From the NCBI GenBank assembly GCA_019638595.1, contig JAHBTJ010000003.1, forward strand, positions 1 through 64,000: a DNA stretch of 64,000 nucleotides, written 5' to 3'. Numbering within the stretch: position 1 is the first letter of the stretch; every line of letters begins with the position of its first letter. The translations under genes were made by a program, and so were the position numbers. Of the stretch, positions 1 through 64,000 are shown piece after piece. Under the pieces are notes generated by a model. It was not told the origin of the DNA. It did not search any database and saw nothing but the letters and a program-made list of their open reading frames with translations. The DNA is from Chitinophagaceae bacterium. GTDB lineage: Bacteria > Bacteroidota > Bacteroidia > Chitinophagales > Chitinophagaceae.

Positions 1-1
1 G

Positions 2-100
2 GCTGCTTTTAAAAGCGGATCATTTTTTTTGCGGGGGCTGGTATTATCATGGTCAGCTATAGTTTTTTTGTTCACAGCGGGGGTGTTTTACTTTGTATAA
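2..100 (+). CDS. C-terminal end of a membrane protein (partial)
   Basis: An open frame runs in from the left edge and stops with TAA at 98-100. The visible 32 residues are mostly hydrophobic, ending in LVLSWSAIVFLFTAGVFYFV, which looks like a last transmembrane helix at the very C-terminus. The start and most of the protein are outside the window, so the family cannot be named. It could be a chance frame, but uninterrupted hydrophobic coding up to a stop in the same direction as proB is suggestive. From 101 to 263 I see no gene; a small dyad (ccgtt/aacgg near 192-207) is the only structure before proB. Confidence 0.4.
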   Translation, partial: AAFKSGSFFLRGLVLSWSAIVFLFTAGVFYFV

Positions 101-263
101 GGTGCAATATATATAGCAGGTTAAATGTAAGATATTTTCCCATACAACTACCTGCCCGATGGGCTTGGGTATATGGACGAACGTGACAGCCCGTTACTGG
201 AAACGGCAAATCGGCAATTGCTCCTTATTTTTGCGCTCAAATTTCATCAACCGGGGCATTGAT

Positions 264-1298
264 ATGCAAAAAAGTGTATTGGTAATAAAATTGGGTACGG
301 CAGTAATTACAGACGGGGAAGGCAAAATTGACCAGGCTGTAATAAAAAAAGTAGTATCGGAAATTGTAGCCCTGGGGCGCCAATACCATATTGTACTGGT
401 TTCCAGCGGCGCGGTGGGAAGCGGAAAATCCTTTTTTAAAAAATACAAAGGTACCATTACGGAGCGTAAGGCTGCCGCGGCTGTGGGAAATCCCATGCTG
501 ATACAGTTATACCACAAATACTTTTCAAAACATGGAATTACCGTGGCGCAGGCATTGTGCGAAAGGCATCATTTTTCTAACCGCCGCCAGTTTTTACAGC
601 TTAAAGAAACGTTTGGCGAATTTTGGGCAAATGATATTTTGCCGGTAGTGAATGAAAATGACCTGGTGAGCAATATAGAACTAAAGTTTTCGGATAATGA
701 TGAGCTGGCAACGCTTATTGCCATTGGGTTTGATGCCGATAAGCTGATTATCTGCACTTCCGCGGGCGGTTTGCTGGATCACGAAAGAAAGATCATTCCC
801 CTCGTTGAAAAGATAGATACAAGCGTTTTGGGGTACGTGAATAAGGAAAAGTCAGGGGTTGGATTGGGCGGAATGCTTTCCAAGCTCACTTCAACCAAGC
901 TTGCCGCTTCATTGGGTATACATGTAATTATTTGCGGACTTAACGGCAAACATCCGTTTCGGGAAGCGCTGGAAGGAAAATCGGGTACCACGTTCCGCGC
1001 GCAGTCTTCCAATTTAAAGGCCCGGCAAAAATGGCTGGCCAGCGGCTCTATTACCATAGGAGGTGTGTATATAGATAAGGGAGCGTCGAAAGCATTGCTT
1101 GCGCGTAAAAGCCTGCTTACCGTAGGTATTAAAAAAGTAAAGGGTACTTTTGTCGCCGGCGAGGTAATACAGCTGATTGATGAGGATGAAATAATTATAG
1201 GCGTTGCTAAAGCCAGGCTGGGCAGCGCTGATATAAATAAAGAAATAGCGCATAAAAATATTATTGCCGCGCATGCGGACGATATCGTTACTTTTTAA
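264..1298 (+). CDS. proB: Glutamate 5-kinase
   Basis: Phosphorylates L-glutamate to gamma-glutamyl phosphate with ATP, the first step of proline synthesis, in the cytoplasm. The 344-residue product starts at the ATG at 264 (MQKSVLVIKLGTAVIT); an in-frame upstream ATG at 159 would add 35 residues unlike the family. The amino-acid kinase fold shows KLGT at residues 9-12, the SSGAVGSGK loop at 47-55 and NENDLVS and FSDNDELATLIA further on. The last 80 or so residues (from ASGSITIGG) are a PUA domain, as in long-form ProB. It lies 11 bp before proA, so the two are almost certainly one operon that makes glutamate semialdehyde. Confidence 0.96.
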   Translation: MQKSVLVIKLGTAVITDGEGKIDQAVIKKVVSEIVALGRQYHIVLVSSGAVGSGKSFFKKYKGTITERKAAAAVGNPMLIQLYHKYFSKHGITVAQALCERHHFSNRRQFLQLKETFGEFWANDILPVVNENDLVSNIELKFSDNDELATLIAIGFDADKLIICTSAGGLLDHERKIIPLVEKIDTSVLGYVNKEKSGVGLGGMLSKLTSTKLAASLGIHVIICGLNGKHPFREALEGKSGTTFRAQSSNLKARQKWLASGSITIGGVYIDKGASKALLARKSLLTVGIKKVKGTFVAGEVIQLIDEDEIIIGVAKARLGSADINKEIAHKNIIAAHADDIVTF

Positions 1299-1309
1299 AG
1301 ATATGATTC

Positions 1310-2551
1310 ATGAGTGCAGTTTTATCACTGATTAAAAAAACGTATAATGCGGCGCCTGCATTAAGGGCTGCCGGCGATGCAAAGCTGAAAAAGGTGCTGA
1401 ATAGGATAGCCGCTGAAATGCTGGAGCAATCCGCCGTTATTCTCAGGGCTAATAAAAAAGATGTGGCGAAGCAGGATCCCAACAACCCGCGTACAGACAG
1501 GCTGCGTCTTACAGATGCACGTTTGAAAGCCATTGCCCAAAGCTTGCGTAAGGTAAGCAGGTTGCCTAATCCTTCGGGTAAGGTGCTGGAGCAAAGAAGG
1601 CTGCCTAACGGATTGTTATTGCAAAAGCTTGCGGTGCCGTTGGGGGTAGTGGGCGCGGTGTACGAGTCGAGGCCGAATGTAACCTTCGATATTGCGGCGC
1701 TTTGCATTCGCAGCGGCAACGCCTGTGTATTAAAGGGTAGCAGTGAAGCCGATCATTCCAATAAAGCCGCGGTAAAGATCATACGCGATGTATTAAAGAA
1801 GAACGGTCTTCCCGCGGAGATCGTTACGCTGCTTCCGGCGGCGCGCGAAACAGTGCAGGAATTGTTTACAGCTACACAATATGTAGATGTTATTATCCCG
1901 AGGGGCTCTGCCGGGCTTATCAATTTTGTACGGAAAAACAGTTTGGTACCTGTTATAGAAACAGGCGCAGGGGTATGCCACGTATATGTTGAAAAAGGAG
2001 CAGCGCAGCAAAAGGCGGTGGATATTGTGGTGAATGCAAAAGTATCCCGCCCTTCTGTATGCAATGCCATGGATACTTTGCTGGTAGACAATTCTATCGC
2101 GGCGGGCTTTCTGCCTAAGCTTCGGGCGGGTTTTGAAAAATACAAAGTGGAGGTATTGGCGGATGCTTCCGCATACAAAATACTCAAAGGATATCCTTAT
2201 CTCGGCAAAGCCGCTGCTGCAGACTTTGACCGTGAGTTCCAGGATTATAAATGCGCGGTAAGAGTAGTGAAAGATACGGAGGAAGCGCTTGCCCATATAC
2301 GTGAGCATTCAACAAAACACTCTGAGGCGATCGTAACCGAAGACAGGAAAAAGGCGGAGCTTTTTTTACATGAAGTAGACGCGGCAGCGGTATACCACAA
2401 TGCTTCCACACGGTTTACAGACGGGGAAGAATTTGGATTAGGTGCGGAGATAGGAATATCAACACAAAAGCTTCATGCGCGCGGCCCCTTTGCCCTGGAA
2501 AAGCTGGTAACCGAAAAATGGGTAGTAAGAGGCAACGGACAGGTGAGGTGA
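1310..2551 (+). CDS. proA: Glutamate-5-semialdehyde dehydrogenase (gamma-glutamyl phosphate reductase)
   Basis: Reduces the unstable gamma-glutamyl phosphate made by ProB to glutamate-5-semialdehyde with NADPH, the second step of proline synthesis. At 413 residues it has the normal ProA length. Hallmarks of this aldehyde-dehydrogenase branch are visible: the GVVGAVYESRPNVTFD segment, the CVLKGSSEA region, and the catalytic cysteine in SRPSVCNAMDTLLVD (Cys251). The C-terminal FGLGAEIGISTQKLHARGP block is also typical. It follows proB after 11 bp. No proC is in the window. The intergenic region after it contains low-complexity repeats rather than a clear terminator. Confidence 0.97.
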   Translation: MSAVLSLIKKTYNAAPALRAAGDAKLKKVLNRIAAEMLEQSAVILRANKKDVAKQDPNNPRTDRLRLTDARLKAIAQSLRKVSRLPNPSGKVLEQRRLPNGLLLQKLAVPLGVVGAVYESRPNVTFDIAALCIRSGNACVLKGSSEADHSNKAAVKIIRDVLKKNGLPAEIVTLLPAARETVQELFTATQYVDVIIPRGSAGLINFVRKNSLVPVIETGAGVCHVYVEKGAAQQKAVDIVVNAKVSRPSVCNAMDTLLVDNSIAAGFLPKLRAGFEKYKVEVLADASAYKILKGYPYLGKAAAADFDREFQDYKCAVRVVKDTEEALAHIREHSTKHSEAIVTEDRKKAELFLHEVDAAAVYHNASTRFTDGEEFGLGAEIGISTQKLHARGPFALEKLVTEKWVVRGNGQVR

Positions 2552-2555
2552 TTGA

Positions 2556-2690
2556 GGTTTGTAATTTATAGTTTGCGGTTAGCTATTTGAAATTCGATAT
2601 TTGATATTTGAAATTGACTGTCGCTCATAGCTGATAGCCGAAAGCTGATGGCTTACAGCTCACAGCCCATCGCTGACTGCTCAATAGTTA
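2556..2690. repeat. Low-complexity intergenic repeat tract, copy 1
   Basis: The gap between proA and the tagaturonate reductase is built from short recurring words: an atttatagttt-type word, then tttgaaatt/gatatttga words, then agctgatagc, aaagctgatggc and cagctcacagc. The same vocabulary, partly as reverse complement and in a different order, fills the gaps at 23570-23900 and 44144-44208. It has no open frame and no clean hairpin. It resembles slippage-driven low-complexity DNA found between genes rather than a transposon. Confidence 0.6.
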
Positions 2691-2702
2691 AATCTTATTT
2701 TT

Positions 2703-4196
2703 ATGATGATATTAAACAAAGCAAACCTCGGTTCCATAGCAGATGCATTTGTTTCGAAACCTTCACAGGCTGTGTTTGAGCTTCCTGAAAAAGTATTGCA
2801 GTTTGGTACCGGTGTGCTGTTGCGCGGCCTGCCGGATTATTTTATAGATAAAGCAAACCGGAAAGGCATTTTCAATGGAAGGGTTGTGGTGGTAAAATCA
2901 ACCGATTCCGGAGGAACAGACGCGTTTGAAGCGCAGGATGGGCTGTATACACTTTGTGTGCGGGGTATTACACAGGGGGTGAAAGCGGAGGAAAACATCA
3001 TCTGCTCCGCTATCAGCAGGGTATTGTCTGCCAAAAAAGAATGGGATAAGATACTTGCCTGCGCTGCTGATCCTCAAATGCAGATCATTATTTCCAATAC
3101 CACGGAGGTAGGAATACAATATGTGGAAGAAAAGATAGATCAGCAGCCACCCGCTTCATTTCCTGCCAAATTGCTGGCTTTTTTGCATACGCGTTATAAA
3201 GCATTAGGCGCCGGCAATCCGGGGATGATCATTGTTCCCACGGAGCTGATCGTTGGGAATGGCGACAGGCTGAAGTCTATTGTATTACAGCTTGCGGCAT
3301 ACAACAAGCTGGATCATTCATTTATTGAATGGCTGAAAGCTGAAAACCGTTTTTGCAATTCGCTGGTAGACAGGATTGTGCCGGGTAAGCCGGAAGAAGT
3401 GATGTTGCAGCAGGTAAAGGAGCAACTGGCATATGAAGACGGGTTGCTTATTATGAGTGAAGTGTACCGCTTGTGGGCAATTGAAGGGGATGAAAAGGTA
3501 AAACAGGCTTTGAGTTTTGCACAGGCAGACGAAGGAGTGATCATAACCCCGGATATTGAAAAATACAGGGAACTGAAACTGCGGTTACTGAATGGCACGC
3601 ATACCCTAAGTTGTGGTTTGGCATTCCTGTCGGGGTTTGTTACGGTAAAAGAAGCAATGGCTGACAAGGTGTTCGGGAATTTTGTAGAAGCGTTAATGCT
3701 GCATAATATAGCGCCTGCTATACCGGGCAGGGTGTCGCCTGCCGAAGCGGAAAATTTTGGACAGCAGGTGCTCGACAGGTTCAGGAATCCCTATATCAAT
3801 CATCAGTGGATCAGCATTACCATGCAGTATACTTCTAAAATGAAAATGCGCGTGGTGCCGGTATTGATGAAATATATACAGGAACAAAAGGCTGTGCCGC
3901 AGCACATGGCTACAGGTTTCGCCGCTTACCTGTTGTTTATGAAAGCGGTTGAAAAAAACGGCGATAAATATACAGGTATCTATAACGGGAAAGCATACCC
4001 TATTAACGATGATAAGGCGGCATATTTTTATGATGCCTGGCAACAATACCAGCCGGCAGAGCTGGCAGACAGGGTATTGAGCGATATGGATTTATGGGAT
4101 ACCGATCTTGCAGCCTTGCCGCAATGGAGTGAAGCGGTTAAAAGCAGGTTGAATGCGTTGATCAGCAAGGGGCCTGCAACCGTGATCGCGGATTAA
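2703..4196 (+). CDS. uxaB: Tagaturonate reductase (altronate oxidoreductase)
   Basis: A 497-residue member of the long-chain mannitol dehydrogenase family, best matched to UxaB, which reduces D-tagaturonate to D-altronate with NADH in galacturonate breakdown. The N-terminal FGTGVLLRGLPDYFIDKAN resembles the UxaB nucleotide-binding segment. The region around IISNTTEVGIQY, the LRLLNGTHTLSCG motif and the KMKMRVVPVL segment are typical of the family's catalytic half. The start is one of two adjacent ATGs at 2703/2706. No altronate dehydratase or uronate isomerase is adjacent, so the rest of the pathway must lie elsewhere. Mannonate or mannitol oxidoreductase activity is a less likely alternative. 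Confidence 0.85.
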   Translation: MMILNKANLGSIADAFVSKPSQAVFELPEKVLQFGTGVLLRGLPDYFIDKANRKGIFNGRVVVVKSTDSGGTDAFEAQDGLYTLCVRGITQGVKAEENIICSAISRVLSAKKEWDKILACAADPQMQIIISNTTEVGIQYVEEKIDQQPPASFPAKLLAFLHTRYKALGAGNPGMIIVPTELIVGNGDRLKSIVLQLAAYNKLDHSFIEWLKAENRFCNSLVDRIVPGKPEEVMLQQVKEQLAYEDGLLIMSEVYRLWAIEGDEKVKQALSFAQADEGVIITPDIEKYRELKLRLLNGTHTLSCGLAFLSGFVTVKEAMADKVFGNFVEALMLHNIAPAIPGRVSPAEAENFGQQVLDRFRNPYINHQWISITMQYTSKMKMRVVPVLMKYIQEQKAVPQHMATGFAAYLLFMKAVEKNGDKYTGIYNGKAYPINDDKAAYFYDAWQQYQPAELADRVLSDMDLWDTDLAALPQWSEAVKSRLNALISKGPATVIAD

Positions 4197-4238
4197 AAAA
4201 TGAATTACGGTTGCAATGCCGCGCTGTAACCGTTCGTC

Positions 4239-4757
4239 TTATCCCTCCGTTTCCGTTACATAGCCATAAAAGGTTACAGGCTGCCTGTCGTTGCCATTTA
4301 CCTGCAATGTGGCATAACCGCTTTCCGTAATGCTCAGGTTGAACTCACGAACCGAGCGTACATCTTTAGGCTTAATAGAAATTTGCCAGCCGCCTTTTTT
4401 GCCGGGTTGTATATTGTATTCAAAATCGCTTGAAGTAAAACGCAACGGCCCCTGTGCAGGATCTATGGGCGCTGTATATAAACGGCCCATATAAGGCAAA
4501 AAGCTGATGATCTTATCGCTTGAAACCGTAAGGTCATAACTGGCGTTCAGTTGACGCGACATGCCGTTCATAGGCACGATCGTCTGCGCTTTGAATACAA
4601 AATTTTTAGAGTCTACCGCTTCTCTGAGGATCGCTTCTTCCTGCGTCTCTTTTTCCCTGCCCGGGGTTTGGGCGTGCAATGGTGCGGTATAAGCCAGTGC
4701 TGTTAGTAATACGGCAGTCAGTGCCATATGCTTATAAATAATATGTTGAATGTTCAT
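4239..4757 (-). CDS. DUF4251 family exported protein
   Basis: A 172-residue exported protein of unknown function. The start is taken at the ATG ending at 4757 because it gives a signal peptide (AVLLTALAYTAPLHAQ, cleavage after about residue 30); an upstream in-frame ATG at 4802 adds 15 residues without signal character. The mature part begins with a charged helix (EKETQEEAILREAVDSKNFVF) and continues with beta-rich sequence. This includes the phrases SYDLTVSSDKIISFLPYMGR and GWQISIKPKD, typical of DUF4251, a small periplasmic family widespread in Bacteroidota. It points away from the TonB receptor gene and shares its upstream region. Confidence 0.75.
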   Translation of the reverse strand: MNIQHIIYKHMALTAVLLTALAYTAPLHAQTPGREKETQEEAILREAVDSKNFVFKAQTIVPMNGMSRQLNASYDLTVSSDKIISFLPYMGRLYTAPIDPAQGPLRFTSSDFEYNIQPGKKGGWQISIKPKDVRSVREFNLSITESGYATLQVNGNDRQPVTFYGYVTETEG

Positions 4758-4852
4758 AAAATAAATTTTAGTGCAGGATATTAGATGCATGGTCATGTTC
4801 AATCGTTTAAGCCGTATACGTAAATGAATAGTTAAAGAGTGGTTGCAAAGGA

Positions 4853-4881
4853 TTGTTAAAAGTGAGGATTTGATTTCTTTG
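4853..4881 (+). promoter_or_regulatory. Candidate Bacteroidota-type promoter for the TonB receptor
   Basis: A TTG at 4853-4855 is followed after 18 bases by TTTCTTTG at 4874-4881, which fits the Bacteroidota -33 (TTTG) and -7 (TAnnTTTG) pattern with one mismatch in the -7 box. It lies about 70 bases before the receptor start. The match is short and could be chance. Confidence 0.35.
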
Positions 4882-4949
4882 CAGGATGGTTGTCATGCCA
4901 TAGCTACCTTTGCTGTCTTATTTTTTAACTATTGAAAGGATATATAACG

Positions 4950-7319
4950 ATGAACAAGCTATTTTTCAGTGTACTTTCTTTTTTGAGTGTTTTTATTTCT
5001 TTTGCCGGCGCGCAATCTTATACCACTCTTTCGGGTACTGTTACCGGTGGTGATGCCAAAGCATTAGCAGGTGCTTCCATAATAGTGTTAAACACCAACA
5101 GGGGTACAGTGAGCGATGCAAACGGTTTTTTTCATCTTGATAAAATATTCCCCGGAAAATATACAGTGCAGGTTTCTGCCGTAGGATATGCTGCTGTAAG
5201 CAAAGAAGTAGACCTGCTGGCGGACAGTAAGAACGAAACGGCATTTGTGTTGAACGAAACGGATACCAGGCTGGATGCCGTAGTGGTTACTGCTCAAAAA
5301 AAGGATGAGCAATTACAGCAGATCCCATTCAGCATAAGCGCGCTGTCGGCCAGGCAGGTTAAAGAATACAGGCTGTGGAACGCGAAGGATATTACTGCCA
5401 TTGTTCCCAATCTTAATTCCACCAATGGCGGCGATGAAAGAAATGTAACTTCTATCAGGGGAATTACTACCACTTCTTACGACCCTGCAATAGCCACCTA
5501 TGTTGACGGCGTAAACCAGTTTACGCTCGACTCTTATTCCTCGCAGTTACTTGATATTGAGCGCATAGAAGTATTGAGAGGTCCGCAGGGTACATTATAC
5601 GGAAGGAACGCGATGGGAGGAGTAATTAATATCATTACAAAGCAGCCTGGCGATAAAGCCACTGTGTTCGCGGAAGTTAACTTTGGAAATTATAACCAGC
5701 AGCGCTATGAACTGGGCTTTAAAACCCCGCTTATAAAAAATAAGCTCTATTTGGGTGCGGCAGGTATGTATTCAAAGCGCGATGGATATTATACCAATAC
5801 ATTTAACAACCGCTCCTTTGATGACCAGAAAATAGCAGCCGGCAATTATTATTTGAAATACAAGCCTGCGGAAAAATGGATGATTTCATTTAACCTGCGT
5901 CACCAGGCACATCGTAATAATGGTGCCTACCCGTTGGTAATGGGAGTGGAAGATGCTTTTGAAAAGCCTTATGAGCTGTCGCAGAATGCCGTTGGAGAAA
6001 TGGTTGACAATACCATGTTCAGCTCACTGGTTATAAATTATGCGGGGCGTGGCTTTAATTTCAGCTCCCAAACGGCTTATCAAAACAATTACCGGTATTA
6101 TAAAAACGCTATAGACGGGGATTTTTCTCCCGCCGATATTGTAACCATCGGGAATAATTACGGGAAGCCCTGGAATAAAGTAAAAACATGGACACAGGAG
6201 TTCAGGTTTACTTCACCCGCCGCTTCCGCAAGCCGCCTGCAATGGACTGCAGGAACTTACCTGTTTTCGGATGACCGCCCTACCAGGCAGGCAACCCATT
6301 ATGGAGAAGATGCAGGCTTGTATGGCATTCCTGATATTAATTTTTCCACTATTAACAGCAGCAAAGGAAAAGGTGAAGGAATTGCGTTTTATGGGCAGGC
6401 AACATACCGTATACTCGAAAAGCTGGATTTTACCGCAGGCATCCGGTACGACTATGAACACAAAAAGTACCATATGATGGGCGAATACCAGCCTGATGGA
6501 GCGGAAGCTATTATTATCCGGCCCGATACATCCTCCGCGGTGCATTCCGGCGCTTTTTCTCCCAGGGCCGGACTAACATGGAGGATCTCTGATAAAAGCA
6601 ACGTATATGGCATCTACAGCAGGGGATTCCGCACGGGCGGACTTACCCAGCTTTCTGACGACCCTTCCCAACCGCCATTGTACCGGTATGATCCCGAGTA
6701 TAGCAATAATTTTGAAGCAGGCATAAAGAACAGCTTCCTGCAAAACAGGCTGTATTTGAATGTAGCTGTTTTCTATACAAATATTACGGGTGTTCAGGTG
6801 CCTACGCTGGTTTTACCGGATGCGATCACCATTATACGCAACGCGGGGAAGCTGAACAGCAAAGGATTTGAAATAGAAGCTACCGCCACGCCGGTAAAAG
6901 GCTTGCAGTTGAATTACAATTTCGGGTATACAAATGCGTCGTATGCCGATCTGAAGCTTTCTCAAAATGGCGCTTCGGTTGACCTTGAGGGTAAGAAGCA
7001 GATATACACTCCTGAGTTTACATCCATGCTGTCGGCGCAATACAGTTATACCATTATTCCCCGGCAGCAGTTAAAAGCGATAGTGCGTGGTGAGTGGATG
7101 TATCTGGGCAGGCAATATTTCGATCTTAATAATTCAATCAGTCAATCGCCTTACAGCCTGCTGAATGCAAGAGCGGGCGTATCGTCCAAAAACGCCGACC
7201 TGATGTTCTGGATAAGAAATCTCGGCGCTAAAAAATACATCGCGTATGCGTACGATTTTGGTGCGGTACACCTGGGCAATCCTCAAACTTTGGGTGTAAC
7301 GTTGGGTGTAAGGATCTAA
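4950..7319 (+). CDS. TonB-dependent outer-membrane receptor with CarboxypepD-like N-domain
   Basis: A 789-residue outer-membrane transporter. The start at 4950 gives a clean signal peptide (NKLFFSVLSFLSVFISFAGAQ); an ATG 18 bases upstream is in frame but less likely. Order of parts: signal peptide, carboxypeptidase-regulatory-like domain (about 25-110), TonB-box-like VVVTAQKK, plug domain ending in IERIEVLRGPQGTLYGRNAM and GGVINIITKQPG (about 115-235), then a barrel ending in GVTLGVRI. There is no SusD partner and the barrel is shorter than in SusC. It therefore looks like a siderophore, cofactor or small-molecule receptor of the FepA/BtuB general type. Substrate unknown. AEC permease and aldo/keto reductase genes follow. 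Confidence 0.9.
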   Translation: MNKLFFSVLSFLSVFISFAGAQSYTTLSGTVTGGDAKALAGASIIVLNTNRGTVSDANGFFHLDKIFPGKYTVQVSAVGYAAVSKEVDLLADSKNETAFVLNETDTRLDAVVVTAQKKDEQLQQIPFSISALSARQVKEYRLWNAKDITAIVPNLNSTNGGDERNVTSIRGITTTSYDPAIATYVDGVNQFTLDSYSSQLLDIERIEVLRGPQGTLYGRNAMGGVINIITKQPGDKATVFAEVNFGNYNQQRYELGFKTPLIKNKLYLGAAGMYSKRDGYYTNTFNNRSFDDQKIAAGNYYLKYKPAEKWMISFNLRHQAHRNNGAYPLVMGVEDAFEKPYELSQNAVGEMVDNTMFSSLVINYAGRGFNFSSQTAYQNNYRYYKNAIDGDFSPADIVTIGNNYGKPWNKVKTWTQEFRFTSPAASASRLQWTAGTYLFSDDRPTRQATHYGEDAGLYGIPDINFSTINSSKGKGEGIAFYGQATYRILEKLDFTAGIRYDYEHKKYHMMGEYQPDGAEAIIIRPDTSSAVHSGAFSPRAGLTWRISDKSNVYGIYSRGFRTGGLTQLSDDPSQPPLYRYDPEYSNNFEAGIKNSFLQNRLYLNVAVFYTNITGVQVPTLVLPDAITIIRNAGKLNSKGFEIEATATPVKGLQLNYNFGYTNASYADLKLSQNGASVDLEGKKQIYTPEFTSMLSAQYSYTIIPRQQLKAIVRGEWMYLGRQYFDLNNSISQSPYSLLNARAGVSSKNADLMFWIRNLGAKKYIAYAYDFGAVHLGNPQTLGVTLGVRI

Positions 7320-7396
7320 TTTTAAAATACTTCGCCAAAAAATCATAATTTAATCTTTACTCCCGGCTTTATGAAAAGCAGGATGAACGGATCGTT

Positions 7397-8302
7397 ATGG
7401 TTAATTTTTTATTGATTGGCATATGTTTGCTGGCAGGCGTTTTTGCGCGGAGGTTTACGGTGCTTCCCCCGGATGCTCATAAAGGATTGAATGCTTTTAT
7501 TATTCATCTTGCGCTGCCGGCCGTCTCTTTTAAATACCTGCCTTATATACAATGGAACAGCACTCTTTTAATACCTGCGCTGATGCCGGTTGTATTGTGG
7601 TTATGCGCGTGGGTATACATCAGGATATACGCGGGCGCAACCGGTATTGATAAAAAAACGGAAAACGGGCTGAAGCTTACCACGGGATTAAGCAATACTT
7701 CCTTTATCGGGTTCCCGATGGTAATAGCCTATTTTGGCGAGCACGCGTTGGGCATAGCGGTAATATGCGACCAGGTATCGTTTTTGCTGCTATCCACTGC
7801 AGGCATCGTGGTGGCGTTGAATGCTGCGGATGGTCATCAACTTTCAGCATCGGCTGTGGTGAAAAAGGTAGTACGGTTTACCCCGTTCATAGCCTGCATA
7901 CTGGCGCTCACCATACCGCGGTTTATGGATATTTCTTCTTTAAATCCCTTATTTGATAAGCTGGCGGCTACTATCGGACCATTGGCATTGTTCTCTACCG
8001 GCTTACAGTTAAAGTTCAGCGGCTGGATGAAAGAAATAAAGCATATCAGCGTGGCCCTGTTATACAAGCTTGTGCTGGCTCCGCTGCTGATAGTGGGCAT
8101 CCTGTTTTTTATGAATGCCAAAGGACTGGCTGCCCAGGTAACAGCATTCGAATCGGCTATGCCCTCCTTTCTTACGGCAGGAGTTATAGCAAGCGAATAC
8201 GGGCTCAACCCCCGCCTGTCTAACCTGGTGGTAGGCGCCGGCATATTGGTGGCATTTATAACAAGCGCAGCATGGTATCTGCTTATTGCTCAATTACTAT
8301 AA
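7397..8302 (+). CDS. AEC-family transporter (auxin efflux carrier type permease)
   Basis: A 301-residue inner-membrane protein made almost entirely of hydrophobic helices, about ten in two halves. The pattern is that of the AEC/BASS-like fold: LPAVSFKYLP near residue 40, TTGLSNTSFIGFPMV around 95-110, and the second-half helix with GPLALFSTGLQL near 200. AEC members export or import small carboxylates such as malate or malonate; the substrate here is not deducible. It starts 77 bp after the TonB receptor and ends 20 bp before the aldo/keto reductase start, so the three may be co-transcribed. Confidence 0.88.
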   Translation: MVNFLLIGICLLAGVFARRFTVLPPDAHKGLNAFIIHLALPAVSFKYLPYIQWNSTLLIPALMPVVLWLCAWVYIRIYAGATGIDKKTENGLKLTTGLSNTSFIGFPMVIAYFGEHALGIAVICDQVSFLLLSTAGIVVALNAADGHQLSASAVVKKVVRFTPFIACILALTIPRFMDISSLNPLFDKLAATIGPLALFSTGLQLKFSGWMKEIKHISVALLYKLVLAPLLIVGILFFMNAKGLAAQVTAFESAMPSFLTAGVIASEYGLNPRLSNLVVGAGILVAFITSAAWYLLIAQLL

Positions 8303-8322
8303 AAAATATAATTAAAAAGGTT

Positions 8323-9273
8323 ATGCAAAGAAGACAATTAGGGAAAACAGGTCTGCATGTTATGCCACTGGCATTTGGAGGCAATGTATTTGGCTGGACG
8401 CTGGATGAAAAAAAGTCGTTTGAAATACTCGACGCTTTTGTGGACGCCGGGTTTAATTTTATAGATACCGCCGACTCCTATTCAACATGGGTGCCTGACA
8501 ATAAGGGCGGCGAAAGCGAAACTATTATTGGAAAGTGGATGAAATCAAGAGCTAACAAGGATAAGGTAATTGTAGCCACCAAGGTAGGTTCCGATATGGG
8601 GCAGGGGCATAAGGATCTTTCGAAAAAATATATTTTAAAAGCGGCAGAGGATTCTTTAAGGCGGCTGCAGACAGATGTAATTGATCTGTACCAAACACAC
8701 TGGGATGATAATATTACACCGGTGGAAGAAACGCTGGAAGCGTATGCGCAACTGGTACGGCAGGGTAAGGTAAAATGGATCGGTGCATCTAATTTGTCGC
8801 CCGAACGGCTGAAGGCTTCACTGAATGCCGGCAAACAATTGGGTTTCCCGCTTTATCAAACATTTCAGCCTGAATACAATTTGTATGCCCGGCGTGGTTT
8901 TGAAACCGAAATACAGCCTGTATGCCTGGAGAATGGCTTAAGCGTGATCAGCTATTATTCCCTGGCCTCGGGATTTTTGACCGGGAAGTACAGGAACGAA
9001 GACGATTTAGGCAAAAGTGCCAGGGGTGGTGGGATAAAGAAATATATGAATGACCGGGGGTTTAAAATTTTGAAAGCATTAGACAAAATTTCCGCGGACT
9101 ATCATTCAACTCCCGCTGCTATAGCAATAGCATGGCTGCTTACCCGGCCCACAGTGGCTGCGCCTATTGCCAGCGCCACTACTACCGAACAATTAAAGGC
9201 GCTTACGGAAGGGGCAGGCCTGGTTCTTCATGCAGACGCTTTACAACTGCTGAACGAAGCTTCTGCGTATTAG
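8323..9273 (+). CDS. Aldo/keto reductase
   Basis: A 316-residue NADP-dependent oxidoreductase with the TIM-barrel aldo/keto reductase fold. The start at 8323 (MQRRQLGKTGLHVMPLAFGG) gives the standard N-terminus; an in-frame ATG at 8272 would overlap the permease gene. The catalytic tetrad is visible: Asp and Tyr in FNFIDTADSYSTW, Lys in VIVATKVGSDM and His in DLYQTHWDD. The segments WIGASNLSPERL and SYYSLASGFLTGKY are typical of the AKR11/YajO-like group. It probably reduces an aldehyde or ketone. It is the last gene of the receptor-permease-reductase run; a palindromic repeat follows immediately and may serve as its transcript end. Confidence 0.92.
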   Translation: MQRRQLGKTGLHVMPLAFGGNVFGWTLDEKKSFEILDAFVDAGFNFIDTADSYSTWVPDNKGGESETIIGKWMKSRANKDKVIVATKVGSDMGQGHKDLSKKYILKAAEDSLRRLQTDVIDLYQTHWDDNITPVEETLEAYAQLVRQGKVKWIGASNLSPERLKASLNAGKQLGFPLYQTFQPEYNLYARRGFETEIQPVCLENGLSVISYYSLASGFLTGKYRNEDDLGKSARGGGIKKYMNDRGFKILKALDKISADYHSTPAAIAIAWLLTRPTVAAPIASATTTEQLKALTEGAGLVLHADALQLLNEASAY

Positions 9274-9282
9274 GGCTCTACG

Positions 9283-9362
9283 GGTGCATTTCAAATTTTC
9301 CTGTAGCACCGCCGTGGGCGGTGTTTTCACCGCCCACCCGGAGAGAAAATTTGAAATGCACC
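9283..9362. repeat. Nested palindromic element (cruciform)
   Basis: Perfect 18-bp inverted repeats at 9283-9300 and 9345-9362 (arm begins ggtgcatttcaaattttc) enclose a second hairpin: a 10-bp stem, gtgggcggtg at 9314-9323 with caccgcccac at 9328-9337, around a tttt loop. The whole 80 bp can fold as one branched structure. It sits 10 bp after the aldo/keto reductase stop. It could be a terminator or a copy of a dispersed palindromic repeat; no T-run follows, which favours the repeat. Confidence 0.75.
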
Positions 9363-9446
9363 GGCTCTGCGGGCACAAGCTTTATACTGTTATAAAAGCT
9401 TAACTTTGATAAGGCGATTGATTCCATCACTCAAAAAAGCAGGCAT

Positions 9447-9629
9447 ATGGGCATCGTAGAAATGATAAAGGAAAGAGAAACTCAAAAAATCCTTCAACAA
9501 GGCAAAACCGAGGTAATTCGCAATCTGATAACCAGGATGGGGCTCTCCGATGTACAGGCTGCCGATGTTGCAGCAGTGCCTGTTACCTTTGTAAAAAAGG
9601 TACGCGCTTCGCTGAAAAAGAAGAAATAG
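9447..9629 (+). CDS. Small protein resembling the C-terminal tail of Rpn-type nucleases
   Basis: Sixty residues, highly charged, ending in a lysine run. The core QQGKTEVIRNLITRMGL and the following helix-turn-helix-like segment (SDVQAADVAAVPVTFVKKV) resemble the C-terminal end of Rpn/PD-(D/E)XK 'putative transposase' proteins, where a charged helix is followed by a small predicted helix-turn-helix. No nuclease domain precedes it: upstream lies the palindromic repeat. It may be a genuine stand-alone small protein or the preserved tail of a lost nuclease gene. The ATG at 9447 gives a plausible short leader. Confidence 0.55.
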   Translation: MGIVEMIKERETQKILQQGKTEVIRNLITRMGLSDVQAADVAAVPVTFVKKVRASLKKKK

Positions 9630-9756
9630 GGAAATCGTCCATTGTCAACCATTCTCTCTTAAACATAACCTGATTTTCAAAGAACTTATCGCTAACGGAT
9701 TTGAGCTGTCGTTGCCTGCTTTTGGTCATGTCGCAGCCTAAGTTTATTTTAGCGCA

Positions 9757-10683
9757 ATGAGTACTTTCCAGTTCCCCGGGCAAACCGCTTTTTACAGAGG
9801 AAAAGTAAGAGATGTATATACCATTGGTGAAACGCTGGTGATGATTGCCAGCGACAGGATATCCGCTTTCGACGTAATACTTCCGCGGCCTATTCCTTTT
9901 AAAGGACAGGTGCTGAACCAGATAGCGGCACAGATGCTCCGGGCTACCGATGATATTTGTCCCAACTGGTTGCAGGCAGTGCCGGCGCCCAATGTTTCTA
10001 TAGGTAAAAAATGCATTCCTTTTAAGCTGGAGATGGTAGTGCGCGGCCACCTGGTAGGGCATGCGTGGCGTACCTACAGCAGCGGAAAAAGGGTTTTATG
10101 CGGAGTATCGCTGCCGGAGGGCTTAAAGGAAAACGATGCATTTTCAACTCCCATCATTACGCCTGCTACCAAAGCGGAACAGGGCCACGATGAAGATATT
10201 TCTAAAGAAGAAATTATTGCAAAAGGACTGGCTACCGCAGAAGAATGGGAGGTGCTGGCAGATTATACGCAACGACTTTTTGAAAGAGGGCAGTCCATAG
10301 CTCAAAAACATGGATTGATCCTTGCAGATACCAAGTATGAGTTTGGCAAGATAGGAGATACGATTTACCTGATGGATGAGATCCATACCCCTGATTCATC
10401 AAGGTATTTTTATGCGGACGGGTTTAGCGAAAGACAACAAAAGGGAGAACGCCAGAAACAATTAAGTAAAGAGTTTGTGCGGGAATGGCTGATCGCAAAC
10501 AACTTTATGGGCAGGGAAGGACAAACAGTGCCTGTAATGAGCGATGAATGGGTGCAAACGATCAGTAACCGGTATGTAGAGTTGTATGAAAAAGTAACAG
10601 GCAACCGGTTTGTGCCCGAACCGCTTGGGGAGCAGGAAACATACGACAGGATCGTGGCGGCGCTTGAAAAACTGAAATCATAG
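9757..10683 (+). CDS. purC: Phosphoribosylaminoimidazole-succinocarboxamide (SAICAR) synthase
   Basis: Joins CAIR and aspartate with ATP to form SAICAR in purine biosynthesis. The 308-residue length fits the long form found in yeast and Bacteroidota rather than the 240-residue enterobacterial form. Recognisable parts are GKVRDVY near residue 15, [10 protein letters not shown] around 30-40, [17 protein letters not shown] around 90-105, and the C-terminal LADTKYEFG and [13 protein letters not shown] motifs. Other pur genes are not adjacent. A TAAGTTTA sequence at 9739-9746 resembles a -7 box just ahead of the start. The lactonase gene begins 4 bp after its stop, so they are probably transcribed together. 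Confidence 0.97.
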
Positions 10684-10687
10684 CATT

Positions 10688-11821
10688 ATGAAAATAGCAG
10701 GCTTTTTTTACACACTTACTTTATGTGTTACATCATTACTCGTTATGGCACAACAACAGGAAGATAAATACTTAGTTACCGGCACTTATACAGGAGGCAG
10801 GAGTGAAGGCATATATGTATATACTTTTAATACCAATACAGGTGCGTATAAGGAAGTCAGTCATGTAAAATCTTCCAACCCTTCTTTCATAGCGGTTTCT
10901 CCCGATGAAAAATACGTGTATGCGGTGAATGAAAATAGCGATAATGATAACGGGGGAGAAGTAAGCGCTTTTTCGTTCGATAAAAAAAACGGCACGCTCA
11001 CTTTTCTTAATAAACAATTATCCGGGGGAGATCATCCCTGTTATGTTGAGGTAGATAAAACAGGCAAATGGGTAATTGCGGGCAACTACAGCAGCGGCAC
11101 GCTTTCCGTATTGCCTGTACAACCCGATGGAAGCGTCGGCGAAGCGGTTACTACCATCCGGCATACCGGCTCCGGTGTAAATAAAGACAGGCAGGAAAAA
11201 CCGCATGTGCATTGCACCATTCTTTCAGCAGATAACAGGTGGCTTTTTGTTCCCGACCTGGGTATAGACAAGGTAATGATCTATGCTTTTGATGCTGCTA
11301 CAGGTGGGCTTACACCCGCGCCTCAACCCTTTGCAAAGGTGGCGGATGGTGTGGGTCCCCGTCATCTTACCTTTCACCCTAATAATAAATACGCTTACCT
11401 GATGGAAGAGATGGGCGGGGCTGTTACCGTATTTGATCATATTGGCGGCAGGCTGCATGCCGTGCAGCATATTAAATCTGTTCAGGATAGCGATAAGGAG
11501 TTTATAGGAAGCGCGGATATTCATGTATCTGAAGATGGAAGGTTTTTATACGCGTCTAACCGGGGCGGTTTTAATACCATAGCCATTTTCAGCATTGATC
11601 AGCAGAACGGTAAACTCACGCTCACGGGGCACCAGCCTTCAGGCGGGCAAATTCCGCGTAACTTTACTGTAAGCCCCGGCGGAAATTTTTTATTGGCAGC
11701 CAACCAGGATTCTGACAACATAGCGATATTTAAAATAAATAAAAAAACAGGAGCGCTTACGGATACGGGTAAGCGAATGGAAGTGGGTAAGCCCGTTTGC
11801 CTTAAATGGATCAATAAATAA
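10688..11821 (+). CDS. Exported lactonase-family seven-bladed beta-propeller (6-phosphogluconolactonase-like)
   Basis: A 377-residue member of the lactonase/YbhE family. Residues 1-21 are a signal peptide (TLCVTSLLVMAQ), so the protein is probably periplasmic, unlike cytoplasmic Pgl. Repeating propeller-blade phrases are visible: LVTGTYTGGRSEGIYVY, FIAVSPDEKYVYAVNE, GPRHLTFHPNNKYAYLMEE and PRNFTVSPGGNFLLAANQD. The HVHCTI segment around residue 175 matches the conserved histidine-containing stretch of the family. The substrate is uncertain: exported members may hydrolyse sugar lactones or have other roles. It lies 4 bp after purC, probably through operon packing rather than shared function. 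Confidence 0.85.
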   Translation: MKIAGFFYTLTLCVTSLLVMAQQQEDKYLVTGTYTGGRSEGIYVYTFNTNTGAYKEVSHVKSSNPSFIAVSPDEKYVYAVNENSDNDNGGEVSAFSFDKKNGTLTFLNKQLSGGDHPCYVEVDKTGKWVIAGNYSSGTLSVLPVQPDGSVGEAVTTIRHTGSGVNKDRQEKPHVHCTILSADNRWLFVPDLGIDKVMIYAFDAATGGLTPAPQPFAKVADGVGPRHLTFHPNNKYAYLMEEMGGAVTVFDHIGGRLHAVQHIKSVQDSDKEFIGSADIHVSEDGRFLYASNRGGFNTIAIFSIDQQNGKLTLTGHQPSGGQIPRNFTVSPGGNFLLAANQDSDNIAIFKINKKTGALTDTGKRMEVGKPVCLKWINK

Positions 11822-11925
11822 AGCAGGATGGTTCCCGTTTGCTGAAACCGCACCCGGTGGCTCATATAAAAGCATGTAATATCAAAAGCATCGCTTATTT
11901 TCGCCGCAGTAACACTACAATCAAT

Positions 11926-12444
11926 ATGCAGGCAATCAACCTGAGGTCGTTCAGGCAAAAAGTAAAACGTCATAAAAGGAGCTTCAAAGGTTTTTTAACA
12001 AGGCTCGAAAATAATCCGCCCCGCAAGCTCGACGATCTTGCCATACGGGTTGATAAAGAAGTATGGCATGAAACAGATTGCCTGAGCTGCGCCAATTGCT
12101 GTAAAACCATGAGTCCTACATTCAATACCAGGGACTTAAAACGTATTTCAGCTCACCTGAACATGACCGTAAAAGAGTTTAAAGAAAAGTGGCTGTATTA
12201 CGATAAAAAGGATAAGGATTGGATGAACACGCAGCAGCCCTGCCAGTTCCTTGACCTGGATACTAATATGTGCAGCATTTATGAGGTAAGACCCGATGAT
12301 TGTGCAGGCTTTCCCCATCTTACCAAGAAAAAAATGGTGGATTATATGCATGTGCACAGGCAGAACATAGAATACTGCCCTGCTACCTACAAAATGGTGG
12401 AAAAAATGAAACACCTGCTGGCTACCGCGAAACGTCTTCAATAA
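11926..12444 (+). CDS. YkgJ-family cysteine-cluster protein
   Basis: A 172-residue cytoplasmic protein. The start at 11926 is preferred because the 29 residues added by the upstream ATG at 11839 are unlike the family. It carries the CxxCxxCC cluster (CLSCANCC) followed by CQFLDLDTNMCSIYEVRP, DDCAGFPHL and a last cysteine in YCPATYK, the pattern of the YkgJ/UPF0153 family thought to bind an iron-sulfur cluster or zinc. The exact function is unknown. Its last 23 bases overlap the end of the convergent YraN-family gene. Confidence 0.85.
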   Translation: MQAINLRSFRQKVKRHKRSFKGFLTRLENNPPRKLDDLAIRVDKEVWHETDCLSCANCCKTMSPTFNTRDLKRISAHLNMTVKEFKEKWLYYDKKDKDWMNTQQPCQFLDLDTNMCSIYEVRPDDCAGFPHLTKKKMVDYMHVHRQNIEYCPATYKMVEKMKHLLATAKRLQ

Positions 12445-12778
12445 AAAAATATTCGGCAGGCTGCCGGTAGCGGAGCAAAATAGAAAGAATATCATATTGT
12501 ATTCTCTTCCATTCGGGATGCTGATATAAAAAGGCCTCACCCGCTTTCATCAGCTTTTCAATCTTGGCATCCGTTACACTTTCTTCTGGTAATCCAAATG
12601 TTGTTGAGCGCCGGGTTTTTACTTCTATAAAGTGGAGAATGTTATCTTTTTCGGCAATGATGTCTATTTCGTAATAAGAGTATCGCCAGTTGGTATGGAG
12701 TATTATAAAAGAATGGCGCTCCAAATACAGGAGCGCGAGCGTTTCGCCCAGTTTACCTGTTTGATTGTGGTTAGCCAT
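12422..12778 (-). CDS. YraN-family (UPF0102) endonuclease-fold protein
   Basis: About 118 residues. The start at 12778 (MANHNQTGKLGE) matches the family's usual N-terminus; an in-frame ATG at 12793 would add five residues. The small PD-(D/E)XK fold is evident: GKLGETLALLYLE, then the catalytic set YEIDIIA and FIEVKTRRS. Homologues are widespread and often lie near ribonuclease HII or ribosome genes, but their role is not settled (DNA or RNA processing). Here it stands alone, with its tail overlapping the convergent cysteine-cluster gene by 23 bp. Confidence 0.88.
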   Translation of the reverse strand: MANHNQTGKLGETLALLYLERHSFIILHTNWRYSYYEIDIIAEKDNILHFIEVKTRRSTTFGLPEESVTDAKIEKLMKAGEAFLYQHPEWKRIQYDILSILLRYRQPAEYFFIEDVSR

Positions 12779-12848
12779 ACGAAACACTTTCATAACTACC
12801 GTTATGAAAGATAGTGTTGTTTAAATGTTATGAAATGCTGTGCAATGC

Positions 12849-13409
12849 TTATGCTTTGTTGGTTTTGGGCATGTACTGCTTCAGCAGGTAATATCCGCCA
12901 AATAATACAACACTGAAGAACAGGGTGCCGTACAATGAATTTTTATAGAAGGGCAGCCCGTCTGCAAAGCTCATCATCAGTCCGTCCCATGTTTTGGGGC
13001 GTTGTAAGCCGCTGCCGTTCAGCCATACTAAAAAGTTTGACAAAAGAAAGTACAGGGTAGGAGCCACCAGCGATGTTGCAGCCACATTTAATACCGTAGG
13101 TTTTTTTATAAAGAAGCCAACAACGGTAATGAGCGCAAAAAGTACATAGTTGGTAAACTGCCCTTCGTAAAAGCCCTGCATTTGCGAATACCCCAGGTGG
13201 TATAATGCTTCGTATATCACATCAGACAAAACCATAGAAAACAAAGGCAATGCAAAAGCCCATTTCCGGTCTTTAATAACAGCGCCGGCAAACAATGCCA
13301 TAGCAATTTGTGGTGCAAAGCCATAAGGCCTGCCGGGTATTATGCGGTACAATGCTGCCATTGCTATTAAAGCAATAAAAATGATCAGGAAAGTTTTGCT
13401 GAATTTCAT
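12849..13409 (-). CDS. DUF6580-like integral membrane protein
   Basis: A 186-residue membrane protein with about five hydrophobic helices, starting MKFSKTFLIIFIALIAMAALYR. The pattern of GRPYGFAPQIAMALFAGAVI, KWAFALPLFSMVLSDVIYE and the C-terminal LYGTLFFSVVLFGGYYLL resembles DUF6580, a Bacteroidota family related in layout to the substrate-binding (S) component of ECF-type vitamin transporters. No ATPase or T component is nearby, so transport is only a possibility. It lies 50 bp after the metallo-hydrolase gene, same strand. Confidence 0.65.
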   Translation of the reverse strand: MKFSKTFLIIFIALIAMAALYRIIPGRPYGFAPQIAMALFAGAVIKDRKWAFALPLFSMVLSDVIYEALYHLGYSQMQGFYEGQFTNYVLFALITVVGFFIKKPTVLNVAATSLVAPTLYFLLSNFLVWLNGSGLQRPKTWDGLMMSFADGLPFYKNSLYGTLFFSVVLFGGYYLLKQYMPKTNKA

Positions 13410-13459
13410 ATCCGGGTATTAATGCTGTCAAAAGTAGGGAAATTTAGCGTAATGGCTGC

Positions 13460-14302
13460 CTAAATGCTCTCCAGCCTAAACAGGTCTTTGGCACGGATGC
13501 CCTTCTCCGTCATGGTAAGTGTGCAGCACTCGTATTGTGGGTCGTGCTCGAAAAAGATGATATAATTATTCTGCAGCACTTCCTGCAAAAAAGCCTTTTT
13601 TTCCTGCAGGGTTGTTAGCGGAAACATATCGTATGCCATTACGTAAGGCAGTGGGATATGACCTACAGAAGGCAAAAGGTCTGCGGCATATATAATGGTT
13701 TTTCCTTTGTAATGATTGATCTGCGGCAACATCATTGCCTGGGTATGCCCGTTCACAAAACGGATAGTAATATGTTCGGTAAAAGAAATATCTTCTTTTA
13801 CAGGAATGAACTTCAGCTTGCCGCTATCCTGCAAAGGCTGAATGTTTTCTTTTAGAAAAGAAGCTTTTTCCCGGTCGTTGGGTTTAATGGCCCACTGCCA
13901 GTGCTCTTCATTGCTCCAGTATATGGCATTTTTAAAAGCCGGCACCATTTTATTGTTTTCGATTACAATAGCACCGCCTACGTGGTCGAAGTGAAGATGT
14001 GTTAGCAATACATCCGTAATATCATCTTTGTGGAATCCGTATTTTGCCAGCGATTTATCCAGCGTATCATCTCCGTGCAGGTAATAGTGGCTCATGAATT
14101 TAGCATCCTGCTTGTTGCCCATGCCTGTATCTACCAGTATCAGGCGGTCCCCGTCTTCTATCAGCAAACTCCGCATTGCCCAGGAGCAAAGATTGTTTTC
14201 ATCGGCAGGATTGAGCTTATTCCAGATGCTTTTGGGTACCACCCCAAACATTGCTCCTCCGTCTAATTTAAAATAGCCTGTATTAACCGTGTATAATTTC
14301 AT
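13460..14302 (-). CDS. Metallo-beta-lactamase-fold hydrolase
   Basis: A 280-residue soluble protein with the zinc motif HLHFDHVGG (His102, His104, Asp106, His107) and a later histidine in FVNGHTQAMM and aspartate in IYAADLLPS, so both zinc sites look intact. The overall plan (LYTVNTGYFKLDGGAMFG, ILVDTGMG) resembles the quorum-quenching lactonase/methyl-parathion-hydrolase-like branch, but it lacks any signal peptide and its substrate is unknown. It is followed after 50 bp by the small membrane protein gene on the same strand. Confidence 0.88.
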   Translation of the reverse strand: MKLYTVNTGYFKLDGGAMFGVVPKSIWNKLNPADENNLCSWAMRSLLIEDGDRLILVDTGMGNKQDAKFMSHYYLHGDDTLDKSLAKYGFHKDDITDVLLTHLHFDHVGGAIVIENNKMVPAFKNAIYWSNEEHWQWAIKPNDREKASFLKENIQPLQDSGKLKFIPVKEDISFTEHITIRFVNGHTQAMMLPQINHYKGKTIIYAADLLPSVGHIPLPYVMAYDMFPLTTLQEKKAFLQEVLQNNYIIFFEHDPQYECCTLTMTEKGIRAKDLFRLESI

Positions 14303-14343
14303 ACTATAAAAATATATTCAGGCTACTAAATTAAGCAGTTATA

Positions 14344-14934
14344 TTATTGCAAAGCACGGATAGTTAAATCAGGGGAGGATTCAAGATATGCAGGTAATAT
14401 CTTACCCAGCTTTTTTACCGCTATAGCCAGTTGATTGCGAACCGTTAGCTCAGAAATGTTAAGAATAGAAGCTACTTCTTTATAGCGTAATCCATCTTCT
14501 TTTACCAGTTGTAGTATCAGCCTGCATTTGGGAGGCAGCTCGTTGACTGCAGCCTTGATCCTTTTCATAATGTCGGAAGAAATATACAACTCCTCCGGTG
14601 TGTTGAAGTCTATAGTAGTTTCAAAGGTAATTTCGTCAAGATCGGTAACAGGATTTTTATACTGGCGCGTAATATATTTTAAACAAAGGTTTTTGGTTAC
14701 CGTATACAAATAAACACTTAAATTTTCTACCTGCGCCAGCTTCACCCTCATTTGCCAAACCTTGATAAAAACATCTGAAACAATTTCTTCAGCGGGTTCT
14801 TTTGATTTTATAAACGCATAGGCTGTCCGGTACAGCCTGTGATAGAAAAGGTCGCACAAACTCTTGTACGCCTTCATATCATCATACAAGGCAATTTTTT
14901 GTTGTAGTTCTGGTATACAAGCAAATCGGTTCAA
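14344..14934 (-). CDS. ECF RNA polymerase sigma factor (FecI-like)
   Basis: A 196-residue extracytoplasmic-function sigma factor of the Bacteroidota expansion type. Region 2 is at about residues 22-90 (FYHRLYRTAYAFIKSKEPAEEIVSDVFIKVW) and region 4 at about 130-185 (ELPPKCRLILQLVKEDGLRYKEVASILNIS, then TVRNQL). It probably drives the SusC/SusD operon, with the FecR protein encoded next door as its membrane anti-sigma partner. Unusually for these loci, it is divergent from fecR, separated by 123 bp, rather than upstream in the same direction. That gap must hold both promoters. Confidence 0.93.
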   Translation of the reverse strand: MNRFACIPELQQKIALYDDMKAYKSLCDLFYHRLYRTAYAFIKSKEPAEEIVSDVFIKVWQMRVKLAQVENLSVYLYTVTKNLCLKYITRQYKNPVTDLDEITFETTIDFNTPEELYISSDIMKRIKAAVNELPPKCRLILQLVKEDGLRYKEVASILNISELTVRNQLAIAVKKLGKILPAYLESSPDLTIRALQ

Positions 14935-15057
14935 TAGAGGTATTTATTCTTTGGCTTTTCATTGTAAAGTTGAAGGGAAAAAGAGTTTTAAAAAAAATTT
15001 TTTTTGTTTGGTACATTCTTATTCAAAAAGGCCTCCTGTTGTATTGAGACATACTAT

Positions 15058-16173
15058 ATGGATGAAACTACATTCTGGTTGCTGTTAAGCGCTAAGCTTT
15101 CTGGCGAGGCAACACCCGAAGAGCTTTCGGAGCTGGAAGCTATTATAAAACAGCATCCGGAATTAAGCTGGAAAGTGCAATTGCTTTCGCAAATGTGGGC
15201 TCCCAAACCAGAAGAAACAGATTCGGGCGATTTTTTTAATAAGCATCTTCAGAGGCTCAGCAATTTGCCGGATGCAGAGATGAGCACGCTTATAGGAAAA
15301 GCGCGGGAAATGGATCTTTTTGAAGAAAGTGATGGAAAAAAACGCAGGTACAGTTGGTTACTGCCTTTTTCGGGCATTGCAGCGGCTGTGGCGATAGGAA
15401 TATTTTTTTTTCTTAACAATACATCGGCGCCGGAGAATAAGGCAAAGCAGCCTGCCGCAAAAAATACGGTAACAACACGTAAAGGCTCTAAATCGAACAT
15501 ACAGTTACCGGATGGCACGGTGGTTTGGCTGAATGCAGATAGCAAACTTACGTATGATGAAAATTTCAGGGACGATCTGCGGGAGGCCGTGTTGGAAGGG
15601 GAAGCCTTTTTTGATGTGGCAAAAGATGAGCAGAAACCTTTCATCATTCATACAAAAACCATTGATATTAAAGTGCTCGGTACTGCATTTAATGTGAAGG
15701 CATATGAAACGGAGCCTAATACGGAAACCTCTTTAATAAGAGGTTCGGTAGAAATTACGCTGCACAACAGCCCCGAAAAGAAAATTATCCTTAAGCCCAA
15801 TGAAAAGCTTCGTGTAAATAACAAAAGCCTGGAATACAGCACCGGGCTTAATGAAGTAAAAGCGAAATCCAGGCCCGATGATGTGGATATTGTAGTGGGT
15901 AAAATTCATTTTCAGAAAAAAGACAGCTCAGCATTAGAAACGCTGTGGATAAAGAATAAACTGGCATTTGATGCGGAAACGCTGGAAGAAGTAATGCGCA
16001 AAATAGAAAGATGGTATAATGTAAAAGTATTGATGGACGTGGATGAGAGCGCCAGGGCTACTCAGTACAGCGCCATATTTGAAAATGAAAGTCTTGCGCA
16101 GGTAATGGAAGCATTGAAGATCACAGGCAATTTTTCATACACGATAAACAGGGATACAATAACCGTAAAATAG
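15058..16173 (+). CDS. FecR-family anti-sigma/signal-transducing protein
   Basis: A 371-residue inner-membrane regulator, with the start taken at ATG 15058 (MDETTFWLLLSAKLSG) because the 18 extra residues from 15004 lack family character. Order of parts: cytoplasmic sigma-binding helices (1-95), one membrane helix (WLLPFSGIAAAVAIGIFFFL, about 100-120), the periplasmic FecR domain (GSKSNIQLPDGTVVWLNADS to KVLGTAFNVKAY), and the C-terminal DUF4974 domain (KLAFDAETLEEVMRKIERWY). It would relay substrate occupancy from the STN domain of the downstream SusC to the divergent ECF sigma factor. Confidence 0.94.
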   Translation: MDETTFWLLLSAKLSGEATPEELSELEAIIKQHPELSWKVQLLSQMWAPKPEETDSGDFFNKHLQRLSNLPDAEMSTLIGKAREMDLFEESDGKKRRYSWLLPFSGIAAAVAIGIFFFLNNTSAPENKAKQPAAKNTVTTRKGSKSNIQLPDGTVVWLNADSKLTYDENFRDDLREAVLEGEAFFDVAKDEQKPFIIHTKTIDIKVLGTAFNVKAYETEPNTETSLIRGSVEITLHNSPEKKIILKPNEKLRVNNKSLEYSTGLNEVKAKSRPDDVDIVVGKIHFQKKDSSALETLWIKNKLAFDAETLEEVMRKIERWYNVKVLMDVDESARATQYSAIFENESLAQVMEALKITGNFSYTINRDTITVK

Positions 16174-16221
16174 TATTAATAACCAAACCAGCTATTCATT
16201 AACCACTAAAACTGATTGCGT

Positions 16222-16333
16222 ATGAACAGAAAAAAAAGTTAAATATAAACGGAGAATGCTTGTAACATTCTCCGCGATTACGACAAGCCGCCTTGCCGGG
16301 CGGATTATCATTGTTTAAAATCAAAACCAAGAT
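16222..16333 (+). promoter_or_regulatory. SusC leader: mini-ORF and two hairpins
   Basis: The 160-bp gap between fecR and susC holds a six-codon open frame (MNRKKS, 16222-16242). A perfect 9-bp hairpin follows: cggagaatg at 16250-16258 with cattctccg at 16266-16274. Then comes a short GC-rich dyad (ccgcc...ggcgg near 16289-16303). It reads like a transcribed leader, possibly an attenuator or a binding site for a regulatory RNA or protein. The mini-ORF may be fortuitous. Confidence 0.5.
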
Positions 16334-19300
16334 ATGAAAAAAAATGAATGCGGCGCAACCGTAGGCCAGCGTCGTTTATTAATCAAAAGCCTGCTTATGA
16401 CGAAAATGGCGATATTGCTTGTGCTCGCTTTTTCTATGCAAACCTATGCTCATAGTTACGGGCAGGGCATAAGTCTTAAACTTGAAAATGTTAAACTCAA
16501 AAAAGTTCTGCAATCTATTGAGGATCAGGGAGATTTCCGTTTTGTTTATAAAGACCAGCTTTTAAGGCAGGCCAGGTTGGTAAGCATTGATGTAAAAAAT
16601 GTAAGCCTGCCTGAAGTAATGGACAGGATCTTACAGAATACCAATCTTACTTATCGCAGGCTAAGCGACCAGTTGATTGTAATTGTGGGTGATAAGGTAA
16701 CCGAGTACGACCTTGCAGTTAAGGCAATACCGGTAACAGGTAAGGTGATCAGTGAAAAGGGGGAGCCTTTACCGGGGGTAAGCGTGCAGGAGAAAGGTAC
16801 CAATAACGGTACTACCACAAAGGCAGACGGCAGCTTTACGCTGGATGTTAGCAGCAGCAGCGCGATATTGGTATTCAGTTATGTGGGCTTTAAAAAAGTG
16901 GAAGTGGCAGCCAACAAGGCCGGCGAATTATCAAACTTAATACTGCTTGCAGACGATAACAGCCTTAGCGACATTGTTGTGATAGGGTATGGTACCGTTA
17001 AAAAATCAGACTTAACAGGATCTGTTGCGGTGGTAAAGGCCGACAAGCTGATGGATATGCCGGTGCCCAATATTACCCAGGCGTTGCAGGGTAAGGTAGC
17101 AGGTGTGGAGGTAAGTGTAAACAGCAATGCTCCGGGCGCAGGCGCTAAAGTAAGGGTGCGCGGTCTCGGTTCAATCAACTCAAGTCTTGATCCGTTATAT
17201 GTGGTGGATGGAGTAGCAGGTGTTGACGGTAATAGCCTGAACCCTAATGATATCGCTTCGATCGAGGTTTTAAAAGATGCATCTTCCACGGCTATTTATG
17301 GAGCAAGAGGCGCGAATGGCGTGATAATGATAACCACCAAACGCGGCAGGAGCGGTGGCGCTAAAGTTACTTATGACGGCAATGTGAATGTTGCCCAGTT
17401 ATACAGGCATGTACCTGCCCTCAATTCTGAAGAATTTATAAAAGTGTTTAATGAATCTTTTGCTAACGGACAAAAATATGATCCTGCCGGGGGAGTATGG
17501 GCGCCAGCGAAAGCACTGAACCATACCAATTATCCGTTACTGTTTGATGCGAATGACAAACCTCTTTATAATACTAACTGGGAAGCAGAAGTATACAAGC
17601 CGGCATTATCGCATAACCACCAGGTGAATGTTCAGGGCGGTAGTGATAAAACCTTATACAGTGTTTCATTGGGCTACCTTAACCAGGATGGTATAATGAC
17701 CACCTCTAACTTTAACCGTTATTCCGCAAGATTTACATTGGATACGGATGTAAAAAGCTGGTTAAAGGTAGGCGGGAACCTATCTGTGATCAAATCCCTG
17801 CAACGTATGGTTTCAGACGGTAACGGTGGTTTGAACGTACCCCGCATGGTTTCGGAAGCGGTACCTATCATCCCTATAAAATACCCCGACGGAACATGGG
17901 CAGGTAATAGTGATATTGCAGGCTTGGAAGGCGGGGCCAACCCGGTACATATTGCCAACAACAGGTATTCTCTGAACAATACTTTCCAGACTTTAGGTAA
18001 CACTTACCTCCTGTTTAAGCTGGCAAAAGGGTTGGAATTTAAATCTGATTTTGGATTTAATCTTAACAACCAGAAAAACAATTTCTATTCTGCCGGCGAC
18101 CTGCACAACCTGTCAAAAGACCAGGGTGGGGTGGCTAACTTGAACACCTATCAGAACTCTTACTGGCAGTCAGAAAATTACCTGACTTACAATACTGAGC
18201 TTTCTAACGGTCATAAAATGACAGCATTGCTGGGAGCTTCATGGCAGGAATACAACCAGGAAAGGGTGAGAGCGGAAACACAGAATTTTATTGACGATAT
18301 ATTTCAGTGGCATTACCTGCAGGCGGGTACGCTAAGAAGTCAATCCCAATCGCAGGATTATAAATGGGCGATGAACTCTTACTTTGCCCGTGTTACCTAT
18401 AATATTGCTGATAAGTATTTGTTTACCGCCACCGGCAGGTACGACGGTTCGTCTAAATTCGGAAAGAATAACAAATATGCGTTCTTCCCTTCAGTAGGCG
18501 CCGCATGGAGAATATCTGAAGAGGATTTCATGAAGAACAACATGAATTCGCCCATCAGCGATCTGAAGATTCGTGCAAGCTATGGCGGATCGGGTAACCA
18601 GGAAATTGGTCAATACCAGTCTATTGCCCAAATACAACCAAGCAGCGGCGTGTTGAACGGAGCTGCAAGTGCAACATTAATTCCAAGCTATCTGGGCAAT
18701 CCGGATTTAAAGTGGGAAGTATCTATGCAGGCGGATGTGGGACTTGAATTAGGCTTGTTTAATAACCGTATTAACCTGAATGTGGATTACTATAACCGTG
18801 TTACCAAAGATCTGTTGTTACAGGCGCCCATTCCCTGGTCTGCCGGGTTGAACAACAACTTTGTGTATATTAATGTGGGCTCGGTAAGAAATGCCGGCTT
18901 CGAAGTAAATCTTAATACGGTAAACATTCAGTCAAGGGATTTTACATGGTCAACCAATTTCATCTTCTCAACGAACAAAAACAAGATTTTAAAACTGAAA
19001 GATGGAAATGCCGATATCTTTCCTGGTCCTAACTTTTTGGGGCAAACCAATATTCTGCGCGTGGGAGAGCCGATTGGTTCATTCTGGGGAAGAACACGTT
19101 TAGGCACTTATGGTGAACACGAAGCTGATCTTGCTGCCAGCCGTAATCTGAAGCCCGGAGATAGAAAATACCTGTATAATGATGATGGTAGTGAAAATTA
19201 CAGCATTATCGGCCGTGCTTATCCAAAATGGACAGGAACTTTCTCCAGCACTATGAATTATAAGAACTGGGATTTCTCATTCGATATCCGTTTTGTGCAG

Positions 19301-19738
19301 GGGGTTAATACTGCTGCTACATTCAAGCATTCTGCTGAAGACAGGCAGACGATCGCCAACAGTATTAAAACCGTGCTTGATGGCTGGACCCCTTCTAACC
19401 AAAATACCATGATATCACAGGTTAGAAACTTTCGTTTTGCGCAGGATTCCAAATTCGATACATGGTGGGTAGAAGACGGATCCTTCATCAGGGGACAGAA
19501 TTTTATTGTAGGTTACTCGCTCCCGTCTTCAACGCTCGACAGGATGCGCATCAGCAAACTGCGTTTTTATGCGAGTGTACAAAACCTGTTTATCATTACA
19601 AAATATACAGGTTACGATCCTGAAGTTGATACTTACTTCAGCAGTTATGGAGCAAATGGATCCTTCTCGCAAAACCTTGATTTCTTCTCTTACCCACGCC
19701 CGCGGGTATGGAATTTAGGTGTAACGCTTAGTTTCTAA
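16334..19738 (+). CDS. SusC/RagA-family TonB-linked outer-membrane transporter with STN signalling domain
   Basis: A 1134-residue outer-membrane importer. Parts in order: a signal sequence around MAILLVLAFSMQTYAHSYG, an STN signalling domain (about 45-118, LKLENVKLKKVLQSIEDQGD), a CarboxypepD-regulatory-like domain (about 133-205, VTGKVISEKGEPLPGVSV), the TonB-box-like DIVVIGYGTVKKSDLTGSV, the plug with RGLGSINSSLDPLYVVDGV and AIYGARGANGVIMITTK, and a large barrel. The STN domain is the hallmark of receptors that signal to a FecR/ECF-sigma pair, and that pair is encoded immediately upstream. The SusD lipoprotein gene starts 9 bp later. The substrate is unknown, as no degrading enzyme is adjacent. 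Confidence 0.96.
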   Translation: MKKNECGATVGQRRLLIKSLLMTKMAILLVLAFSMQTYAHSYGQGISLKLENVKLKKVLQSIEDQGDFRFVYKDQLLRQARLVSIDVKNVSLPEVMDRILQNTNLTYRRLSDQLIVIVGDKVTEYDLAVKAIPVTGKVISEKGEPLPGVSVQEKGTNNGTTTKADGSFTLDVSSSSAILVFSYVGFKKVEVAANKAGELSNLILLADDNSLSDIVVIGYGTVKKSDLTGSVAVVKADKLMDMPVPNITQALQGKVAGVEVSVNSNAPGAGAKVRVRGLGSINSSLDPLYVVDGVAGVDGNSLNPNDIASIEVLKDASSTAIYGARGANGVIMITTKRGRSGGAKVTYDGNVNVAQLYRHVPALNSEEFIKVFNESFANGQKYDPAGGVWAPAKALNHTNYPLLFDANDKPLYNTNWEAEVYKPALSHNHQVNVQGGSDKTLYSVSLGYLNQDGIMTTSNFNRYSARFTLDTDVKSWLKVGGNLSVIKSLQRMVSDGNGGLNVPRMVSEAVPIIPIKYPDGTWAGNSDIAGLEGGANPVHIANNRYSLNNTFQTLGNTYLLFKLAKGLEFKSDFGFNLNNQKNNFYSAGDLHNLSKDQGGVANLNTYQNSYWQSENYLTYNTELSNGHKMTALLGASWQEYNQERVRAETQNFIDDIFQWHYLQAGTLRSQSQSQDYKWAMNSYFARVTYNIADKYLFTATGRYDGSSKFGKNNKYAFFPSVGAAWRISEEDFMKNNMNSPISDLKIRASYGGSGNQEIGQYQSIAQIQPSSGVLNGAASATLIPSYLGNPDLKWEVSMQADVGLELGLFNNRINLNVDYYNRVTKDLLLQAPIPWSAGLNNNFVYINVGSVRNAGFEVNLNTVNIQSRDFTWSTNFIFSTNKNKILKLKDGNADIFPGPNFLGQTNILRVGEPIGSFWGRTRLGTYGEHEADLAASRNLKPGDRKYLYNDDGSENYSIIGRAYPKWTGTFSSTMNYKNWDFSFDIRFVQGVNTAATFKHSAEDRQTIANSIKTVLDGWTPSNQNTMISQVRNFRFAQDSKFDTWWVEDGSFIRGQNFIVGYSLPSSTLDRMRISKLRFYASVQNLFIITKYTGYDPEVDTYFSSYGANGSFSQNLDFFSYPRPRVWNLGVTLSF

Positions 19739-19746
19739 TTTCAAAA

Positions 19747-21276
19747 ATGAGAATCATGAAAAAATTAAAATATCATATAGCTGCGTTGGTCGGTGCACTA
19801 GTCCTGACCACTTCGTGCAAAAAATTTCTTGAAGAAGAGCCTACTAATTTTATAACGCCCGACTCAAAGTTGTCAAGTGAAAAAGTGGCCCGCGCCTTAA
19901 CGAATGCCTGTTACCAGTTCCTGCAGGCTTCCATGCTGGGAGGCCAGGCATCCTCTTACGGCGGAAATACCTGGAACCTGATGGAGTTCATGACAGGAAA
20001 AGCAGATAGTGACCTGGGACAAACAGGCTATATCAACTTTCAAAATCTCAGCTATAATGCCACTTCTTTTTATGTGGATACATGGTGGCAGAATTTGTAC
20101 AAAGGCATAGGCGCCTGTAACCAGGCAATTGAACAAATTCCCGGTATTACTGCGCTTGGTTTAACCGAAGAAAAAAAGACGAACATGCTTGCGGAAGCCC
20201 GTACCATGCGAGCGCTGTTTTATTTTTACCTGGCGCGTATGTATGGCGCGGTACCTGCCGTAACGGAGGTTCCTAAAAGCGTGAGCGGATTGAATTTGCC
20301 CCGCACCTCTGCAAAGGAGATCTACGATAATATCATCATCCCCGACTTACTGCTTGCCGAGCAAGCTACGCTGCCCTGGCAGGATAATACCGGACTGATT
20401 TCTAAAGGCGCGGTAAAATCAATTCTGGCAGATGTGTATCTTACGTATGCAGGAGCTGCTATTAACGGCGGGCAACAGTATTATGCAGAGTCTGCGAAAC
20501 GTTCTCTGGAAGTGGTGCAAAACGGGGGGTATACGCTTTTCCCGGAGTATAGAGATATGAGGTTGCCTGCCAATAAAAACAAAGGAGAATTTATTTTCCA
20601 GGTACAATATGCGGCGAGCATCCCGTCTAATAACCCGCTCACTCCTTTAAATGTTCCAAACTATTCCCGTATTTCAAAATATTCTGATGAGTACGGTTCC
20701 GTAGTACCTACAGATGAATTTATCGCATCCTTTCCTGCAGGTGATAAACGTGTGAAGGAGCAACAATACTTCTATTCCACCTATCCCAACGCAAGTACAG
20801 GTGTGCCGGTGAATTTTGGGCACCATTACATATTTAAATGGTTCGATTCAACGGCTGCATTAAGTACATTAAGGTCTGATCTTAACTATGCATTGTATCG
20901 TTTACCGGATGTAATGTTGTTGTATGCGGAGGCCTCCAACCGTGCTGAAGGAACGCCTAATTCAACGGCTATCAGTTATGTAAATCAAATCAGAGAAAGA
21001 GCTGAGCTTGATCCTATCGGTGCTATGAGCCAGGACGCTTTTGAAAAAGAAGTGTGGTCGCAGCGCTATTTTGAGCTATGCTACGAAAATAAAATGTGGT
21101 TTGATATGTTGCGGACACGCAAGGTTAGAAACGATATTACCGGTAACTGGGATGATTTTATTGGCCATAAAACAGTATTTAACGGTACGTTTAGCGAAAA
21201 GCAATTACTCTTCCCTGTTCCAAAGCAGGAGATAGATGTAAATCCGAATCTTTTACCGAACAATACCGGGTTCTAA
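19747..21276 (+). CDS. SusD/RagB-family surface lipoprotein
   Basis: A 509-residue lipid-anchored substrate-capture lid for the SusC channel encoded 9 bp upstream. The N-terminus has a lipoprotein signal with the lipobox LTTSC (Cys24 from the first ATG; a second ATG three codons later is possible). SusD features include the N-terminal KFLEEEPTNFITPDS segment, the TPR-like helices (MLAEARTMRALFYFYLARMYG) and the C-terminal YINQIRERA-like segment (YVNQIRERAELDPIG) with LLFPVPKQEIDVNPNL. It ends the uptake operon: a strong hairpin follows. Confidence 0.96.
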   Translation: MRIMKKLKYHIAALVGALVLTTSCKKFLEEEPTNFITPDSKLSSEKVARALTNACYQFLQASMLGGQASSYGGNTWNLMEFMTGKADSDLGQTGYINFQNLSYNATSFYVDTWWQNLYKGIGACNQAIEQIPGITALGLTEEKKTNMLAEARTMRALFYFYLARMYGAVPAVTEVPKSVSGLNLPRTSAKEIYDNIIIPDLLLAEQATLPWQDNTGLISKGAVKSILADVYLTYAGAAINGGQQYYAESAKRSLEVVQNGGYTLFPEYRDMRLPANKNKGEFIFQVQYAASIPSNNPLTPLNVPNYSRISKYSDEYGSVVPTDEFIASFPAGDKRVKEQQYFYSTYPNASTGVPVNFGHHYIFKWFDSTAALSTLRSDLNYALYRLPDVMLLYAEASNRAEGTPNSTAISYVNQIRERAELDPIGAMSQDAFEKEVWSQRYFELCYENKMWFDMLRTRKVRNDITGNWDDFIGHKTVFNGTFSEKQLLFPVPKQEIDVNPNLLPNNTGF

Positions 21277-21299
21277 GATCATTTTCGGTTGAGTTGATA

Positions 21300-21334
21300 A
21301 AAGCAGGGCTGTTATAAAAAGCAGCCCCTGCTTT
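21300..21334. terminator. Bidirectional terminator hairpin
   Basis: Arms aaagcagggctg (21300-21311) and cagcccctgcttt (21322-21334) pair with a single bulged base around a short A-rich loop. It is flanked by AT-rich sequence and lies between the convergent SusD and membrane-peptidase-like genes, so it can end transcripts from both sides. Confidence 0.75.
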
Positions 21335-21366
21335 GTTTATTGCATACAGCCCCTGTATGTAAATCC

Positions 21367-22197
21367 TTATTTTACCTCTATATGTATATGATCATCGTGC
21401 CGTACGGAATGACAACCGTGAAACCTGATTTTGTTGTCGCTGAGGTTCATCCTGGTTTGCAGGTGTGGTTCAATAAATATTTTTTCTATCTTTTTTTCTG
21501 CAGCAAGGTTCCGGATAAGCGCTTTGGTTTGCTCCTCATCCAGTTTATAGTTTGCTTTATTTTCCTGCGGTATATACCGTTGTAAAGCTGAGTATTGCCG
21601 GTAGCCTTTCATCTGGCAATACACGGTGGTATTAATTTCACCAGGCAACGGTTCTTCGCATATTCCATAACCCAGCCACGAAGGGCTGCCGTTTACAGGG
21701 CCTCCTGTTTTACTGTTTGTATAACGGAAAGCGATATCCAGCTTTTTGCCATCGTGATGACTGAGATGCGGCAGGAGCGGAAATCCGTTGATGAAAGGAA
21801 ATCCCGCATCCAGGTAATTAACAACACTGCCGGGAAATTTTTTGTTAAGCGCTGTAGCGGCGTTCGTTACCGCTGTTTTTACATCTTCGCGTATATAATG
21901 CCTGTTTAAAAGAGGCGTTAATATAGTAAGAGGTTTTAAATGATTGTTTTCAAATACAGGCAAAGGTATTTTTCCATACGATTTCGCTGTAGGAGGTATA
22001 ATAAGCCATGAACAAATGATATATACCAGCAGGAATATGCCTGTCTTTGCTCCGGTCCTTGCCCACCAGCTATCAATTCTTTTATTGAGTTGGGAAGATA
22101 TAAGCAGGGAAAGCAGGTAAATAATTCCTCCCACCTGGGTTAAAATAGTAAGTACAATAAAAACGGCCAGTGAAATAAAAAATCTGAAAACTTTCAA
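21367..22197 (-). CDS. Membrane protein with an M15/M74-like zinc peptidase signature
   Basis: 276 residues. Two to three hydrophobic helices occupy residues 1-70 (FRFFISLAVFIVLTILTQVG and TGIFLLVYIICSWLIIPP); the remainder is probably periplasmic. It contains HHDGKKLD, which fits the H-x6-D zinc-binding pattern, and near the C-terminus HDDHIHIEV, which fits the HxH ligand motif, as in the LAS/MEROPS M15-M74 group of D,D-peptidases and murein endopeptidases. I therefore suggest a membrane-anchored peptidoglycan peptidase. I do not recognise a named family, and a structural relative without activity is possible. It is 14 bp after the glycerate kinase gene on the same strand, so likely co-transcribed. 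Confidence 0.65.
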   Translation of the reverse strand: MKVFRFFISLAVFIVLTILTQVGGIIYLLSLLISSQLNKRIDSWWARTGAKTGIFLLVYIICSWLIIPPTAKSYGKIPLPVFENNHLKPLTILTPLLNRHYIREDVKTAVTNAATALNKKFPGSVVNYLDAGFPFINGFPLLPHLSHHDGKKLDIAFRYTNSKTGGPVNGSPSWLGYGICEEPLPGEINTTVYCQMKGYRQYSALQRYIPQENKANYKLDEEQTKALIRNLAAEKKIEKIFIEPHLQTRMNLSDNKIRFHGCHSVRHDDHIHIEVK

Positions 22198-22211
22198 GGT
22201 AAAAGGTTTAG

Positions 22212-23546
22212 TTACTTGTTGGTAATGTTATTTTGGGGAATTGCCAGCCCAACCACCATATCCATCACGTTGGTTTGGGTAGGTCCTGTAATAACCAGTC
22301 CTCCTGTTTGTTTGAAAAAATGATAGGCGTCATTATTCCTGAGAAAAGAGCGCGGATCAAGATGAAGCGATTTGGCCTTTTCCAGGATAGAGCGGTCGGC
22401 TATGGCGCCGGTAGCATCGGTAGGTCCGTCTGTACCATCGGTTCCGCCGCACAGTATGCTTATCTTTTTTTCATTACTGTTTTTATTATCGTGCATGGTA
22501 TTGAGTGCGGCCAATGCAAATTGCTGGTTGCGACCACCTTTTCCTTTTCCCCTGATGGTAACAGTTGTTTCCCCTCCCCATAAAAGGCAGTAAGGCTTAT
22601 CCGTTGGTTGCACAACCATTTTTTCCATAAAAGCTGTTGCCTGTTCTTCCGCCTCACCGGTAAGTGGGGGAGATATGATCTCTGCAACGTACCCCAGCTT
22701 TTCCGCTTTTAGCTTAGCGGCTCCCAGGGCAATGTTGTTGGTTGCCACCAGCCTGTTGTATACTTTATTGAATACCGGGTCATTTTCATCAGGAGTATCA
22801 GGTATTTCCCCGTGCAGTCCTTTTGTCAGCCAGGCTTTTACGGGGGAAGTGATCTTTTCCTGTAATCCATATTTTTCAATCACTTTCCATGCATCTGTAA
22901 AGCTGCTGTTATCCGGTACCGTTAGTCCGCTGGCTATTACGGAAAGATCATCACCCGGCACATCGCTCAGGATCAGCGCGATCACTGTTGCGGAAGTATG
23001 CCGCATCAATTGCCCGCCCTTAATGAGCGAAAGATGCTTGCGTATGCAGTTGATCTCGTTGATGGCGGCGCCACAATCAAGCAGCAATGCAGAAATATGT
23101 TGTAAGTCGCTCAGCGCGCAGCCCGGCGGCAGATCGGATAGCAGGGCAGAAGCGCCCCCGCTTATCAGCATGATAATGGTATCTTCCGCTTTTGTTCCTG
23201 TAAGCAATTGAACAACCGCCTTCCCACCTGCTATGCTTTTTTCATCAGGCACGGGGTGACCGGCTTCAATGGTTTTACATATTTTCAACGGAAGCGCGTG
23301 TTGATATTTGGTAACTACTATTCCCTTCGCTATATGGCTGCCCAAAATTTTTTCGGTTTCTGCGGCCATGGCTGCCGCGGCTTTACCAACCGATACTATA
23401 TATACCTTTCCCCGGGCGATATTGAATTCTTTTGTTCCGGCAATAATGCTGCCATTATTGTAGGTCAGGTTCAACGGGATAAATACCGCTGGTTTCACCG
23501 CGCTTACGCCTGCTAAAAAAATATCTTTTAAATGCTGTAGGGCCAT
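22212..23546 (-). CDS. Glycerate 2-kinase (MOFRL/DUF4147 family)
   Basis: A 444-residue cytoplasmic enzyme of the GckA/TtuD type that phosphorylates D-glycerate to 2-phosphoglycerate with ATP. The N-terminal DUF4147 domain shows KVYIVSVGKAAAAMA, GHPVPDEKS and MLISGGASALLS; the C-terminal MOFRL part has LLWGGETTVTIRGKGKGGRNQQ and LCGGTDGTDGPTDATGA. All hallmark glycine-rich motifs are intact. It probably salvages glycerate from serine, glyoxylate or sugar-acid routes. It precedes the membrane-peptidase-like gene by 14 bp. Confidence 0.93.
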   Translation of the reverse strand: MALQHLKDIFLAGVSAVKPAVFIPLNLTYNNGSIIAGTKEFNIARGKVYIVSVGKAAAAMAAETEKILGSHIAKGIVVTKYQHALPLKICKTIEAGHPVPDEKSIAGGKAVVQLLTGTKAEDTIIMLISGGASALLSDLPPGCALSDLQHISALLLDCGAAINEINCIRKHLSLIKGGQLMRHTSATVIALILSDVPGDDLSVIASGLTVPDNSSFTDAWKVIEKYGLQEKITSPVKAWLTKGLHGEIPDTPDENDPVFNKVYNRLVATNNIALGAAKLKAEKLGYVAEIISPPLTGEAEEQATAFMEKMVVQPTDKPYCLLWGGETTVTIRGKGKGGRNQQFALAALNTMHDNKNSNEKKISILCGGTDGTDGPTDATGAIADRSILEKAKSLHLDPRSFLRNNDAYHFFKQTGGLVITGPTQTNVMDMVVGLAIPQNNITNK

Positions 23547-23569
23547 GAACGAAATTAAAGAAAGTATAT

Positions 23570-23900
23570 GGCTTTCAGCTATGAGCCGTGAGCTATGAGC
23601 AATCAGCTTTCAGCTATGTATGTGGTTTATGGTTTTTTGTTTGTAGTTGATAACCACAAATAGCTATCAGCAATCGGCTATGAGCCTTCTGCTATCAGGG
23701 GCTTATTGAAATGCTACAAATCCGGAATGCACCCTGGAACTTGCAAATAGCTTTGAGCAGTCAGCTATGGGCTATGAGAAAACAAACTACAAACCCGAAA
23801 CTATAAACCACAAACCCGAAACTTGCAACCTGTAACTTGTAACCTGCCCCCCAACCTGCAACAGCCATCAAATCTCAAATTTCAAATCTCAAATCCATCA
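23570..23900. repeat. Low-complexity intergenic repeat tract, copy 2 (long)
   Basis: Most of the 492-bp gap between the glycerate kinase and the hydroxyacyl-CoA dehydrogenase genes is made of recurring words: agctatgagc and cagctatg variants (23577-23780), then aaactacaaacccgaaac/ctataaacc words (23784-23830), then acctgcaac/acttgtaac words, and finally caaatctcaaat words (23870-23895). These match, largely as reverse complements, the words at 2556-2690. No coding frame is supported here. Confidence 0.65.
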
Positions 23901-23920
23901 TCCCTAAACCCCAAACAATA

Positions 23921-23973
23921 AACTAATTTATATTACCTTCGGTATATAAATTAGTTGTTTAGCTAACTAATTT
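23921..23973. promoter_or_regulatory. Palindromic operator upstream of the beta-oxidation gene
   Basis: aactaatttatat at 23921-23933 pairs perfectly with atataaattagtt at 23944-23956, and acc/ggt extends the stem across a ttc turn with one bulged base. The half-site aactaattt recurs at 23965-23973, giving a second dyad ttagtt-N8-aactaa (23951-23970). Repeated palindromic half-sites 66 bp ahead of a fatty-acid oxidation gene resemble a TetR/FadR-type operator. No such regulator gene is in the window. Confidence 0.6.
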
Positions 23974-24038
23974 CATGAAACAGGATTTTCAGCCATTGAA
24001 AAGACCATCCAACCAATAAAAAGCAAAAAGATATTCGG

Positions 24039-26450
24039 ATGAAAAGGATCATCAAAAAAGTAGCGGTATTAGGTTCAGGTGTTATGGGGTCGCGTATTGC
24101 CTGTCATTTTGCCGGAGTAGGTATCCCGGTATTGCTGCTTGATATCGCACCTAAAGAGCTGAACGATGCTGAAAAAGCAAAAGGGCTGTCACTGGATAGT
24201 CCTGCGGTAAAAAACCGTATAGTAAATGAAGCGCTGTCGGCAGCCGTTAAATCCAATCCGTCGCCGGTATATACCAAAGAGGCGGTGAATAAGATCAAAA
24301 CAGGCAACTTCACTGATAACATGAAGGATATTACCGGCTATGACTGGATAATAGAAGTAGTGGTAGAAAGGCTGGATATAAAACAATCTGTTTTAAGCGA
24401 GGTAGATAAATACCGCAAGCCCGGCACGTTGATCACTTCCAACACATCCGGCATTCCTATTCATTTTATGGCGGAAGGAAGAAGTGATGATTTTAAAAAA
24501 CATTTTTGCGGAACGCACTTTTTTAATCCGCCCCGTTATCTGCGCCTGCTGGAAATTATCCCCACTTCGTATACCGATAAAGGAGTAATAGATTTCCTGT
24601 TGTATTTTGGAGATTTGCACCTGGGAAAAACTACAGTGCTGTGTAAAGATACTCCCGCATTTATCGCCAACAGGATAGGGGTATACAGCATGGCTGCCAT
24701 TTTTAAGCTGCTTGAAAAATTGCAATTAACCATTGATGAAGTAGAGGCGTTGACAGGGCCTGTTATTGGCAGGCCTAAATCTGCTACGTTCCGCACGGCC
24801 GATGTGGTGGGCATTGATACTTTGGTGAAAGTAGCGAAAGGGGTATACGATAATTGCCCCGACGACGAAGCCCGCGACACTTTTATAATGCCGGCATGGG
24901 TGGAAAAATTAGTAGAGAATAAATGGCTGGGCGATAAAACCGGGCAGGGGTTTTTTAAAAAAACAAAATCCAAAGATGGTGCTTCAGAAATACTCGTGCT
25001 TAATCTTTCTACGTTTGAATACGAAGCAAGAAAGAAGCCCCGGTTTGCCACTATAGAAGCTGCCAAACCGATAGATGATCTGAAGCAGCGTATTAAAATG
25101 CTGATGACCGGCCAGGATAAAGCAGGCGAGTTTTACCGGCTGTTTCATTATTCGTTGTTTTCTTATATATCACATCGTATTCCCGAAATATCGGATGAGG
25201 TATATAGAATAGACGATGCCATGAAAGCCGGCTTTGGCTGGGAGATAGGGGCTTTTGAAACCTGGGATGCGCTGGGTGTGGAAAGAACGGCGAAAGCCAT
25301 GAAGGAAGCTGGTTTTACAGTGGCAGAATGGGTGGAAAAAATGCTTTCAGATGGAAATACATCTTTCTACAAAATTGAAAATGGCAGGAAGTTGTGTTAT
25401 TCTCCCGTATCGGGCAGCTATGTTTCTGTTGTTACTGAAGAAACAGCCAATGCGTTCATTGTGATGAAGAATTTTGCTGGGCAAACTGTTTGGAAGAACA
25501 GTGCGGCCAATGTGTATCATTTGGGGGATGATGTATTAGGACTGGAATGGAATACCAAAATGGGAACCATTGGCGGGGAGGTGCTGGAAGGCATACAGAA
25601 GGGGATAGCGCTGGCTGAGGAAAAATACAAAGGCATAGTAATCGCCAATGATTCACAGAATTTTTCTGCTGGCGCCAACGTGGGCATGATCTTCATGTTT
25701 GCGGTAGAGCAGGAATACGATGAGCTGGACATGGCAGTTCGTGCTTTTCAGAATACCATGATGCGCGCCAGGTATTCGAGTATACCGGTAGTAGTAGCAC
25801 CACACGCCCTTACCCTGGGCGGCGCTTGTGAACTGAGCCTGCACAGCGATAAAGTTTTTCCGGCGGCCGAGTCGTATATTGGATTAGTAGAGCTGGGTGT
25901 AGGGTTGATCCCCGGTGGTGGTGGCACCAAAGAGTTTGTATTGCGCGCGGCCGATGAGCTGCATGAAGGAGAGCCGGATAACAATACTTTAAAGAACCGT
26001 TTCCTCACTATTGCAACGGCAAAAGTATCTACCAGCGCTTTTGAAGCATTTGATCTGGGCATATTAAGGAAAGGGCATGATGAGGTGATCATCAATCCTG
26101 ACCGGAGGATAGCGGCAGGTAAAGCGAGTGTAATTGAAATGTATGACAATGGGTATGTAACGCCCGTACAACGTACCGATATAAGGGTATTAGGGCGTTC
26201 CGGACTGGGCGCGTTATACGCCGGCATCAACAGTATGTGGCGTGCTAACTATGCTACTGATCACGATGTGGTAGTGGCTAAAAAGCTCGCGTATGTAATG
26301 TGTGGAGGAGATTTAAGTGAACCTTCGCTGGTGAGTGAGCAATACCTGCTCGATCTGGAGCGGGAAGCTTTTTTAAGCTTGTGTGGCGAGAAAAAAACAC
26401 TTGAGCGTATACAAAGTGTGTTGAAGGGAGGTAAGCCGGTAAGGAATTAG
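24039..26450 (+). CDS. 3-hydroxyacyl-CoA dehydrogenase / enoyl-CoA hydratase fusion (FadN-like)
   Basis: An 803-residue bifunctional beta-oxidation enzyme that hydrates trans-2-enoyl-CoA and oxidises the resulting 3-hydroxyacyl-CoA with NAD. The order is dehydrogenase first: Rossmann motif VLGSGVMGSRIACHFAG at the N-terminus, then HFFNPPRYLRLLEIIPT and DTPAFIANRIG. The hydratase domain follows in the last 300 residues (FSAGANVGMIF, GGACELSLHSDKVFPAAE, GVGLIPGGGGTKEF). This order matches Bacillus FadN and many Bacteroidota proteins, opposite to E. coli FadB. Thiolase and acyl-CoA dehydrogenase genes usually follow; here the next gene is a convergent AraC regulator 6 bp away, so it is alone. 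Confidence 0.93.
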   Translation: MKRIIKKVAVLGSGVMGSRIACHFAGVGIPVLLLDIAPKELNDAEKAKGLSLDSPAVKNRIVNEALSAAVKSNPSPVYTKEAVNKIKTGNFTDNMKDITGYDWIIEVVVERLDIKQSVLSEVDKYRKPGTLITSNTSGIPIHFMAEGRSDDFKKHFCGTHFFNPPRYLRLLEIIPTSYTDKGVIDFLLYFGDLHLGKTTVLCKDTPAFIANRIGVYSMAAIFKLLEKLQLTIDEVEALTGPVIGRPKSATFRTADVVGIDTLVKVAKGVYDNCPDDEARDTFIMPAWVEKLVENKWLGDKTGQGFFKKTKSKDGASEILVLNLSTFEYEARKKPRFATIEAAKPIDDLKQRIKMLMTGQDKAGEFYRLFHYSLFSYISHRIPEISDEVYRIDDAMKAGFGWEIGAFETWDALGVERTAKAMKEAGFTVAEWVEKMLSDGNTSFYKIENGRKLCYSPVSGSYVSVVTEETANAFIVMKNFAGQTVWKNSAANVYHLGDDVLGLEWNTKMGTIGGEVLEGIQKGIALAEEKYKGIVIANDSQNFSAGANVGMIFMFAVEQEYDELDMAVRAFQNTMMRARYSSIPVVVAPHALTLGGACELSLHSDKVFPAAESYIGLVELGVGLIPGGGGTKEFVLRAADELHEGEPDNNTLKNRFLTIATAKVSTSAFEAFDLGILRKGHDEVIINPDRRIAAGKASVIEMYDNGYVTPVQRTDIRVLGRSGLGALYAGINSMWRANYATDHDVVVAKKLAYVMCGGDLSEPSLVSEQYLLDLEREAFLSLCGEKKTLERIQSVLKGGKPVRN

Positions 26451-26456
26451 GAAAGA

Positions 26457-27332
26457 TCACAGCAGGTTCTGCCTGTATTTTTTCGCGTACGCTTTTGCTG
26501 TTAAACCGGTTATAAGCTTAAACTGCCGGTTAAAGTGAGAAATATTGTTGTAGCCGGTTTCATAACATATTTGCGTGATGGTCATTTCTTTTTTTACGAG
26601 TAGTTTACAAGCGTTCAGGATACGGACTTCATTTAAAAATTCAGAGAATGTTTTTTGCGTTCTGGATTTAAAATAACGGCAGAAGGAAGATACGGTCAGG
26701 TTCGACAGGCTGGCAATTTCCTCCACTGTAATATCGTCTGCAAAATGCTGCATAATGTAATTCATCACCACATTAATGCGCTCTGTGTCTGAAGTATTTA
26801 CGGTGCTGGTGTAGCCTGCGCTGGAAAGCAACTCATAATCTTTTGTAAGTGCTATTGTTTCCAGCGTTTTTAGAAAGAGGAGTAATCTTTCCATGCCGGT
26901 TGCGGCTACAACATCCTTAACAAGTCCCGATATTTTCCGGTGATCGGCACCCTGTATTAAAACGCCCTGTTGCCCTCTTTCGAATAGTTTTTTGATATGC
27001 ATGCATTCCGGTAAGTCAAAAAATCCGTTACCCAGCACATCATCCCGGAAATGTATAACATACACATCAACAAACAACGCTTTATTTCCCTGGTAAAAAT
27101 CATTATCGTTTTTCCAAACATGGGGCAGGTTCGAGCTGATGAACATCAGGTCGCCATCGGAAAAATTCCCGATATGATTTCCCATAAAACGGATGCCGTA
27201 GCTCTTTTCCACAAAGATGATCTCATGCTCAGGATGATAATGCCAGGGGTAATCCATGTACGGTGTGATCTCTCTTTTCACCGTAATGGATGATGCATGC
27301 TGAACAGGAATTTTTTCCAGCTTAGGCTGCAT
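26457..27332 (-). CDS. AraC-family transcriptional regulator
   Basis: A 291-residue DNA-binding regulator with an N-terminal cupin-like sensor (MDYPWHYHPEHEIIFVEKS, about 25-100) and two C-terminal helix-turn-helix units (about 185-288: ITVEEIASLSNLTVSSFCRYFK and MTITQICYETGYNNISHFNRQF). The YHPEHE sequence is common in sugar-responsive AraC members. It is divergent from the sugar porter gene with 187 bp between, and probably controls the catabolic genes to its right. A small dyad, attcgt (27487-27492) and acgaat (27497-27502), in that gap is a possible binding site. Confidence 0.92.
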   Translation of the reverse strand: MQPKLEKIPVQHASSITVKREITPYMDYPWHYHPEHEIIFVEKSYGIRFMGNHIGNFSDGDLMFISSNLPHVWKNDNDFYQGNKALFVDVYVIHFRDDVLGNGFFDLPECMHIKKLFERGQQGVLIQGADHRKISGLVKDVVAATGMERLLLFLKTLETIALTKDYELLSSAGYTSTVNTSDTERINVVMNYIMQHFADDITVEEIASLSNLTVSSFCRYFKSRTQKTFSEFLNEVRILNACKLLVKKEMTITQICYETGYNNISHFNRQFKLITGLTAKAYAKKYRQNLL

Positions 27333-27519
27333 TGAAATGCGTTTGTATTGTTAATAAAAGTGCAGTATAGGATTTTTTGATGAAAAAATAGTGTTATAAA
27401 TGGAAAAGTCAGTCGTATTCCTTCGATAAAAAGAGCAATAATTTCGAACTGTCAATAAGGCTCCTGCTGGTTGTAATGAAGCAGCTATTCGTTCATACGA
27501 ATCTTTAAGTAATTGGTAT

Positions 27520-28917
27520 ATGGATGAAAGAAACAGTCCGGGTAAAAAGAACAGGTACATATTCGGTGTCACGCTGGTAGCATCAGTGGGTGGCTTCTTA
27601 TTCGGGTTCGACCTGGTAATTATTGCCGGAGCGCTTCCTTTTCTTGAAACGGATTTCCATTTATCTCCGGCTATGAAGGGTGCTGCGGTGAGTAGCGCTA
27701 TCCTGGGCGCCATTGCGGGGCCTTTGTTTGGACTGTGGTTTGCCGACAGGTTGGGACGAAGAAAAACAATGATGATCGCAGCTTTTTTCTTCCTGGTTTC
27801 TACTATCGGAACCGCGGTTGCAGGCAGTATATGGGATTTCAATATATGGCGTTTTGTAGGTGGATTGGGTATTGGCCTGGCAATGATGTCTTCTCCCATC
27901 TATATTGCGGAGCTATCGCCGCCGCATAAGCGCGGAGTGCTTGTAAATGTAAACCAGCTCTCTAATGTAATCGGTATTAACCTTGCGGTTATTGTAAGTT
28001 ATTTTTTTTCGTTTGATGGCTGGGGCTGGCGGTGGATGTTCGCCTCCCAGGCGGTTCCTGTATTGTTTTTAATGGTGGGACTGATGTTAATTCCTGAAAG
28101 CCCGCGATGGCTGGCGTCGAAAGGCCGGATGGAAGAAGCGCTTGCCATTCTTAAAAAAGTAAATGTTGCGAAAATGGCTGGGCAGGAGCTGAGTAATATT
28201 CAAAAAGCATTAGGTTCGGCTAACGGCGGCTTCAAAGAATTGATGCGGCCGGGTATACGCAACGCTTTGATAGTTGGAATTATTTTGATGATCTTTTCGC
28301 AGATCAATGGTGTAAATATGATGTTGCTCTATGCACCCAGTATACTGGCAGAAGCGGGTGTATCTGTAGGATCAAATGCTATTTTAAGTTCCATACCGGT
28401 GTATGTTTTTATTTTTATCTGCACCGTAGCCGCATTCGGTCTGATAAAACGGTTTAGCAGGCGAAGCCTGTTGATCGCCAGTGTTTGCGGAATGGCAGTG
28501 GCTCACCTGCTAATGGCGTTTATCCTGCACCGTCACTGGCCGCCCATTGCTACATTAATACCCATGCTGCTGGGTACGGGTTCCTTTACATTAGGACTGG
28601 CTCCTTTAAGCTGGGTCATCATATCCGAAATATTTCCTAACCGCATCCGTGGGAAAGCGTTGGCAATAGTTTGCTTTTTTCTCTACCTGTCGTCTTTTAT
28701 CACCGCCCAGTTTTTCCCGGTGCTTACCCACTGGTTCACCGAACAATATAATGACCCGGCAGGAGTGTATATTCTCTTTGCTTTGATATGTACCGCTTGT
28801 GTTATTTTTTCATGGAAGATGATACCGGAAACAAAAGGATTAAGCCTCGAAGATATTGCTTCATTATGGGCAGATAAACCTGTAAATAAGGAAAGCCACA
28901 GCAGCGCTTTTGTATAA
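27520..28917 (+). CDS. Sugar porter family MFS transporter
   Basis: A 465-residue, 12-helix inner-membrane symporter of the XylE/GLUT group. Signatures: GFLFGFDLVIIAGAL in helix 1, DRLGRRKTM in loop 2-3, PESPRWLASKGR after helix 6, and PETKGLSLEDIASLW after helix 12, which is the sugar porter PETKG motif. It would bring the product of the downstream SusC/SusD system, or a monosaccharide or polyol, into the cytoplasm. It heads the plus-strand catabolic run, divergent from araC, and is followed after 80 bp by the isomerase-like gene. Confidence 0.93.
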   Translation: MDERNSPGKKNRYIFGVTLVASVGGFLFGFDLVIIAGALPFLETDFHLSPAMKGAAVSSAILGAIAGPLFGLWFADRLGRRKTMMIAAFFFLVSTIGTAVAGSIWDFNIWRFVGGLGIGLAMMSSPIYIAELSPPHKRGVLVNVNQLSNVIGINLAVIVSYFFSFDGWGWRWMFASQAVPVLFLMVGLMLIPESPRWLASKGRMEEALAILKKVNVAKMAGQELSNIQKALGSANGGFKELMRPGIRNALIVGIILMIFSQINGVNMMLLYAPSILAEAGVSVGSNAILSSIPVYVFIFICTVAAFGLIKRFSRRSLLIASVCGMAVAHLLMAFILHRHWPPIATLIPMLLGTGSFTLGLAPLSWVIISEIFPNRIRGKALAIVCFFLYLSSFITAQFFPVLTHWFTEQYNDPAGVYILFALICTACVIFSWKMIPETKGLSLEDIASLWADKPVNKESHSSAFV

Positions 28918-28997
28918 ACTTAATAATGACCGGCAGCAGCGATTTTTTAAGATTACCGGCAGGCAAGTATTTCTTTAATGTTTTAAAAAGGATTTGA

Positions 28998-30341
28998 ATG
29001 AAAATAGGTTTTGTTGGATTTGGAGAGGTTAATTCCCCGGTTGAATTGATTAAAGCTAAATGCGAGGTGGCAAGAGCAGAGATCGCATCGCTTGGTTTCC
29101 CACTTGTTACAACGGCGGTTGTAACAGACGATGCGGAAGGGAAAGACGTAGCGCGGGCAATAACGGATATGAAGGAGGATGAGTTTGATGTGCTGATCGT
29201 ATGTCTTGCGGGCTGGATACCTTCTCATGCCGTGATCGCTATCACCCATGGGTATGCGCACAAACCGATCATTTTGTGGGGACTTGCAGGAGATATGGAA
29301 AACGGACGTATTGTTACTGCAGCCGCCCAGGCAGGTACTACAGCTTTAAGAAAAGTTTTTGCAGACCTGGGATACAAATTCAGGTACGTGTATAACATTA
29401 TTGGTCAACCGTCGCCCCTTCATAAAATAGAGTGTTTTATTAAAGCTGCATTTGCTCAACAATCAATTGCAGGTAGCCGGGTGGGTATGATGGGATTCCG
29501 GGATATGAAATTATATAACACCTTGTATGAAGGTCTGTCGCTTAAAAAAGATTACGGCATTGATGTGGAGTTCTTCGAAATGCTGGAGTTGTTGCAGGAG
29601 GCTGAGCAGGTTGATGAAGCCGGCATTGAACCGCTGCTGCATAAGATCAGGTCTGAGTGGCATTTTGTGCAGCCTGTAGATGAAGGCTTCCTCAGGAAGG
29701 GCATTCGTTACTACATGGCTTTGCAAAAAATTGCCAGGGCCAACGGCTATAACGCCCTTTCTCTCAAAGATGTGGATGGAATGAAGAAGCTGCTGCATTT
29801 TCCGCCGGCATTCCTGTTCATGCTTTTGTCTGATGAAGCGGATCTGTGCACCATTCCCGAGAATGATGTAATGGGTGCGGTTACGCAATTGATCGTAAAG
29901 CAGCTTACCGGCCAGTGTGGCGCTTATTTTGAATTTTACGAATTTTTTGAAGAGGGGGTATTGATGGGGGTGCCGGATTATGTGCCTGCCGAAGTAGTAA
30001 AAGGCAAAGTGAAGGTAACCCGCGCTGCTTTTGGAGGTATAAGCGGTGGTTTGCTGAATATCTCCGAGGTAAAAACTGGAAAGATGACGCTGGCACGGCT
30101 TTCGAATACGGGCAGCCGTTATACCATGCATATTATAACCGGTACCGCGAAGCCTGTGAGGTGGGAGGAAGCCGGGTGGGAGCAGCCGGCCCCGCAATTG
30201 CCGAGCTTTGAGCTGGCGCTTGATCAGCCTGTTGACGATTTTTCCGAAAAGGTTTCGGGCCAGCATTATATTGTTGCCTATGGCGACCAGACCGCCTTGC
30301 TGAAGGATTTCTGCTACCTGAAAAATATAAACGTGATTTAA
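28998..30341 (+). CDS. L-fucose/L-arabinose isomerase-fold protein
   Basis: A 447-residue cytoplasmic protein resembling the fucose-isomerase-like superfamily: an N-terminal Rossmann-like half (MKIGFVGFGEVNSPVELIK, LIVCLAGWIPSHAVI, GDMENGRIVTAAAQAG), and a C-terminal half with EFYEFFEEGVLMG and GGISGGLLNISEV. Such proteins interconvert aldoses and ketoses with a divalent metal. I cannot assign the metal ligands or the substrate with certainty, and the low similarity to true FucI leaves room for a different reaction. It ends 9 bp before the PfkB kinase gene, which supports a joint isomerise-then-phosphorylate role. Confidence 0.75.
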   Translation: MKIGFVGFGEVNSPVELIKAKCEVARAEIASLGFPLVTTAVVTDDAEGKDVARAITDMKEDEFDVLIVCLAGWIPSHAVIAITHGYAHKPIILWGLAGDMENGRIVTAAAQAGTTALRKVFADLGYKFRYVYNIIGQPSPLHKIECFIKAAFAQQSIAGSRVGMMGFRDMKLYNTLYEGLSLKKDYGIDVEFFEMLELLQEAEQVDEAGIEPLLHKIRSEWHFVQPVDEGFLRKGIRYYMALQKIARANGYNALSLKDVDGMKKLLHFPPAFLFMLLSDEADLCTIPENDVMGAVTQLIVKQLTGQCGAYFEFYEFFEEGVLMGVPDYVPAEVVKGKVKVTRAAFGGISGGLLNISEVKTGKMTLARLSNTGSRYTMHIITGTAKPVRWEEAGWEQPAPQLPSFELALDQPVDDFSEKVSGQHYIVAYGDQTALLKDFCYLKNINVI

Positions 30342-30350
30342 AGTATCCTC

Positions 30351-31517
30351 ATGAAAAGATACGATGCGGTAATAGCCGGATATATTTGTATAGACCTGAT
30401 CCCTTCGTTTAAAAAAGACGTTATGGTAAATGAGGTATACGATGTGCTCCGCCCGGGCAGGCTGGTTGAGATTGACGGTATGGAATCCACCCTTGGTGGT
30501 GTAGTAGCCAACACCGGCATGGCTATGAAAAAATTTTCAAAACGGGTTTTTCTGAATGGGTTGCTGGGTACTGATTTTATCGGCAAAATAGCGAGGGAGT
30601 CTTTAGAGAAATACGAATTGTCGGAAGGGATACGGACGGTTAAGGATAAAGGAACCGCATTCGGTTTGGTGATAGCGCCGCCGGCCGTAGACCGTATTTT
30701 TCTTGAATCGCCGGGATGCAGCGAACTGTTCGACCTTCACCATATAGATTATGATGCGGTAGCGGGCAGCCGGGTGTTCCATTTCGGCTACCCGCCACTG
30801 TTAAAGAAATTTTACCGGCAAAAAGGAAAACAACTGGTGGCGCTTTTTAAAAAAGTGAGTGACATGGGAGTGGTTACTTCGCTCGACTTTAGTTTGCCGG
30901 ATGCAGAAAGTGAATCGGGAAAAGTGAATTGGACAGATATCTTAAAAGTTACCCTGCCATATACCGACATTTTTGTACCCAGCCTGGAAGAGGCTTTAAA
31001 AATGGTTTTTCCTTATGAGTATGCTATGCTGGAAGCCGCAGGAGGTGATATTGTAGATAATGCTCCGGCAGATCTTATAAAGGAATTGGGTGAAACATTG
31101 GTTGCCTGGGGCGCTAACATTGTTTTGATCAAAGCGGCTCACAAAGGTCTGTTTTTATGGACAGGAGACGTAGCTGCTGTTAACAATAAGCAAACCGTAT
31201 GCCTCTCCGGGGCAGAATGGAACAACAGGCAATTATGGTGCGAAGCCTATCCTGCAATCCGGGAAAAAATAATCAATGCGTCGGGCGCCGGTGATACTTC
31301 CGCCGCTGCATTTCTCACTGCCATTTTAAACGGGGAGCCGCCTGGTATTGCGATGAAATATGCCGCTATTGCCGGCAAAAACAATTTGTATTGCAACAAT
31401 ATATTCGAGGATATGCCGGGCTGGACAATGATGACGAAAGAGTTACAGGAAGCTTTGGTTGAAGTAAGAGATATAAAAGAACTGCCTGTGAATGCAGCAA
31501 ACAACGGCAAGCTATAA
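30351..31517 (+). CDS. PfkB-family carbohydrate kinase
   Basis: A 388-residue sugar or polyol kinase. The N-terminus RYDAVIAGYICIDLIPSF and the GGVVANTGMAMKKF segment are ribokinase-like, and the C-terminal NASGAGDTSAAAFLTAIL holds the GAGD motif with the catalytic aspartate. It is longer than ribokinase (about 310), owing to insertions near residues 220-300 (WNNRQLWCEAYP). It starts 9 bp after the isomerase-like gene. In context it would phosphorylate the isomerised sugar before cleavage by the aldolase encoded at 35085-35918. The substrate is unknown; its active-site residues should be compared with IolC, YihV and fructokinases. Confidence 0.88.
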   Translation: MKRYDAVIAGYICIDLIPSFKKDVMVNEVYDVLRPGRLVEIDGMESTLGGVVANTGMAMKKFSKRVFLNGLLGTDFIGKIARESLEKYELSEGIRTVKDKGTAFGLVIAPPAVDRIFLESPGCSELFDLHHIDYDAVAGSRVFHFGYPPLLKKFYRQKGKQLVALFKKVSDMGVVTSLDFSLPDAESESGKVNWTDILKVTLPYTDIFVPSLEEALKMVFPYEYAMLEAAGGDIVDNAPADLIKELGETLVAWGANIVLIKAAHKGLFLWTGDVAAVNNKQTVCLSGAEWNNRQLWCEAYPAIREKIINASGAGDTSAAAFLTAILNGEPPGIAMKYAAIAGKNNLYCNNIFEDMPGWTMMTKELQEALVEVRDIKELPVNAANNGKL

Positions 31518-31522
31518 TTTTT

Positions 31523-31565
31523 TTACAGACGGGTGCCTACCGGACAGGCAGGCACTCATCTGTAA
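31523..31565. terminator. Long imperfect hairpin after the kinase gene
   Basis: ttacaga (31523-31529) pairs with tctgtaa (31559-31565), and after a few mismatches gtgcc pairs with ggcac, forming a long stem-loop 5 bp after the kinase stop. A T-run precedes the left arm, so it could end minus-strand transcripts better than plus-strand ones. It may equally be part of a dispersed repeat rich in caggcaggc words. Confidence 0.45.
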
Positions 31566-31580
31566 AGGCTGCTACCGGTC

Positions 31581-31848
31581 GGTGAAGACACTATAGCCGT
31601 CAACTTAAGCCCAAAGGGCCCGTCCGTACCGGCACGGGCGGACTTGAACCGTGCCTGCGGCAGGCAGGTTTGAATAGCCGTGAGAGAAACTCACGGTAAA
31701 AATGTCGAAATTTTTGTTGAACCCTGCAAGGGTTCAATATCAAAACTGTTTCATTTATCCACCGGTTGCACCGATGGCTATTCAAATTAGACCCCATTCG
31801 GGGCGTTTTATTGCTCATGTTTCTTAAGTTGACGTATGGTGAAGACAC
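31581..31848. mobile_element. MITE-like element with 11-bp direct flanks
   Basis: A 246-bp stretch (31592-31837) begins with tatagccgtcaacttaag and ends with cttaagttgacgtat, which are inverted copies apart from two bases. Immediately outside both ends lies the same 11-mer, ggtgaagacac (31581-31591 and 31838-31848), as expected of a target-site duplication. The inside is packed with hairpins: gcctg/caggc (31653-31665), ccgtgag/ctcacgg (31678-31696), ttgaaccct/agggttcaa (31717-31737) and cccc/gggg (31792-31803). There is no transposase gene, so it would be non-autonomous. It fills most of the 425-bp gap between the kinase and aminotransferase genes; the remainder to 31942 shows no gene. Confidence 0.65.
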
Positions 31849-31942
31849 CGGCCGGAAAGGTGTAAGAAACGAAAATTGAAATGCGCTCATTTGAAAAGTC
31901 CAGGTATTAATATTAAATAAACCTAAAAATATTCAGTATAAC

Positions 31943-33331
31943 ATGAAGCATTCCGCAACCATTGATGCAGGTTGGTGGCGCAGCAGCGCCGAAGGCATTC
32001 CACGTTTGATAACAGAATTGCCCGGTCCGCGTTCAAAGCAGATGCATGACAATACGGCGCGGTATATGAAAGGATTAAGCTCGCAGGTAAAATTATTCCC
32101 GGTTTGTTTTGAAGAAGGCAGCGGGATAACGCTCACAGATGTAGACGGCAATAAGTACCTCGATTTCTCTTCCGGCATTTATGTTACCTCGCTGGGACAT
32201 TGCCATCCGAAAATATCGGAAGCGATCGCTTACTGGGCAAAAAAGCTGATGAATGCACATGACTTTACAACACCTGTAAAAGAGAAGCTGCTGGAGAAAA
32301 TGGCTGAGATATTGCCCGGTAAGCTGAATGCAGTGCAATTGTATTCCGATGGCGCCACGGCTGTGGAAGCAGCCATACGGGCAGCAAGAGCCATTACCAA
32401 TAAGCATGAATTTATTTCCGCTTACCGCGATTTTCATGGCAAAAGCATGGGAGCGGTAAGCTGCGCACAGATGTACAGGAGCGAAACCTTTAGCTATGGT
32501 CCCACCAGGGCGCCGGGTTTTTATATGGTACCCCGGCCGGATCCCTATCGCCCGTTATGGAAAAAAGCGGATGGCACTATTGATACCGACGCGTATATCA
32601 GCTTTTATGAAAATTTTTTAAAGGAAGGTACAGTAGGCAATGTGGCAGCGTTTGTGCTGGAGCCGGCGCAGGGCTGGGCGGGAAGCATCTTTCCACCCGG
32701 CGATTTCTTTCCGAAGCTCAAAAGCTTATGCGAAAAACATAATATACTGCTGTATGATGATGAAGTATTGGCTGGCATGGGAAGAACAGGAGAATGGCTC
32801 ACACTCAGCCACTGGAACGTAATACCGGATATTGTAACATTCGGAAAGTCGTTTGGCAATGGGTTCCCGGTAACCGCAATGGTAGTGAGTGAGGAAAATG
32901 GCGAAGCGCTGGAAAAAATTTCTGCTTCTTCCAGCTATGGCGGCAACCCGATGGCTTGCGCGGCGGCACTGGCTTCTATTGAAGTGATCGAAGAAGAAAA
33001 TATACTGGAGAATGTGAGAAGCGTGGGCAGTTATTTCATGAAACGGATGCAGCAAATGAAAGCGGAACATCCCATTATAGGCGATGTGAAAGGAAAAGGT
33101 TTTTTGCTGGGAATAGAGCTGGTGAAAGATAAGACAACTAAAGAGCCTTTTGCAGAAGCCGGCGTAGCAGTATACCAGAAAGCTTTTAGAAAAGGGCTGG
33201 CATGGATACCTGCAGGTCATATTCTCCGGATGTCGCCTCCATTGATCATGGATGAAAAATATGCAGCAATGGGTATGGATATCATAGAAGATGCGATCAC
33301 TGAAACAGAGAAGCAGTTTGGGTACAGGTAA
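31943..33331 (+). CDS. Class III PLP-dependent aminotransferase
   Basis: A 462-residue cytoplasmic aminotransferase of the omega-amino/ornithine/GABA type. Visible features: YLDFSSGIYVTSLGHCHP near residue 75, the substrate-binding GATAVEAAIRAARA segment, LYDDEVLAGMGRTGEW with the cofactor-binding aspartate, and FGKSFGNGFPVTAMV with the Schiff-base lysine at 302. It transfers an amino group from an amine or amino acid to a keto acid; the specific substrate is unknown. Neighbours are a sugar isomerase/kinase pair upstream and a ceramidase-like protein 31 bp downstream, so an amino sugar, aminopolyol or amino alcohol is a reasonable guess. Confidence 0.9.
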   Translation: MKHSATIDAGWWRSSAEGIPRLITELPGPRSKQMHDNTARYMKGLSSQVKLFPVCFEEGSGITLTDVDGNKYLDFSSGIYVTSLGHCHPKISEAIAYWAKKLMNAHDFTTPVKEKLLEKMAEILPGKLNAVQLYSDGATAVEAAIRAARAITNKHEFISAYRDFHGKSMGAVSCAQMYRSETFSYGPTRAPGFYMVPRPDPYRPLWKKADGTIDTDAYISFYENFLKEGTVGNVAAFVLEPAQGWAGSIFPPGDFFPKLKSLCEKHNILLYDDEVLAGMGRTGEWLTLSHWNVIPDIVTFGKSFGNGFPVTAMVVSEENGEALEKISASSSYGGNPMACAAALASIEVIEEENILENVRSVGSYFMKRMQQMKAEHPIIGDVKGKGFLLGIELVKDKTTKEPFAEAGVAVYQKAFRKGLAWIPAGHILRMSPPLIMDEKYAAMGMDIIEDAITETEKQFGYR

Positions 33332-33362
33332 CAGTAATGATGGATGCTGAAAATTTATAATT

Positions 33363-34823
33363 ATGGCAAATAGCTCCCAACATCAGTTAAAAGACGGTGG
33401 CTTACGCATTGGCTGGGCTGCTGAAGATGTAACGCCGGAAGGCCCGGTGTCGCTGTACGGTCAATACTATGAGCGGATCTCCGGATATGTGCAGAGCCCT
33501 TTAACTGTAACGGCATGTGCCATGGAAAAGATCATGGATGGCGGGCGTTCAGAGCAGGCGGTATTGGTTTCGATGGATGTGATCTATACTTTAAAGGAAA
33601 TGCAGGATGCCGTTCGTGCACACCTGCAGGGAACAATGCCGGACCTGGACCTGAACAAAATTTTTTTGAATGCCACTCATACGCATTCTGCGCCTTACCC
33701 GGATGTTGAAAGTAATTTTGGAGAGCTGTTGTTAAATGGTATTTGCAAGGCTGTGATCAATGCATGGAAATATCGTAGACCGGCCGCTGTTAGTACTGGC
33801 TTTGATTATGCTGTCATAGGGCATAACCGCAGGGTGATGTATGCCGGCGGAACTGCGGAGATGTATGGCGATACGGAGCGGGAAGATTTTTTGGCTATAG
33901 AGGGGCCCACGGATCCCGGGATTGATCTGCTGTTTACATGGGACCTTGATAAGAAACTAACAGGTATATGGATAAATGTTGCCTGCCCTGCACAGGTTAC
34001 CGAATCTAAGTATTATGTATCCTCCGACTTCTGGAGCGAGGTACGGAAAAGAATAGCAGAACGATTTGGAGAAGCTGTTTTTGTTCTTCCGCAATGCAGC
34101 GCAGCCGGCGACATTGCACCGAGAGATCTTACCACCCGTTACAGGGCCGGTGAGCCGGATATGTGGGATGTTCCGGGTATTGTAGAAATTGGTAAGAGAA
34201 TAGATCGTGTAATACAGAATGTGTACCCGTTTGCATTGGAAAAAATCACTTCTGATGTTGTTTTCTATCACCAGTCCAGGCAAATTCAAATACCCACGCG
34301 TGTTATTGCTGACGAAGAATACAAAAAAGCTTTAGCTGTTGTCAATGCGATCAAAGCTACCGAACCTGCAGATCCGTTTTCCCCGCTTACCGCCTGGAAC
34401 CGGTTTTTGAAGGAGATCAAAGACAACGAAAAAATAAAGACGCACGGTCCCTGGGATAGCAAAACCTCCGATTATGGTTGGCTGCGTCCTATGGAAATTG
34501 TAGTGCAGCAATATGAAGACAGGCAAAGAGCAAGTCAATACCAATATGAACTGCATGTATTACGCATTGGAGATATCGCCCTTGCCACCAATCCTTTTGA
34601 ACTGTTTGTAGACTTTGGTTTTGCTATTACGGCAAGAAGCAAAGCCAGACAAACATTTATTGTACAGTTTGCCGGAGATTCCGGCGGATACCTGCCTACT
34701 CAAAGGGCGCTTGACGGCGGCGGCTACAGTGCTATGGCGAACAATATCGGTCCTGATGGAGGTAAGGCATTGGTAGAAGAAACAGTTGCGATGATCAATG
34801 CGATGTGGGACGATTGCCACTAA
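33363..34823 (+). CDS. Neutral/alkaline ceramidase-like protein lacking the usual serine
   Basis: A 486-residue protein matching the N-terminal catalytic domain of neutral ceramidases (LRIGWAAEDVTPEGPV, then NATHTHSAPYP with His106 and His108 as likely zinc ligands). Neutral ceramidases hydrolyse N-acyl bonds using a serine in a GDxSPN motif. Here the equivalent sequence is AAGDIAPRD, with Ala252 where the serine is expected. It also lacks a signal peptide and the C-terminal Ig-like domain, so it appears cytoplasmic and shorter than the roughly 650-residue enzymes. It may act on a different bond by a serine-independent zinc mechanism. It follows the aminotransferase by 31 bp. Confidence 0.78.
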   Translation: MANSSQHQLKDGGLRIGWAAEDVTPEGPVSLYGQYYERISGYVQSPLTVTACAMEKIMDGGRSEQAVLVSMDVIYTLKEMQDAVRAHLQGTMPDLDLNKIFLNATHTHSAPYPDVESNFGELLLNGICKAVINAWKYRRPAAVSTGFDYAVIGHNRRVMYAGGTAEMYGDTEREDFLAIEGPTDPGIDLLFTWDLDKKLTGIWINVACPAQVTESKYYVSSDFWSEVRKRIAERFGEAVFVLPQCSAAGDIAPRDLTTRYRAGEPDMWDVPGIVEIGKRIDRVIQNVYPFALEKITSDVVFYHQSRQIQIPTRVIADEEYKKALAVVNAIKATEPADPFSPLTAWNRFLKEIKDNEKIKTHGPWDSKTSDYGWLRPMEIVVQQYEDRQRASQYQYELHVLRIGDIALATNPFELFVDFGFAITARSKARQTFIVQFAGDSGGYLPTQRALDGGGYSAMANNIGPDGGKALVEETVAMINAMWDDCH

Positions 34824-34892
34824 TGCACGAATAAAATATTAAGGTTTTATGGCTGAAGCTACAGTAGCACAAAAGTTTAATCAAGGCACCTA

Positions 34893-34957
34893 CCCGAAAT
34901 CGGGCCGTAATCGATTTCGGGCGGCTTTTTGGTTACTTTTTTCCGCAAAAAAGTAAC
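34893..34957. repeat. Paired hairpins, probable dispersed intergenic repeat
   Basis: Two perfect stem-loops lie in tandem in the 261-bp gap after the ceramidase-like gene: cccgaaatcg (34893-34902) with cgatttcggg (34912-34921), and gttactttttt (34932-34942) with aaaaaagtaac (34947-34957) around ccgc. The second is of a type I associate with common Bacteroidota intergenic palindromes. The first could work as a terminator. The rest of the gap (34958-35084) shows no gene. Confidence 0.6.
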
Positions 34958-35084
34958 AAAGAAGAAAATAACGGTTTTGTAGCTAGTGACTGTTCTCTGT
35001 TGTCAGTCCGCTTGCGAACCGTCGGAGTAAGTGGCTTGAGATATAATTGTTATTAAGGAAGTTCAAGATAATACTCACAATACA

Positions 35085-35918
35085 ATGAAAACCTACAGAC
35101 TGAACAGGCTTTTCCATCCGGTATCAAAAAAATGTTTTGATGTAGCCATTGACCATGGTTTCTTTAATGAATATGCTTTCCTGGAAGGCATAGAAAATAT
35201 ACAGGCGGCTGTTGAGGCAATTGTTAAGGCTGCGCCTGATGCCATACAGTTAACGGTGGGGCAGGCAAAATATTTGCAGCAAATACCCGGTAAACAAAAA
35301 CCGGCGTTGGTATTGAGAACGGATGTGGCCAATGTATATGGCAGATCGTTGCCGGCTGCTTCGTTCAGCAAAATAATAGCGCAGGCTGCATTGCAGGCGG
35401 TAAGGCTTGACGCTGCCTGTATGTGCATCAACCTGTTTTCCATCCCGGGAGCGCCGGAGGTTACGGCTCAGTGTATAGATAACATTATAAAATTGAAGCT
35501 GGAAGCAGATCATTACCAGATGCCGCTGATGATAGAGCCGCTGGTGTTTCAGCCCAATGCGGAAAAAGGTGGTTATATGGTGGATGGCAATATAAAAAAG
35601 ATCATTCCCCTGGTAAGGCAGGCAGTGGAGCTGGGCGCGGATATTATTAAAGCAGACCCCTGTGCCAATGTACAGGAATATAACAAAGTTGTGGAAGTGA
35701 CAGGCAACGTTCCGGTACTGGTGAGAGGCGGAGGAAAAACAAATGATGAAGAGATCATACAAAGAACTATCGAACTGATGCGGCAGGGCGTTGCAGGTAT
35801 TGTGTATGGGAGGAATATTATACAGCATAAAAGTCCGGTGAAAATCACCCGGGCATTGATGAATGTGGTGCATGCCGGATTGTCTGCACAAGAAGCGATT
35901 CGATTTTTGAATGACTAA
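35085..35918 (+). CDS. Class I (DhnA/LsrF-type) aldolase
   Basis: A 277-residue TIM-barrel aldolase of the DhnA/DeoC/LsrF group. The N-terminus FDVAIDHGFFNEYAFLEGI carries the conserved DHG motif; LGADIIKADP places a lysine (189) where the Schiff base forms; and VPVLVRGGGKTNDEE plus GVAGIVYGRNIIQH form the phosphate-binding end of the barrel. Relatives cleave fructose-1,6-bisphosphate, tagatose, sulfofructose or autoinducer-2 phosphates. Here it would split the phosphorylated product of the upstream kinase. It stands between the enzyme genes and the SusC/SusD genes on the same strand. Confidence 0.88.
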   Translation: MKTYRLNRLFHPVSKKCFDVAIDHGFFNEYAFLEGIENIQAAVEAIVKAAPDAIQLTVGQAKYLQQIPGKQKPALVLRTDVANVYGRSLPAASFSKIIAQAALQAVRLDAACMCINLFSIPGAPEVTAQCIDNIIKLKLEADHYQMPLMIEPLVFQPNAEKGGYMVDGNIKKIIPLVRQAVELGADIIKADPCANVQEYNKVVEVTGNVPVLVRGGGKTNDEEIIQRTIELMRQGVAGIVYGRNIIQHKSPVKITRALMNVVHAGLSAQEAIRFLND

Positions 35919-36177
35919 ACCCCGGAATAATAAATAAAAGTGATCGCATATATGCTCTTCTACTTCGTTGATTTTTTGTTAGGATAATATTTGTGCAGTG
36001 ATTTGTCCAGGTATACTATGGAAGAAAAATGTATCATGCAAATGAAGTGTCATAATTTGAAAATGCAGATGTTTCTTTAGAGATTTCCTGATAGTAATTT
36101 TAAGGTATCAATAAATATCAAGAATGTTTCGATAAGCCCTCCGATAATAAATCTTTTTAGACTAAAACTAAAATGCA
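35919..36177. other. Intergenic region ahead of susC
   Basis: This 259-bp AT-rich gap between the aldolase and susC genes has no supportable gene. A sequence AATATTTG at 35986-35993 resembles a TAnnTTTG -7 box, but the -33 spacing is poor, so I do not call a promoter. A separate transcript for the uptake genes is plausible given the gap length. Confidence 0.4.
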
Positions 36178-39100
36178 ATGTTAAACGATTATTTACCATT
36201 ACGGTATCTGAGCAGGCTATTGCCCATACTCATAGTTATATTAAGTTGCTGTTTGTATGCATCGGCGCAACAGCAGGTTACTATTACAGGAAAAGTAGGA
36301 AATACAAAAGGTGAACCGCTTGTGGGTGCAAGTATAACTATTAAAGGCACCCACACAGGAGTATTGTCTGATACGAAAGGAGAGTTCAGTATTACTTGCA
36401 AAAGCAATGATGTGCTGGTTTTTACATATAGCGGTTTCGATCCGCAGGAAAAGCTTGTTAATATAACTACCGGTTGGACTATAGCGCTGGAAGAAACACG
36501 ATCGGTTCTCAGCGAAGTAGTGGTAGCCGCTTTAGGAATTCAGAGGCAAACTAAAGGGTTGACTTATGCAACACAGAAAGTAGCAGGTACAGAGCTCACC
36601 AAAGTTCCGCAAACGAATATGATTAATGCGCTTTCCGGTAAAGTAGCGGGAATGACCATTAGCAGGAGCGCAGCAGGGTTGGGCGGCTCCGCTAAGGTGC
36701 TGTTGCGGGGTAGTAAATCCGCTGCAGGTAATAACCAGCCGTTGTATGTGATTGATGGTGTACCTCTTATCAATTTTACCCGCGAATCCGCCAATGCATC
36801 ATTTTCAATGGCCGATCAGGGCGATGGTATTTCCAATCTTAATCCTGACGATATTGAAAGCATGAGTGTTTTAAAAGGCGCTTCAGCGGCATCGTTATAT
36901 GGCAGCCAGGCAGCCAACGGCGTTATTTTGATTACTACCAAAAAGGGGAAGGCGGGAGTTTCTAAAATTGATGTTTCCTCAGGACTTACAGTAGACGCTG
37001 TAGCTTATACACCCAAACTGCAGAATAATTACGGACAGACGGCTCCGGGCTCTCCGGAGAGCTGGGGCGCACCGGTCGGCTCATCATACGATAATGTTTC
37101 AGATTTTTTTCAAAAAGGAAATACCTGGATCAACTCGGTCGGCTTTTCCTCCGGAACGGAGAAGATGCAAACCTATCTTTCTTATGCCAATACGAGCGCC
37201 AAAGGTATTGTGGAGGGCAATACCATGGGGCGGCATAATTTTAATTTCAGGCAGTCGGCGCAATTCCTGAACAATAAGCTAAAGCTGGAAGGAAATGTAA
37301 ACATGATAACACAAACGGTAAACAACAATCCGGTATTCGGTTTCCAGAGTGGCCCGTTGTTTGGATTGTATACATTCCCGACGGGGCAGGATCTGTCGCC
37401 GTACAAAGAAAATTTTGAGGTACTTGACCCTGTACGCAACTTATATGTACAGAACTGGCCATTTATTACTGCAGATAATCAAAATCCCTATTGGGTAATT
37501 AACAGAAATCTTTATAAGAATAAAAGATTCAGGACGGTAACCAATATCACTGCACGGTATGATATTACCGAATGGATGAATATTCAGCTCCGTGGTAATA
37601 TGGACAGGACAAACGATTACAATACAGCCAAATATTATGTGGGAACGGCTGCAGTATATGCTGGCTTGAACGGACGATACAACGTATCTGATATTACTAC
37701 CACACAGTTATATGGTGATGCCTTGCTGAATATCAATAAAGATTTTAATGATATTCAGTTGACTGCGACTTTGGGGTCAAGCATTACAGATAGCCGTAAC
37801 GCAGGAGAAAGTCTGGGTTCAAATGAAATGTATATTCCTAATGTATTTACAATACAGAATATGAGCAGGGGGGTAGGAACTTCTTTTGGAGCGGCGTCTG
37901 CGCAGCACCAGCAGTTGCAGGCGGTATTTGGCAACATCAGCCTCTCCTATAAAAATTGGTTGTACATGGATGTTACCGGCAGAAATGACTGGTCATCTAA
38001 CCTGAGCTATACACCTAATGGTTCTTATTTTTATCCGTCGGGTGGCTTAACAGTATTATTGGATCAGTTATTAAGCCTGCCTCAATCCATCAACCTGCTT
38101 AAGGTACGGGGATCCTATGCTGTGGTTGGAAATACGGTACCCATATATGTTACCAATCCACTCAATTATCTTACAGGAATTGGAGACATTACTTTTAATA
38201 ATACCGCTCCCTTTACTGATCTCAAGCCCGAAAAGACCCGTTCGCTTGAATTGGGTGCCGAATTCCGGTTGTTGCAAAACCGGTTAAGCGGTGATGTAAC
38301 CTGGTACAAAACCAATTCTATCAACCAGTTCTTTTCTGTAGCGGTTCCGCCCGGTACAGGATATAGCCGGAGATTCATTAACGGAGGTGATATTCAAAAC
38401 TCAGGTGTGGAAGCCTCTTTGAATGTCAGGTCTGTTAGCGGACGAAATTTTTCATGGAATACAGGATTGAACTTTGCCCGTAATAGAAATGTGATCAAAA
38501 GGCTGACCGATGAAGTGGACCAGTTCGTGCTTTCCGATGATATCAACAATTATTCTTCCATCCTGAAAGTGGGAGGGTCATATGGAGATATATATGCGCA
38601 GGTACTGAGGCGGGATGAAAAAACAGGGCAGGTTTATATCAACGATGATGGTACTCCTGTGGTACAGGGTGGCGCCAGGCAACTGGTAGGAAATGCCAAC
38701 CCTGATTTCAGGTTAGGATGGAACAATAACATAAGTTATAAATGGATAAGCCTCGACTTTTTAGTGGATGGTTCTTTCGGCGGGGAAGTGATGTCGCTTA
38801 CTGAGCAGATACTGGATGGCTATGGTGTATCAGCAGCCAGTGGTAAAGCAAGAGATGAAGGGGGACTTACGGTGGATGGTATACGCCTGTCAGACAATAC
38901 GCCTGTTACCAAAGTAGATGCTGACAAATGGTATAAAACAGTAGGTGGCAGGCAACATGTTACCGGAGAGTATATGTATGACGCCACTACAGTGAGGATA
39001 AGAGAGATGTCTCTTGGCTTCACGCTTCCGAAATCGTTGTTAAAAACGGATGTTATCAAAAATATCCGGTTGTCGCTGATTGGCAGGAACCTGGTGTACC

Positions 39101-39225
39101 TGTATAAAAAGGCGCCTTACGATCCCGAACTTACCTACTCTACCGGTAACGGATACTCCGGTATTGATGTGTTCAGTTTACCTGCAACACGCAGCTTTGG
39201 CTGCAGCCTGAATGTATCATTTTAA
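36178..39225 (+). CDS. SusC/RagA-family TonB-linked outer-membrane transporter (no STN domain)
   Basis: A 1015-residue outer-membrane importer. Parts: signal peptide (LLPILIVILSCCLYASAQ), CarboxypepD-regulatory-like domain at about 32-110 (VTITGKVGNTKGEPLVGASI), TonB-box region LSEVVVAALGIQRQTKGL, plug domain (GKVAGMTISRSAAGLGGSA, YVIDGVPLINF, LYGSQAANGVILITTKKG) and barrel to the C-terminal SFGCSLNVSF. Unlike the first SusC in this window, it has no STN domain and no sigma/FecR pair nearby, so control is more likely through the AraC regulator. It pairs with the SusD-like gene 23 bp downstream and probably imports the substrate of the catabolic genes upstream. Confidence 0.95.
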   Translation: MLNDYLPLRYLSRLLPILIVILSCCLYASAQQQVTITGKVGNTKGEPLVGASITIKGTHTGVLSDTKGEFSITCKSNDVLVFTYSGFDPQEKLVNITTGWTIALEETRSVLSEVVVAALGIQRQTKGLTYATQKVAGTELTKVPQTNMINALSGKVAGMTISRSAAGLGGSAKVLLRGSKSAAGNNQPLYVIDGVPLINFTRESANASFSMADQGDGISNLNPDDIESMSVLKGASAASLYGSQAANGVILITTKKGKAGVSKIDVSSGLTVDAVAYTPKLQNNYGQTAPGSPESWGAPVGSSYDNVSDFFQKGNTWINSVGFSSGTEKMQTYLSYANTSAKGIVEGNTMGRHNFNFRQSAQFLNNKLKLEGNVNMITQTVNNNPVFGFQSGPLFGLYTFPTGQDLSPYKENFEVLDPVRNLYVQNWPFITADNQNPYWVINRNLYKNKRFRTVTNITARYDITEWMNIQLRGNMDRTNDYNTAKYYVGTAAVYAGLNGRYNVSDITTTQLYGDALLNINKDFNDIQLTATLGSSITDSRNAGESLGSNEMYIPNVFTIQNMSRGVGTSFGAASAQHQQLQAVFGNISLSYKNWLYMDVTGRNDWSSNLSYTPNGSYFYPSGGLTVLLDQLLSLPQSINLLKVRGSYAVVGNTVPIYVTNPLNYLTGIGDITFNNTAPFTDLKPEKTRSLELGAEFRLLQNRLSGDVTWYKTNSINQFFSVAVPPGTGYSRRFINGGDIQNSGVEASLNVRSVSGRNFSWNTGLNFARNRNVIKRLTDEVDQFVLSDDINNYSSILKVGGSYGDIYAQVLRRDEKTGQVYINDDGTPVVQGGARQLVGNANPDFRLGWNNNISYKWISLDFLVDGSFGGEVMSLTEQILDGYGVSAASGKARDEGGLTVDGIRLSDNTPVTKVDADKWYKTVGGRQHVTGEYMYDATTVRIREMSLGFTLPKSLLKTDVIKNIRLSLIGRNLVYLYKKAPYDPELTYSTGNGYSGIDVFSLPATRSFGCSLNVSF

Positions 39226-39248
39226 TTACCGAAGAAAACTCAATTACA

Positions 39249-40850
39249 ATGAAACTCAGAACAAACATACATATTGCGCTTTTAATTATATCAGGGTACA
39301 CTGTACTGGTATTCTGTGCCTGTACAAAAAATTTTGAATCGTATAATAGGGATCCCAACGGCATAACAGATGAGCAACTGCAGGCGGATTTTAACAGCAT
39401 AGGCGCTTTCTTCCCGGATATACAGAACTCGATTTACCCCAGTAATGGCGCCAACGTCATATCCGCCGATGTGGTAGAAATTATTTCCTGCGGTAGTTGG
39501 GGCGGTTATTTTATGGTCACTTTACCTGGTGTGTGGAATCCGAATTATTTCCTTTTTGCAGGCTGGGAATCCTATAGTTTTTTTGGGGTGGGATATAATT
39601 CCATTATGTCTCCCATTAATGAAATCAAAAGGCGTGGTGCAGAAACGCTGGCTCCTGATTTTTGGGCGGTTGCGCAGATATTGCGGGTGGCAGGCATGCA
39701 TAAGGTTACCGACATATATGGGCCTGCGCCTTACAGTCAGTTTGGAACGGGAGGTACTTCGGTGGCGTATGATAGCCAGCCTGATCTCTACAATGCTTTT
39801 TTTACCGAGCTGGATGCGGCAGTTACGGCACTGGGGCAATATGTATCCGGCCATCCCGGTGCTACGCCGTTTAAAAAGTTCGACAGGGTCTACAACGGTG
39901 ATTATACAAAGTGGATTAAGTATGCTAACTCACTGAGGCTCCGGCTGGCTATGCGGATCGTAAAAGTTGATCCGGAAAGGGCGCGAACAGAAGCTGAAAA
40001 GTCATTGGATCCTTCGAGGGGTGGCGTATTTACAGGCAGTAGTGATAATGCCTATGTTTCAGGCGGATTAAATACCATTTATGTATCCTGCAGGGAGTGG
40101 AGAGACGGAACTGTAGGAGCTGCGATCATTTCTTACATGAATGGTTATAATGATCCCAGGAGAGCAAAATATTTTGAAACTTCAACAGTAATCCCCGGAG
40201 AATATGTAGGCGTACGGGTAGGGAGTGATATAAAAGCCCAGGCGGATTATCTGCCATTTTCAAATGTTTCTGCTACTGCATTTAGCCGGACTTCACCCAC
40301 GCAGTTGATGAATGCTGCAGAAGTATGCTTTCTGCGTGCAGAAGGAGCTTTAAGAGGATGGGCGATGGGAGGCACAGCGCAGGAACTGTATGAGGCTGGC
40401 ATTAAGGCTTCCTTTGAGCAATGGGGGTTAGCGGCAGAAGCAGCTGCTTATACCGGGGATAACGTGAGTGTGCCGGCTGATTATGTAGACCCTGTTACTC
40501 CTGCCAATAATATTACAGCGCTTTCGGATGTTAAGATCAGGTGGGATGAAAGTGCAGGCAATGAAGAAAAGCTGGAACGGATTGTTACCCAACAGTGGAT
40601 TGCTAATTTTGGTAGTGGAACAGAGGCCTGGTCTACATTCCGCCGCACAGGTTATCCTAAATTGTTTCCGGTGGTTGTCAATAATAGTGGGGGGACTATC
40701 AGCACTGATACACAGATCAGGAGAATGAACTACCCCGGTTCTGAATACGTAACCAACCAGGCCGAGGTAGAAAAAGGAGTTACTTTGCTTGGGGGACCCG
40801 ATCACGGTGGCACCAGGCTTTGGTGGGATGTTGCCGTCCCCAACTTCTAA
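39249..40850 (+). CDS. SusD-like surface lipoprotein (SusD/RagB, PF12771-like)
   Basis: A 533-residue lipoprotein with lipobox VFCAC (lipidated Cys25). The mature start KNFESYNRDPNGITDEQLQADF is characteristic of the SusD-like_2 branch (PF12771), distinct from the classical RagB type at 19747-21276. Helical TPR-like segments (DFWAVAQILRVAGMHKVTDIYG, YTKWIKYANSLRLRLAMRI) and the closing RMNYPGSEYVTNQAEVEKGV are typical. It forms the lid of the SusC channel encoded 23 bp upstream; the dioxygenase gene follows after 43 bp. Confidence 0.93.
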   Translation: MKLRTNIHIALLIISGYTVLVFCACTKNFESYNRDPNGITDEQLQADFNSIGAFFPDIQNSIYPSNGANVISADVVEIISCGSWGGYFMVTLPGVWNPNYFLFAGWESYSFFGVGYNSIMSPINEIKRRGAETLAPDFWAVAQILRVAGMHKVTDIYGPAPYSQFGTGGTSVAYDSQPDLYNAFFTELDAAVTALGQYVSGHPGATPFKKFDRVYNGDYTKWIKYANSLRLRLAMRIVKVDPERARTEAEKSLDPSRGGVFTGSSDNAYVSGGLNTIYVSCREWRDGTVGAAIISYMNGYNDPRRAKYFETSTVIPGEYVGVRVGSDIKAQADYLPFSNVSATAFSRTSPTQLMNAAEVCFLRAEGALRGWAMGGTAQELYEAGIKASFEQWGLAAEAAAYTGDNVSVPADYVDPVTPANNITALSDVKIRWDESAGNEEKLERIVTQQWIANFGSGTEAWSTFRRTGYPKLFPVVVNNSGGTISTDTQIRRMNYPGSEYVTNQAEVEKGVTLLGGPDHGGTRLWWDVAVPNF

Positions 40851-40893
40851 TAAAAACAGAAAATCGTATTACAAAGAATAAAGAATATAAAGC

Positions 40894-41727
40894 ATGGCAC
40901 CCTTTCAATTAAATCAACAACAGATTGATTCATTTAACGCAGACGGATATCTTATCGTTAGGGAGTTTCTTTCTGCTGAGGAAACCAAGAAATTATCCGG
41001 TATCGCATTGAAAGATGATGTGATCAAAAACAATGCATTGGATCTGAACGATAAGTCGGGTAAAAAAACCAGGTTGACTTCCTGGTATATACCAGGTAAT
41101 GATGTGTATGGATTGTTGACCAGGAGCGAAAGAATTGTTAAATCGGTGGACAAACTATTGGATGGCAGTGCTCCTGTTTGCCACTTTCACAGCAAGCTGA
41201 TGCAGAAGGAACCCAAAGTGGGCGGAGCCTGGGAATGGCACCAGGACTATGGTTACTGGTATAAGAATGAGTTCCTGTTCCCCGATCAAATGATATCGGT
41301 GATGATCGCCATTACAAAAGCTAATAAAGAGAACGGGTGCCTGCAGGTTATTAAAGGATCGCATAAGATGGGACGTGTGGAACATGGCTTTTCCGGCGAA
41401 CAGATTGGCGCTTCTCTACACTATGTGGAACTTGCATTAAAAACTATGGAGCTGGTATATGTTGAATTAAAACCGGGAGATGCGCTGTTTTTTCATAGCA
41501 ATATCCTGCACCGTTCAGAAGCCAATCTCTCCGATTCAGCCCGCTGGTCGTTGATATCCTGCTATAACCGGGCTTCTAACAAAGCTTATAATGAGTTTTC
41601 AGATTCGCACATGATACCTATAGAAGCAGTGCCGGATGAGGCGTTGTTGAACCGGAATACCGGGATGATTGATGACGGTGTTGGTTTTGTAGGTAAAGAG
41701 CAGATCCATAAAGAAGAAATGGGATAA
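40894..41727 (+). CDS. Phytanoyl-CoA dioxygenase (PhyH) family protein
   Basis: A 277-residue Fe(II)/2-oxoglutarate-dependent oxygenase fold. The iron-binding facial triad is visible: WEWHQDYGYW gives His116 and Asp118, and SNILHRSEANLS gives His206, followed by the 2-oxoglutarate-binding arginine in SARWSLISC. Members hydroxylate lipids, ectoine, small acids or other compounds. The substrate is unknown, and there is no signal peptide, so it acts in the cytoplasm. Its position between the uptake pair and a large lipoprotein gene suggests oxidative modification or clipping of the imported compound. Confidence 0.88.
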   Translation: MAPFQLNQQQIDSFNADGYLIVREFLSAEETKKLSGIALKDDVIKNNALDLNDKSGKKTRLTSWYIPGNDVYGLLTRSERIVKSVDKLLDGSAPVCHFHSKLMQKEPKVGGAWEWHQDYGYWYKNEFLFPDQMISVMIAITKANKENGCLQVIKGSHKMGRVEHGFSGEQIGASLHYVELALKTMELVYVELKPGDALFFHSNILHRSEANLSDSARWSLISCYNRASNKAYNEFSDSHMIPIEAVPDEALLNRNTGMIDDGVGFVGKEQIHKEEMG

Positions 41728-41776
41728 GCATATCGAAAAAGAAATATTTTTAGGTTTGTTAAGAACATATTATAGC

Positions 41777-44101
41777 ATGAAAAACTACAACAGGATTTGT
41801 TTGAACAGCACTACCGCTATTGTAATACTATTGCTGATAATAATGGCAGGTTGCGGGGATGGGACACAAGTATCGAAAGACAGGGCGATAGAACGATCCG
41901 TGCAAATACCTCTTAGCCACCAGGACAGCAACGTTATTAAAACATCCTGGCCTTCAATAGGCTGCTGGTTCTGGCAGAAGGAAGAATTTACGGGTGATGG
42001 GTATAAGCGATTCATTGACCTCCATGAGCAATTCTCTCCTTTTAAATTACTTACTACCAGTCTCCGGTATCCCGGGGACCTGACGGATCCGGAGGTCTAT
42101 AAGCAGATAAAAGCAGCTTCGTTGTATGCCCGCGAAAAAGGTATGGCAATCGTTATGGACCTGGATATACGTTTGGCGCGCGACAGCTTCCGGGCAAAAT
42201 ATCCTGATGAGCTGCAGCAGATCGTTTTCATAAAGGAGTTCCCGTTAAATAAAAAAGATCCGCCTTCCATTGGAGTAAAGGGGCGTGCTTTCGGAGATCA
42301 TTATACCTACGGACGAACACCCTATGATGTGGTAAGCGCAAAGCTGTTGAGGGTGTATAGCTATCAAAAAAAAGATGGTATGGTAAAACCAGGAACCGTA
42401 AAAGATATCAGCGGTCGGGCTGTTGCTGTTGAAACCAAAGATAGTGTACATGTCAATATTAAAGGAGCAATGGAAGATGAAGCAACCACTGCCTGTGCAT
42501 TGGTAGCTTTTACTGTAAATACGCCCGACGTGTTTGCTCCCCACCTGTTATCTTACCAGCGTGAAATATTGCAACAGTATGCGGATGCATTGTTGGCAGG
42601 AGCTTGTAAGGATGAATGGGGATTTCCCGGCAGGTTCACAACTCCTGAAGACGAGCTTTGGTATTCTGCCGGTATGGCAAAAGCGTATGCGCAACGAAGT
42701 GCCGGCAGGGACTTGCTGAGGGATATGCTTTTGATGAGCGTAGGTGAAACAGGACATGAAGCAGAAAGAATTGCGGCAGTTAATAACTATATGGAGATGT
42801 GCAGTATACGCAATGGAGAAATAGAAACAGACTACTATCATGCCATAAAGGAAATATTGGGTAAAGATGCCATGTCAGGAACTCATCCAACCTGGTTCCC
42901 TTATCCGGACAACAGGGAAATATTTAAGAACGGGTTGAGCTGGTGGACTTCTAAAAGAGACCTCGCACAAACCGACGAAGCAACACCATTCAGTGTACGG
43001 ACAGCCCTGTCAAAAAAAATGTACAGCCCGCTGTGGTTTAATATGTACTATGATAAAACGATCGAACCCTATTACAAAGATATCTGGCGGGCTGCGCTGG
43101 CTGGCGGGCGATTAAATTATCACCCATTGTGGCCCGTACCCATAGAACAGATGCCGGCATCGCTGTTAAAAGACAGTATAATGCTTGCCGAAAGCAGGGT
43201 AAGTTTACTGAATTATATTTCAGAAGCGCCCCCCGATTGCCCGGTGGCTGTTGTTTTCGGGCACCCGGCAGCGCTTAACTGGACAGACAAAAAAGTTTTT
43301 GCAGATGTGGGATTGAATGTGGCTAATACATTGTGGAAAGCCGGTTATTATACAGACCTTATTCCCAGCAGCGAAATTGTGAACGGTTCACTGACCATCA
43401 ATGAAAACGGTAAGGTTCAGTATGGCCCCCAGCAATATGAAGCGGTCATTTTTTATCATCCTGAATACGATAAACAGGCTGTTGCAGCATTTTTCAGGAA
43501 GGCAGGAGCATCCGGCAAAACGGCATTGTTCAGGGTGGGCAACTGGACTGTGGATTTTAATGCTACACCTTTTGATGGCAATGGCACAATGGGAATGGCT
43601 GTCAGGAATACCGATACCTTATCTGTAGTACAGCTTGTAATGGATGCACTAAAATCCAAAAACATTCCGGTGCAAACGGAAGGAGAAGAACATACGGTAT
43701 CCGGATTTCCTGCTTCTGTAATGCCTAAAGCTGCAGGACAACTTAAATTAATAGACGGCACTCATATATTTATTTCAGGAGAACATAATTTGCTGGGAGA
43801 TACTATTGTACAAAAAATAAATATTGCCGGGCAACAGGTGGATATGGATGCCATTGGCCTTGCCGGCGTCCGGATGAATAAAAAGGGGGAAGTGGAGGCG
43901 CTTGCCTGCGGAGGATTGAAAACGTTTCAGTCGGCAGGTTTGAATATTCAGTTGGATAACCGTGCAGACATAGCACTGATCAAACAGTCGGGAAAATGGA
44001 AGGGCATCCTACACAGTAACAGTACAGAGATACCTGCCCCGTTATTGAATATTACCGGAGATTGGACACGGGTCCGGGTGCCATTGGTATTAAAAGAGTA
44101 G
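41777..44101 (+). CDS. Large lipoprotein of probable glycoside-hydrolase type
   Basis: 774 residues from the ATG at 41777, with lipobox IMAGC (Cys26) and therefore periplasmic or surface-exposed. I do not recognise a named family. The first 480 residues read like a TIM barrel (WPSIGCWFWQKEEFTGDGYK, ASLYAREKGMAIVMDLDIRL, CKDEWGFPGRF, LWFNMYYDKTIEPYYKDIW); Asp/Glu in KDEWGF are candidate catalytic residues. From about 500 (CPVAVVFGHPAALNW, LWKAGYYTDLIPSSEI, YEAVIFYHPEYD) it resembles the amidotransferase-like domain found in GH42-type and related glycosidases. It could release the locus substrate outside the inner membrane. An in-frame ATG at 41756 is a weaker start. Confidence 0.6.
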   Translation: MKNYNRICLNSTTAIVILLLIIMAGCGDGTQVSKDRAIERSVQIPLSHQDSNVIKTSWPSIGCWFWQKEEFTGDGYKRFIDLHEQFSPFKLLTTSLRYPGDLTDPEVYKQIKAASLYAREKGMAIVMDLDIRLARDSFRAKYPDELQQIVFIKEFPLNKKDPPSIGVKGRAFGDHYTYGRTPYDVVSAKLLRVYSYQKKDGMVKPGTVKDISGRAVAVETKDSVHVNIKGAMEDEATTACALVAFTVNTPDVFAPHLLSYQREILQQYADALLAGACKDEWGFPGRFTTPEDELWYSAGMAKAYAQRSAGRDLLRDMLLMSVGETGHEAERIAAVNNYMEMCSIRNGEIETDYYHAIKEILGKDAMSGTHPTWFPYPDNREIFKNGLSWWTSKRDLAQTDEATPFSVRTALSKKMYSPLWFNMYYDKTIEPYYKDIWRAALAGGRLNYHPLWPVPIEQMPASLLKDSIMLAESRVSLLNYISEAPPDCPVAVVFGHPAALNWTDKKVFADVGLNVANTLWKAGYYTDLIPSSEIVNGSLTINENGKVQYGPQQYEAVIFYHPEYDKQAVAAFFRKAGASGKTALFRVGNWTVDFNATPFDGNGTMGMAVRNTDTLSVVQLVMDALKSKNIPVQTEGEEHTVSGFPASVMPKAAGQLKLIDGTHIFISGEHNLLGDTIVQKINIAGQQVDMDAIGLAGVRMNKKGEVEALACGGLKTFQSAGLNIQLDNRADIALIKQSGKWKGILHSNSTEIPAPLLNITGDWTRVRVPLVLKE

Positions 44102-44143
44102 ATTTTTTCAAAGAAAATATTGTTGTATTTCACTGACCACTCA

Positions 44144-44208
44144 ACTATAAACAACAGACCATAAACTATAAATTACTGATAGCTGACTGCCCACAGCCGA
44201 TGGCTCAT
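44144..44208. repeat. Low-complexity intergenic repeat tract, copy 3
   Basis: Words aactataaac, accataaac and ctataaatta are followed by tgatagctgactgc and cagccgatggctc, the same vocabulary as at 2556-2690 and 23570-23900. It lies between the convergent lipoprotein and pbpC genes. Confidence 0.6.
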
Positions 44209-44216
44209 CCCCCCTT

Positions 44217-46604
44217 TCACTCCTTTTCCAGTATTTCAAAAGCCCTGCTGATCCGCTGTCCTGTTTCATCTACCAGTGTAATAAAATGTTTTCCCGGCGC
44301 GGGGTTTAGGGCCATCTGGTGGAACCGTTCTGTGCTGCCGATAAATTCATCATCAAGATGCCAGAATATTTTGGCATCGGGCCTTTGGTGCGTAGCGGTA
44401 AAAATAGTTTTGCCTTTTTCACCCGTTAGTTCAACGGGTACATAAATTTTCGCGTTGGCTTCGGGATAGATCATATCCATCACCTTTCGTTCTTCTGCAA
44501 AACAACCTGGTTTAAAAGGAGGAGGTATTTTGTAGTCAAGATGCTTTTTTGCATAATACCATTCCATGGTGGGTGGAAGAATAAACCAGCTTTTATGTAT
44601 CATGCTGGATGGTGTAACGCAGTTCTCGGTTACCCTGTACTGTTGCGTTTCATCCAGGTGGATAATATGATGATAATTGCACAATGACACATTCATTCCG
44701 TTGGGCGGAGAGGCTATGGAGTCTACATCCGGACAATCAATGTTGGCCCTCAAATGGCTTTGCCTGCATACGGCTACCATAATATCGCTGCCGGGTTTTT
44801 CAAACCATTCCGTGGCGGGAAGCGCTTTCGCGATGTCGAACATGATAGGGGCTGCTGTTTGTACGCCAATCAGCCCCGGCCGCCCTTCACCGGTTCCGTT
44901 GCCTGCCCAAACTACAATTACATGCCTGGGGGTAACGCCTACGGCCCATGCATCCCGGAACCCAAAGCTGGTACCTGTTTTCCAGGCAACACGTTGCGAG
45001 GAGCTGAATTGTTTCCACAAGCCTTCTTCTCCCGGTCGCATTACATCTTCCATGGCATTGAACATATACCATATAGAAGTGGCGTCCAGGAAATTAAGAT
45101 GATTGGTTACCGTAGCAGCGGCTTGCGCATTTTGCAGGTACCGGGGTGCGTGAAATTCTTTTGCAGGAATTTTACCTTTATTTTTTTTCGCGTGCAGCAA
45201 CGAACGCGCCATGCCTGCGTACATACCTGCAAGATCCCAGGGGGTTACTTCACATCCTCCCAGTATGAGTGATAAACCATAGTGATCTGCCGGCCGGTTT
45301 AGGGTGGTAATGCCGGTTCTTTTCAGGGTTTCATAAAACCGTGGATACTTATAATCACGCAGCATTCTTACTGCCGGTACATTTAACGACCTGGAGATTG
45401 CCGATGAGGCAGTAACCGCTCCATCGTAATCCCTGTCAAAGTTCTGCGGTGTATATCCTCCTATTTGTGTGGGGATATCCGGCACCAGTGAATGTGGCAG
45501 CAGCATTCCGTCACTTAACATACAGGCATACAGCAAAGGCTTTAACGTGCTGCCGGGGCTGCGTGGAGCGGTAATGATATCTACGTGACTTTGAAGCTCC
45601 GGGTTTTCAGGATGATATGCATTGCCTGTATATGCCAGTGCTGATCCGGTTTCCACATCCAGCACCAGCGCGCATGCGTTGTTGATGCTATTGCCTTTCA
45701 GAAAACGGTGATGTTGCTCAACAATTTGTGTTACGGTTTTCTGCAGGTTAAGCTGGATGGTTGTTTGTGCACGATGACTTGCCCCGGAACGAGACTCTTT
45801 TTTGAATCGTTGCAACAGGTGTGGCGCCCATTGCGGCAGAGGCTTGGGTTCATCGGGCAGCGGTTCAAGTTTAGAAAGCTGACAGGTAGCAGTATCTATT
45901 TCTTTTTGAGAGAGCAGCTTATCCAGCAGCAGGTTTCTCTTTCTTAATAAACCCTGCCTGTTTTTACCCGGGTGTACCAACGCCGGAGCATTGGGCAACA
46001 CTGCCAGTGCGGCCATTTCACCCCAGCTCAGTTTATCGGCACTTCTTCCATAATAGCGCCAGGCGGCAGCATCCAGTCCCACTACATTACTGCCGAACGG
46101 AGCATGTGATGCATACAACGCCAAAATGCTTTTTTTTGAGTAAGCCAGCTCAAGCCTTACCGCGATGATACTTTCTATGAGCTTATAAAAAATATTTCTT
46201 TTTCGTTTGCCGGAAAGCCGTATTACCTGCATGGTAATGGTACTACCGCCGCTTACTGTTCTGGAATACCGGATATTCTGTTGTATAGCCCTGGCCATGG
46301 CGATCGGATCCACACCGGGATGATACAGGAACCGGTTGTCTTCAAATGCGATAATGCAGGTCTTAAATTTATCGGGAACTTCCGGGTTAAAAGGAAAGCG
46401 CCACTGCCCGTCGCCGGCAATGGTAGCGCCCAGGAGTTCCCCCTTGCTGTCTTCCAGCACATAAGAGTCGGGTTCGTTAAACAAAGGATTGGGAAGGGAG
46501 TTCCAGAACCATACGAAGAAAATGATCAAAAATGCCAGTAAGATTTTTGTTCTTCGTTTGAGTTTTTTAATACGGTTGTATATGAATGAAAAGCTTTTTT
46601 TCAT
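44217..46604 (-). CDS. pbpC: Penicillin-binding protein 1C
   Basis: A 795-residue bifunctional peptidoglycan synthase. A short cytoplasmic tail and membrane anchor (ILLAFLIIFFVWFWNSLPNP) precede the glycosyltransferase domain (EDNRFLYHPGVDPIAMARA, GGSTITMQVIRL), the transpeptidase domain with SPGSTLK (Ser352/Lys355), SRSLN and KTGTS (Lys542), and the C-terminal BiPBP_C domain (about 700-795) that marks class 1C. In many bacteria pbpC follows an alpha-2-macroglobulin gene and the two are thought to cooperate in repair and defence of the periplasm. Here that gene is 11.7 kb upstream on the same strand. A dyad just upstream of the start suggests its own promoter. Confidence 0.95.
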   Translation of the reverse strand: MKKSFSFIYNRIKKLKRRTKILLAFLIIFFVWFWNSLPNPLFNEPDSYVLEDSKGELLGATIAGDGQWRFPFNPEVPDKFKTCIIAFEDNRFLYHPGVDPIAMARAIQQNIRYSRTVSGGSTITMQVIRLSGKRKRNIFYKLIESIIAVRLELAYSKKSILALYASHAPFGSNVVGLDAAAWRYYGRSADKLSWGEMAALAVLPNAPALVHPGKNRQGLLRKRNLLLDKLLSQKEIDTATCQLSKLEPLPDEPKPLPQWAPHLLQRFKKESRSGASHRAQTTIQLNLQKTVTQIVEQHHRFLKGNSINNACALVLDVETGSALAYTGNAYHPENPELQSHVDIITAPRSPGSTLKPLLYACMLSDGMLLPHSLVPDIPTQIGGYTPQNFDRDYDGAVTASSAISRSLNVPAVRMLRDYKYPRFYETLKRTGITTLNRPADHYGLSLILGGCEVTPWDLAGMYAGMARSLLHAKKNKGKIPAKEFHAPRYLQNAQAAATVTNHLNFLDATSIWYMFNAMEDVMRPGEEGLWKQFSSSQRVAWKTGTSFGFRDAWAVGVTPRHVIVVWAGNGTGEGRPGLIGVQTAAPIMFDIAKALPATEWFEKPGSDIMVAVCRQSHLRANIDCPDVDSIASPPNGMNVSLCNYHHIIHLDETQQYRVTENCVTPSSMIHKSWFILPPTMEWYYAKKHLDYKIPPPFKPGCFAEERKVMDMIYPEANAKIYVPVELTGEKGKTIFTATHQRPDAKIFWHLDDEFIGSTERFHQMALNPAPGKHFITLVDETGQRISRAFEILEKE

Positions 46605-46607
46605 TGA

Positions 46608-46647
46608 AATATTTGTCAGCCTGTAAAGTTTACAGTCGACAAATATT
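46608..46647 (-). promoter_or_regulatory. Dyad-symmetric sequence immediately upstream of pbpC
   Basis: aatatttgtc (46608-46617) and gacaaatatt (46638-46647) are perfect inverted copies, and between them tgtaaa (46622-46627) mirrors tttaca (46629-46634). It begins 4 bp before the pbpC start codon, so it would lie in the leader or promoter and could be a regulator site or an RNA hairpin over the ribosome-binding region. Confidence 0.5.
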
Positions 46648-46733
46648 CAAAAGAATTCAATATGCCTGCGAAAGAAACCTGAAAAGTTTTGTCAAAGTAG
46701 CCAAACCTGCCGGGCTAAACTTTGCTGTGTGCA

Positions 46734-46854
46734 TTTTGCTATGCGAAATTTTGCTATGCGAAGCGTCCTCGCTTCGCATCACTGTATTATCGCCTCCGGC
46801 GATTAAAGCTGTAGCCGGAGGCTACATTATTTAGGTGTGAAGCGAGGACGCTTC
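46734..46854. repeat. Composite palindromic repeat element
   Basis: Two direct copies of ttttgctatgcgaa (46734-46747, 46749-46762) lead into a 16-bp sequence gaagcgtcctcgcttc (46760-46775) whose exact inverted copy is at 46839-46854. Between them is a 9-bp hairpin, gcctccggc (46792-46800) with gccggaggc (46814-46822). Each outer arm is itself a small hairpin (gaagcg/cgcttc). It occupies the middle of the 355-bp gap between pbpC and the repeat-protein gene, which otherwise holds the pbpC dyad and a terminator. Confidence 0.7.
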
Positions 46855-46900
46855 ACACAGCAGGTTCATTAGTAACCCATAGATATTCATGGCAACAGAA

Positions 46901-46934
46901 AAGAAAAGCCGGAAACTTCACTGAAGCTCCCGGC
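46901..46934 (-). terminator. Rho-independent-type terminator of the repeat-protein gene
   Basis: Read on the minus strand, gccgg...cttc-agt-gaag...ccggc forms a stem-loop (arms 46930-46934/46908-46912 outside and 46921-46926/46916-46920 inside) followed by ttttctttt. It begins 26 bp after the stop of the 1732-residue gene. Confidence 0.75.
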
Positions 46935-46959
46935 GATAAAGGATCGTAAAATCCAGGTT

Positions 46960-49900
46960 TTATTTCACCAGCAACAGTTTCTTTTTTATGTTCAAACCTT
47001 TGTTGCCCCTTGCGTGCACAAAATAGATACCGCTGCTGAGCTGGTAGAGCGTTTTCGAAATTTTCAACTGACCGTTTATGGTACCGTTGTACAGCTCTGC
47101 CACTCTTTGTCCGGATGCAGAATATACACTGATCAGCAATTGTTGTGCCTCGGGTATATTCAGTTCAAGATTTACAGTGCCGTTGGAAGGAATGGGATAG
47201 AGGTAAAGCTGCGATTCATCACTTGTATTATTATTCTCCGGGGCCAGCTTTACATTGGCTTCTGAAATACTGTTTTTATTTTCCCAATTGCCCACCGCAT
47301 CTACCGCTATCACATAAAAGTCATATGTATTTCCGGAAATTCCCGTAACGATGGCAGAATCTTTTACAACTCCTATATAAGTGTAAGATGAGCCATTTTC
47401 TGATGCATAGAGGCGGTATTTCTTTACTCCGCTTGCGGGGTCATTCCCGTTTATCTTTACCACCATCGTACTGTCTGTAAGCTTAAGTGCTTCTGTTACC
47501 CTGGAAGAGGGCAGGTTCCTGTCTATGGTATTGCTCCATACATCCGTAAGTATAGGCTCATTGCTGTCGAAAATAATAGAGGCCCTGTTCGCGATAACTG
47601 TGCCATCCGGTAGTCCGTTTTTCATTTCAATAGAGAAGCTTACATGCCCATCTCCTTCGGGAGCATTGATATTGGGAGGTAAAAATCCTGCTAAGGGGTC
47701 TTCGGTTATTACGCCGGTAGCTTTGTCTATAGTTTTAAAGGTGGCTTTTACAATGCCGGTTTCCTTATCCAGCTTTATGTAGAACCTTACCGCCAGGTTG
47801 TTATCATAATCTACATCTTCTACATATTCGCTTGCTCCAATAGGAATATTAAAGGAACGGGTGCCGAATCCAAAGCTGTTAGCGCTGAATGTAGAAAGGT
47901 CGTATACATTTTTATCGAGCGTATCCAGAATCATCACTTCCTGGGCAGGTAACGTTGCGGTGGACGTATTTTCGAAGAAAATCGTATAGCTTAACCTTTT
48001 GTTGTTTCCGCTGATGTACCGTGCTGCGCCAAAGCCCGAAGGGCCGGACTTGGCATTGGGATCCCAGGAGGTTCTGACATCAACAGGTTTTTCCTTCTCA
48101 TCCTCCAACTCCTCGCAGTCAGCTCTTATCTGCTGTATGTTTACATCAAGGTCAGACAATAATATCGCTACATCCGCAGTCATATCCGCGTATTCAACTG
48201 CCGGCGAAATGGTTGTTGCTACTCCTGAAACTGCTGCTATTTCCCCGGCGCAATCTTTTGCAAAACCGGCCACGGTTTTACCAAATGATGCGGATGCGGC
48301 TTTTCCTGAGCTCCTTCCCGTAAAATAGTTAAAGGCATTGTACAAAGCGGAGCCTACAGCCTTGACTCCTCCACCCAGGCAGTCCAGTCCGGGTATAACA
48401 CTAACGCCATCAAACATTAAATCCCCGAGGAGCTTCAATTTGGCATTAAAGCAGTCATCACCCTTGGTTGTAAAAGGCGATCCTGAATAAGGGCCTTTTA
48501 CCCACAGGTATATTTTATCTAATCCTTCTGTTCCTTTTATATTAAATCGAAGATCGGTGTAGCCGCCCACCGGTATGCCGGAAAGCAGGTAGGGCCTTAG
48601 CTCACCATCTATGGGATATCCTTTGGATTTAAATACAGGAATAACCTCCGGCAGCGTATCCTGGCTTACGGTTTTGAAAGTAAGCTCCATCAGGCTGTCC
48701 AGCCGGGTCACTTCCAGGTTTTTGGGGGTAAGCAGATACACTTCCGTATGTCCCGCCATTACATTGCCCTCATTGTGGATCCTGATGGTATATACGCTGT
48801 TGGTATTGGCACGGATAATATCGCTGCCTATTATTTCACCCGACACCTTATATACGGCCTCATGACATACAAACCCACCCGGAATATTATAGGTAGTATC
48901 ATTGGTAATAATAGATACATCATATACTCCCGCCGGCGCATTATGCATATCCACCAATGCACCAAACACGCTGCCTCTTTCATCAATCCAGGTAACGGAA
49001 TCCTTATATACAGTACCTCCCTGTTTCAGTTGAATACTCATGCCGTTGTGAAAGCCGCCGCCATAAGCGGTGAATACAATATTACCTGCACCGCCTGTTT
49101 CAGGTGTATACCTGTCCAGCCCGTTAACTACCAGCGAAAGCAGGGCGGTATCCCTCAACCTGCACAATTCATTTTCAACAATTAACCGCACATCATAGCC
49201 TCCGGGCTTATAGGTGATCAATGGCGGCGCTACTGTCGTGTACTGCTCTCCGTTGCCCATGCTCCAGGTATATTTTGTAGCGAGGGTTGACTGATTGGTA
49301 AATTCATAAGTACCGCCGGCCCTGCTGTAACCGATCTTTGCTTCCGGCTGCTGATCTTTAAACGCAAATTGCAGATTGTAAGTGAATGACCGGGCTGCGG
49401 ATGGCTGATAAACCAGCACATATACCGAATCGGAGCTGATACAGTTAACGGTGAGTGTGTCTTTTAAAACATCACCCGTACCAACAGCCTTTAAAGTTTT
49501 AAACCCTACCTGCCTTCGGTCTCTGGTATAAACATACAGGGAGAAGCCTGCGTTGTCCACACCTGTATTCTGACCCTCAGCAAAAATGGTAAGGTTTCCG
49601 TTTGCGGGAATGGCGGCTGTGTAGTAATCATTGGCGTCGTTCACTCCGTTGGCCACATACCCTATCAATCCTTTTAAGGTATCTGCAATACGGAACGGCG
49701 TTGCTTCATTAAATGTATTATTCGGCTCGGGGTCGCCCTCCAGCGCATCAGGCATGGTGTACCGTATTTTATAGCTGTATGACCGGGTGCTGCCCTGGTA
49801 CACCAGGAAGTACAGGCTGTCTGCCCCGCGGGAAGTTATCTCAATGGTATCCCGCACGATGTCGCCCTGCGCTGCTGAGCCACTGCCTATGGTTCCTTTG

Positions 49901-52158
49901 TATGCAATCTGGCGGCGGCTTCTGTCGTAGGCGTAGAAAGAGAAAGAACCGGTGTTGCCACCCGTATGCGTTCCTTCAAAATATACGGTAACCGTACCAT
50001 CGGCAGGCAACAGCGTTTTGTAATAATCATAACGGTCGGTTACACCATCCGCTATATACCCCAGGTGGCCGGCGGCGGTAACATTGTGCGCTATCTCAAC
50101 GGCTTCTCCAAAGCTGTCGTTAGGTTCAGGATCGTTGGCGCTCTGGTCAATTACTTCATAGTGCATCTTGTAGCTGTACGAGCGGCTACTGCCCTGGTAT
50201 AAAACCAGGTAAATACTGTCTGCCCCGCGGGAAGTTATCTCAATGGTATCCCGCACGATGTCGCCCTGCGCTGCTGAGCCATTGCCTATGATTCCTTTGT
50301 ATGCGATCTGGCGGCGGCTTTTGTCGTAAGCGTAAAGAGAAAAAGAACCGGCGCTGCCACCTGTATGCGTACCTTCAAGATATACTTTCACCGTACCATC
50401 AACATGAAGCAGGGTTTTGTAGTAGTCATACCGGTCGGTTACTCCATCCGCCTCATAACCCAGGTGACCGGCAACCGGAACATTATGCTCAATATTCACT
50501 GCTTCACCATAGCTGCCGTTAGGTTCCGGATCGTTAGGGCTCTGGTCAATCACTTCGTAACGCAGTGTATAACTGTATGACCGGGCGCTGCCTTGGTACA
50601 CCATCAGGTAAATGCTGTCCGCTGCACGGGAAGTAATGTAGATCGTATCAGAAACCGTATCACCTTGCGTCGCGGAACCATTCCCTATAGTTCCTTTGTA
50701 TGCGATCTGGCGGCGGCTTTTGTCGTAAGCGTAAAAGGAAAAAGAACCGGTATTGCCACCTGTATGCATACCTTCAAGATATACTTTTACCGTACCATTG
50801 GCGGGAAGCAGGGTTTTGTAGTAATCATAACGGTCGGTCACACCATCCGCTTCATAGCCCAGGTGTCCGAATGAAGCAACATTTTGTCCAACCTCCGTTG
50901 CTTCTCCAAAGCTGCCGTTGGGCTCCGGGTCGTTGACGCTCTGATCAACTACTTCATAACGCATCTTATAGGTGTAGGAGCGGCTGCTGCCCTGGTATAG
51001 TACCAGGTAAATACTGTCTGCCGCACGGGAGGTAATGTAGATGGTATCATGCACCGTATTCCCCAATGTTGCTGTACTATTCCCTATAACTCCTTTGTAT
51101 GCTATCTGACGCCGGCTTTTGTCGTAGGCATAGAAAGAAAAGGAGCCTGTGCTGCCGCCTGTATGGGTTCCTTCAAGATACACTTTTACGGTACCATCGG
51201 CGGGCAACAGCGTTTTATAATAATCATAGTTATCTGTTACTCCATCCGCTACCTGGCCCAGTTGCCCTTCCATTACTTCATCCATGTTCAGGGGAGATGC
51301 CGTTGCATAGCTGTTGTTCGGTTCCGGGTCGTTGGGGTTCCTGTCTGTTATCGTGTACCGCAACCCATAGCTGTAAGATCGGCTACTTCCCTGGTACAGT
51401 ACTATATAGATGCTGTCTGCCGCACGGGAATGCACCGTAAGCGAATCGCTGACTGTTTCACCCTTTAAGGCCGACGAATTTCCTATTACGGATTTATAGG
51501 CGATCTGCCTTCTTGATTTGTCGTAAACATATACTGAAAAAGAACCGGCGCTGCCGCCTGTATGCGTCCCCTGAAGATAAATTTTCACCGTACCGTCGTC
51601 AGGGAGCAGGGTTCGATAATAATCATACCGGTCGGTTACGCCATCCGCCTCATAGCCCAGGTGGCCGGAGGCCGTAACATTGTATCCGATAGCACGCGCT
51701 TCTCCAAAACTGCCGTTGGGTTCTGCATCGTTGGTACTCTGGTCGGTTACTTCATAGCGGATATTGACGTTGTAGTACCGGCTGCTGCCCTGGTATAACA
51801 ACAGGTAAATGCTATCCGCCGCACGGGAATGTATTTCAATGGTATCCTTTACCGTATCGCCCTGTACTGCTGAGCCATTGCCTATCGTTCCTTTGTATGC
51901 AATCTGGCGCCGGCTTTTATCGTAAGCATAAAAGGAAAAAGAACCGGCACTACCGCCGGCGTGTATTCCTTCAAGATATACTTTCACTGTGCCGTCGGCC
52001 GGCAACAGGGTTTTGTAATAATAATATCGCTGGTTATTACTGACAGCGCCTGTTTTTGGATTTCCCGCATCAATTGCTTCCGCGGTTGCAAAGTCAGATT
52101 GAGCCGCCAGGCCATTGCACAGCAGCAAAGCCAGCAAAAAAAGTAAAGTTACTCGCAT
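46960..52158 (-). CDS. Large T9SS-exported protein with seven tandem repeats
   Basis: 1732 residues. A signal peptide (LLFLLALLLCNGLAAQ) is followed by seven repeats of about 133 residues (about 21-943), each with PEPN, GHLGYEADGVTDRYDYYKTL, DGTVKVYLEG, AYDKSRRQIAYKG and DSIYLVLYQGS; the layout resembles pre-peptidase C-terminal (PPC) beta domains. A PKD-like domain (about 945-1030), long beta-sandwich regions, a DUF11/DUF7619-like segment (DPNAKSG, IFFENTSTATLPAQEV) and a fibronectin-like stretch come next. The C-terminal 75 residues (LYPIPSNGTVNLEL to LLLVK) are a type A T9SS sorting signal. It is likely a surface or secreted adhesin-like protein. The PorV-like gene lies 48 bp upstream on the same strand. 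Confidence 0.88.
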   Translation of the reverse strand: MRVTLLFLLALLLCNGLAAQSDFATAEAIDAGNPKTGAVSNNQRYYYYKTLLPADGTVKVYLEGIHAGGSAGSFSFYAYDKSRRQIAYKGTIGNGSAVQGDTVKDTIEIHSRAADSIYLLLYQGSSRYYNVNIRYEVTDQSTNDAEPNGSFGEARAIGYNVTASGHLGYEADGVTDRYDYYRTLLPDDGTVKIYLQGTHTGGSAGSFSVYVYDKSRRQIAYKSVIGNSSALKGETVSDSLTVHSRAADSIYIVLYQGSSRSYSYGLRYTITDRNPNDPEPNNSYATASPLNMDEVMEGQLGQVADGVTDNYDYYKTLLPADGTVKVYLEGTHTGGSTGSFSFYAYDKSRRQIAYKGVIGNSTATLGNTVHDTIYITSRAADSIYLVLYQGSSRSYTYKMRYEVVDQSVNDPEPNGSFGEATEVGQNVASFGHLGYEADGVTDRYDYYKTLLPANGTVKVYLEGMHTGGNTGSFSFYAYDKSRRQIAYKGTIGNGSATQGDTVSDTIYITSRAADSIYLMVYQGSARSYSYTLRYEVIDQSPNDPEPNGSYGEAVNIEHNVPVAGHLGYEADGVTDRYDYYKTLLHVDGTVKVYLEGTHTGGSAGSFSLYAYDKSRRQIAYKGIIGNGSAAQGDIVRDTIEITSRGADSIYLVLYQGSSRSYSYKMHYEVIDQSANDPEPNDSFGEAVEIAHNVTAAGHLGYIADGVTDRYDYYKTLLPADGTVTVYFEGTHTGGNTGSFSFYAYDRSRRQIAYKGTIGSGSAAQGDIVRDTIEITSRGADSLYFLVYQGSTRSYSYKIRYTMPDALEGDPEPNNTFNEATPFRIADTLKGLIGYVANGVNDANDYYTAAIPANGNLTIFAEGQNTGVDNAGFSLYVYTRDRRQVGFKTLKAVGTGDVLKDTLTVNCISSDSVYVLVYQPSAARSFTYNLQFAFKDQQPEAKIGYSRAGGTYEFTNQSTLATKYTWSMGNGEQYTTVAPPLITYKPGGYDVRLIVENELCRLRDTALLSLVVNGLDRYTPETGGAGNIVFTAYGGGFHNGMSIQLKQGGTVYKDSVTWIDERGSVFGALVDMHNAPAGVYDVSIITNDTTYNIPGGFVCHEAVYKVSGEIIGSDIIRANTNSVYTIRIHNEGNVMAGHTEVYLLTPKNLEVTRLDSLMELTFKTVSQDTLPEVIPVFKSKGYPIDGELRPYLLSGIPVGGYTDLRFNIKGTEGLDKIYLWVKGPYSGSPFTTKGDDCFNAKLKLLGDLMFDGVSVIPGLDCLGGGVKAVGSALYNAFNYFTGRSSGKAASASFGKTVAGFAKDCAGEIAAVSGVATTISPAVEYADMTADVAILLSDLDVNIQQIRADCEELEDEKEKPVDVRTSWDPNAKSGPSGFGAARYISGNNKRLSYTIFFENTSTATLPAQEVMILDTLDKNVYDLSTFSANSFGFGTRSFNIPIGASEYVEDVDYDNNLAVRFYIKLDKETGIVKATFKTIDKATGVITEDPLAGFLPPNINAPEGDGHVSFSIEMKNGLPDGTVIANRASIIFDSNEPILTDVWSNTIDRNLPSSRVTEALKLTDSTMVVKINGNDPASGVKKYRLYASENGSSYTYIGVVKDSAIVTGISGNTYDFYVIAVDAVGNWENKNSISEANVKLAPENNNTSDESQLYLYPIPSNGTVNLELNIPEAQQLLISVYSASGQRVAELYNGTINGQLKISKTLYQLSSGIYFVHARGNKGLNIKKKLLLVK
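49330..52098 (-). repeat. Intragenic tandem repeat array, unit about 399 bp
   Basis: The seven protein repeats are also visible as DNA repeats: for example gtaccatcggc/gtaccgtcgtc followed by gg(c/g)a(a/g)(c/g)a(a/g)(c/g) recurs near 49996, 50393, 50793, 51193, 51591 and 51990, a period close to 399 bp. The second to sixth units are the most alike, and the seventh (49330-49730) is diverged, as is the shorter first unit. Such similarity at the DNA level suggests recent expansion or ongoing homogenisation. Confidence 0.85.
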
Positions 52159-52206
52159 GCGATAAAAATTTTAAGAAATAAACTATGATACATACAGGTA
52201 TACAGA

Positions 52207-53328
52207 TCAGCGGTTGTTGGTGTTCCAGTTCAGCAGCAGCGAAAAACGCATGGTATTGGAAAGTGGGTTCTGGTTGATACCGTTGCCTGATGGTACCAGG
52301 TATGAGAAATTGAATCCCAGTATGTTATAACGTGCACCAACACCCGCTGTAAAATACTGCCTGTTGCCTCTTGCTGCAGATTCAAAAAAGTAGCCGGTGC
52401 GTACAGCAAAAAGCTGGTCATACCAGTATTCCAGCCCGGCGGATATACCTAGTTGTCCCGGCAGATCGGAGAAAGAGTTGCCCCAGCTTTCTACAACATT
52501 CTTTTGGCGGTATACCCTGATCTCTTCGGGTGAATCACCCTTTAATACCGGCACCAGGAGTTTATTGACATCAACAGCTATTGAAACGGCATGTACTTCA
52601 TTTAATACCTTGTTCCATGAAGCGCCGATACCCAGGTTAGCAGGCAGGAAATCTTTTTCCGAAGCGTTTTGTATGTAAGAAATTTTTGAACCGAGGTTGC
52701 TGAGAGCGGCGCCATAGGTAAATCCATCTCCTTCATTCCGGCTGTCATAGTACAGTCCAATGTCTGCGGCAACGGCAGATCCGTTTTGATAGTTATAGCC
52801 TGAAACAGATACATTGTTTACAATTGCAGAATGTATGTATTTTGCCGTGATACCGAGGCCGAGTTTGTCTGATAGCTTCCTTGAGTAGCTTATATCAATA
52901 CTCATTTCGCGGGGGCGGCTGCTGCCTAAGTTATCATGTCCGTCAGAAGTAAACTGAATATCTCCCAGGCTGAAATACCTTACGCCGATACCTATCGCAT
53001 GGTTATCACCGGGCTTGTAAAAGCCTGCTGCGGAGGCTAAGTATGTATCGTTGCTGATCTTTTTTAACCAGGGAATATAGGAAACTATTGCCCCGCCTTC
53101 GTCTTCATTAAATACAATTTTACCCGCGTTCCAGAATATAGATCCGGCATCTGGTAAAGCAGCGATTCCCACATCGCCCATTCCGCCAGCTCTGGCATCG
53201 GGCGACACACGCAGGAAGGGTACAGGAGTGGTAGCAATGTTGATTGATTTTTGAGCGAAGGCAGATATAAACAAGAGGCTGGCTGAGCATAGCATTGATA
53301 TCTTTCTCAAAAGTTGTTTGGTTTTCAT
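52207..53328 (-). CDS. PorV/PorQ-family outer-membrane barrel protein
   Basis: A 373-residue outer-membrane beta-barrel of the PorV (LptO) type, with signal peptide (ISMLCSASLLFISAFAQ) and the diagnostic start PFLRVSPDARAGGMGDVGIA. It continues with SIFWNAGKIVF, YFSLGDIQFT and SYSRKLSDKLGLGITAKYI. PorV shuttles T9SS cargo from the translocon to the attachment complex. It ends 48 bp before the T9SS-sorted repeat protein on the same strand, so it may be that protein's dedicated partner. Whether it is the organism's main PorV or a paralogue cannot be told from here. Confidence 0.85.
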   Translation of the reverse strand: MKTKQLLRKISMLCSASLLFISAFAQKSINIATTPVPFLRVSPDARAGGMGDVGIAALPDAGSIFWNAGKIVFNEDEGGAIVSYIPWLKKISNDTYLASAAGFYKPGDNHAIGIGVRYFSLGDIQFTSDGHDNLGSSRPREMSIDISYSRKLSDKLGLGITAKYIHSAIVNNVSVSGYNYQNGSAVAADIGLYYDSRNEGDGFTYGAALSNLGSKISYIQNASEKDFLPANLGIGASWNKVLNEVHAVSIAVDVNKLLVPVLKGDSPEEIRVYRQKNVVESWGNSFSDLPGQLGISAGLEYWYDQLFAVRTGYFFESAARGNRQYFTAGVGARYNILGFNFSYLVPSGNGINQNPLSNTMRFSLLLNWNTNNR

Positions 53329-53403
53329 GTTGAAGTGTTGTACACTTCCTATCGCATAAATGTGATCAAGGTAATCAACCGGAGCAGGTTTTTTAGAAAA
53401 AGC

Positions 53404-56400
53404 TTATCGTTTTCTTTTAGACCGCACAAACCATACTATACCGCTGAGCAAAGCAAGCGCAGCAGCGATTGTCCATATTTTAGAATATGAAGTTTCAAAT
53501 ACGGGCTTTTCGTTTCCTACCAGCGTCATGCCTGCCCAGAAGTAAGGATGTGCGGATGAAAGATCAGATGCCTTTATATGTTCCAGCTTGGCAAGGCGGA
53601 GCGCTTCGCTTTTGGTTTTGCCCTCCGACAGGTATTTATAAAATCCGGCAATGATGCCGGCGCTGGCTTTTTCATCAATCTTCCATAAGCTCATTATTAC
53701 CGATGGACAACCGGCATACATAAAGCTATGCGCCAGCGATATTACTCCTTCGCCCTGCGTTAAGCTTCCGGAGCCGGTTTCGCAGGCGGTCAATACTGCC
53801 AGCTCCGCCTGCAGGTGCATACCATAAATTTCGTACGCATGCAGATAGCCGTCTTCATTTGTTACCGAGTCTGCTGACAATTGTTTGGCCAGGAAAAAAC
53901 GGGATTGCAACGGAGCCTGGTTATTGATCTCGGCATGTGTGCCTAAATGAAGAATGTTGTATAGCCCGGCAGTCCGTTTAAATACGGCTTCTTCGGCGTC
54001 CTGTTCAGCATACAGGTCGTTTTTAATATACCTGCTTATCTGCTGCACAGCTTTCATTGCAAAAGGCTGGCGAAGTAAGCTAAAGTATTGTTTGTCCGCA
54101 GCCAAAGAATCTCCCATGAACTGCAGGTAAGCTTTCTTCATGTTGTCCGTGAATACGGGAGTAAGCAACATCGCCTTTTGTTCTTTTGCCTGGCTTGCAG
54201 GCGTTTGCACCGCGTTGGTGGCCGATAGCTGGTACGAAATTTCATAGCGATGGATCAGGTAATTCATCTGCGCGAAATCCTTTTGCTGGTCATCAAGCAG
54301 CAGTAGCTCAAAGTTCAGGTAAAACAGGTCTCCATCGGGTACAATGATCAGCTTACCGGATGTGAAATGTTTTTGCGCCGGTTTTATCAGCCCATTATAC
54401 AGGGGATACGCCGCATTACGGAATTTTTCGGGAGTAACGCTGTAAAGCTGCTTTAGTTCAGAAACCTTGCTTAAAATATGTACAGGCAGGCGGTAGGCAA
54501 AAAAATCTTTATCCGTTAAAACAAAAAGAAAAATATGATCGTCTGTTATTGCATATTCCAGCAGGGTTTGCTTTTCGGTTAGCAGCCCGGCCTGTATTTC
54601 GGGTATGCTGATCGGGCGAAGGGAATACCTGGATTTGAGCATACTGTTTTCCGCGGAATGCAGCACACTGTCCTGGAACCTGTAATAAGCTTCTATAGAA
54701 GCGGTCAGCAAGGTAAGCAGGGAGTCGTTTTTTCTGCCTTCATCCATGTACCGGGCATTCAGCGAGCTGATCGTTTTTCGCCAGTACAGGTCTCTTTTCT
54801 CCGTTTCCGTATGAGATCCCTGGCTGGCATCAATCAGTATATTGTTCGATGCCAGGCGTAGTATCAGGGCTTTGCTTCTTTCGGAAAAAGAGAAAGCCCT
54901 GTCAAGAAAACGCCTGTCATTTTTTTGCTCAAATAGTACCCAGCATGCTTCTATAGCGGTATTGTATATTGCTTTGTGCTGCTTTGCCAGTTGCATCAGG
55001 CTTGCCTGTGTGCGCAAAGCAGGCAGGCTTTTTTCCAGGTACCCGCTGTAATGATCTGCAACAGCTATCAGTGCTTCCAGCGCTGATAGCCGGCCGGTAC
55101 GCTTATGTATCGCGGCTTCAATGGCAGCGCGGTTTTGCAGGTATTGAATGATCTGATAACTATAAGGGAGGTTTTTGACCCAGTCGCCATCGGGCAAAGA
55201 CGATACCTGCAATAATTCCATGAATACACTGTCGGAGTATAAAAGCGCTTTTTCGGGCTGGTTACTGAGCATCCATACTTCACTGATCTTATTGTATTGC
55301 CCGGCAATGCTGATATCTCCGGGAGCACGAATTTCCCTGTACCTTTTCAGGATGGCTTCCAGTATAGGAAAAGCGAGCTCCGTGCGGCCCGACCGGGCAT
55401 AAGTTTGAGCCAGCGTATTCCTGGTTTCTTCAACGATCGTGGTATTGGATATTCCCGCTTTTTTATAATTGGTTAAAGCTTTTTTGTAATAATCCTCCGC
55501 CTGTGTAAAGTTGTCCTCTCCCAAAAAAAGATCACCATACTGCGATTGTACATAAGCCATATTGATCCGGTCCGAAGGATCTACCTGCTGCTGCAGTGAA
55601 TAGGCGCGGGCGTACAGCTTTTCGGCTTCGGCAAATTTGCCTGATTCCCTTTTGGCATTTGCAAGGTGGGTCAATGGACGTACAAAGCCCGCTCCATCCG
55701 CGCCAAAATTAATTTCGTGCAGTTGCGCGGCTTTTTCATAATATTCTTCTGCCAGGTGAAATTCGCCCGTAGCGTCATAAAGCTTGCCCATGTTATTGTA
55801 AGCGATCGCCAGCAACTGTGGGTTTTTATGTTTGGCATAATCTTTCTGAATGATCCTTACCATTGCCTGCCGGTGAAACAGGGCTTCATCGTAGCGGTGC
55901 AGGGTTTCGTATAACGAGCCCAGGTCATTATGCACCAACCCCATTTTAGGATGATCGGGACTGAAGTTCAGTTGTGCGAGCCGGTACATTTCCAGTCCGT
56001 ACTGCTCAGCCTGGTTGTATTGTTCTGCATCGTGCGTAATATACATCAGCGATTGATAGATGCTGATCAACTGGCGGGCGTCTTTACCATATAATTCTTC
56101 ATTGATTTTTTTTGCCTGTTCTGCGTATTGCAGCGCCGGGGTAAAATCCTGCAGGTTGAGGTATAGCCACGAAACATTGTTGTATAAGGAGCTGTAAATG
56201 CTGTTAGCTTTTGCGTGTGGCGGCACCTGTTTCAACGCTTCAAAAAAATACTTTTTCGCGGTTGCTGTTTCAGCGTTGTGTACATGAATTTGCGCTTTTT
56301 TGTTAAGAAAAGCTACCAGCGCTATACTGCCTGCCGGCAGGCTACGGGCTATGTTAAGTGTTTCATCCAAAATTTTTAGCGCGGCCCGGTTGCCTGTTTG

Positions 56401-56613
56401 TTCCCAAACCATATCTGCCTTGTGCGTATACGATAGTACAAGGCTGTCTGTTTTTTTCTCTTTCCTGAAAAGATCAATTGCCTTGTTAATGTACAAAAAT
56501 GCGCTGTCTGTTTTTTGATTGCGGTTGGCTTCTACCGATTGAATATACCAGTTGTCCTGGGTATAGCCTGCGGTATATACAGTCAAAAAATAAATGATGA
56601 TCAGCCAACGCAT
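53404..56613 (-). CDS. CHAT-domain (caspase-like) protease with TPR repeats
   Basis: 1069 residues: a signal peptide (LIIYFLTVYTAGYTQ), about ten TPR units (roughly 60-480, e.g. IAYNNMGKLYDATGEFHLAEEYYE), a linker, the CHAT domain (about 760-1035), and a C-terminal membrane helix (IWTIAAALALLSGIVWFV) with a basic tail. The CHAT His/Cys dyad is intact: His893 in HLGTHAEINNQ and Cys944 in VLTACETGSGSL. The LAHSFMYAGCPSVIMSLWKI segment is also typical. The protein is probably anchored in the inner membrane facing the periplasm. CHAT proteases work in several signalling and immunity systems; this one sits with an ECF sigma factor and a membrane TPR protein. Confidence 0.9.
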   Translation of the reverse strand: MRWLIIIYFLTVYTAGYTQDNWYIQSVEANRNQKTDSAFLYINKAIDLFRKEKKTDSLVLSYTHKADMVWEQTGNRAALKILDETLNIARSLPAGSIALVAFLNKKAQIHVHNAETATAKKYFFEALKQVPPHAKANSIYSSLYNNVSWLYLNLQDFTPALQYAEQAKKINEELYGKDARQLISIYQSLMYITHDAEQYNQAEQYGLEMYRLAQLNFSPDHPKMGLVHNDLGSLYETLHRYDEALFHRQAMVRIIQKDYAKHKNPQLLAIAYNNMGKLYDATGEFHLAEEYYEKAAQLHEINFGADGAGFVRPLTHLANAKRESGKFAEAEKLYARAYSLQQQVDPSDRINMAYVQSQYGDLFLGEDNFTQAEDYYKKALTNYKKAGISNTTIVEETRNTLAQTYARSGRTELAFPILEAILKRYREIRAPGDISIAGQYNKISEVWMLSNQPEKALLYSDSVFMELLQVSSLPDGDWVKNLPYSYQIIQYLQNRAAIEAAIHKRTGRLSALEALIAVADHYSGYLEKSLPALRTQASLMQLAKQHKAIYNTAIEACWVLFEQKNDRRFLDRAFSFSERSKALILRLASNNILIDASQGSHTETEKRDLYWRKTISSLNARYMDEGRKNDSLLTLLTASIEAYYRFQDSVLHSAENSMLKSRYSLRPISIPEIQAGLLTEKQTLLEYAITDDHIFLFVLTDKDFFAYRLPVHILSKVSELKQLYSVTPEKFRNAAYPLYNGLIKPAQKHFTSGKLIIVPDGDLFYLNFELLLLDDQQKDFAQMNYLIHRYEISYQLSATNAVQTPASQAKEQKAMLLTPVFTDNMKKAYLQFMGDSLAADKQYFSLLRQPFAMKAVQQISRYIKNDLYAEQDAEEAVFKRTAGLYNILHLGTHAEINNQAPLQSRFFLAKQLSADSVTNEDGYLHAYEIYGMHLQAELAVLTACETGSGSLTQGEGVISLAHSFMYAGCPSVIMSLWKIDEKASAGIIAGFYKYLSEGKTKSEALRLAKLEHIKASDLSSAHPYFWAGMTLVGNEKPVFETSYSKIWTIAAALALLSGIVWFVRSKRKR

Positions 56614-56623
56614 CAGAAATAAA

Positions 56624-57352
56624 TTAGGGAAGTGTCTTTTGGATGTCGTGTATAAGCTGTTTCGCTTGTTCGTTATTCGTAAGTTTGCTCAGCCAGTCAA
56701 TTGCCTTTTCTTTTTCATTCATTTTTAAATAGGCGAGCGACAGGTACCATATTGCTTTGGATTGCCAGGCGCTTTTGTCATCCTGCGCTACCGCTACCAG
56801 GTACTCCGTTGATGCGGCAGGGTTTTCATTGTTGAGGTTGGCTGCCCCTATAAAATACGACACCGTATCGGAAGGCAACGCAATGTTTTTCCATATTTCA
56901 ATTGCCTTGCTGTATTCTCCTTCTTTATAGCTTACCATCCCGTTATAAAAATCATACCTGTCATGCTCGCCGCTCATTACAACAGGCAGGCCCGCATCGG
57001 GCACAAAATAGCTGGCATATAATTGTTCATCTTTGCCTGTATTGCTCCTGAAAAACCACGTAACCAAAATAATGGCAACAGTCGCAGCAGCGGCATACAA
57101 CCAGGTACTGTTGAGCTTTTTTACAGGCGCCTTTTGACCGGTCATGCTTTTTACGGGTTCTTTCCTGTTATGTGAAAAAACCTCTACCGATGCCATTAAC
57201 CGGCGCTGGAGATCTACCTCGTTCCTGAGCGCTTCATCAGATCCCATTTCTTTTTCAAAGGCTATGCGGGTATTAACATCCATCCTGTTGTGAATGTATG
57301 CTTCTATTTTTTCGAAGAGGTCTTTATCAATATGGTCGTTATATTCCATCAT
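56624..57352 (-). CDS. Single-pass membrane TPR protein, probable anti-sigma factor
   Basis: About 242 residues. I place the start at the ATG ending at 57352 (tandem ATGs); a TTG five codons upstream is also in frame. The cytoplasmic N-terminus (DLFEKIEAYIHNRMDVNTRI, ALRNEVDLQRRLMASVEVF) looks like the helical sigma-binding part of Bacteroidota anti-sigma proteins. One membrane helix follows (WLYAAAATVAIILVTWFF, about 87-104), then TPR-like repeats (YNGMVSYKEGEYSKAIEIW, AIWYLSLAYLKMNEKEKAI). It lies 33 bp after the ECF sigma gene and 10 bp before the CHAT gene, which supports an anti-sigma or sensor role. This is inferred, not shown. Confidence 0.75.
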   Translation of the reverse strand: MMEYNDHIDKDLFEKIEAYIHNRMDVNTRIAFEKEMGSDEALRNEVDLQRRLMASVEVFSHNRKEPVKSMTGQKAPVKKLNSTWLYAAAATVAIILVTWFFRSNTGKDEQLYASYFVPDAGLPVVMSGEHDRYDFYNGMVSYKEGEYSKAIEIWKNIALPSDTVSYFIGAANLNNENPAASTEYLVAVAQDDKSAWQSKAIWYLSLAYLKMNEKEKAIDWLSKLTNNEQAKQLIHDIQKTLP

Positions 57353-57385
57353 CCGTTTTTCATTCAATTTTTTGTTTCAGTCACA

Positions 57386-57928
57386 TCAGGTCCGTTTCAT
57401 TTCCTCCAGGAATAGCTTCCTCAATTGCATCATACAACGGTATTTGATCGTTTTAATGCTCTCTTCGGTATTCTGTGCCTCGTGTGCTATCTCTGCCAGC
57501 GATTTCTTTTTATAATAAAACAATCCTACCACCTTTTGACATTTTTCTCCAAGCTGCGAAAAACATTTCTTTAAAGCGGCGCTCTGTTGCAGGCTGTCGT
57601 TGAACGAATCGTTCTCTTCGTTGTTTCTTTCAGGAACCACGTCGGTATACGAAATGTTTTTCCTGTTGCCCGACCTGAGCTCATCAATCCATTTAAACTT
57701 GCATATCTGCCGCACATAGGCGTTAAAGCGATCCCGGGTACCCGAAAATTTTCCGGATTGCAGGTTTATCCAGGCTGCGGCAATGCCTTCCTGGAAAATA
57801 TCCCGCGCGTCGTCGCTGTTGCCGGAGTTTTGCAGCACATACGTTTCAAACCAGCTAAAATTATCTGAATATATGCGGCTTAAGGTTTTTTCAGGGTTTT
57901 CCTGAAGCCAATCAGTCAGGGTTTCCAA
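57386..57928 (-). CDS. ECF RNA polymerase sigma factor
   Basis: A 180-residue sigma-70 family factor: region 2 at about 20-90 (YVLQNSGNSDDARDIFQEGIAAAWINLQSG, YVRQICKFKWIDELR) and region 4 at about 110-175 (LGEKCQKVVGLFYYKKKSLAEIAHEAQ, ESIKTIKYRCMMQLRKLF). The start is a TTG at 57928, because a stop codon lies directly before it and no ATG occurs in the first 100 codons. It heads a same-strand run with the TPR membrane protein, CHAT protease, PorV-like barrel and T9SS repeat protein, and probably controls that run. Confidence 0.92.
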   Translation of the reverse strand: METLTDWLQENPEKTLSRIYSDNFSWFETYVLQNSGNSDDARDIFQEGIAAAWINLQSGKFSGTRDRFNAYVRQICKFKWIDELRSGNRKNISYTDVVPERNNEENDSFNDSLQQSAALKKCFSQLGEKCQKVVGLFYYKKKSLAEIAHEAQNTEESIKTIKYRCMMQLRKLFLEEMKRT

Positions 57929-58290
57929 TTAAAACTATCTTTTTTTGAAAGATACGGCTTTTGAAAAAAAACAGTTCAATTTTTGGTAATAATATGGTTC
58001 CCTGTGAAAAACTGTATGACCGGCATACCTAAAACCAGCTTATACTCATTGTTTTATAGTATATCGTCTCCAGGTTAAAAAGGTCAACAAAAAATAAATT
58101 GTGTGCAGTTTACTGTTGAATCCAATGGCATTTTGTATAGTGTAGCAACTGAACTACGTTTAGTTCAGTTGCCTGGGGATACATATCTGAAACAAGTCGA
58201 ATAGCGATTACTGCTTGTAGAAAACATGCAGGACGTTTCATTCGCCTGCTGCGGCGGACTACCCTGTAAAGGATAATACAGGCGGCTGAG
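57929..58290. other. Intergenic region with a perfect palindrome, sigma gene promoter region
   Basis: This 362-bp gap separates the alpha-2-macroglobulin stop from the ECF sigma start. No gene is supported. It contains a perfect 11-bp inverted repeat, gcaactgaact (58145-58155) and agttcagttgc (58162-58172), around a 6-base centre. No T-run follows on either strand, so it fits an operator better than a terminator. The promoter of the sigma-CHAT run should lie between here and 57928, in AT-rich sequence. Confidence 0.55.
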
Positions 58291-61200
58291 CTACCGCACC
58301 ACTTCTATCCATTTACCGCTTACTCCCGCGCTGATGGTGTTGTCATACATGGCATCGCAGTATACGCCCGGCAGGAAATACCTGCCAAGGTAGGCCGCGT
58401 TCAGCATTACATAATATGTATGTGTTTCTCCCTCCCGTATGTCAAAATGCGTATATACCCTGTCGTCGCGGATATCCTGGTAGGTAAAGGCAGAAGGTTT
58501 AAAGCCGCCTTCGTTATCCAGCAGTCGCGTGTTTAATATCTCCCACCCGCCGGGGAATATCTGCGATAAGGTCATATTGTTATAACGGCCGCGTATACCC
58601 GGGTTTTTAATGGTTACTTTCGCTACAAAATCGGTACCCTGCGTTAAGCTTTCCACATTGCCCACGGGTTTTCCGTCCAGCGTTACATAGCTTACGCTCA
58701 GCGACAACACGTCGGGATTATTGGTATACTGTACATTTTCGCCTGTTACCGGGCGCCCCTGCGTTACAAGCCGTACATACAAAATATTGTTTCCCTTGTT
58801 CCGGATGCTGATATTTTTATCGGGTTCCGTTACACTTACAGGCGTGAGCGATACATACGATTTTGAGTTGATAGCCGCTTTTTTACCATTAACGGTTACA
58901 TCCGCAACAATTTTCTCTCCGCCGGGATTAGCGCCACAGTAGGCGGCAATGGCAATTAAGCTATACGCAGTAGTTTGTGTGCTGTACCAGCGCTCGCCTG
59001 CCAGGTCTGCCGATATGGATTGAAGCAACTCGCCCGCTTCTTTTCGTTTGCCCATGAGCGTAAGTGTTTCCAGTACCATTGCCTGGTCGCGCAGGCTGGA
59101 GCCGTATGTTATACCGGGCGATTTTCTTTTTTCAAATGTAACGGGCAGCCCGGCTATCAGCGATTCGGCGGTTTTGCTTTGACCCGCCAACTGGTATGCC
59201 GCGGCTAAACGCCATTTGGCTTCGGGCGACAGGAACTTAAACTCCTTCAGCCTGTTCATTGCGCCCATTTCGGGCGATTTAGCCAACGCCAGTAAATACA
59301 GCCGGTACGACTGGGTAAGATCCCCGCCGTAAAAATTAGTGGTGGAAGGAGCCCAGTTACCAGCCTTGTTGCGCTGGTAGGTAATCCATTGCTGTATCAT
59401 ATCTGCAGGAACAATATAGCCTTTCTCCTGCGCCTTTAAAAGGAAATGGCCTGCGTAGTTAGTGCCCCAGTCATCGCTTTCGGTTAGCCCCGGCCAATAG
59501 CTGAATCCCCCGTCGGGGCGCTGAAAATTTTTATAGCGCTCAATACCCGAACGGATATTTTTTTCGGTTTCAGCTTTTTTTCTTTCACTCAATTCCGTAA
59601 GCTGGCTCAATACCAGTTGGGGAAATACAGCCGAAGTGGTTTGCTCAATACAGCCGTGCGGGTATTGGATCAGGTAGTCGAGCCGTTTTTCGAGGTTGAT
59701 GGGAGGTATGCTGGATATTTCCAGTGTGGCTTTACTGTTTGCCGGTATACCTATGGGAGCGGCCAACTGGTTCCACGACTGCCCGGCATGCACTACTTCT
59801 GCCATTACATTGGTAATAACGGGGTTGGGATTTCTTATATCCAGCTCAACCTCGTAGTCGGCTTTTTCATTTCCGCTGCTGGCAACGAGCTTTACTTTTC
59901 CAATACCGGTGGTTTCTTTCACTCTTACATCAAAATAAACCATTTCTTCACCGGATGCAGTAAAGCTGACCTGCTGAGAAGCGCTTCCTGTTGTTTCGAG
60001 ATACGCGTTGTTTTGCAAGGTTACCGTTACGTTTTTTATGTTATTGTCCATTGCAAAAACGGTTACCGGCAATTTGATGGTTTCGGCAGGCCCCAAAACC
60101 CTGGGCAGTGTGCCTAATAACATCAATGGTTTTTTTACGGCAACCGCTTTTTCAGCAAACCCGTAAGCGCCATCACTGGCAGCTACTACCATTGTTCTTA
60201 CAGAGCCGATATAGGGAGGCAATTGAAATTTGTGTGTTTGTTTGTCGCCTTTCTTAAGGTGAAAAGGACCCAGGTATTTTACAACCGGCTTAAACCGGTT
60301 GGCTCTTTTTTCCTTAGCGCCGCCACTTGCCGCTTCATCGCCGCCAATGGTCAGGATTCTTTCCAGTCCCCCGCCCCAGGCGCCGATCACGTTGTCGAAC
60401 AGATCCCAGCTTTTTACACCCAGTGCTTCACGTGCGTAGAAAGCAGCGTGCGGATCGGGTGTTTTAAAACGGGTAAGATCCAGCAAGCCTTCGTCTACGA
60501 TCGCAACGCAATAGGTCATGGCTTTACCCGATGTTTCAGATACGGTTACCGACGATGCCTGTTCCGGCCGTATTACATCCGGCATGCTGATCACAGGCTT
60601 CAACAGGGTATTTTTGTCTTCGATCAGTATAGGAATAACGCCGTACATGCGGATGGGCAGATCGTTCGCTGTTTGCGCGTGCGGCTGCAGCAGGCTTACA
60701 TTGGCATACAGGTTAGGGGCCATTCCCGGTTCGGCTTTAAACCTGTAAATGGTTTGTCCCTGTTCCGTTTCAATCCAGTCGGTTTTAACAATACGGCTGC
60801 CCGACTCAATGCTGATCAATGCCCTGCCGCCTTTGCTGCTGGGAATATTTAAAGTGATTTCCTCGCCTACATTGTATTTTTCCCTGCCGGCGGTAAACGA
60901 CAGCATCGCTGCTGCCGAAGGATCGTTGGCGTTGTTGCGGGTTTGCCACCAGGGATCGTCAAAATATACAACCTGCCCGGTGGTATGCTTACTAACGCGG
61001 TCGCGCACCAGTACAAGATACCGCCCCCATTCGCCGCCCGGCGCCGAAAGCTGCCATTTACCAACGCCATTGGTTAAACGAAGTGTATCTTTCTTTAGTA
61101 ATTTGTTATACGTGTTCTGTGTAAAATTGCTGAAACCGTCGCCGGTATTATCCCACCACCAGCGCCAGCTTACCCGGTACAGCTCTACTTCCACCTGTTG

Positions 61201-63903
61201 GGCTCCCTGCAGGGCGTTTCCTGCGGCATCCACATTCACTATTGGTAAATCATATGTTTTGTCGGTTTGCAGGAATTTCCACGGTTTGGGGCCTTCCGGC
61301 ATGTTCATGCCCACATAGGTTTTGTAGGGACTGTATGGCAACACTACATGATCAACACTAAACGCGCCGCCGGGTTCAAATACTTTAACCAGCATGCTGG
61401 CATTTAACATTCCCGGGGCGTTATGCTCCAGGTTGAATTTTGTATGGATCGCAGCAGTTCCCTCGGCGCTTAATGTTCCTTCAAACAGTGTTTTTGTTTC
61501 AGGCGAATATCCTGCGGTAGGATCGTCAAAATGGTATGTGGCAAATTTTTTAAAGCTTGTTTTGCGCGCATACAACAAGGCATCAATTTTGGCTTTAAGG
61601 TTTTTTGCCGGGGCGCCAAACAACCATTTTGAGCTGAGCGTTCCTGAGCTGACCCCGTCTTTGCCTAGCACAGGATCTTTACCAAAATCAAGATCTATTT
61701 TCAGCCTGTTGGGCATTACTGTTTCTACTTTCAGTCTTTTTTCAAAAACGGCGCCTCCTATTTTAATGCGTGCCAGCCAGTTACCGGTAGGAGAGGAGGC
61801 GTCTGTTGAAGTAGTAAAGAGATAAAATCCATTGTCGTTTTTGGTTTCAATCGCTTTTTTATATAGCTGTCCCTGGGGTGTAAGCAGGTTAAATTCAACA
61901 GGGTGATCTTTGGGAAGCTTACCCGATTTGTCTTCCACTATAAAGTTCAGGTACATGGTATCTCCCGGCCGCCAAACACCTCTTTCGCCGAAAATAAAAC
62001 CCTTTAACCCGTTTTTTACTTCCTCGCCCGACACGTCAAATCGGCTAAGCATGAGTGAATTTCCATCGTCGAGCTTCAGGTACCCGCGCTCGTTTCCTTT
62101 TTTGGCTACCAGCAGGTAAGGTTTTTTCTTCAGGTCAAAAACAGCAAAGCCATCCTGGTTGCTTTTAGCCGTATGCAACAGTTGCTGCTGGTAATCCAGC
62201 AATTGTAACTCCACATCGGCCATGGGGGTTGTGGTAAGAATATCGGTAACCGCTATCAGCATATTGTTGTTGCCGGCCCTTTTGGCTGTTAAGCCAATAT
62301 TGGAAGCAAGAATGTTCCTGCTCGCCCACCTTTCTTTATTATAGTAGGAAGGATGGCAGGGATTATCGCGCTGGTTCCAGCGGTATCCGTAAGGGTAATA
62401 AGTGTTATAAACTTTCCAGAAGCCATCGTTGTCATCGGGCCCCTCGGTATCTTCTGTTTCGTAGTCATACCAGTCATTATAATAATCATCTTCATCGTCA
62501 TTTCTGTTGGTTTTGTCGGATGCATGACAGGTGTACAATGAATATTCGGGACGAAAACCAATGGTTACATGATAGATTGCACCCGGCTCAGCTTTGAGAT
62601 ACTTATCAATGTTGAGCGAAAATTTTTGTCTTTTGTGCAGGTCAATGGTCTTATCGTTATCGAGCCGTAAGGTTTGCTGCACTACCGGGGTGGCTACCCT
62701 GCGCAGGTCCGACTCGCCGTCAAAATTGTTAACCTGCAGAAACTGGGGGATATTATGCTCGTAAACTTTAATAATGCTGATATCTACAGCGTTGAGATTA
62801 ATGCTTTCAAAAGGCAATACTAATTTTCCGGCATTGGGTAGTATAACACCACGTCCCTGTATATTCACCGAGGGCAAACGGTTCTCAAAAAACACATTCG
62901 CGCTAAAAGTCTTGTCAAGCTTTGCCGACCAAACATTCTGTATTCCTTCGTTCACAGATACCGTATAGTTCCCGTCGAACTGATCCGGTACAAATATTTT
63001 TACTTCGCTTCCGTCAATACTATAGCTGATATCGGCCTTATTGCTTATTGTAAGCAAGCCATTCAGTTGCTGGTTGGTTGCCAGCGCGTCAGAGAATTGT
63101 ACCAGCACATAGTTATCGGCTTCCTGCATTGCCCGTACGCCCATTACTTTAAAATCTCCTATTGCCGGCACATCCAACTGCTTTTCATTCTTTTCTTTGA
63201 TGTTCAGGGGAGCGCCATCCCAGCTCAGGTGCAGCGCCGCGGTATTAGCGCCTCTTTTTATATCTTCAACAGTAAATTTATGAATACGCGCTGTTTCATT
63301 ATGCTCCCATTTTACAGGCAATGTTTTCGATTGAAAAGATGCCGACAATACTTTTTCAATAGCTGCGGATGCTTCCATATCTGCTGTTTCAACAGCACCC
63401 TGTAAAACCATCATTTCTTTTGAGTTGCCCACCACTTTCAACCCGTATTCCTGTACTACAAACGCGGGTTTTACAGCCTGCGCGTTAAACGTAAAGGTTT
63501 TATATTCATCCGGCACAGCCGTAGCCTTGTTAAGCCTGAAATTGATGGTATACAGTTGACCGGGTGTAAGATGTTCATCCGGCTTAAATTCAATGGTTCT
63601 TGCATCCACCCAATACGCTTTACCTTTTACCGAGGGAGAAAATGAAAACAGCTCTTCTTTTACAGGTTCATTGAGGGTATGGGCGGTGGGTGCTTCCGCG
63701 GCCAGCCGTACACGTATAGCTGCTGTTTTAGAAACGACTCCCGAGGTATACGATTCTACATATTTACTGAAAGCCGGGTCAACCGTTTTTACTTTTTCTT
63801 TTTTATTACAGGAAGCATGGATGAAAATGAGCGGTAAAACCAGGAAAAGCAAATACGTTTTTATTGTAAAGCCGGTAAAAGTATTGTTCATATAGAAAGG
63901 CAT
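58291..63903 (-). CDS. Alpha-2-macroglobulin family lipoprotein
   Basis: 1870 residues (or 1866 from an internal ATG at 63891). The N-terminus is a lipoprotein signal with lipobox IHASC, so it is lipid-anchored and probably periplasmic. Macroglobulin domains follow, including FVVQEYGLKVVG, RNILASNIGLTAKR and the MG2-like FGERGVWRPGDTMYLNFIV. The bait/A2M region and the thioester domain come next: PHGCIEQTTS carries the CxEQ motif (Cys1418-Gln1421). The alpha-alpha barrel (YWPGLTESDDWGTNYAGHFLL) and a C-terminal receptor-binding-like domain end the protein. It probably traps proteases entering the periplasm and usually works with PBP1C, whose gene is farther along the same strand. Confidence 0.93.
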   Translation of the reverse strand: MPFYMNNTFTGFTIKTYLLFLVLPLIFIHASCNKKEKVKTVDPAFSKYVESYTSGVVSKTAAIRVRLAAEAPTAHTLNEPVKEELFSFSPSVKGKAYWVDARTIEFKPDEHLTPGQLYTINFRLNKATAVPDEYKTFTFNAQAVKPAFVVQEYGLKVVGNSKEMMVLQGAVETADMEASAAIEKVLSASFQSKTLPVKWEHNETARIHKFTVEDIKRGANTAALHLSWDGAPLNIKEKNEKQLDVPAIGDFKVMGVRAMQEADNYVLVQFSDALATNQQLNGLLTISNKADISYSIDGSEVKIFVPDQFDGNYTVSVNEGIQNVWSAKLDKTFSANVFFENRLPSVNIQGRGVILPNAGKLVLPFESINLNAVDISIIKVYEHNIPQFLQVNNFDGESDLRRVATPVVQQTLRLDNDKTIDLHKRQKFSLNIDKYLKAEPGAIYHVTIGFRPEYSLYTCHASDKTNRNDDEDDYYNDWYDYETEDTEGPDDNDGFWKVYNTYYPYGYRWNQRDNPCHPSYYNKERWASRNILASNIGLTAKRAGNNNMLIAVTDILTTTPMADVELQLLDYQQQLLHTAKSNQDGFAVFDLKKKPYLLVAKKGNERGYLKLDDGNSLMLSRFDVSGEEVKNGLKGFIFGERGVWRPGDTMYLNFIVEDKSGKLPKDHPVEFNLLTPQGQLYKKAIETKNDNGFYLFTTSTDASSPTGNWLARIKIGGAVFEKRLKVETVMPNRLKIDLDFGKDPVLGKDGVSSGTLSSKWLFGAPAKNLKAKIDALLYARKTSFKKFATYHFDDPTAGYSPETKTLFEGTLSAEGTAAIHTKFNLEHNAPGMLNASMLVKVFEPGGAFSVDHVVLPYSPYKTYVGMNMPEGPKPWKFLQTDKTYDLPIVNVDAAGNALQGAQQVEVELYRVSWRWWWDNTGDGFSNFTQNTYNKLLKKDTLRLTNGVGKWQLSAPGGEWGRYLVLVRDRVSKHTTGQVVYFDDPWWQTRNNANDPSAAAMLSFTAGREKYNVGEEITLNIPSSKGGRALISIESGSRIVKTDWIETEQGQTIYRFKAEPGMAPNLYANVSLLQPHAQTANDLPIRMYGVIPILIEDKNTLLKPVISMPDVIRPEQASSVTVSETSGKAMTYCVAIVDEGLLDLTRFKTPDPHAAFYAREALGVKSWDLFDNVIGAWGGGLERILTIGGDEAASGGAKEKRANRFKPVVKYLGPFHLKKGDKQTHKFQLPPYIGSVRTMVVAASDGAYGFAEKAVAVKKPLMLLGTLPRVLGPAETIKLPVTVFAMDNNIKNVTVTLQNNAYLETTGSASQQVSFTASGEEMVYFDVRVKETTGIGKVKLVASSGNEKADYEVELDIRNPNPVITNVMAEVVHAGQSWNQLAAPIGIPANSKATLEISSIPPINLEKRLDYLIQYPHGCIEQTTSAVFPQLVLSQLTELSERKKAETEKNIRSGIERYKNFQRPDGGFSYWPGLTESDDWGTNYAGHFLLKAQEKGYIVPADMIQQWITYQRNKAGNWAPSTTNFYGGDLTQSYRLYLLALAKSPEMGAMNRLKEFKFLSPEAKWRLAAAYQLAGQSKTAESLIAGLPVTFEKRKSPGITYGSSLRDQAMVLETLTLMGKRKEAGELLQSISADLAGERWYSTQTTAYSLIAIAAYCGANPGGEKIVADVTVNGKKAAINSKSYVSLTPVSVTEPDKNISIRNKGNNILYVRLVTQGRPVTGENVQYTNNPDVLSLSVSYVTLDGKPVGNVESLTQGTDFVAKVTIKNPGIRGRYNNMTLSQIFPGGWEILNTRLLDNEGGFKPSAFTYQDIRDDRVYTHFDIREGETHTYYVMLNAAYLGRYFLPGVYCDAMYDNTISAGVSGKWIEVVR

Positions 63904-64000
63904 TTATGCTGGTGTAAAGCAATAGAAATTTTATCAATAACACTATGGCAAGCATCATAGGTTTGGTTAAATGTTTTATAAATCAATATAAACGAAAAGA

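Follow-up and report, generated by a model that had tools for sequence, protein, structure and literature searches.

Background

A caspase-like protease that acts on the inhibitor of a σ factor has a precedent. In Craspase, the TPR-CHAT protease Csx29 cleaves Csx30 and so relieves the inhibition of an ECF-like σ factor; the passage in question names DegS-RseA-σE as a parallel (PMC10028731). A different relation between CHAT genes and σ factors is sketched for ECF54, in a review section concerned mainly with actinobacterial systems: the genomic context of ECF54 includes CHAT, subtilase and carboxypeptidase genes, and the section has it work without an anti-σ (PMC8999054, as proposed there). In T9SS secretion PorV is described as a shuttle for substrates (PMC5562754, in the part cited), and type B cargos are known, from the passages cited, to have PorP/SprF barrels of their own, encoded in clusters with them (PMC10202324, PMC9143113). 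Among the papers listed in literature searches none was recognisable as a description of a σ factor combined with a membrane protein and a CHAT protease, an earlier listing in the ECF reclassification being possible; nor did a type A cargo with an extra PorV of its own turn up among them.

The locus

The window (the whole stretch of DNA analysed, 64,000 nucleotides) contains at positions 46960-57928 five open reading frames on the minus strand, separated by 33, 10, 75 and 48 bp. The ORFs, the gaps and the terminator that follows them had been picked out in a sequence-only reading of this DNA, and all were confirmed on the sequence. In the order of transcription the features are these:

57936..57955, minus strand: dyad GTATCTT-N6-AAAGATA, 7 nt before the σ gene
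57386..57928, minus strand: ECF σ factor of 180 aa with a TTG start; Sigma70_r2/r4 domains, TIGR02937 at 69.9 bits (cut-off 42.9)
56624..57352, minus strand: putative anti-σ (predicted), with an N-terminal cytoplasmic domain, one TM, a conserved post-TM segment and a TPR end
53404..56613, minus strand: TPR-CHAT protease with a predicted signal peptide, a C-terminal TM and His893/Cys944
52207..53328, minus strand: extra PorV (T9SS shuttle; NF033710), distinct from the genome's other PorV
46960..52158, minus strand: T9SS type A cargo with a signal peptide, seven 133-aa repeats, a PKD-like stretch, DUF7619 and a T9SS tail
46908..46934, minus strand: terminator-like hairpin 3' of the cargo gene, 12 pairs followed by a T-run

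The membrane protein gene has a possible upstream TTG start at 57367; the ATG at 57352 is the most likely start because relatives start there, and it gives the 33-bp gap to the σ gene. The five genes appear to form one operon. On the same strand they lie between bacterial α-2-macroglobulin and PBP1C-type genes (44217-46604 and 58291-63903 in the window; likewise in G004, the closest relative found), genes of kinds that adjoin each other in E. coli.

A dyad of the form GTATCTT-N6/7-AAAGATA upstream of the σ gene is conserved in close relatives. Searched as the exact pattern GTATCTTN{5,8}AAAAGATA in four genomes picked because their modules carry it, it occurs once in each, always before the σ gene, and a reversed control pattern found no match in the same four; a slightly shorter pattern also matches the G004 and G010 loci, and the more distant G019 has one dyad half only. 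A scan for σ70 promoters found 21 sites against 23.1 in shuffled sequence, which is no excess. A dyad confined to the σ gene would agree with a single principal start under local control better than with a visible regulon.

Three genes recur, not five

An alignment built from 20 CHAT sequences was used to seek relatives among named genomes, and the best 80 of 228 confirmed relatives were kept; the trio was scored with local profiles, a σ factor and a membrane protein being required within 6 kb of the CHAT gene. It is complete at 69 of these 80 loci and at 19 of 20 CHAT-seeded loci from a second set (nine contigs are common to both sets). Searching from the membrane protein gave 40 further loci. 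Of the 25 strongest matches, 14 were already covered through CHAT seeding, which left 11 for this set; the other 29 loci come from the next 32 matches. Both a σ factor and a CHAT protease are found near the membrane protein in 35 of the 40: in 8/11 of the strong matches, two of the three misses being short contigs that end by the module, and in 27/29 of the weaker. Since module members served to train the profiles, the weaker, more distant matches are the fairer test. As background, σ matches appear in 2 of 785 ORFs lying more than 4 kb away.

The CHAT loci span Chitinophagaceae, Parapedobacter, many Flavobacteriaceae, Membranihabitans and Aquiflexum. Eleven of the 80 named loci are without the σ/membrane-protein pair (L102, L132, L133, L135, L138, L149, L150, L155, L157, L160 and L167); eight of them are from Aequorivita, one on a 6-kb contig, while the trio is complete at L154, the ninth locus from that genus. 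At two of the Aequorivita loci that are without the pair, a related lipoprotein-like gene of 376-380 aa precedes the CHAT gene (L132:8052-9182 and L149:8045-9187).

A sample of 395 genomes from the phylum gives the wider picture. It has the membrane protein in 45 genomes and the CHAT protease in 181, and by a comparison made by hand CHAT is present in 38 of the 45 genomes with the membrane protein and in 143 of the 350 without. Seen from the other side, 143 of 181 CHAT genomes have no membrane protein, 137 of them from outside the window's class; within that class 36 of 42 CHAT genomes do have it. CHAT itself thus has a far broader distribution than the trio.

As far as gene content and order can tell, then, the recurring unit is three genes: an ECF σ factor, a one-TM membrane protein and a TPR-CHAT protease. 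The sequence-only reading had taken all five genes as the module, and would have given it up if the five were rarely found together. They are: the five in window order occur in five genomes only, while the first three recur together at most of the loci compared. The five-gene unit is rejected, the PorV and cargo genes being mostly absent from CHAT loci.

At the named loci the arrangement of the trio is tight. Membrane protein and nearest CHAT gene share a strand at all 69 named loci that have both; the median spacing is -8 bp between σ and membrane protein (69 named loci) and 3.5 bp between membrane protein and CHAT (66 named loci), ORF starts being set at the first possible codon, so that overlaps are upper bounds. 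Among the named loci the CHAT gene precedes the σ/membrane-protein pair at L162. In the 40 membrane-protein-seeded loci the nearest CHAT gene shares the strand of the membrane protein in 23 and lies on the opposite strand in 13, with no pair in 4. The weaker loci of this set have CHAT proteins mostly of about 850-955 aa, and in several the membrane-protein and CHAT genes are separated by an ORF of about 460-510 aa; three such ORFs, one of them from the window's own genome, were checked by Pfam and are subtilases. That genome has four CHAT genes, three with σ and membrane-protein neighbors and one, on C9, without.

Several variants occur. A paralogous module in the window's genome (C51, L074:9603-15438) has a subtilase between membrane protein and CHAT. 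At L119, L125, L129 and L143 two CHAT genes stand in tandem behind one σ/anti-σ pair. In seven genomes a gene for a β-lactamase-family serine hydrolase (PF00144) is found upstream or downstream, no more than 350 bp from the trio; the profile for it was built from three of the seven genes, the same three that were checked by Pfam. Three Flavobacteriaceae loci (L134, L139, L141) have longer, weaker hydrolase matches equally near. The seven genes are:

L052:11166-12338, PF00144 hydrolase
L068:5046-6302, PF00144 hydrolase
L098:7245-8429, PF00144 hydrolase
L105:7167-8489, PF00144 hydrolase
L096:7340-8527, PF00144 hydrolase
L061:14430-15605, PF00144 hydrolase
L162:11086-12297, PF00144 hydrolase

A membrane protein with the predicted layout of an anti-σ

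By hydropathy, a hydrophobic start is found in 3 of 131 σ proteins and in none of 130 membrane proteins, and in 120 of the 130 the first TM begins at residue 60-140. The membrane protein thus has the layout of an anti-σ: it adjoins the σ factor and has, by hydropathy, a single TM and an N-terminal cytoplasmic domain. Its similarity to known anti-σ proteins is of a lower order. The NCBIfam anti-σ model NF052375 matches 55 of 68 homologues at E ≤0.1 (best 3.1e-9), below its curated cut-off; the window protein scores 16.8 bits against a cut-off of 100, over residues 48-110 with the TM included. Some generic TPR-protein models match more members of the family than the anti-σ models do. The TPR label itself, given to the protein in the sequence-only reading, is clear for the family profile and falls below cut-off in the window copy; the structure matches listed are almost all to TPR or other helical-repeat proteins.

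Conservation within the protein peaks in the segment just after the TM (mean 0.67, against 0.47 for the N-terminal domain and 0.52 for the rest), whose family consensus directly after the TM reads YFxPDPGLPxxMS. This segment is a candidate recognition or cutting site. The sequence-only reading paired the σ factor with a membrane partner, which is present, and had the TPR protein and CHAT sense or cleave something, perhaps the anti-σ; on the layout just described, the TPR protein is itself the likely anti-σ of the adjoining σ factor.

The CHAT protease

The window protein matches PF12770 at 8.9e-56 (189.9 bits, cut-off 24). Cys944, which the sequence-only reading had proposed as a CHAT residue, is conserved by alignment together with His893 in 143/143 CHAT proteins, where a cruder motif count had found the His/Cys pair in 106/143. 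A hydrophobic stretch at the N-terminus is found in 135/143 by an 11-residue hydropathy test, a looser test picked after a stricter 19-residue one that gave 76/143 only; the stricter test gives a C-terminal TM in 129/143 and both ends in 66/143. Set beside the topology of the membrane protein, this places the CHAT domain, by prediction, in the same compartment as the membrane protein's TPR end, the periplasm, with the protease apparently anchored in the inner membrane and facing outward. The structure matches listed for the CHAT protein fall on its TPR region, and the FimS model matches these TPRs at 4.4e-10, far below its cut-off.

A swappable payload

That a PorV stands next to a T9SS cargo, as had been proposed, is supported by the family models. 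The window PorV scores 375.7 bits with the NF033710 equivalog (cut-off 250). The cargo has a TIGR04183 T9SS tail (35.1 bits, cut-off 23) and an N-terminal hydrophobic stretch, as type A cargos do, and carries DUF7619 and a sevenfold repeat whose period is 133 residues. The PPC model PF04151 matches 19 of 35 homologous repeat pairs at E ≤1 (best 1.3e-6) but not the window's own pair; a comparison of the cargo repeats with solved structures gave no match.

The order σ factor, membrane protein, CHAT, PorV, cargo is found in G000, G006, G007, G011 (where the contig end cuts the cargo) and G019; Parapedobacter soli has the order CHAT, cargo, PorV. Twelve genomes were searched for the PorV family (L163 was left out): all 12 have a strong PorV elsewhere, and exactly the six carriers of a module PorV have that extra copy. 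Further PorV-family copies occur away from the module, for example in G069, G420, G323 and G019. In a tree, five module PorVs form one clade (100/100) beside the ordinary PorVs; the Parapedobacter module PorV falls elsewhere on a long branch, with long-branch warnings. All six may go back to a single origin or may not. Away from its CHAT module, G069 has another PorV next to an MBG-repeat protein of 1731 aa whose T9SS tail is below cut-off (L267:9977-16324).

Among 16 genomes searched for the cargo, eight have matches that cover the repeats, and all eight have the trio. No repeat-covering match was found in G004, G009, G010 and G069, where the trio is present, or in four genomes of the same genus whose best CHAT matches are weak. 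Of the 80 named loci, 5 have a PorV and 7 have cargo-repeat genes no farther than 6 kb from CHAT. At the G004 locus the flanks are collinear with the window at 85% and the trio region at 77%, there is no real match to PorV or cargo between the collinear flanks, and a β-lactamase-family gene occupies their place. The trio can accordingly stand without this payload, which G004 may have lost. Judged from such comparisons, PorV and cargo are a swappable payload of the trio.

Is the cargo family at least faithful to CHAT? It is not. A search with the repeats alone finds matches in 36 of 394 family genomes; nine weak-match genomes were left out, and in the 27 examined the repeat gene has the CHAT trio as neighbor in 9, a histidine kinase (within four genes) in 14, neither in 4 and both in 0, against a background of kinases in 10 of 2312 ORFs. 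A constant association with CHAT is therefore rejected. Nine repeat-adjacent kinases put to Pfam all have kinase domains, and eight of the nine have TPRs at E ≤0.001 (five over cut-off); two regulators tested near these kinases are LuxR-type response regulators. One surface-protein family may thus be wired to either of two TPR-sensor systems.

How might the cassette work?

The sequence-only reading proposed an envelope system in which a CHAT protease adjoins a σ factor and its membrane partner, and that much the sequence supports. Going further, we give about an even chance to a three-gene envelope signaling cassette in which a periplasmic CHAT protease controls the anti-σ by regulated proteolysis. 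The membrane protein would hold the σ factor at the inner membrane; the TPR region of CHAT would sense some signal in the envelope, which might be the condition of a secreted or surface protein; the caspase-like domain would then cleave or release the anti-σ next to the membrane, with the YFxPDPGLP segment or its vicinity as a possible place for the cut; and the freed σ factor would transcribe its own operon together with a lineage-specific payload. In the window's genome the payload would comprise a surface-displayed repeat protein of PPC-like type and its private PorV, the latter fetching this cargo from the T9SS translocon. This regulated-proteolysis reading is supported by the recurrence and close spacing of the trio, the higher share of CHAT among genomes of the phylum sample that have the membrane protein, the hydropathy topology, the catalytic pair, the conservation after the TM, the precedent of Csx29 and the keeping of the trio where the payload is absent. 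Against it weigh the anti-σ similarity below cut-offs, a topology based on hydropathy, the 11 of 80 loci without the pair and the many CHAT genomes (143/181) without the membrane protein. Taken jointly, the claim would be of a widespread, apparently undescribed class in which a periplasmic CHAT is the dedicated site-1 protease of an ECF anti-σ, the TPRs are an exchangeable sensor and payloads are gained and lost as units; so much at once we hold tentatively, on the doubtful side of even.

Might the CHAT protease instead be what the σ factor switches on? The σ/anti-σ pair would then sense stress through its own TPRs and deploy CHAT, in some loci with a subtilase, against other envelope proteins. 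The membrane protein does have TPRs of its own, a subtilase or secreted metalloprotease gene joins the trio at some loci, and in the 13 of 40 loci where it lies on the opposite strand CHAT resembles a member of a regulon; but CHAT is the constant third gene where other proteases vary, and the named loci have tight same-strand spacing. An effector CHAT seems to us possible, if rather doubtful. It is improbable that maturation or quality control of the T9SS cargo or PorV is the task of CHAT, the σ factor only adjusting expression: one apparent operon of five genes in five genomes would suit this, but the scarcity of PorV (5/80) and cargo-repeat genes (7/80) near CHAT, the bare trio of G004 between collinear flanks and the repeat genes beside histidine kinases do not. 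A caspase-like death or defence module, in which CHAT kills the cell or blocks a phage after σ activation, could appeal to the TPR-CHAT protease that acts in Craspase (PMC10028731, in the passage cited). We think it very improbable, since PADLOC returned nothing beyond generic TPR and weak AbiN matches for the five proteins and no match for five flanking ones, and the CHAT topology is predicted to be that of an exported protein. ECF genes are common in Chitinophagaceae, but that an ECF/anti-σ pair lies beside a CHAT gene by chance is scarcely credible, being contradicted by the recurrence of the trio across families and orientations against a background of 2/785.

If the regulated-proteolysis reading is true, caspase-like enzymes gain a job in envelope signaling in many Bacteroidota, beyond the CRISPR setting of Craspase; three genes suffice for testing the protease-substrate pair; and the choice of T9SS cargo becomes linked to the regulation of genes. 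A further question, raised by a type A cargo that comes with a PorV of its own, is whether PorV copies have cargo preferences.

Comparison with known systems

SprB/SprF and PorP-like clusters, as the cited passages describe them, resemble the window in that a cargo and its dedicated PorV-like barrel are encoded in one cluster (PMC10202324, PMC9143113). The window differs in having a cargo whose tail fits the type A model and, for a barrel, an extra copy of the PorV equivalog. FimS-type kinases control surface fimbriae. The likeness here is that the FimS model matches the TPRs of CHAT; the difference is that the output of FimS is phosphorylation rather than proteolysis. Judged by gene context, the window σ factor also departs from ECF54, in that an anti-σ-like protein adjoins it.

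DegS is a PDZ serine protease. The window protease, in contrast, belongs to the CHAT cysteine proteases and has a long TPR region. What DegS-RseA-σE has in common with the arrangement proposed here is a membrane anti-σ under the control of a protease (PMC10028731, in the passage cited). A search with PADLOC models for the type III-E effector Cas7-11 found no match in the five module and five flanking proteins. Like the trio, Craspase (Csx29, Csx30 and CASP-σ; type III-E CRISPR), as the same passage presents it, links a TPR-CHAT protease to an ECF-like σ factor and its inhibitor (PMC10028731). It differs from the window in that the window CHAT protease is predicted to be exported, with a C-terminal TM, and that the putative inhibitor is a membrane TPR protein.
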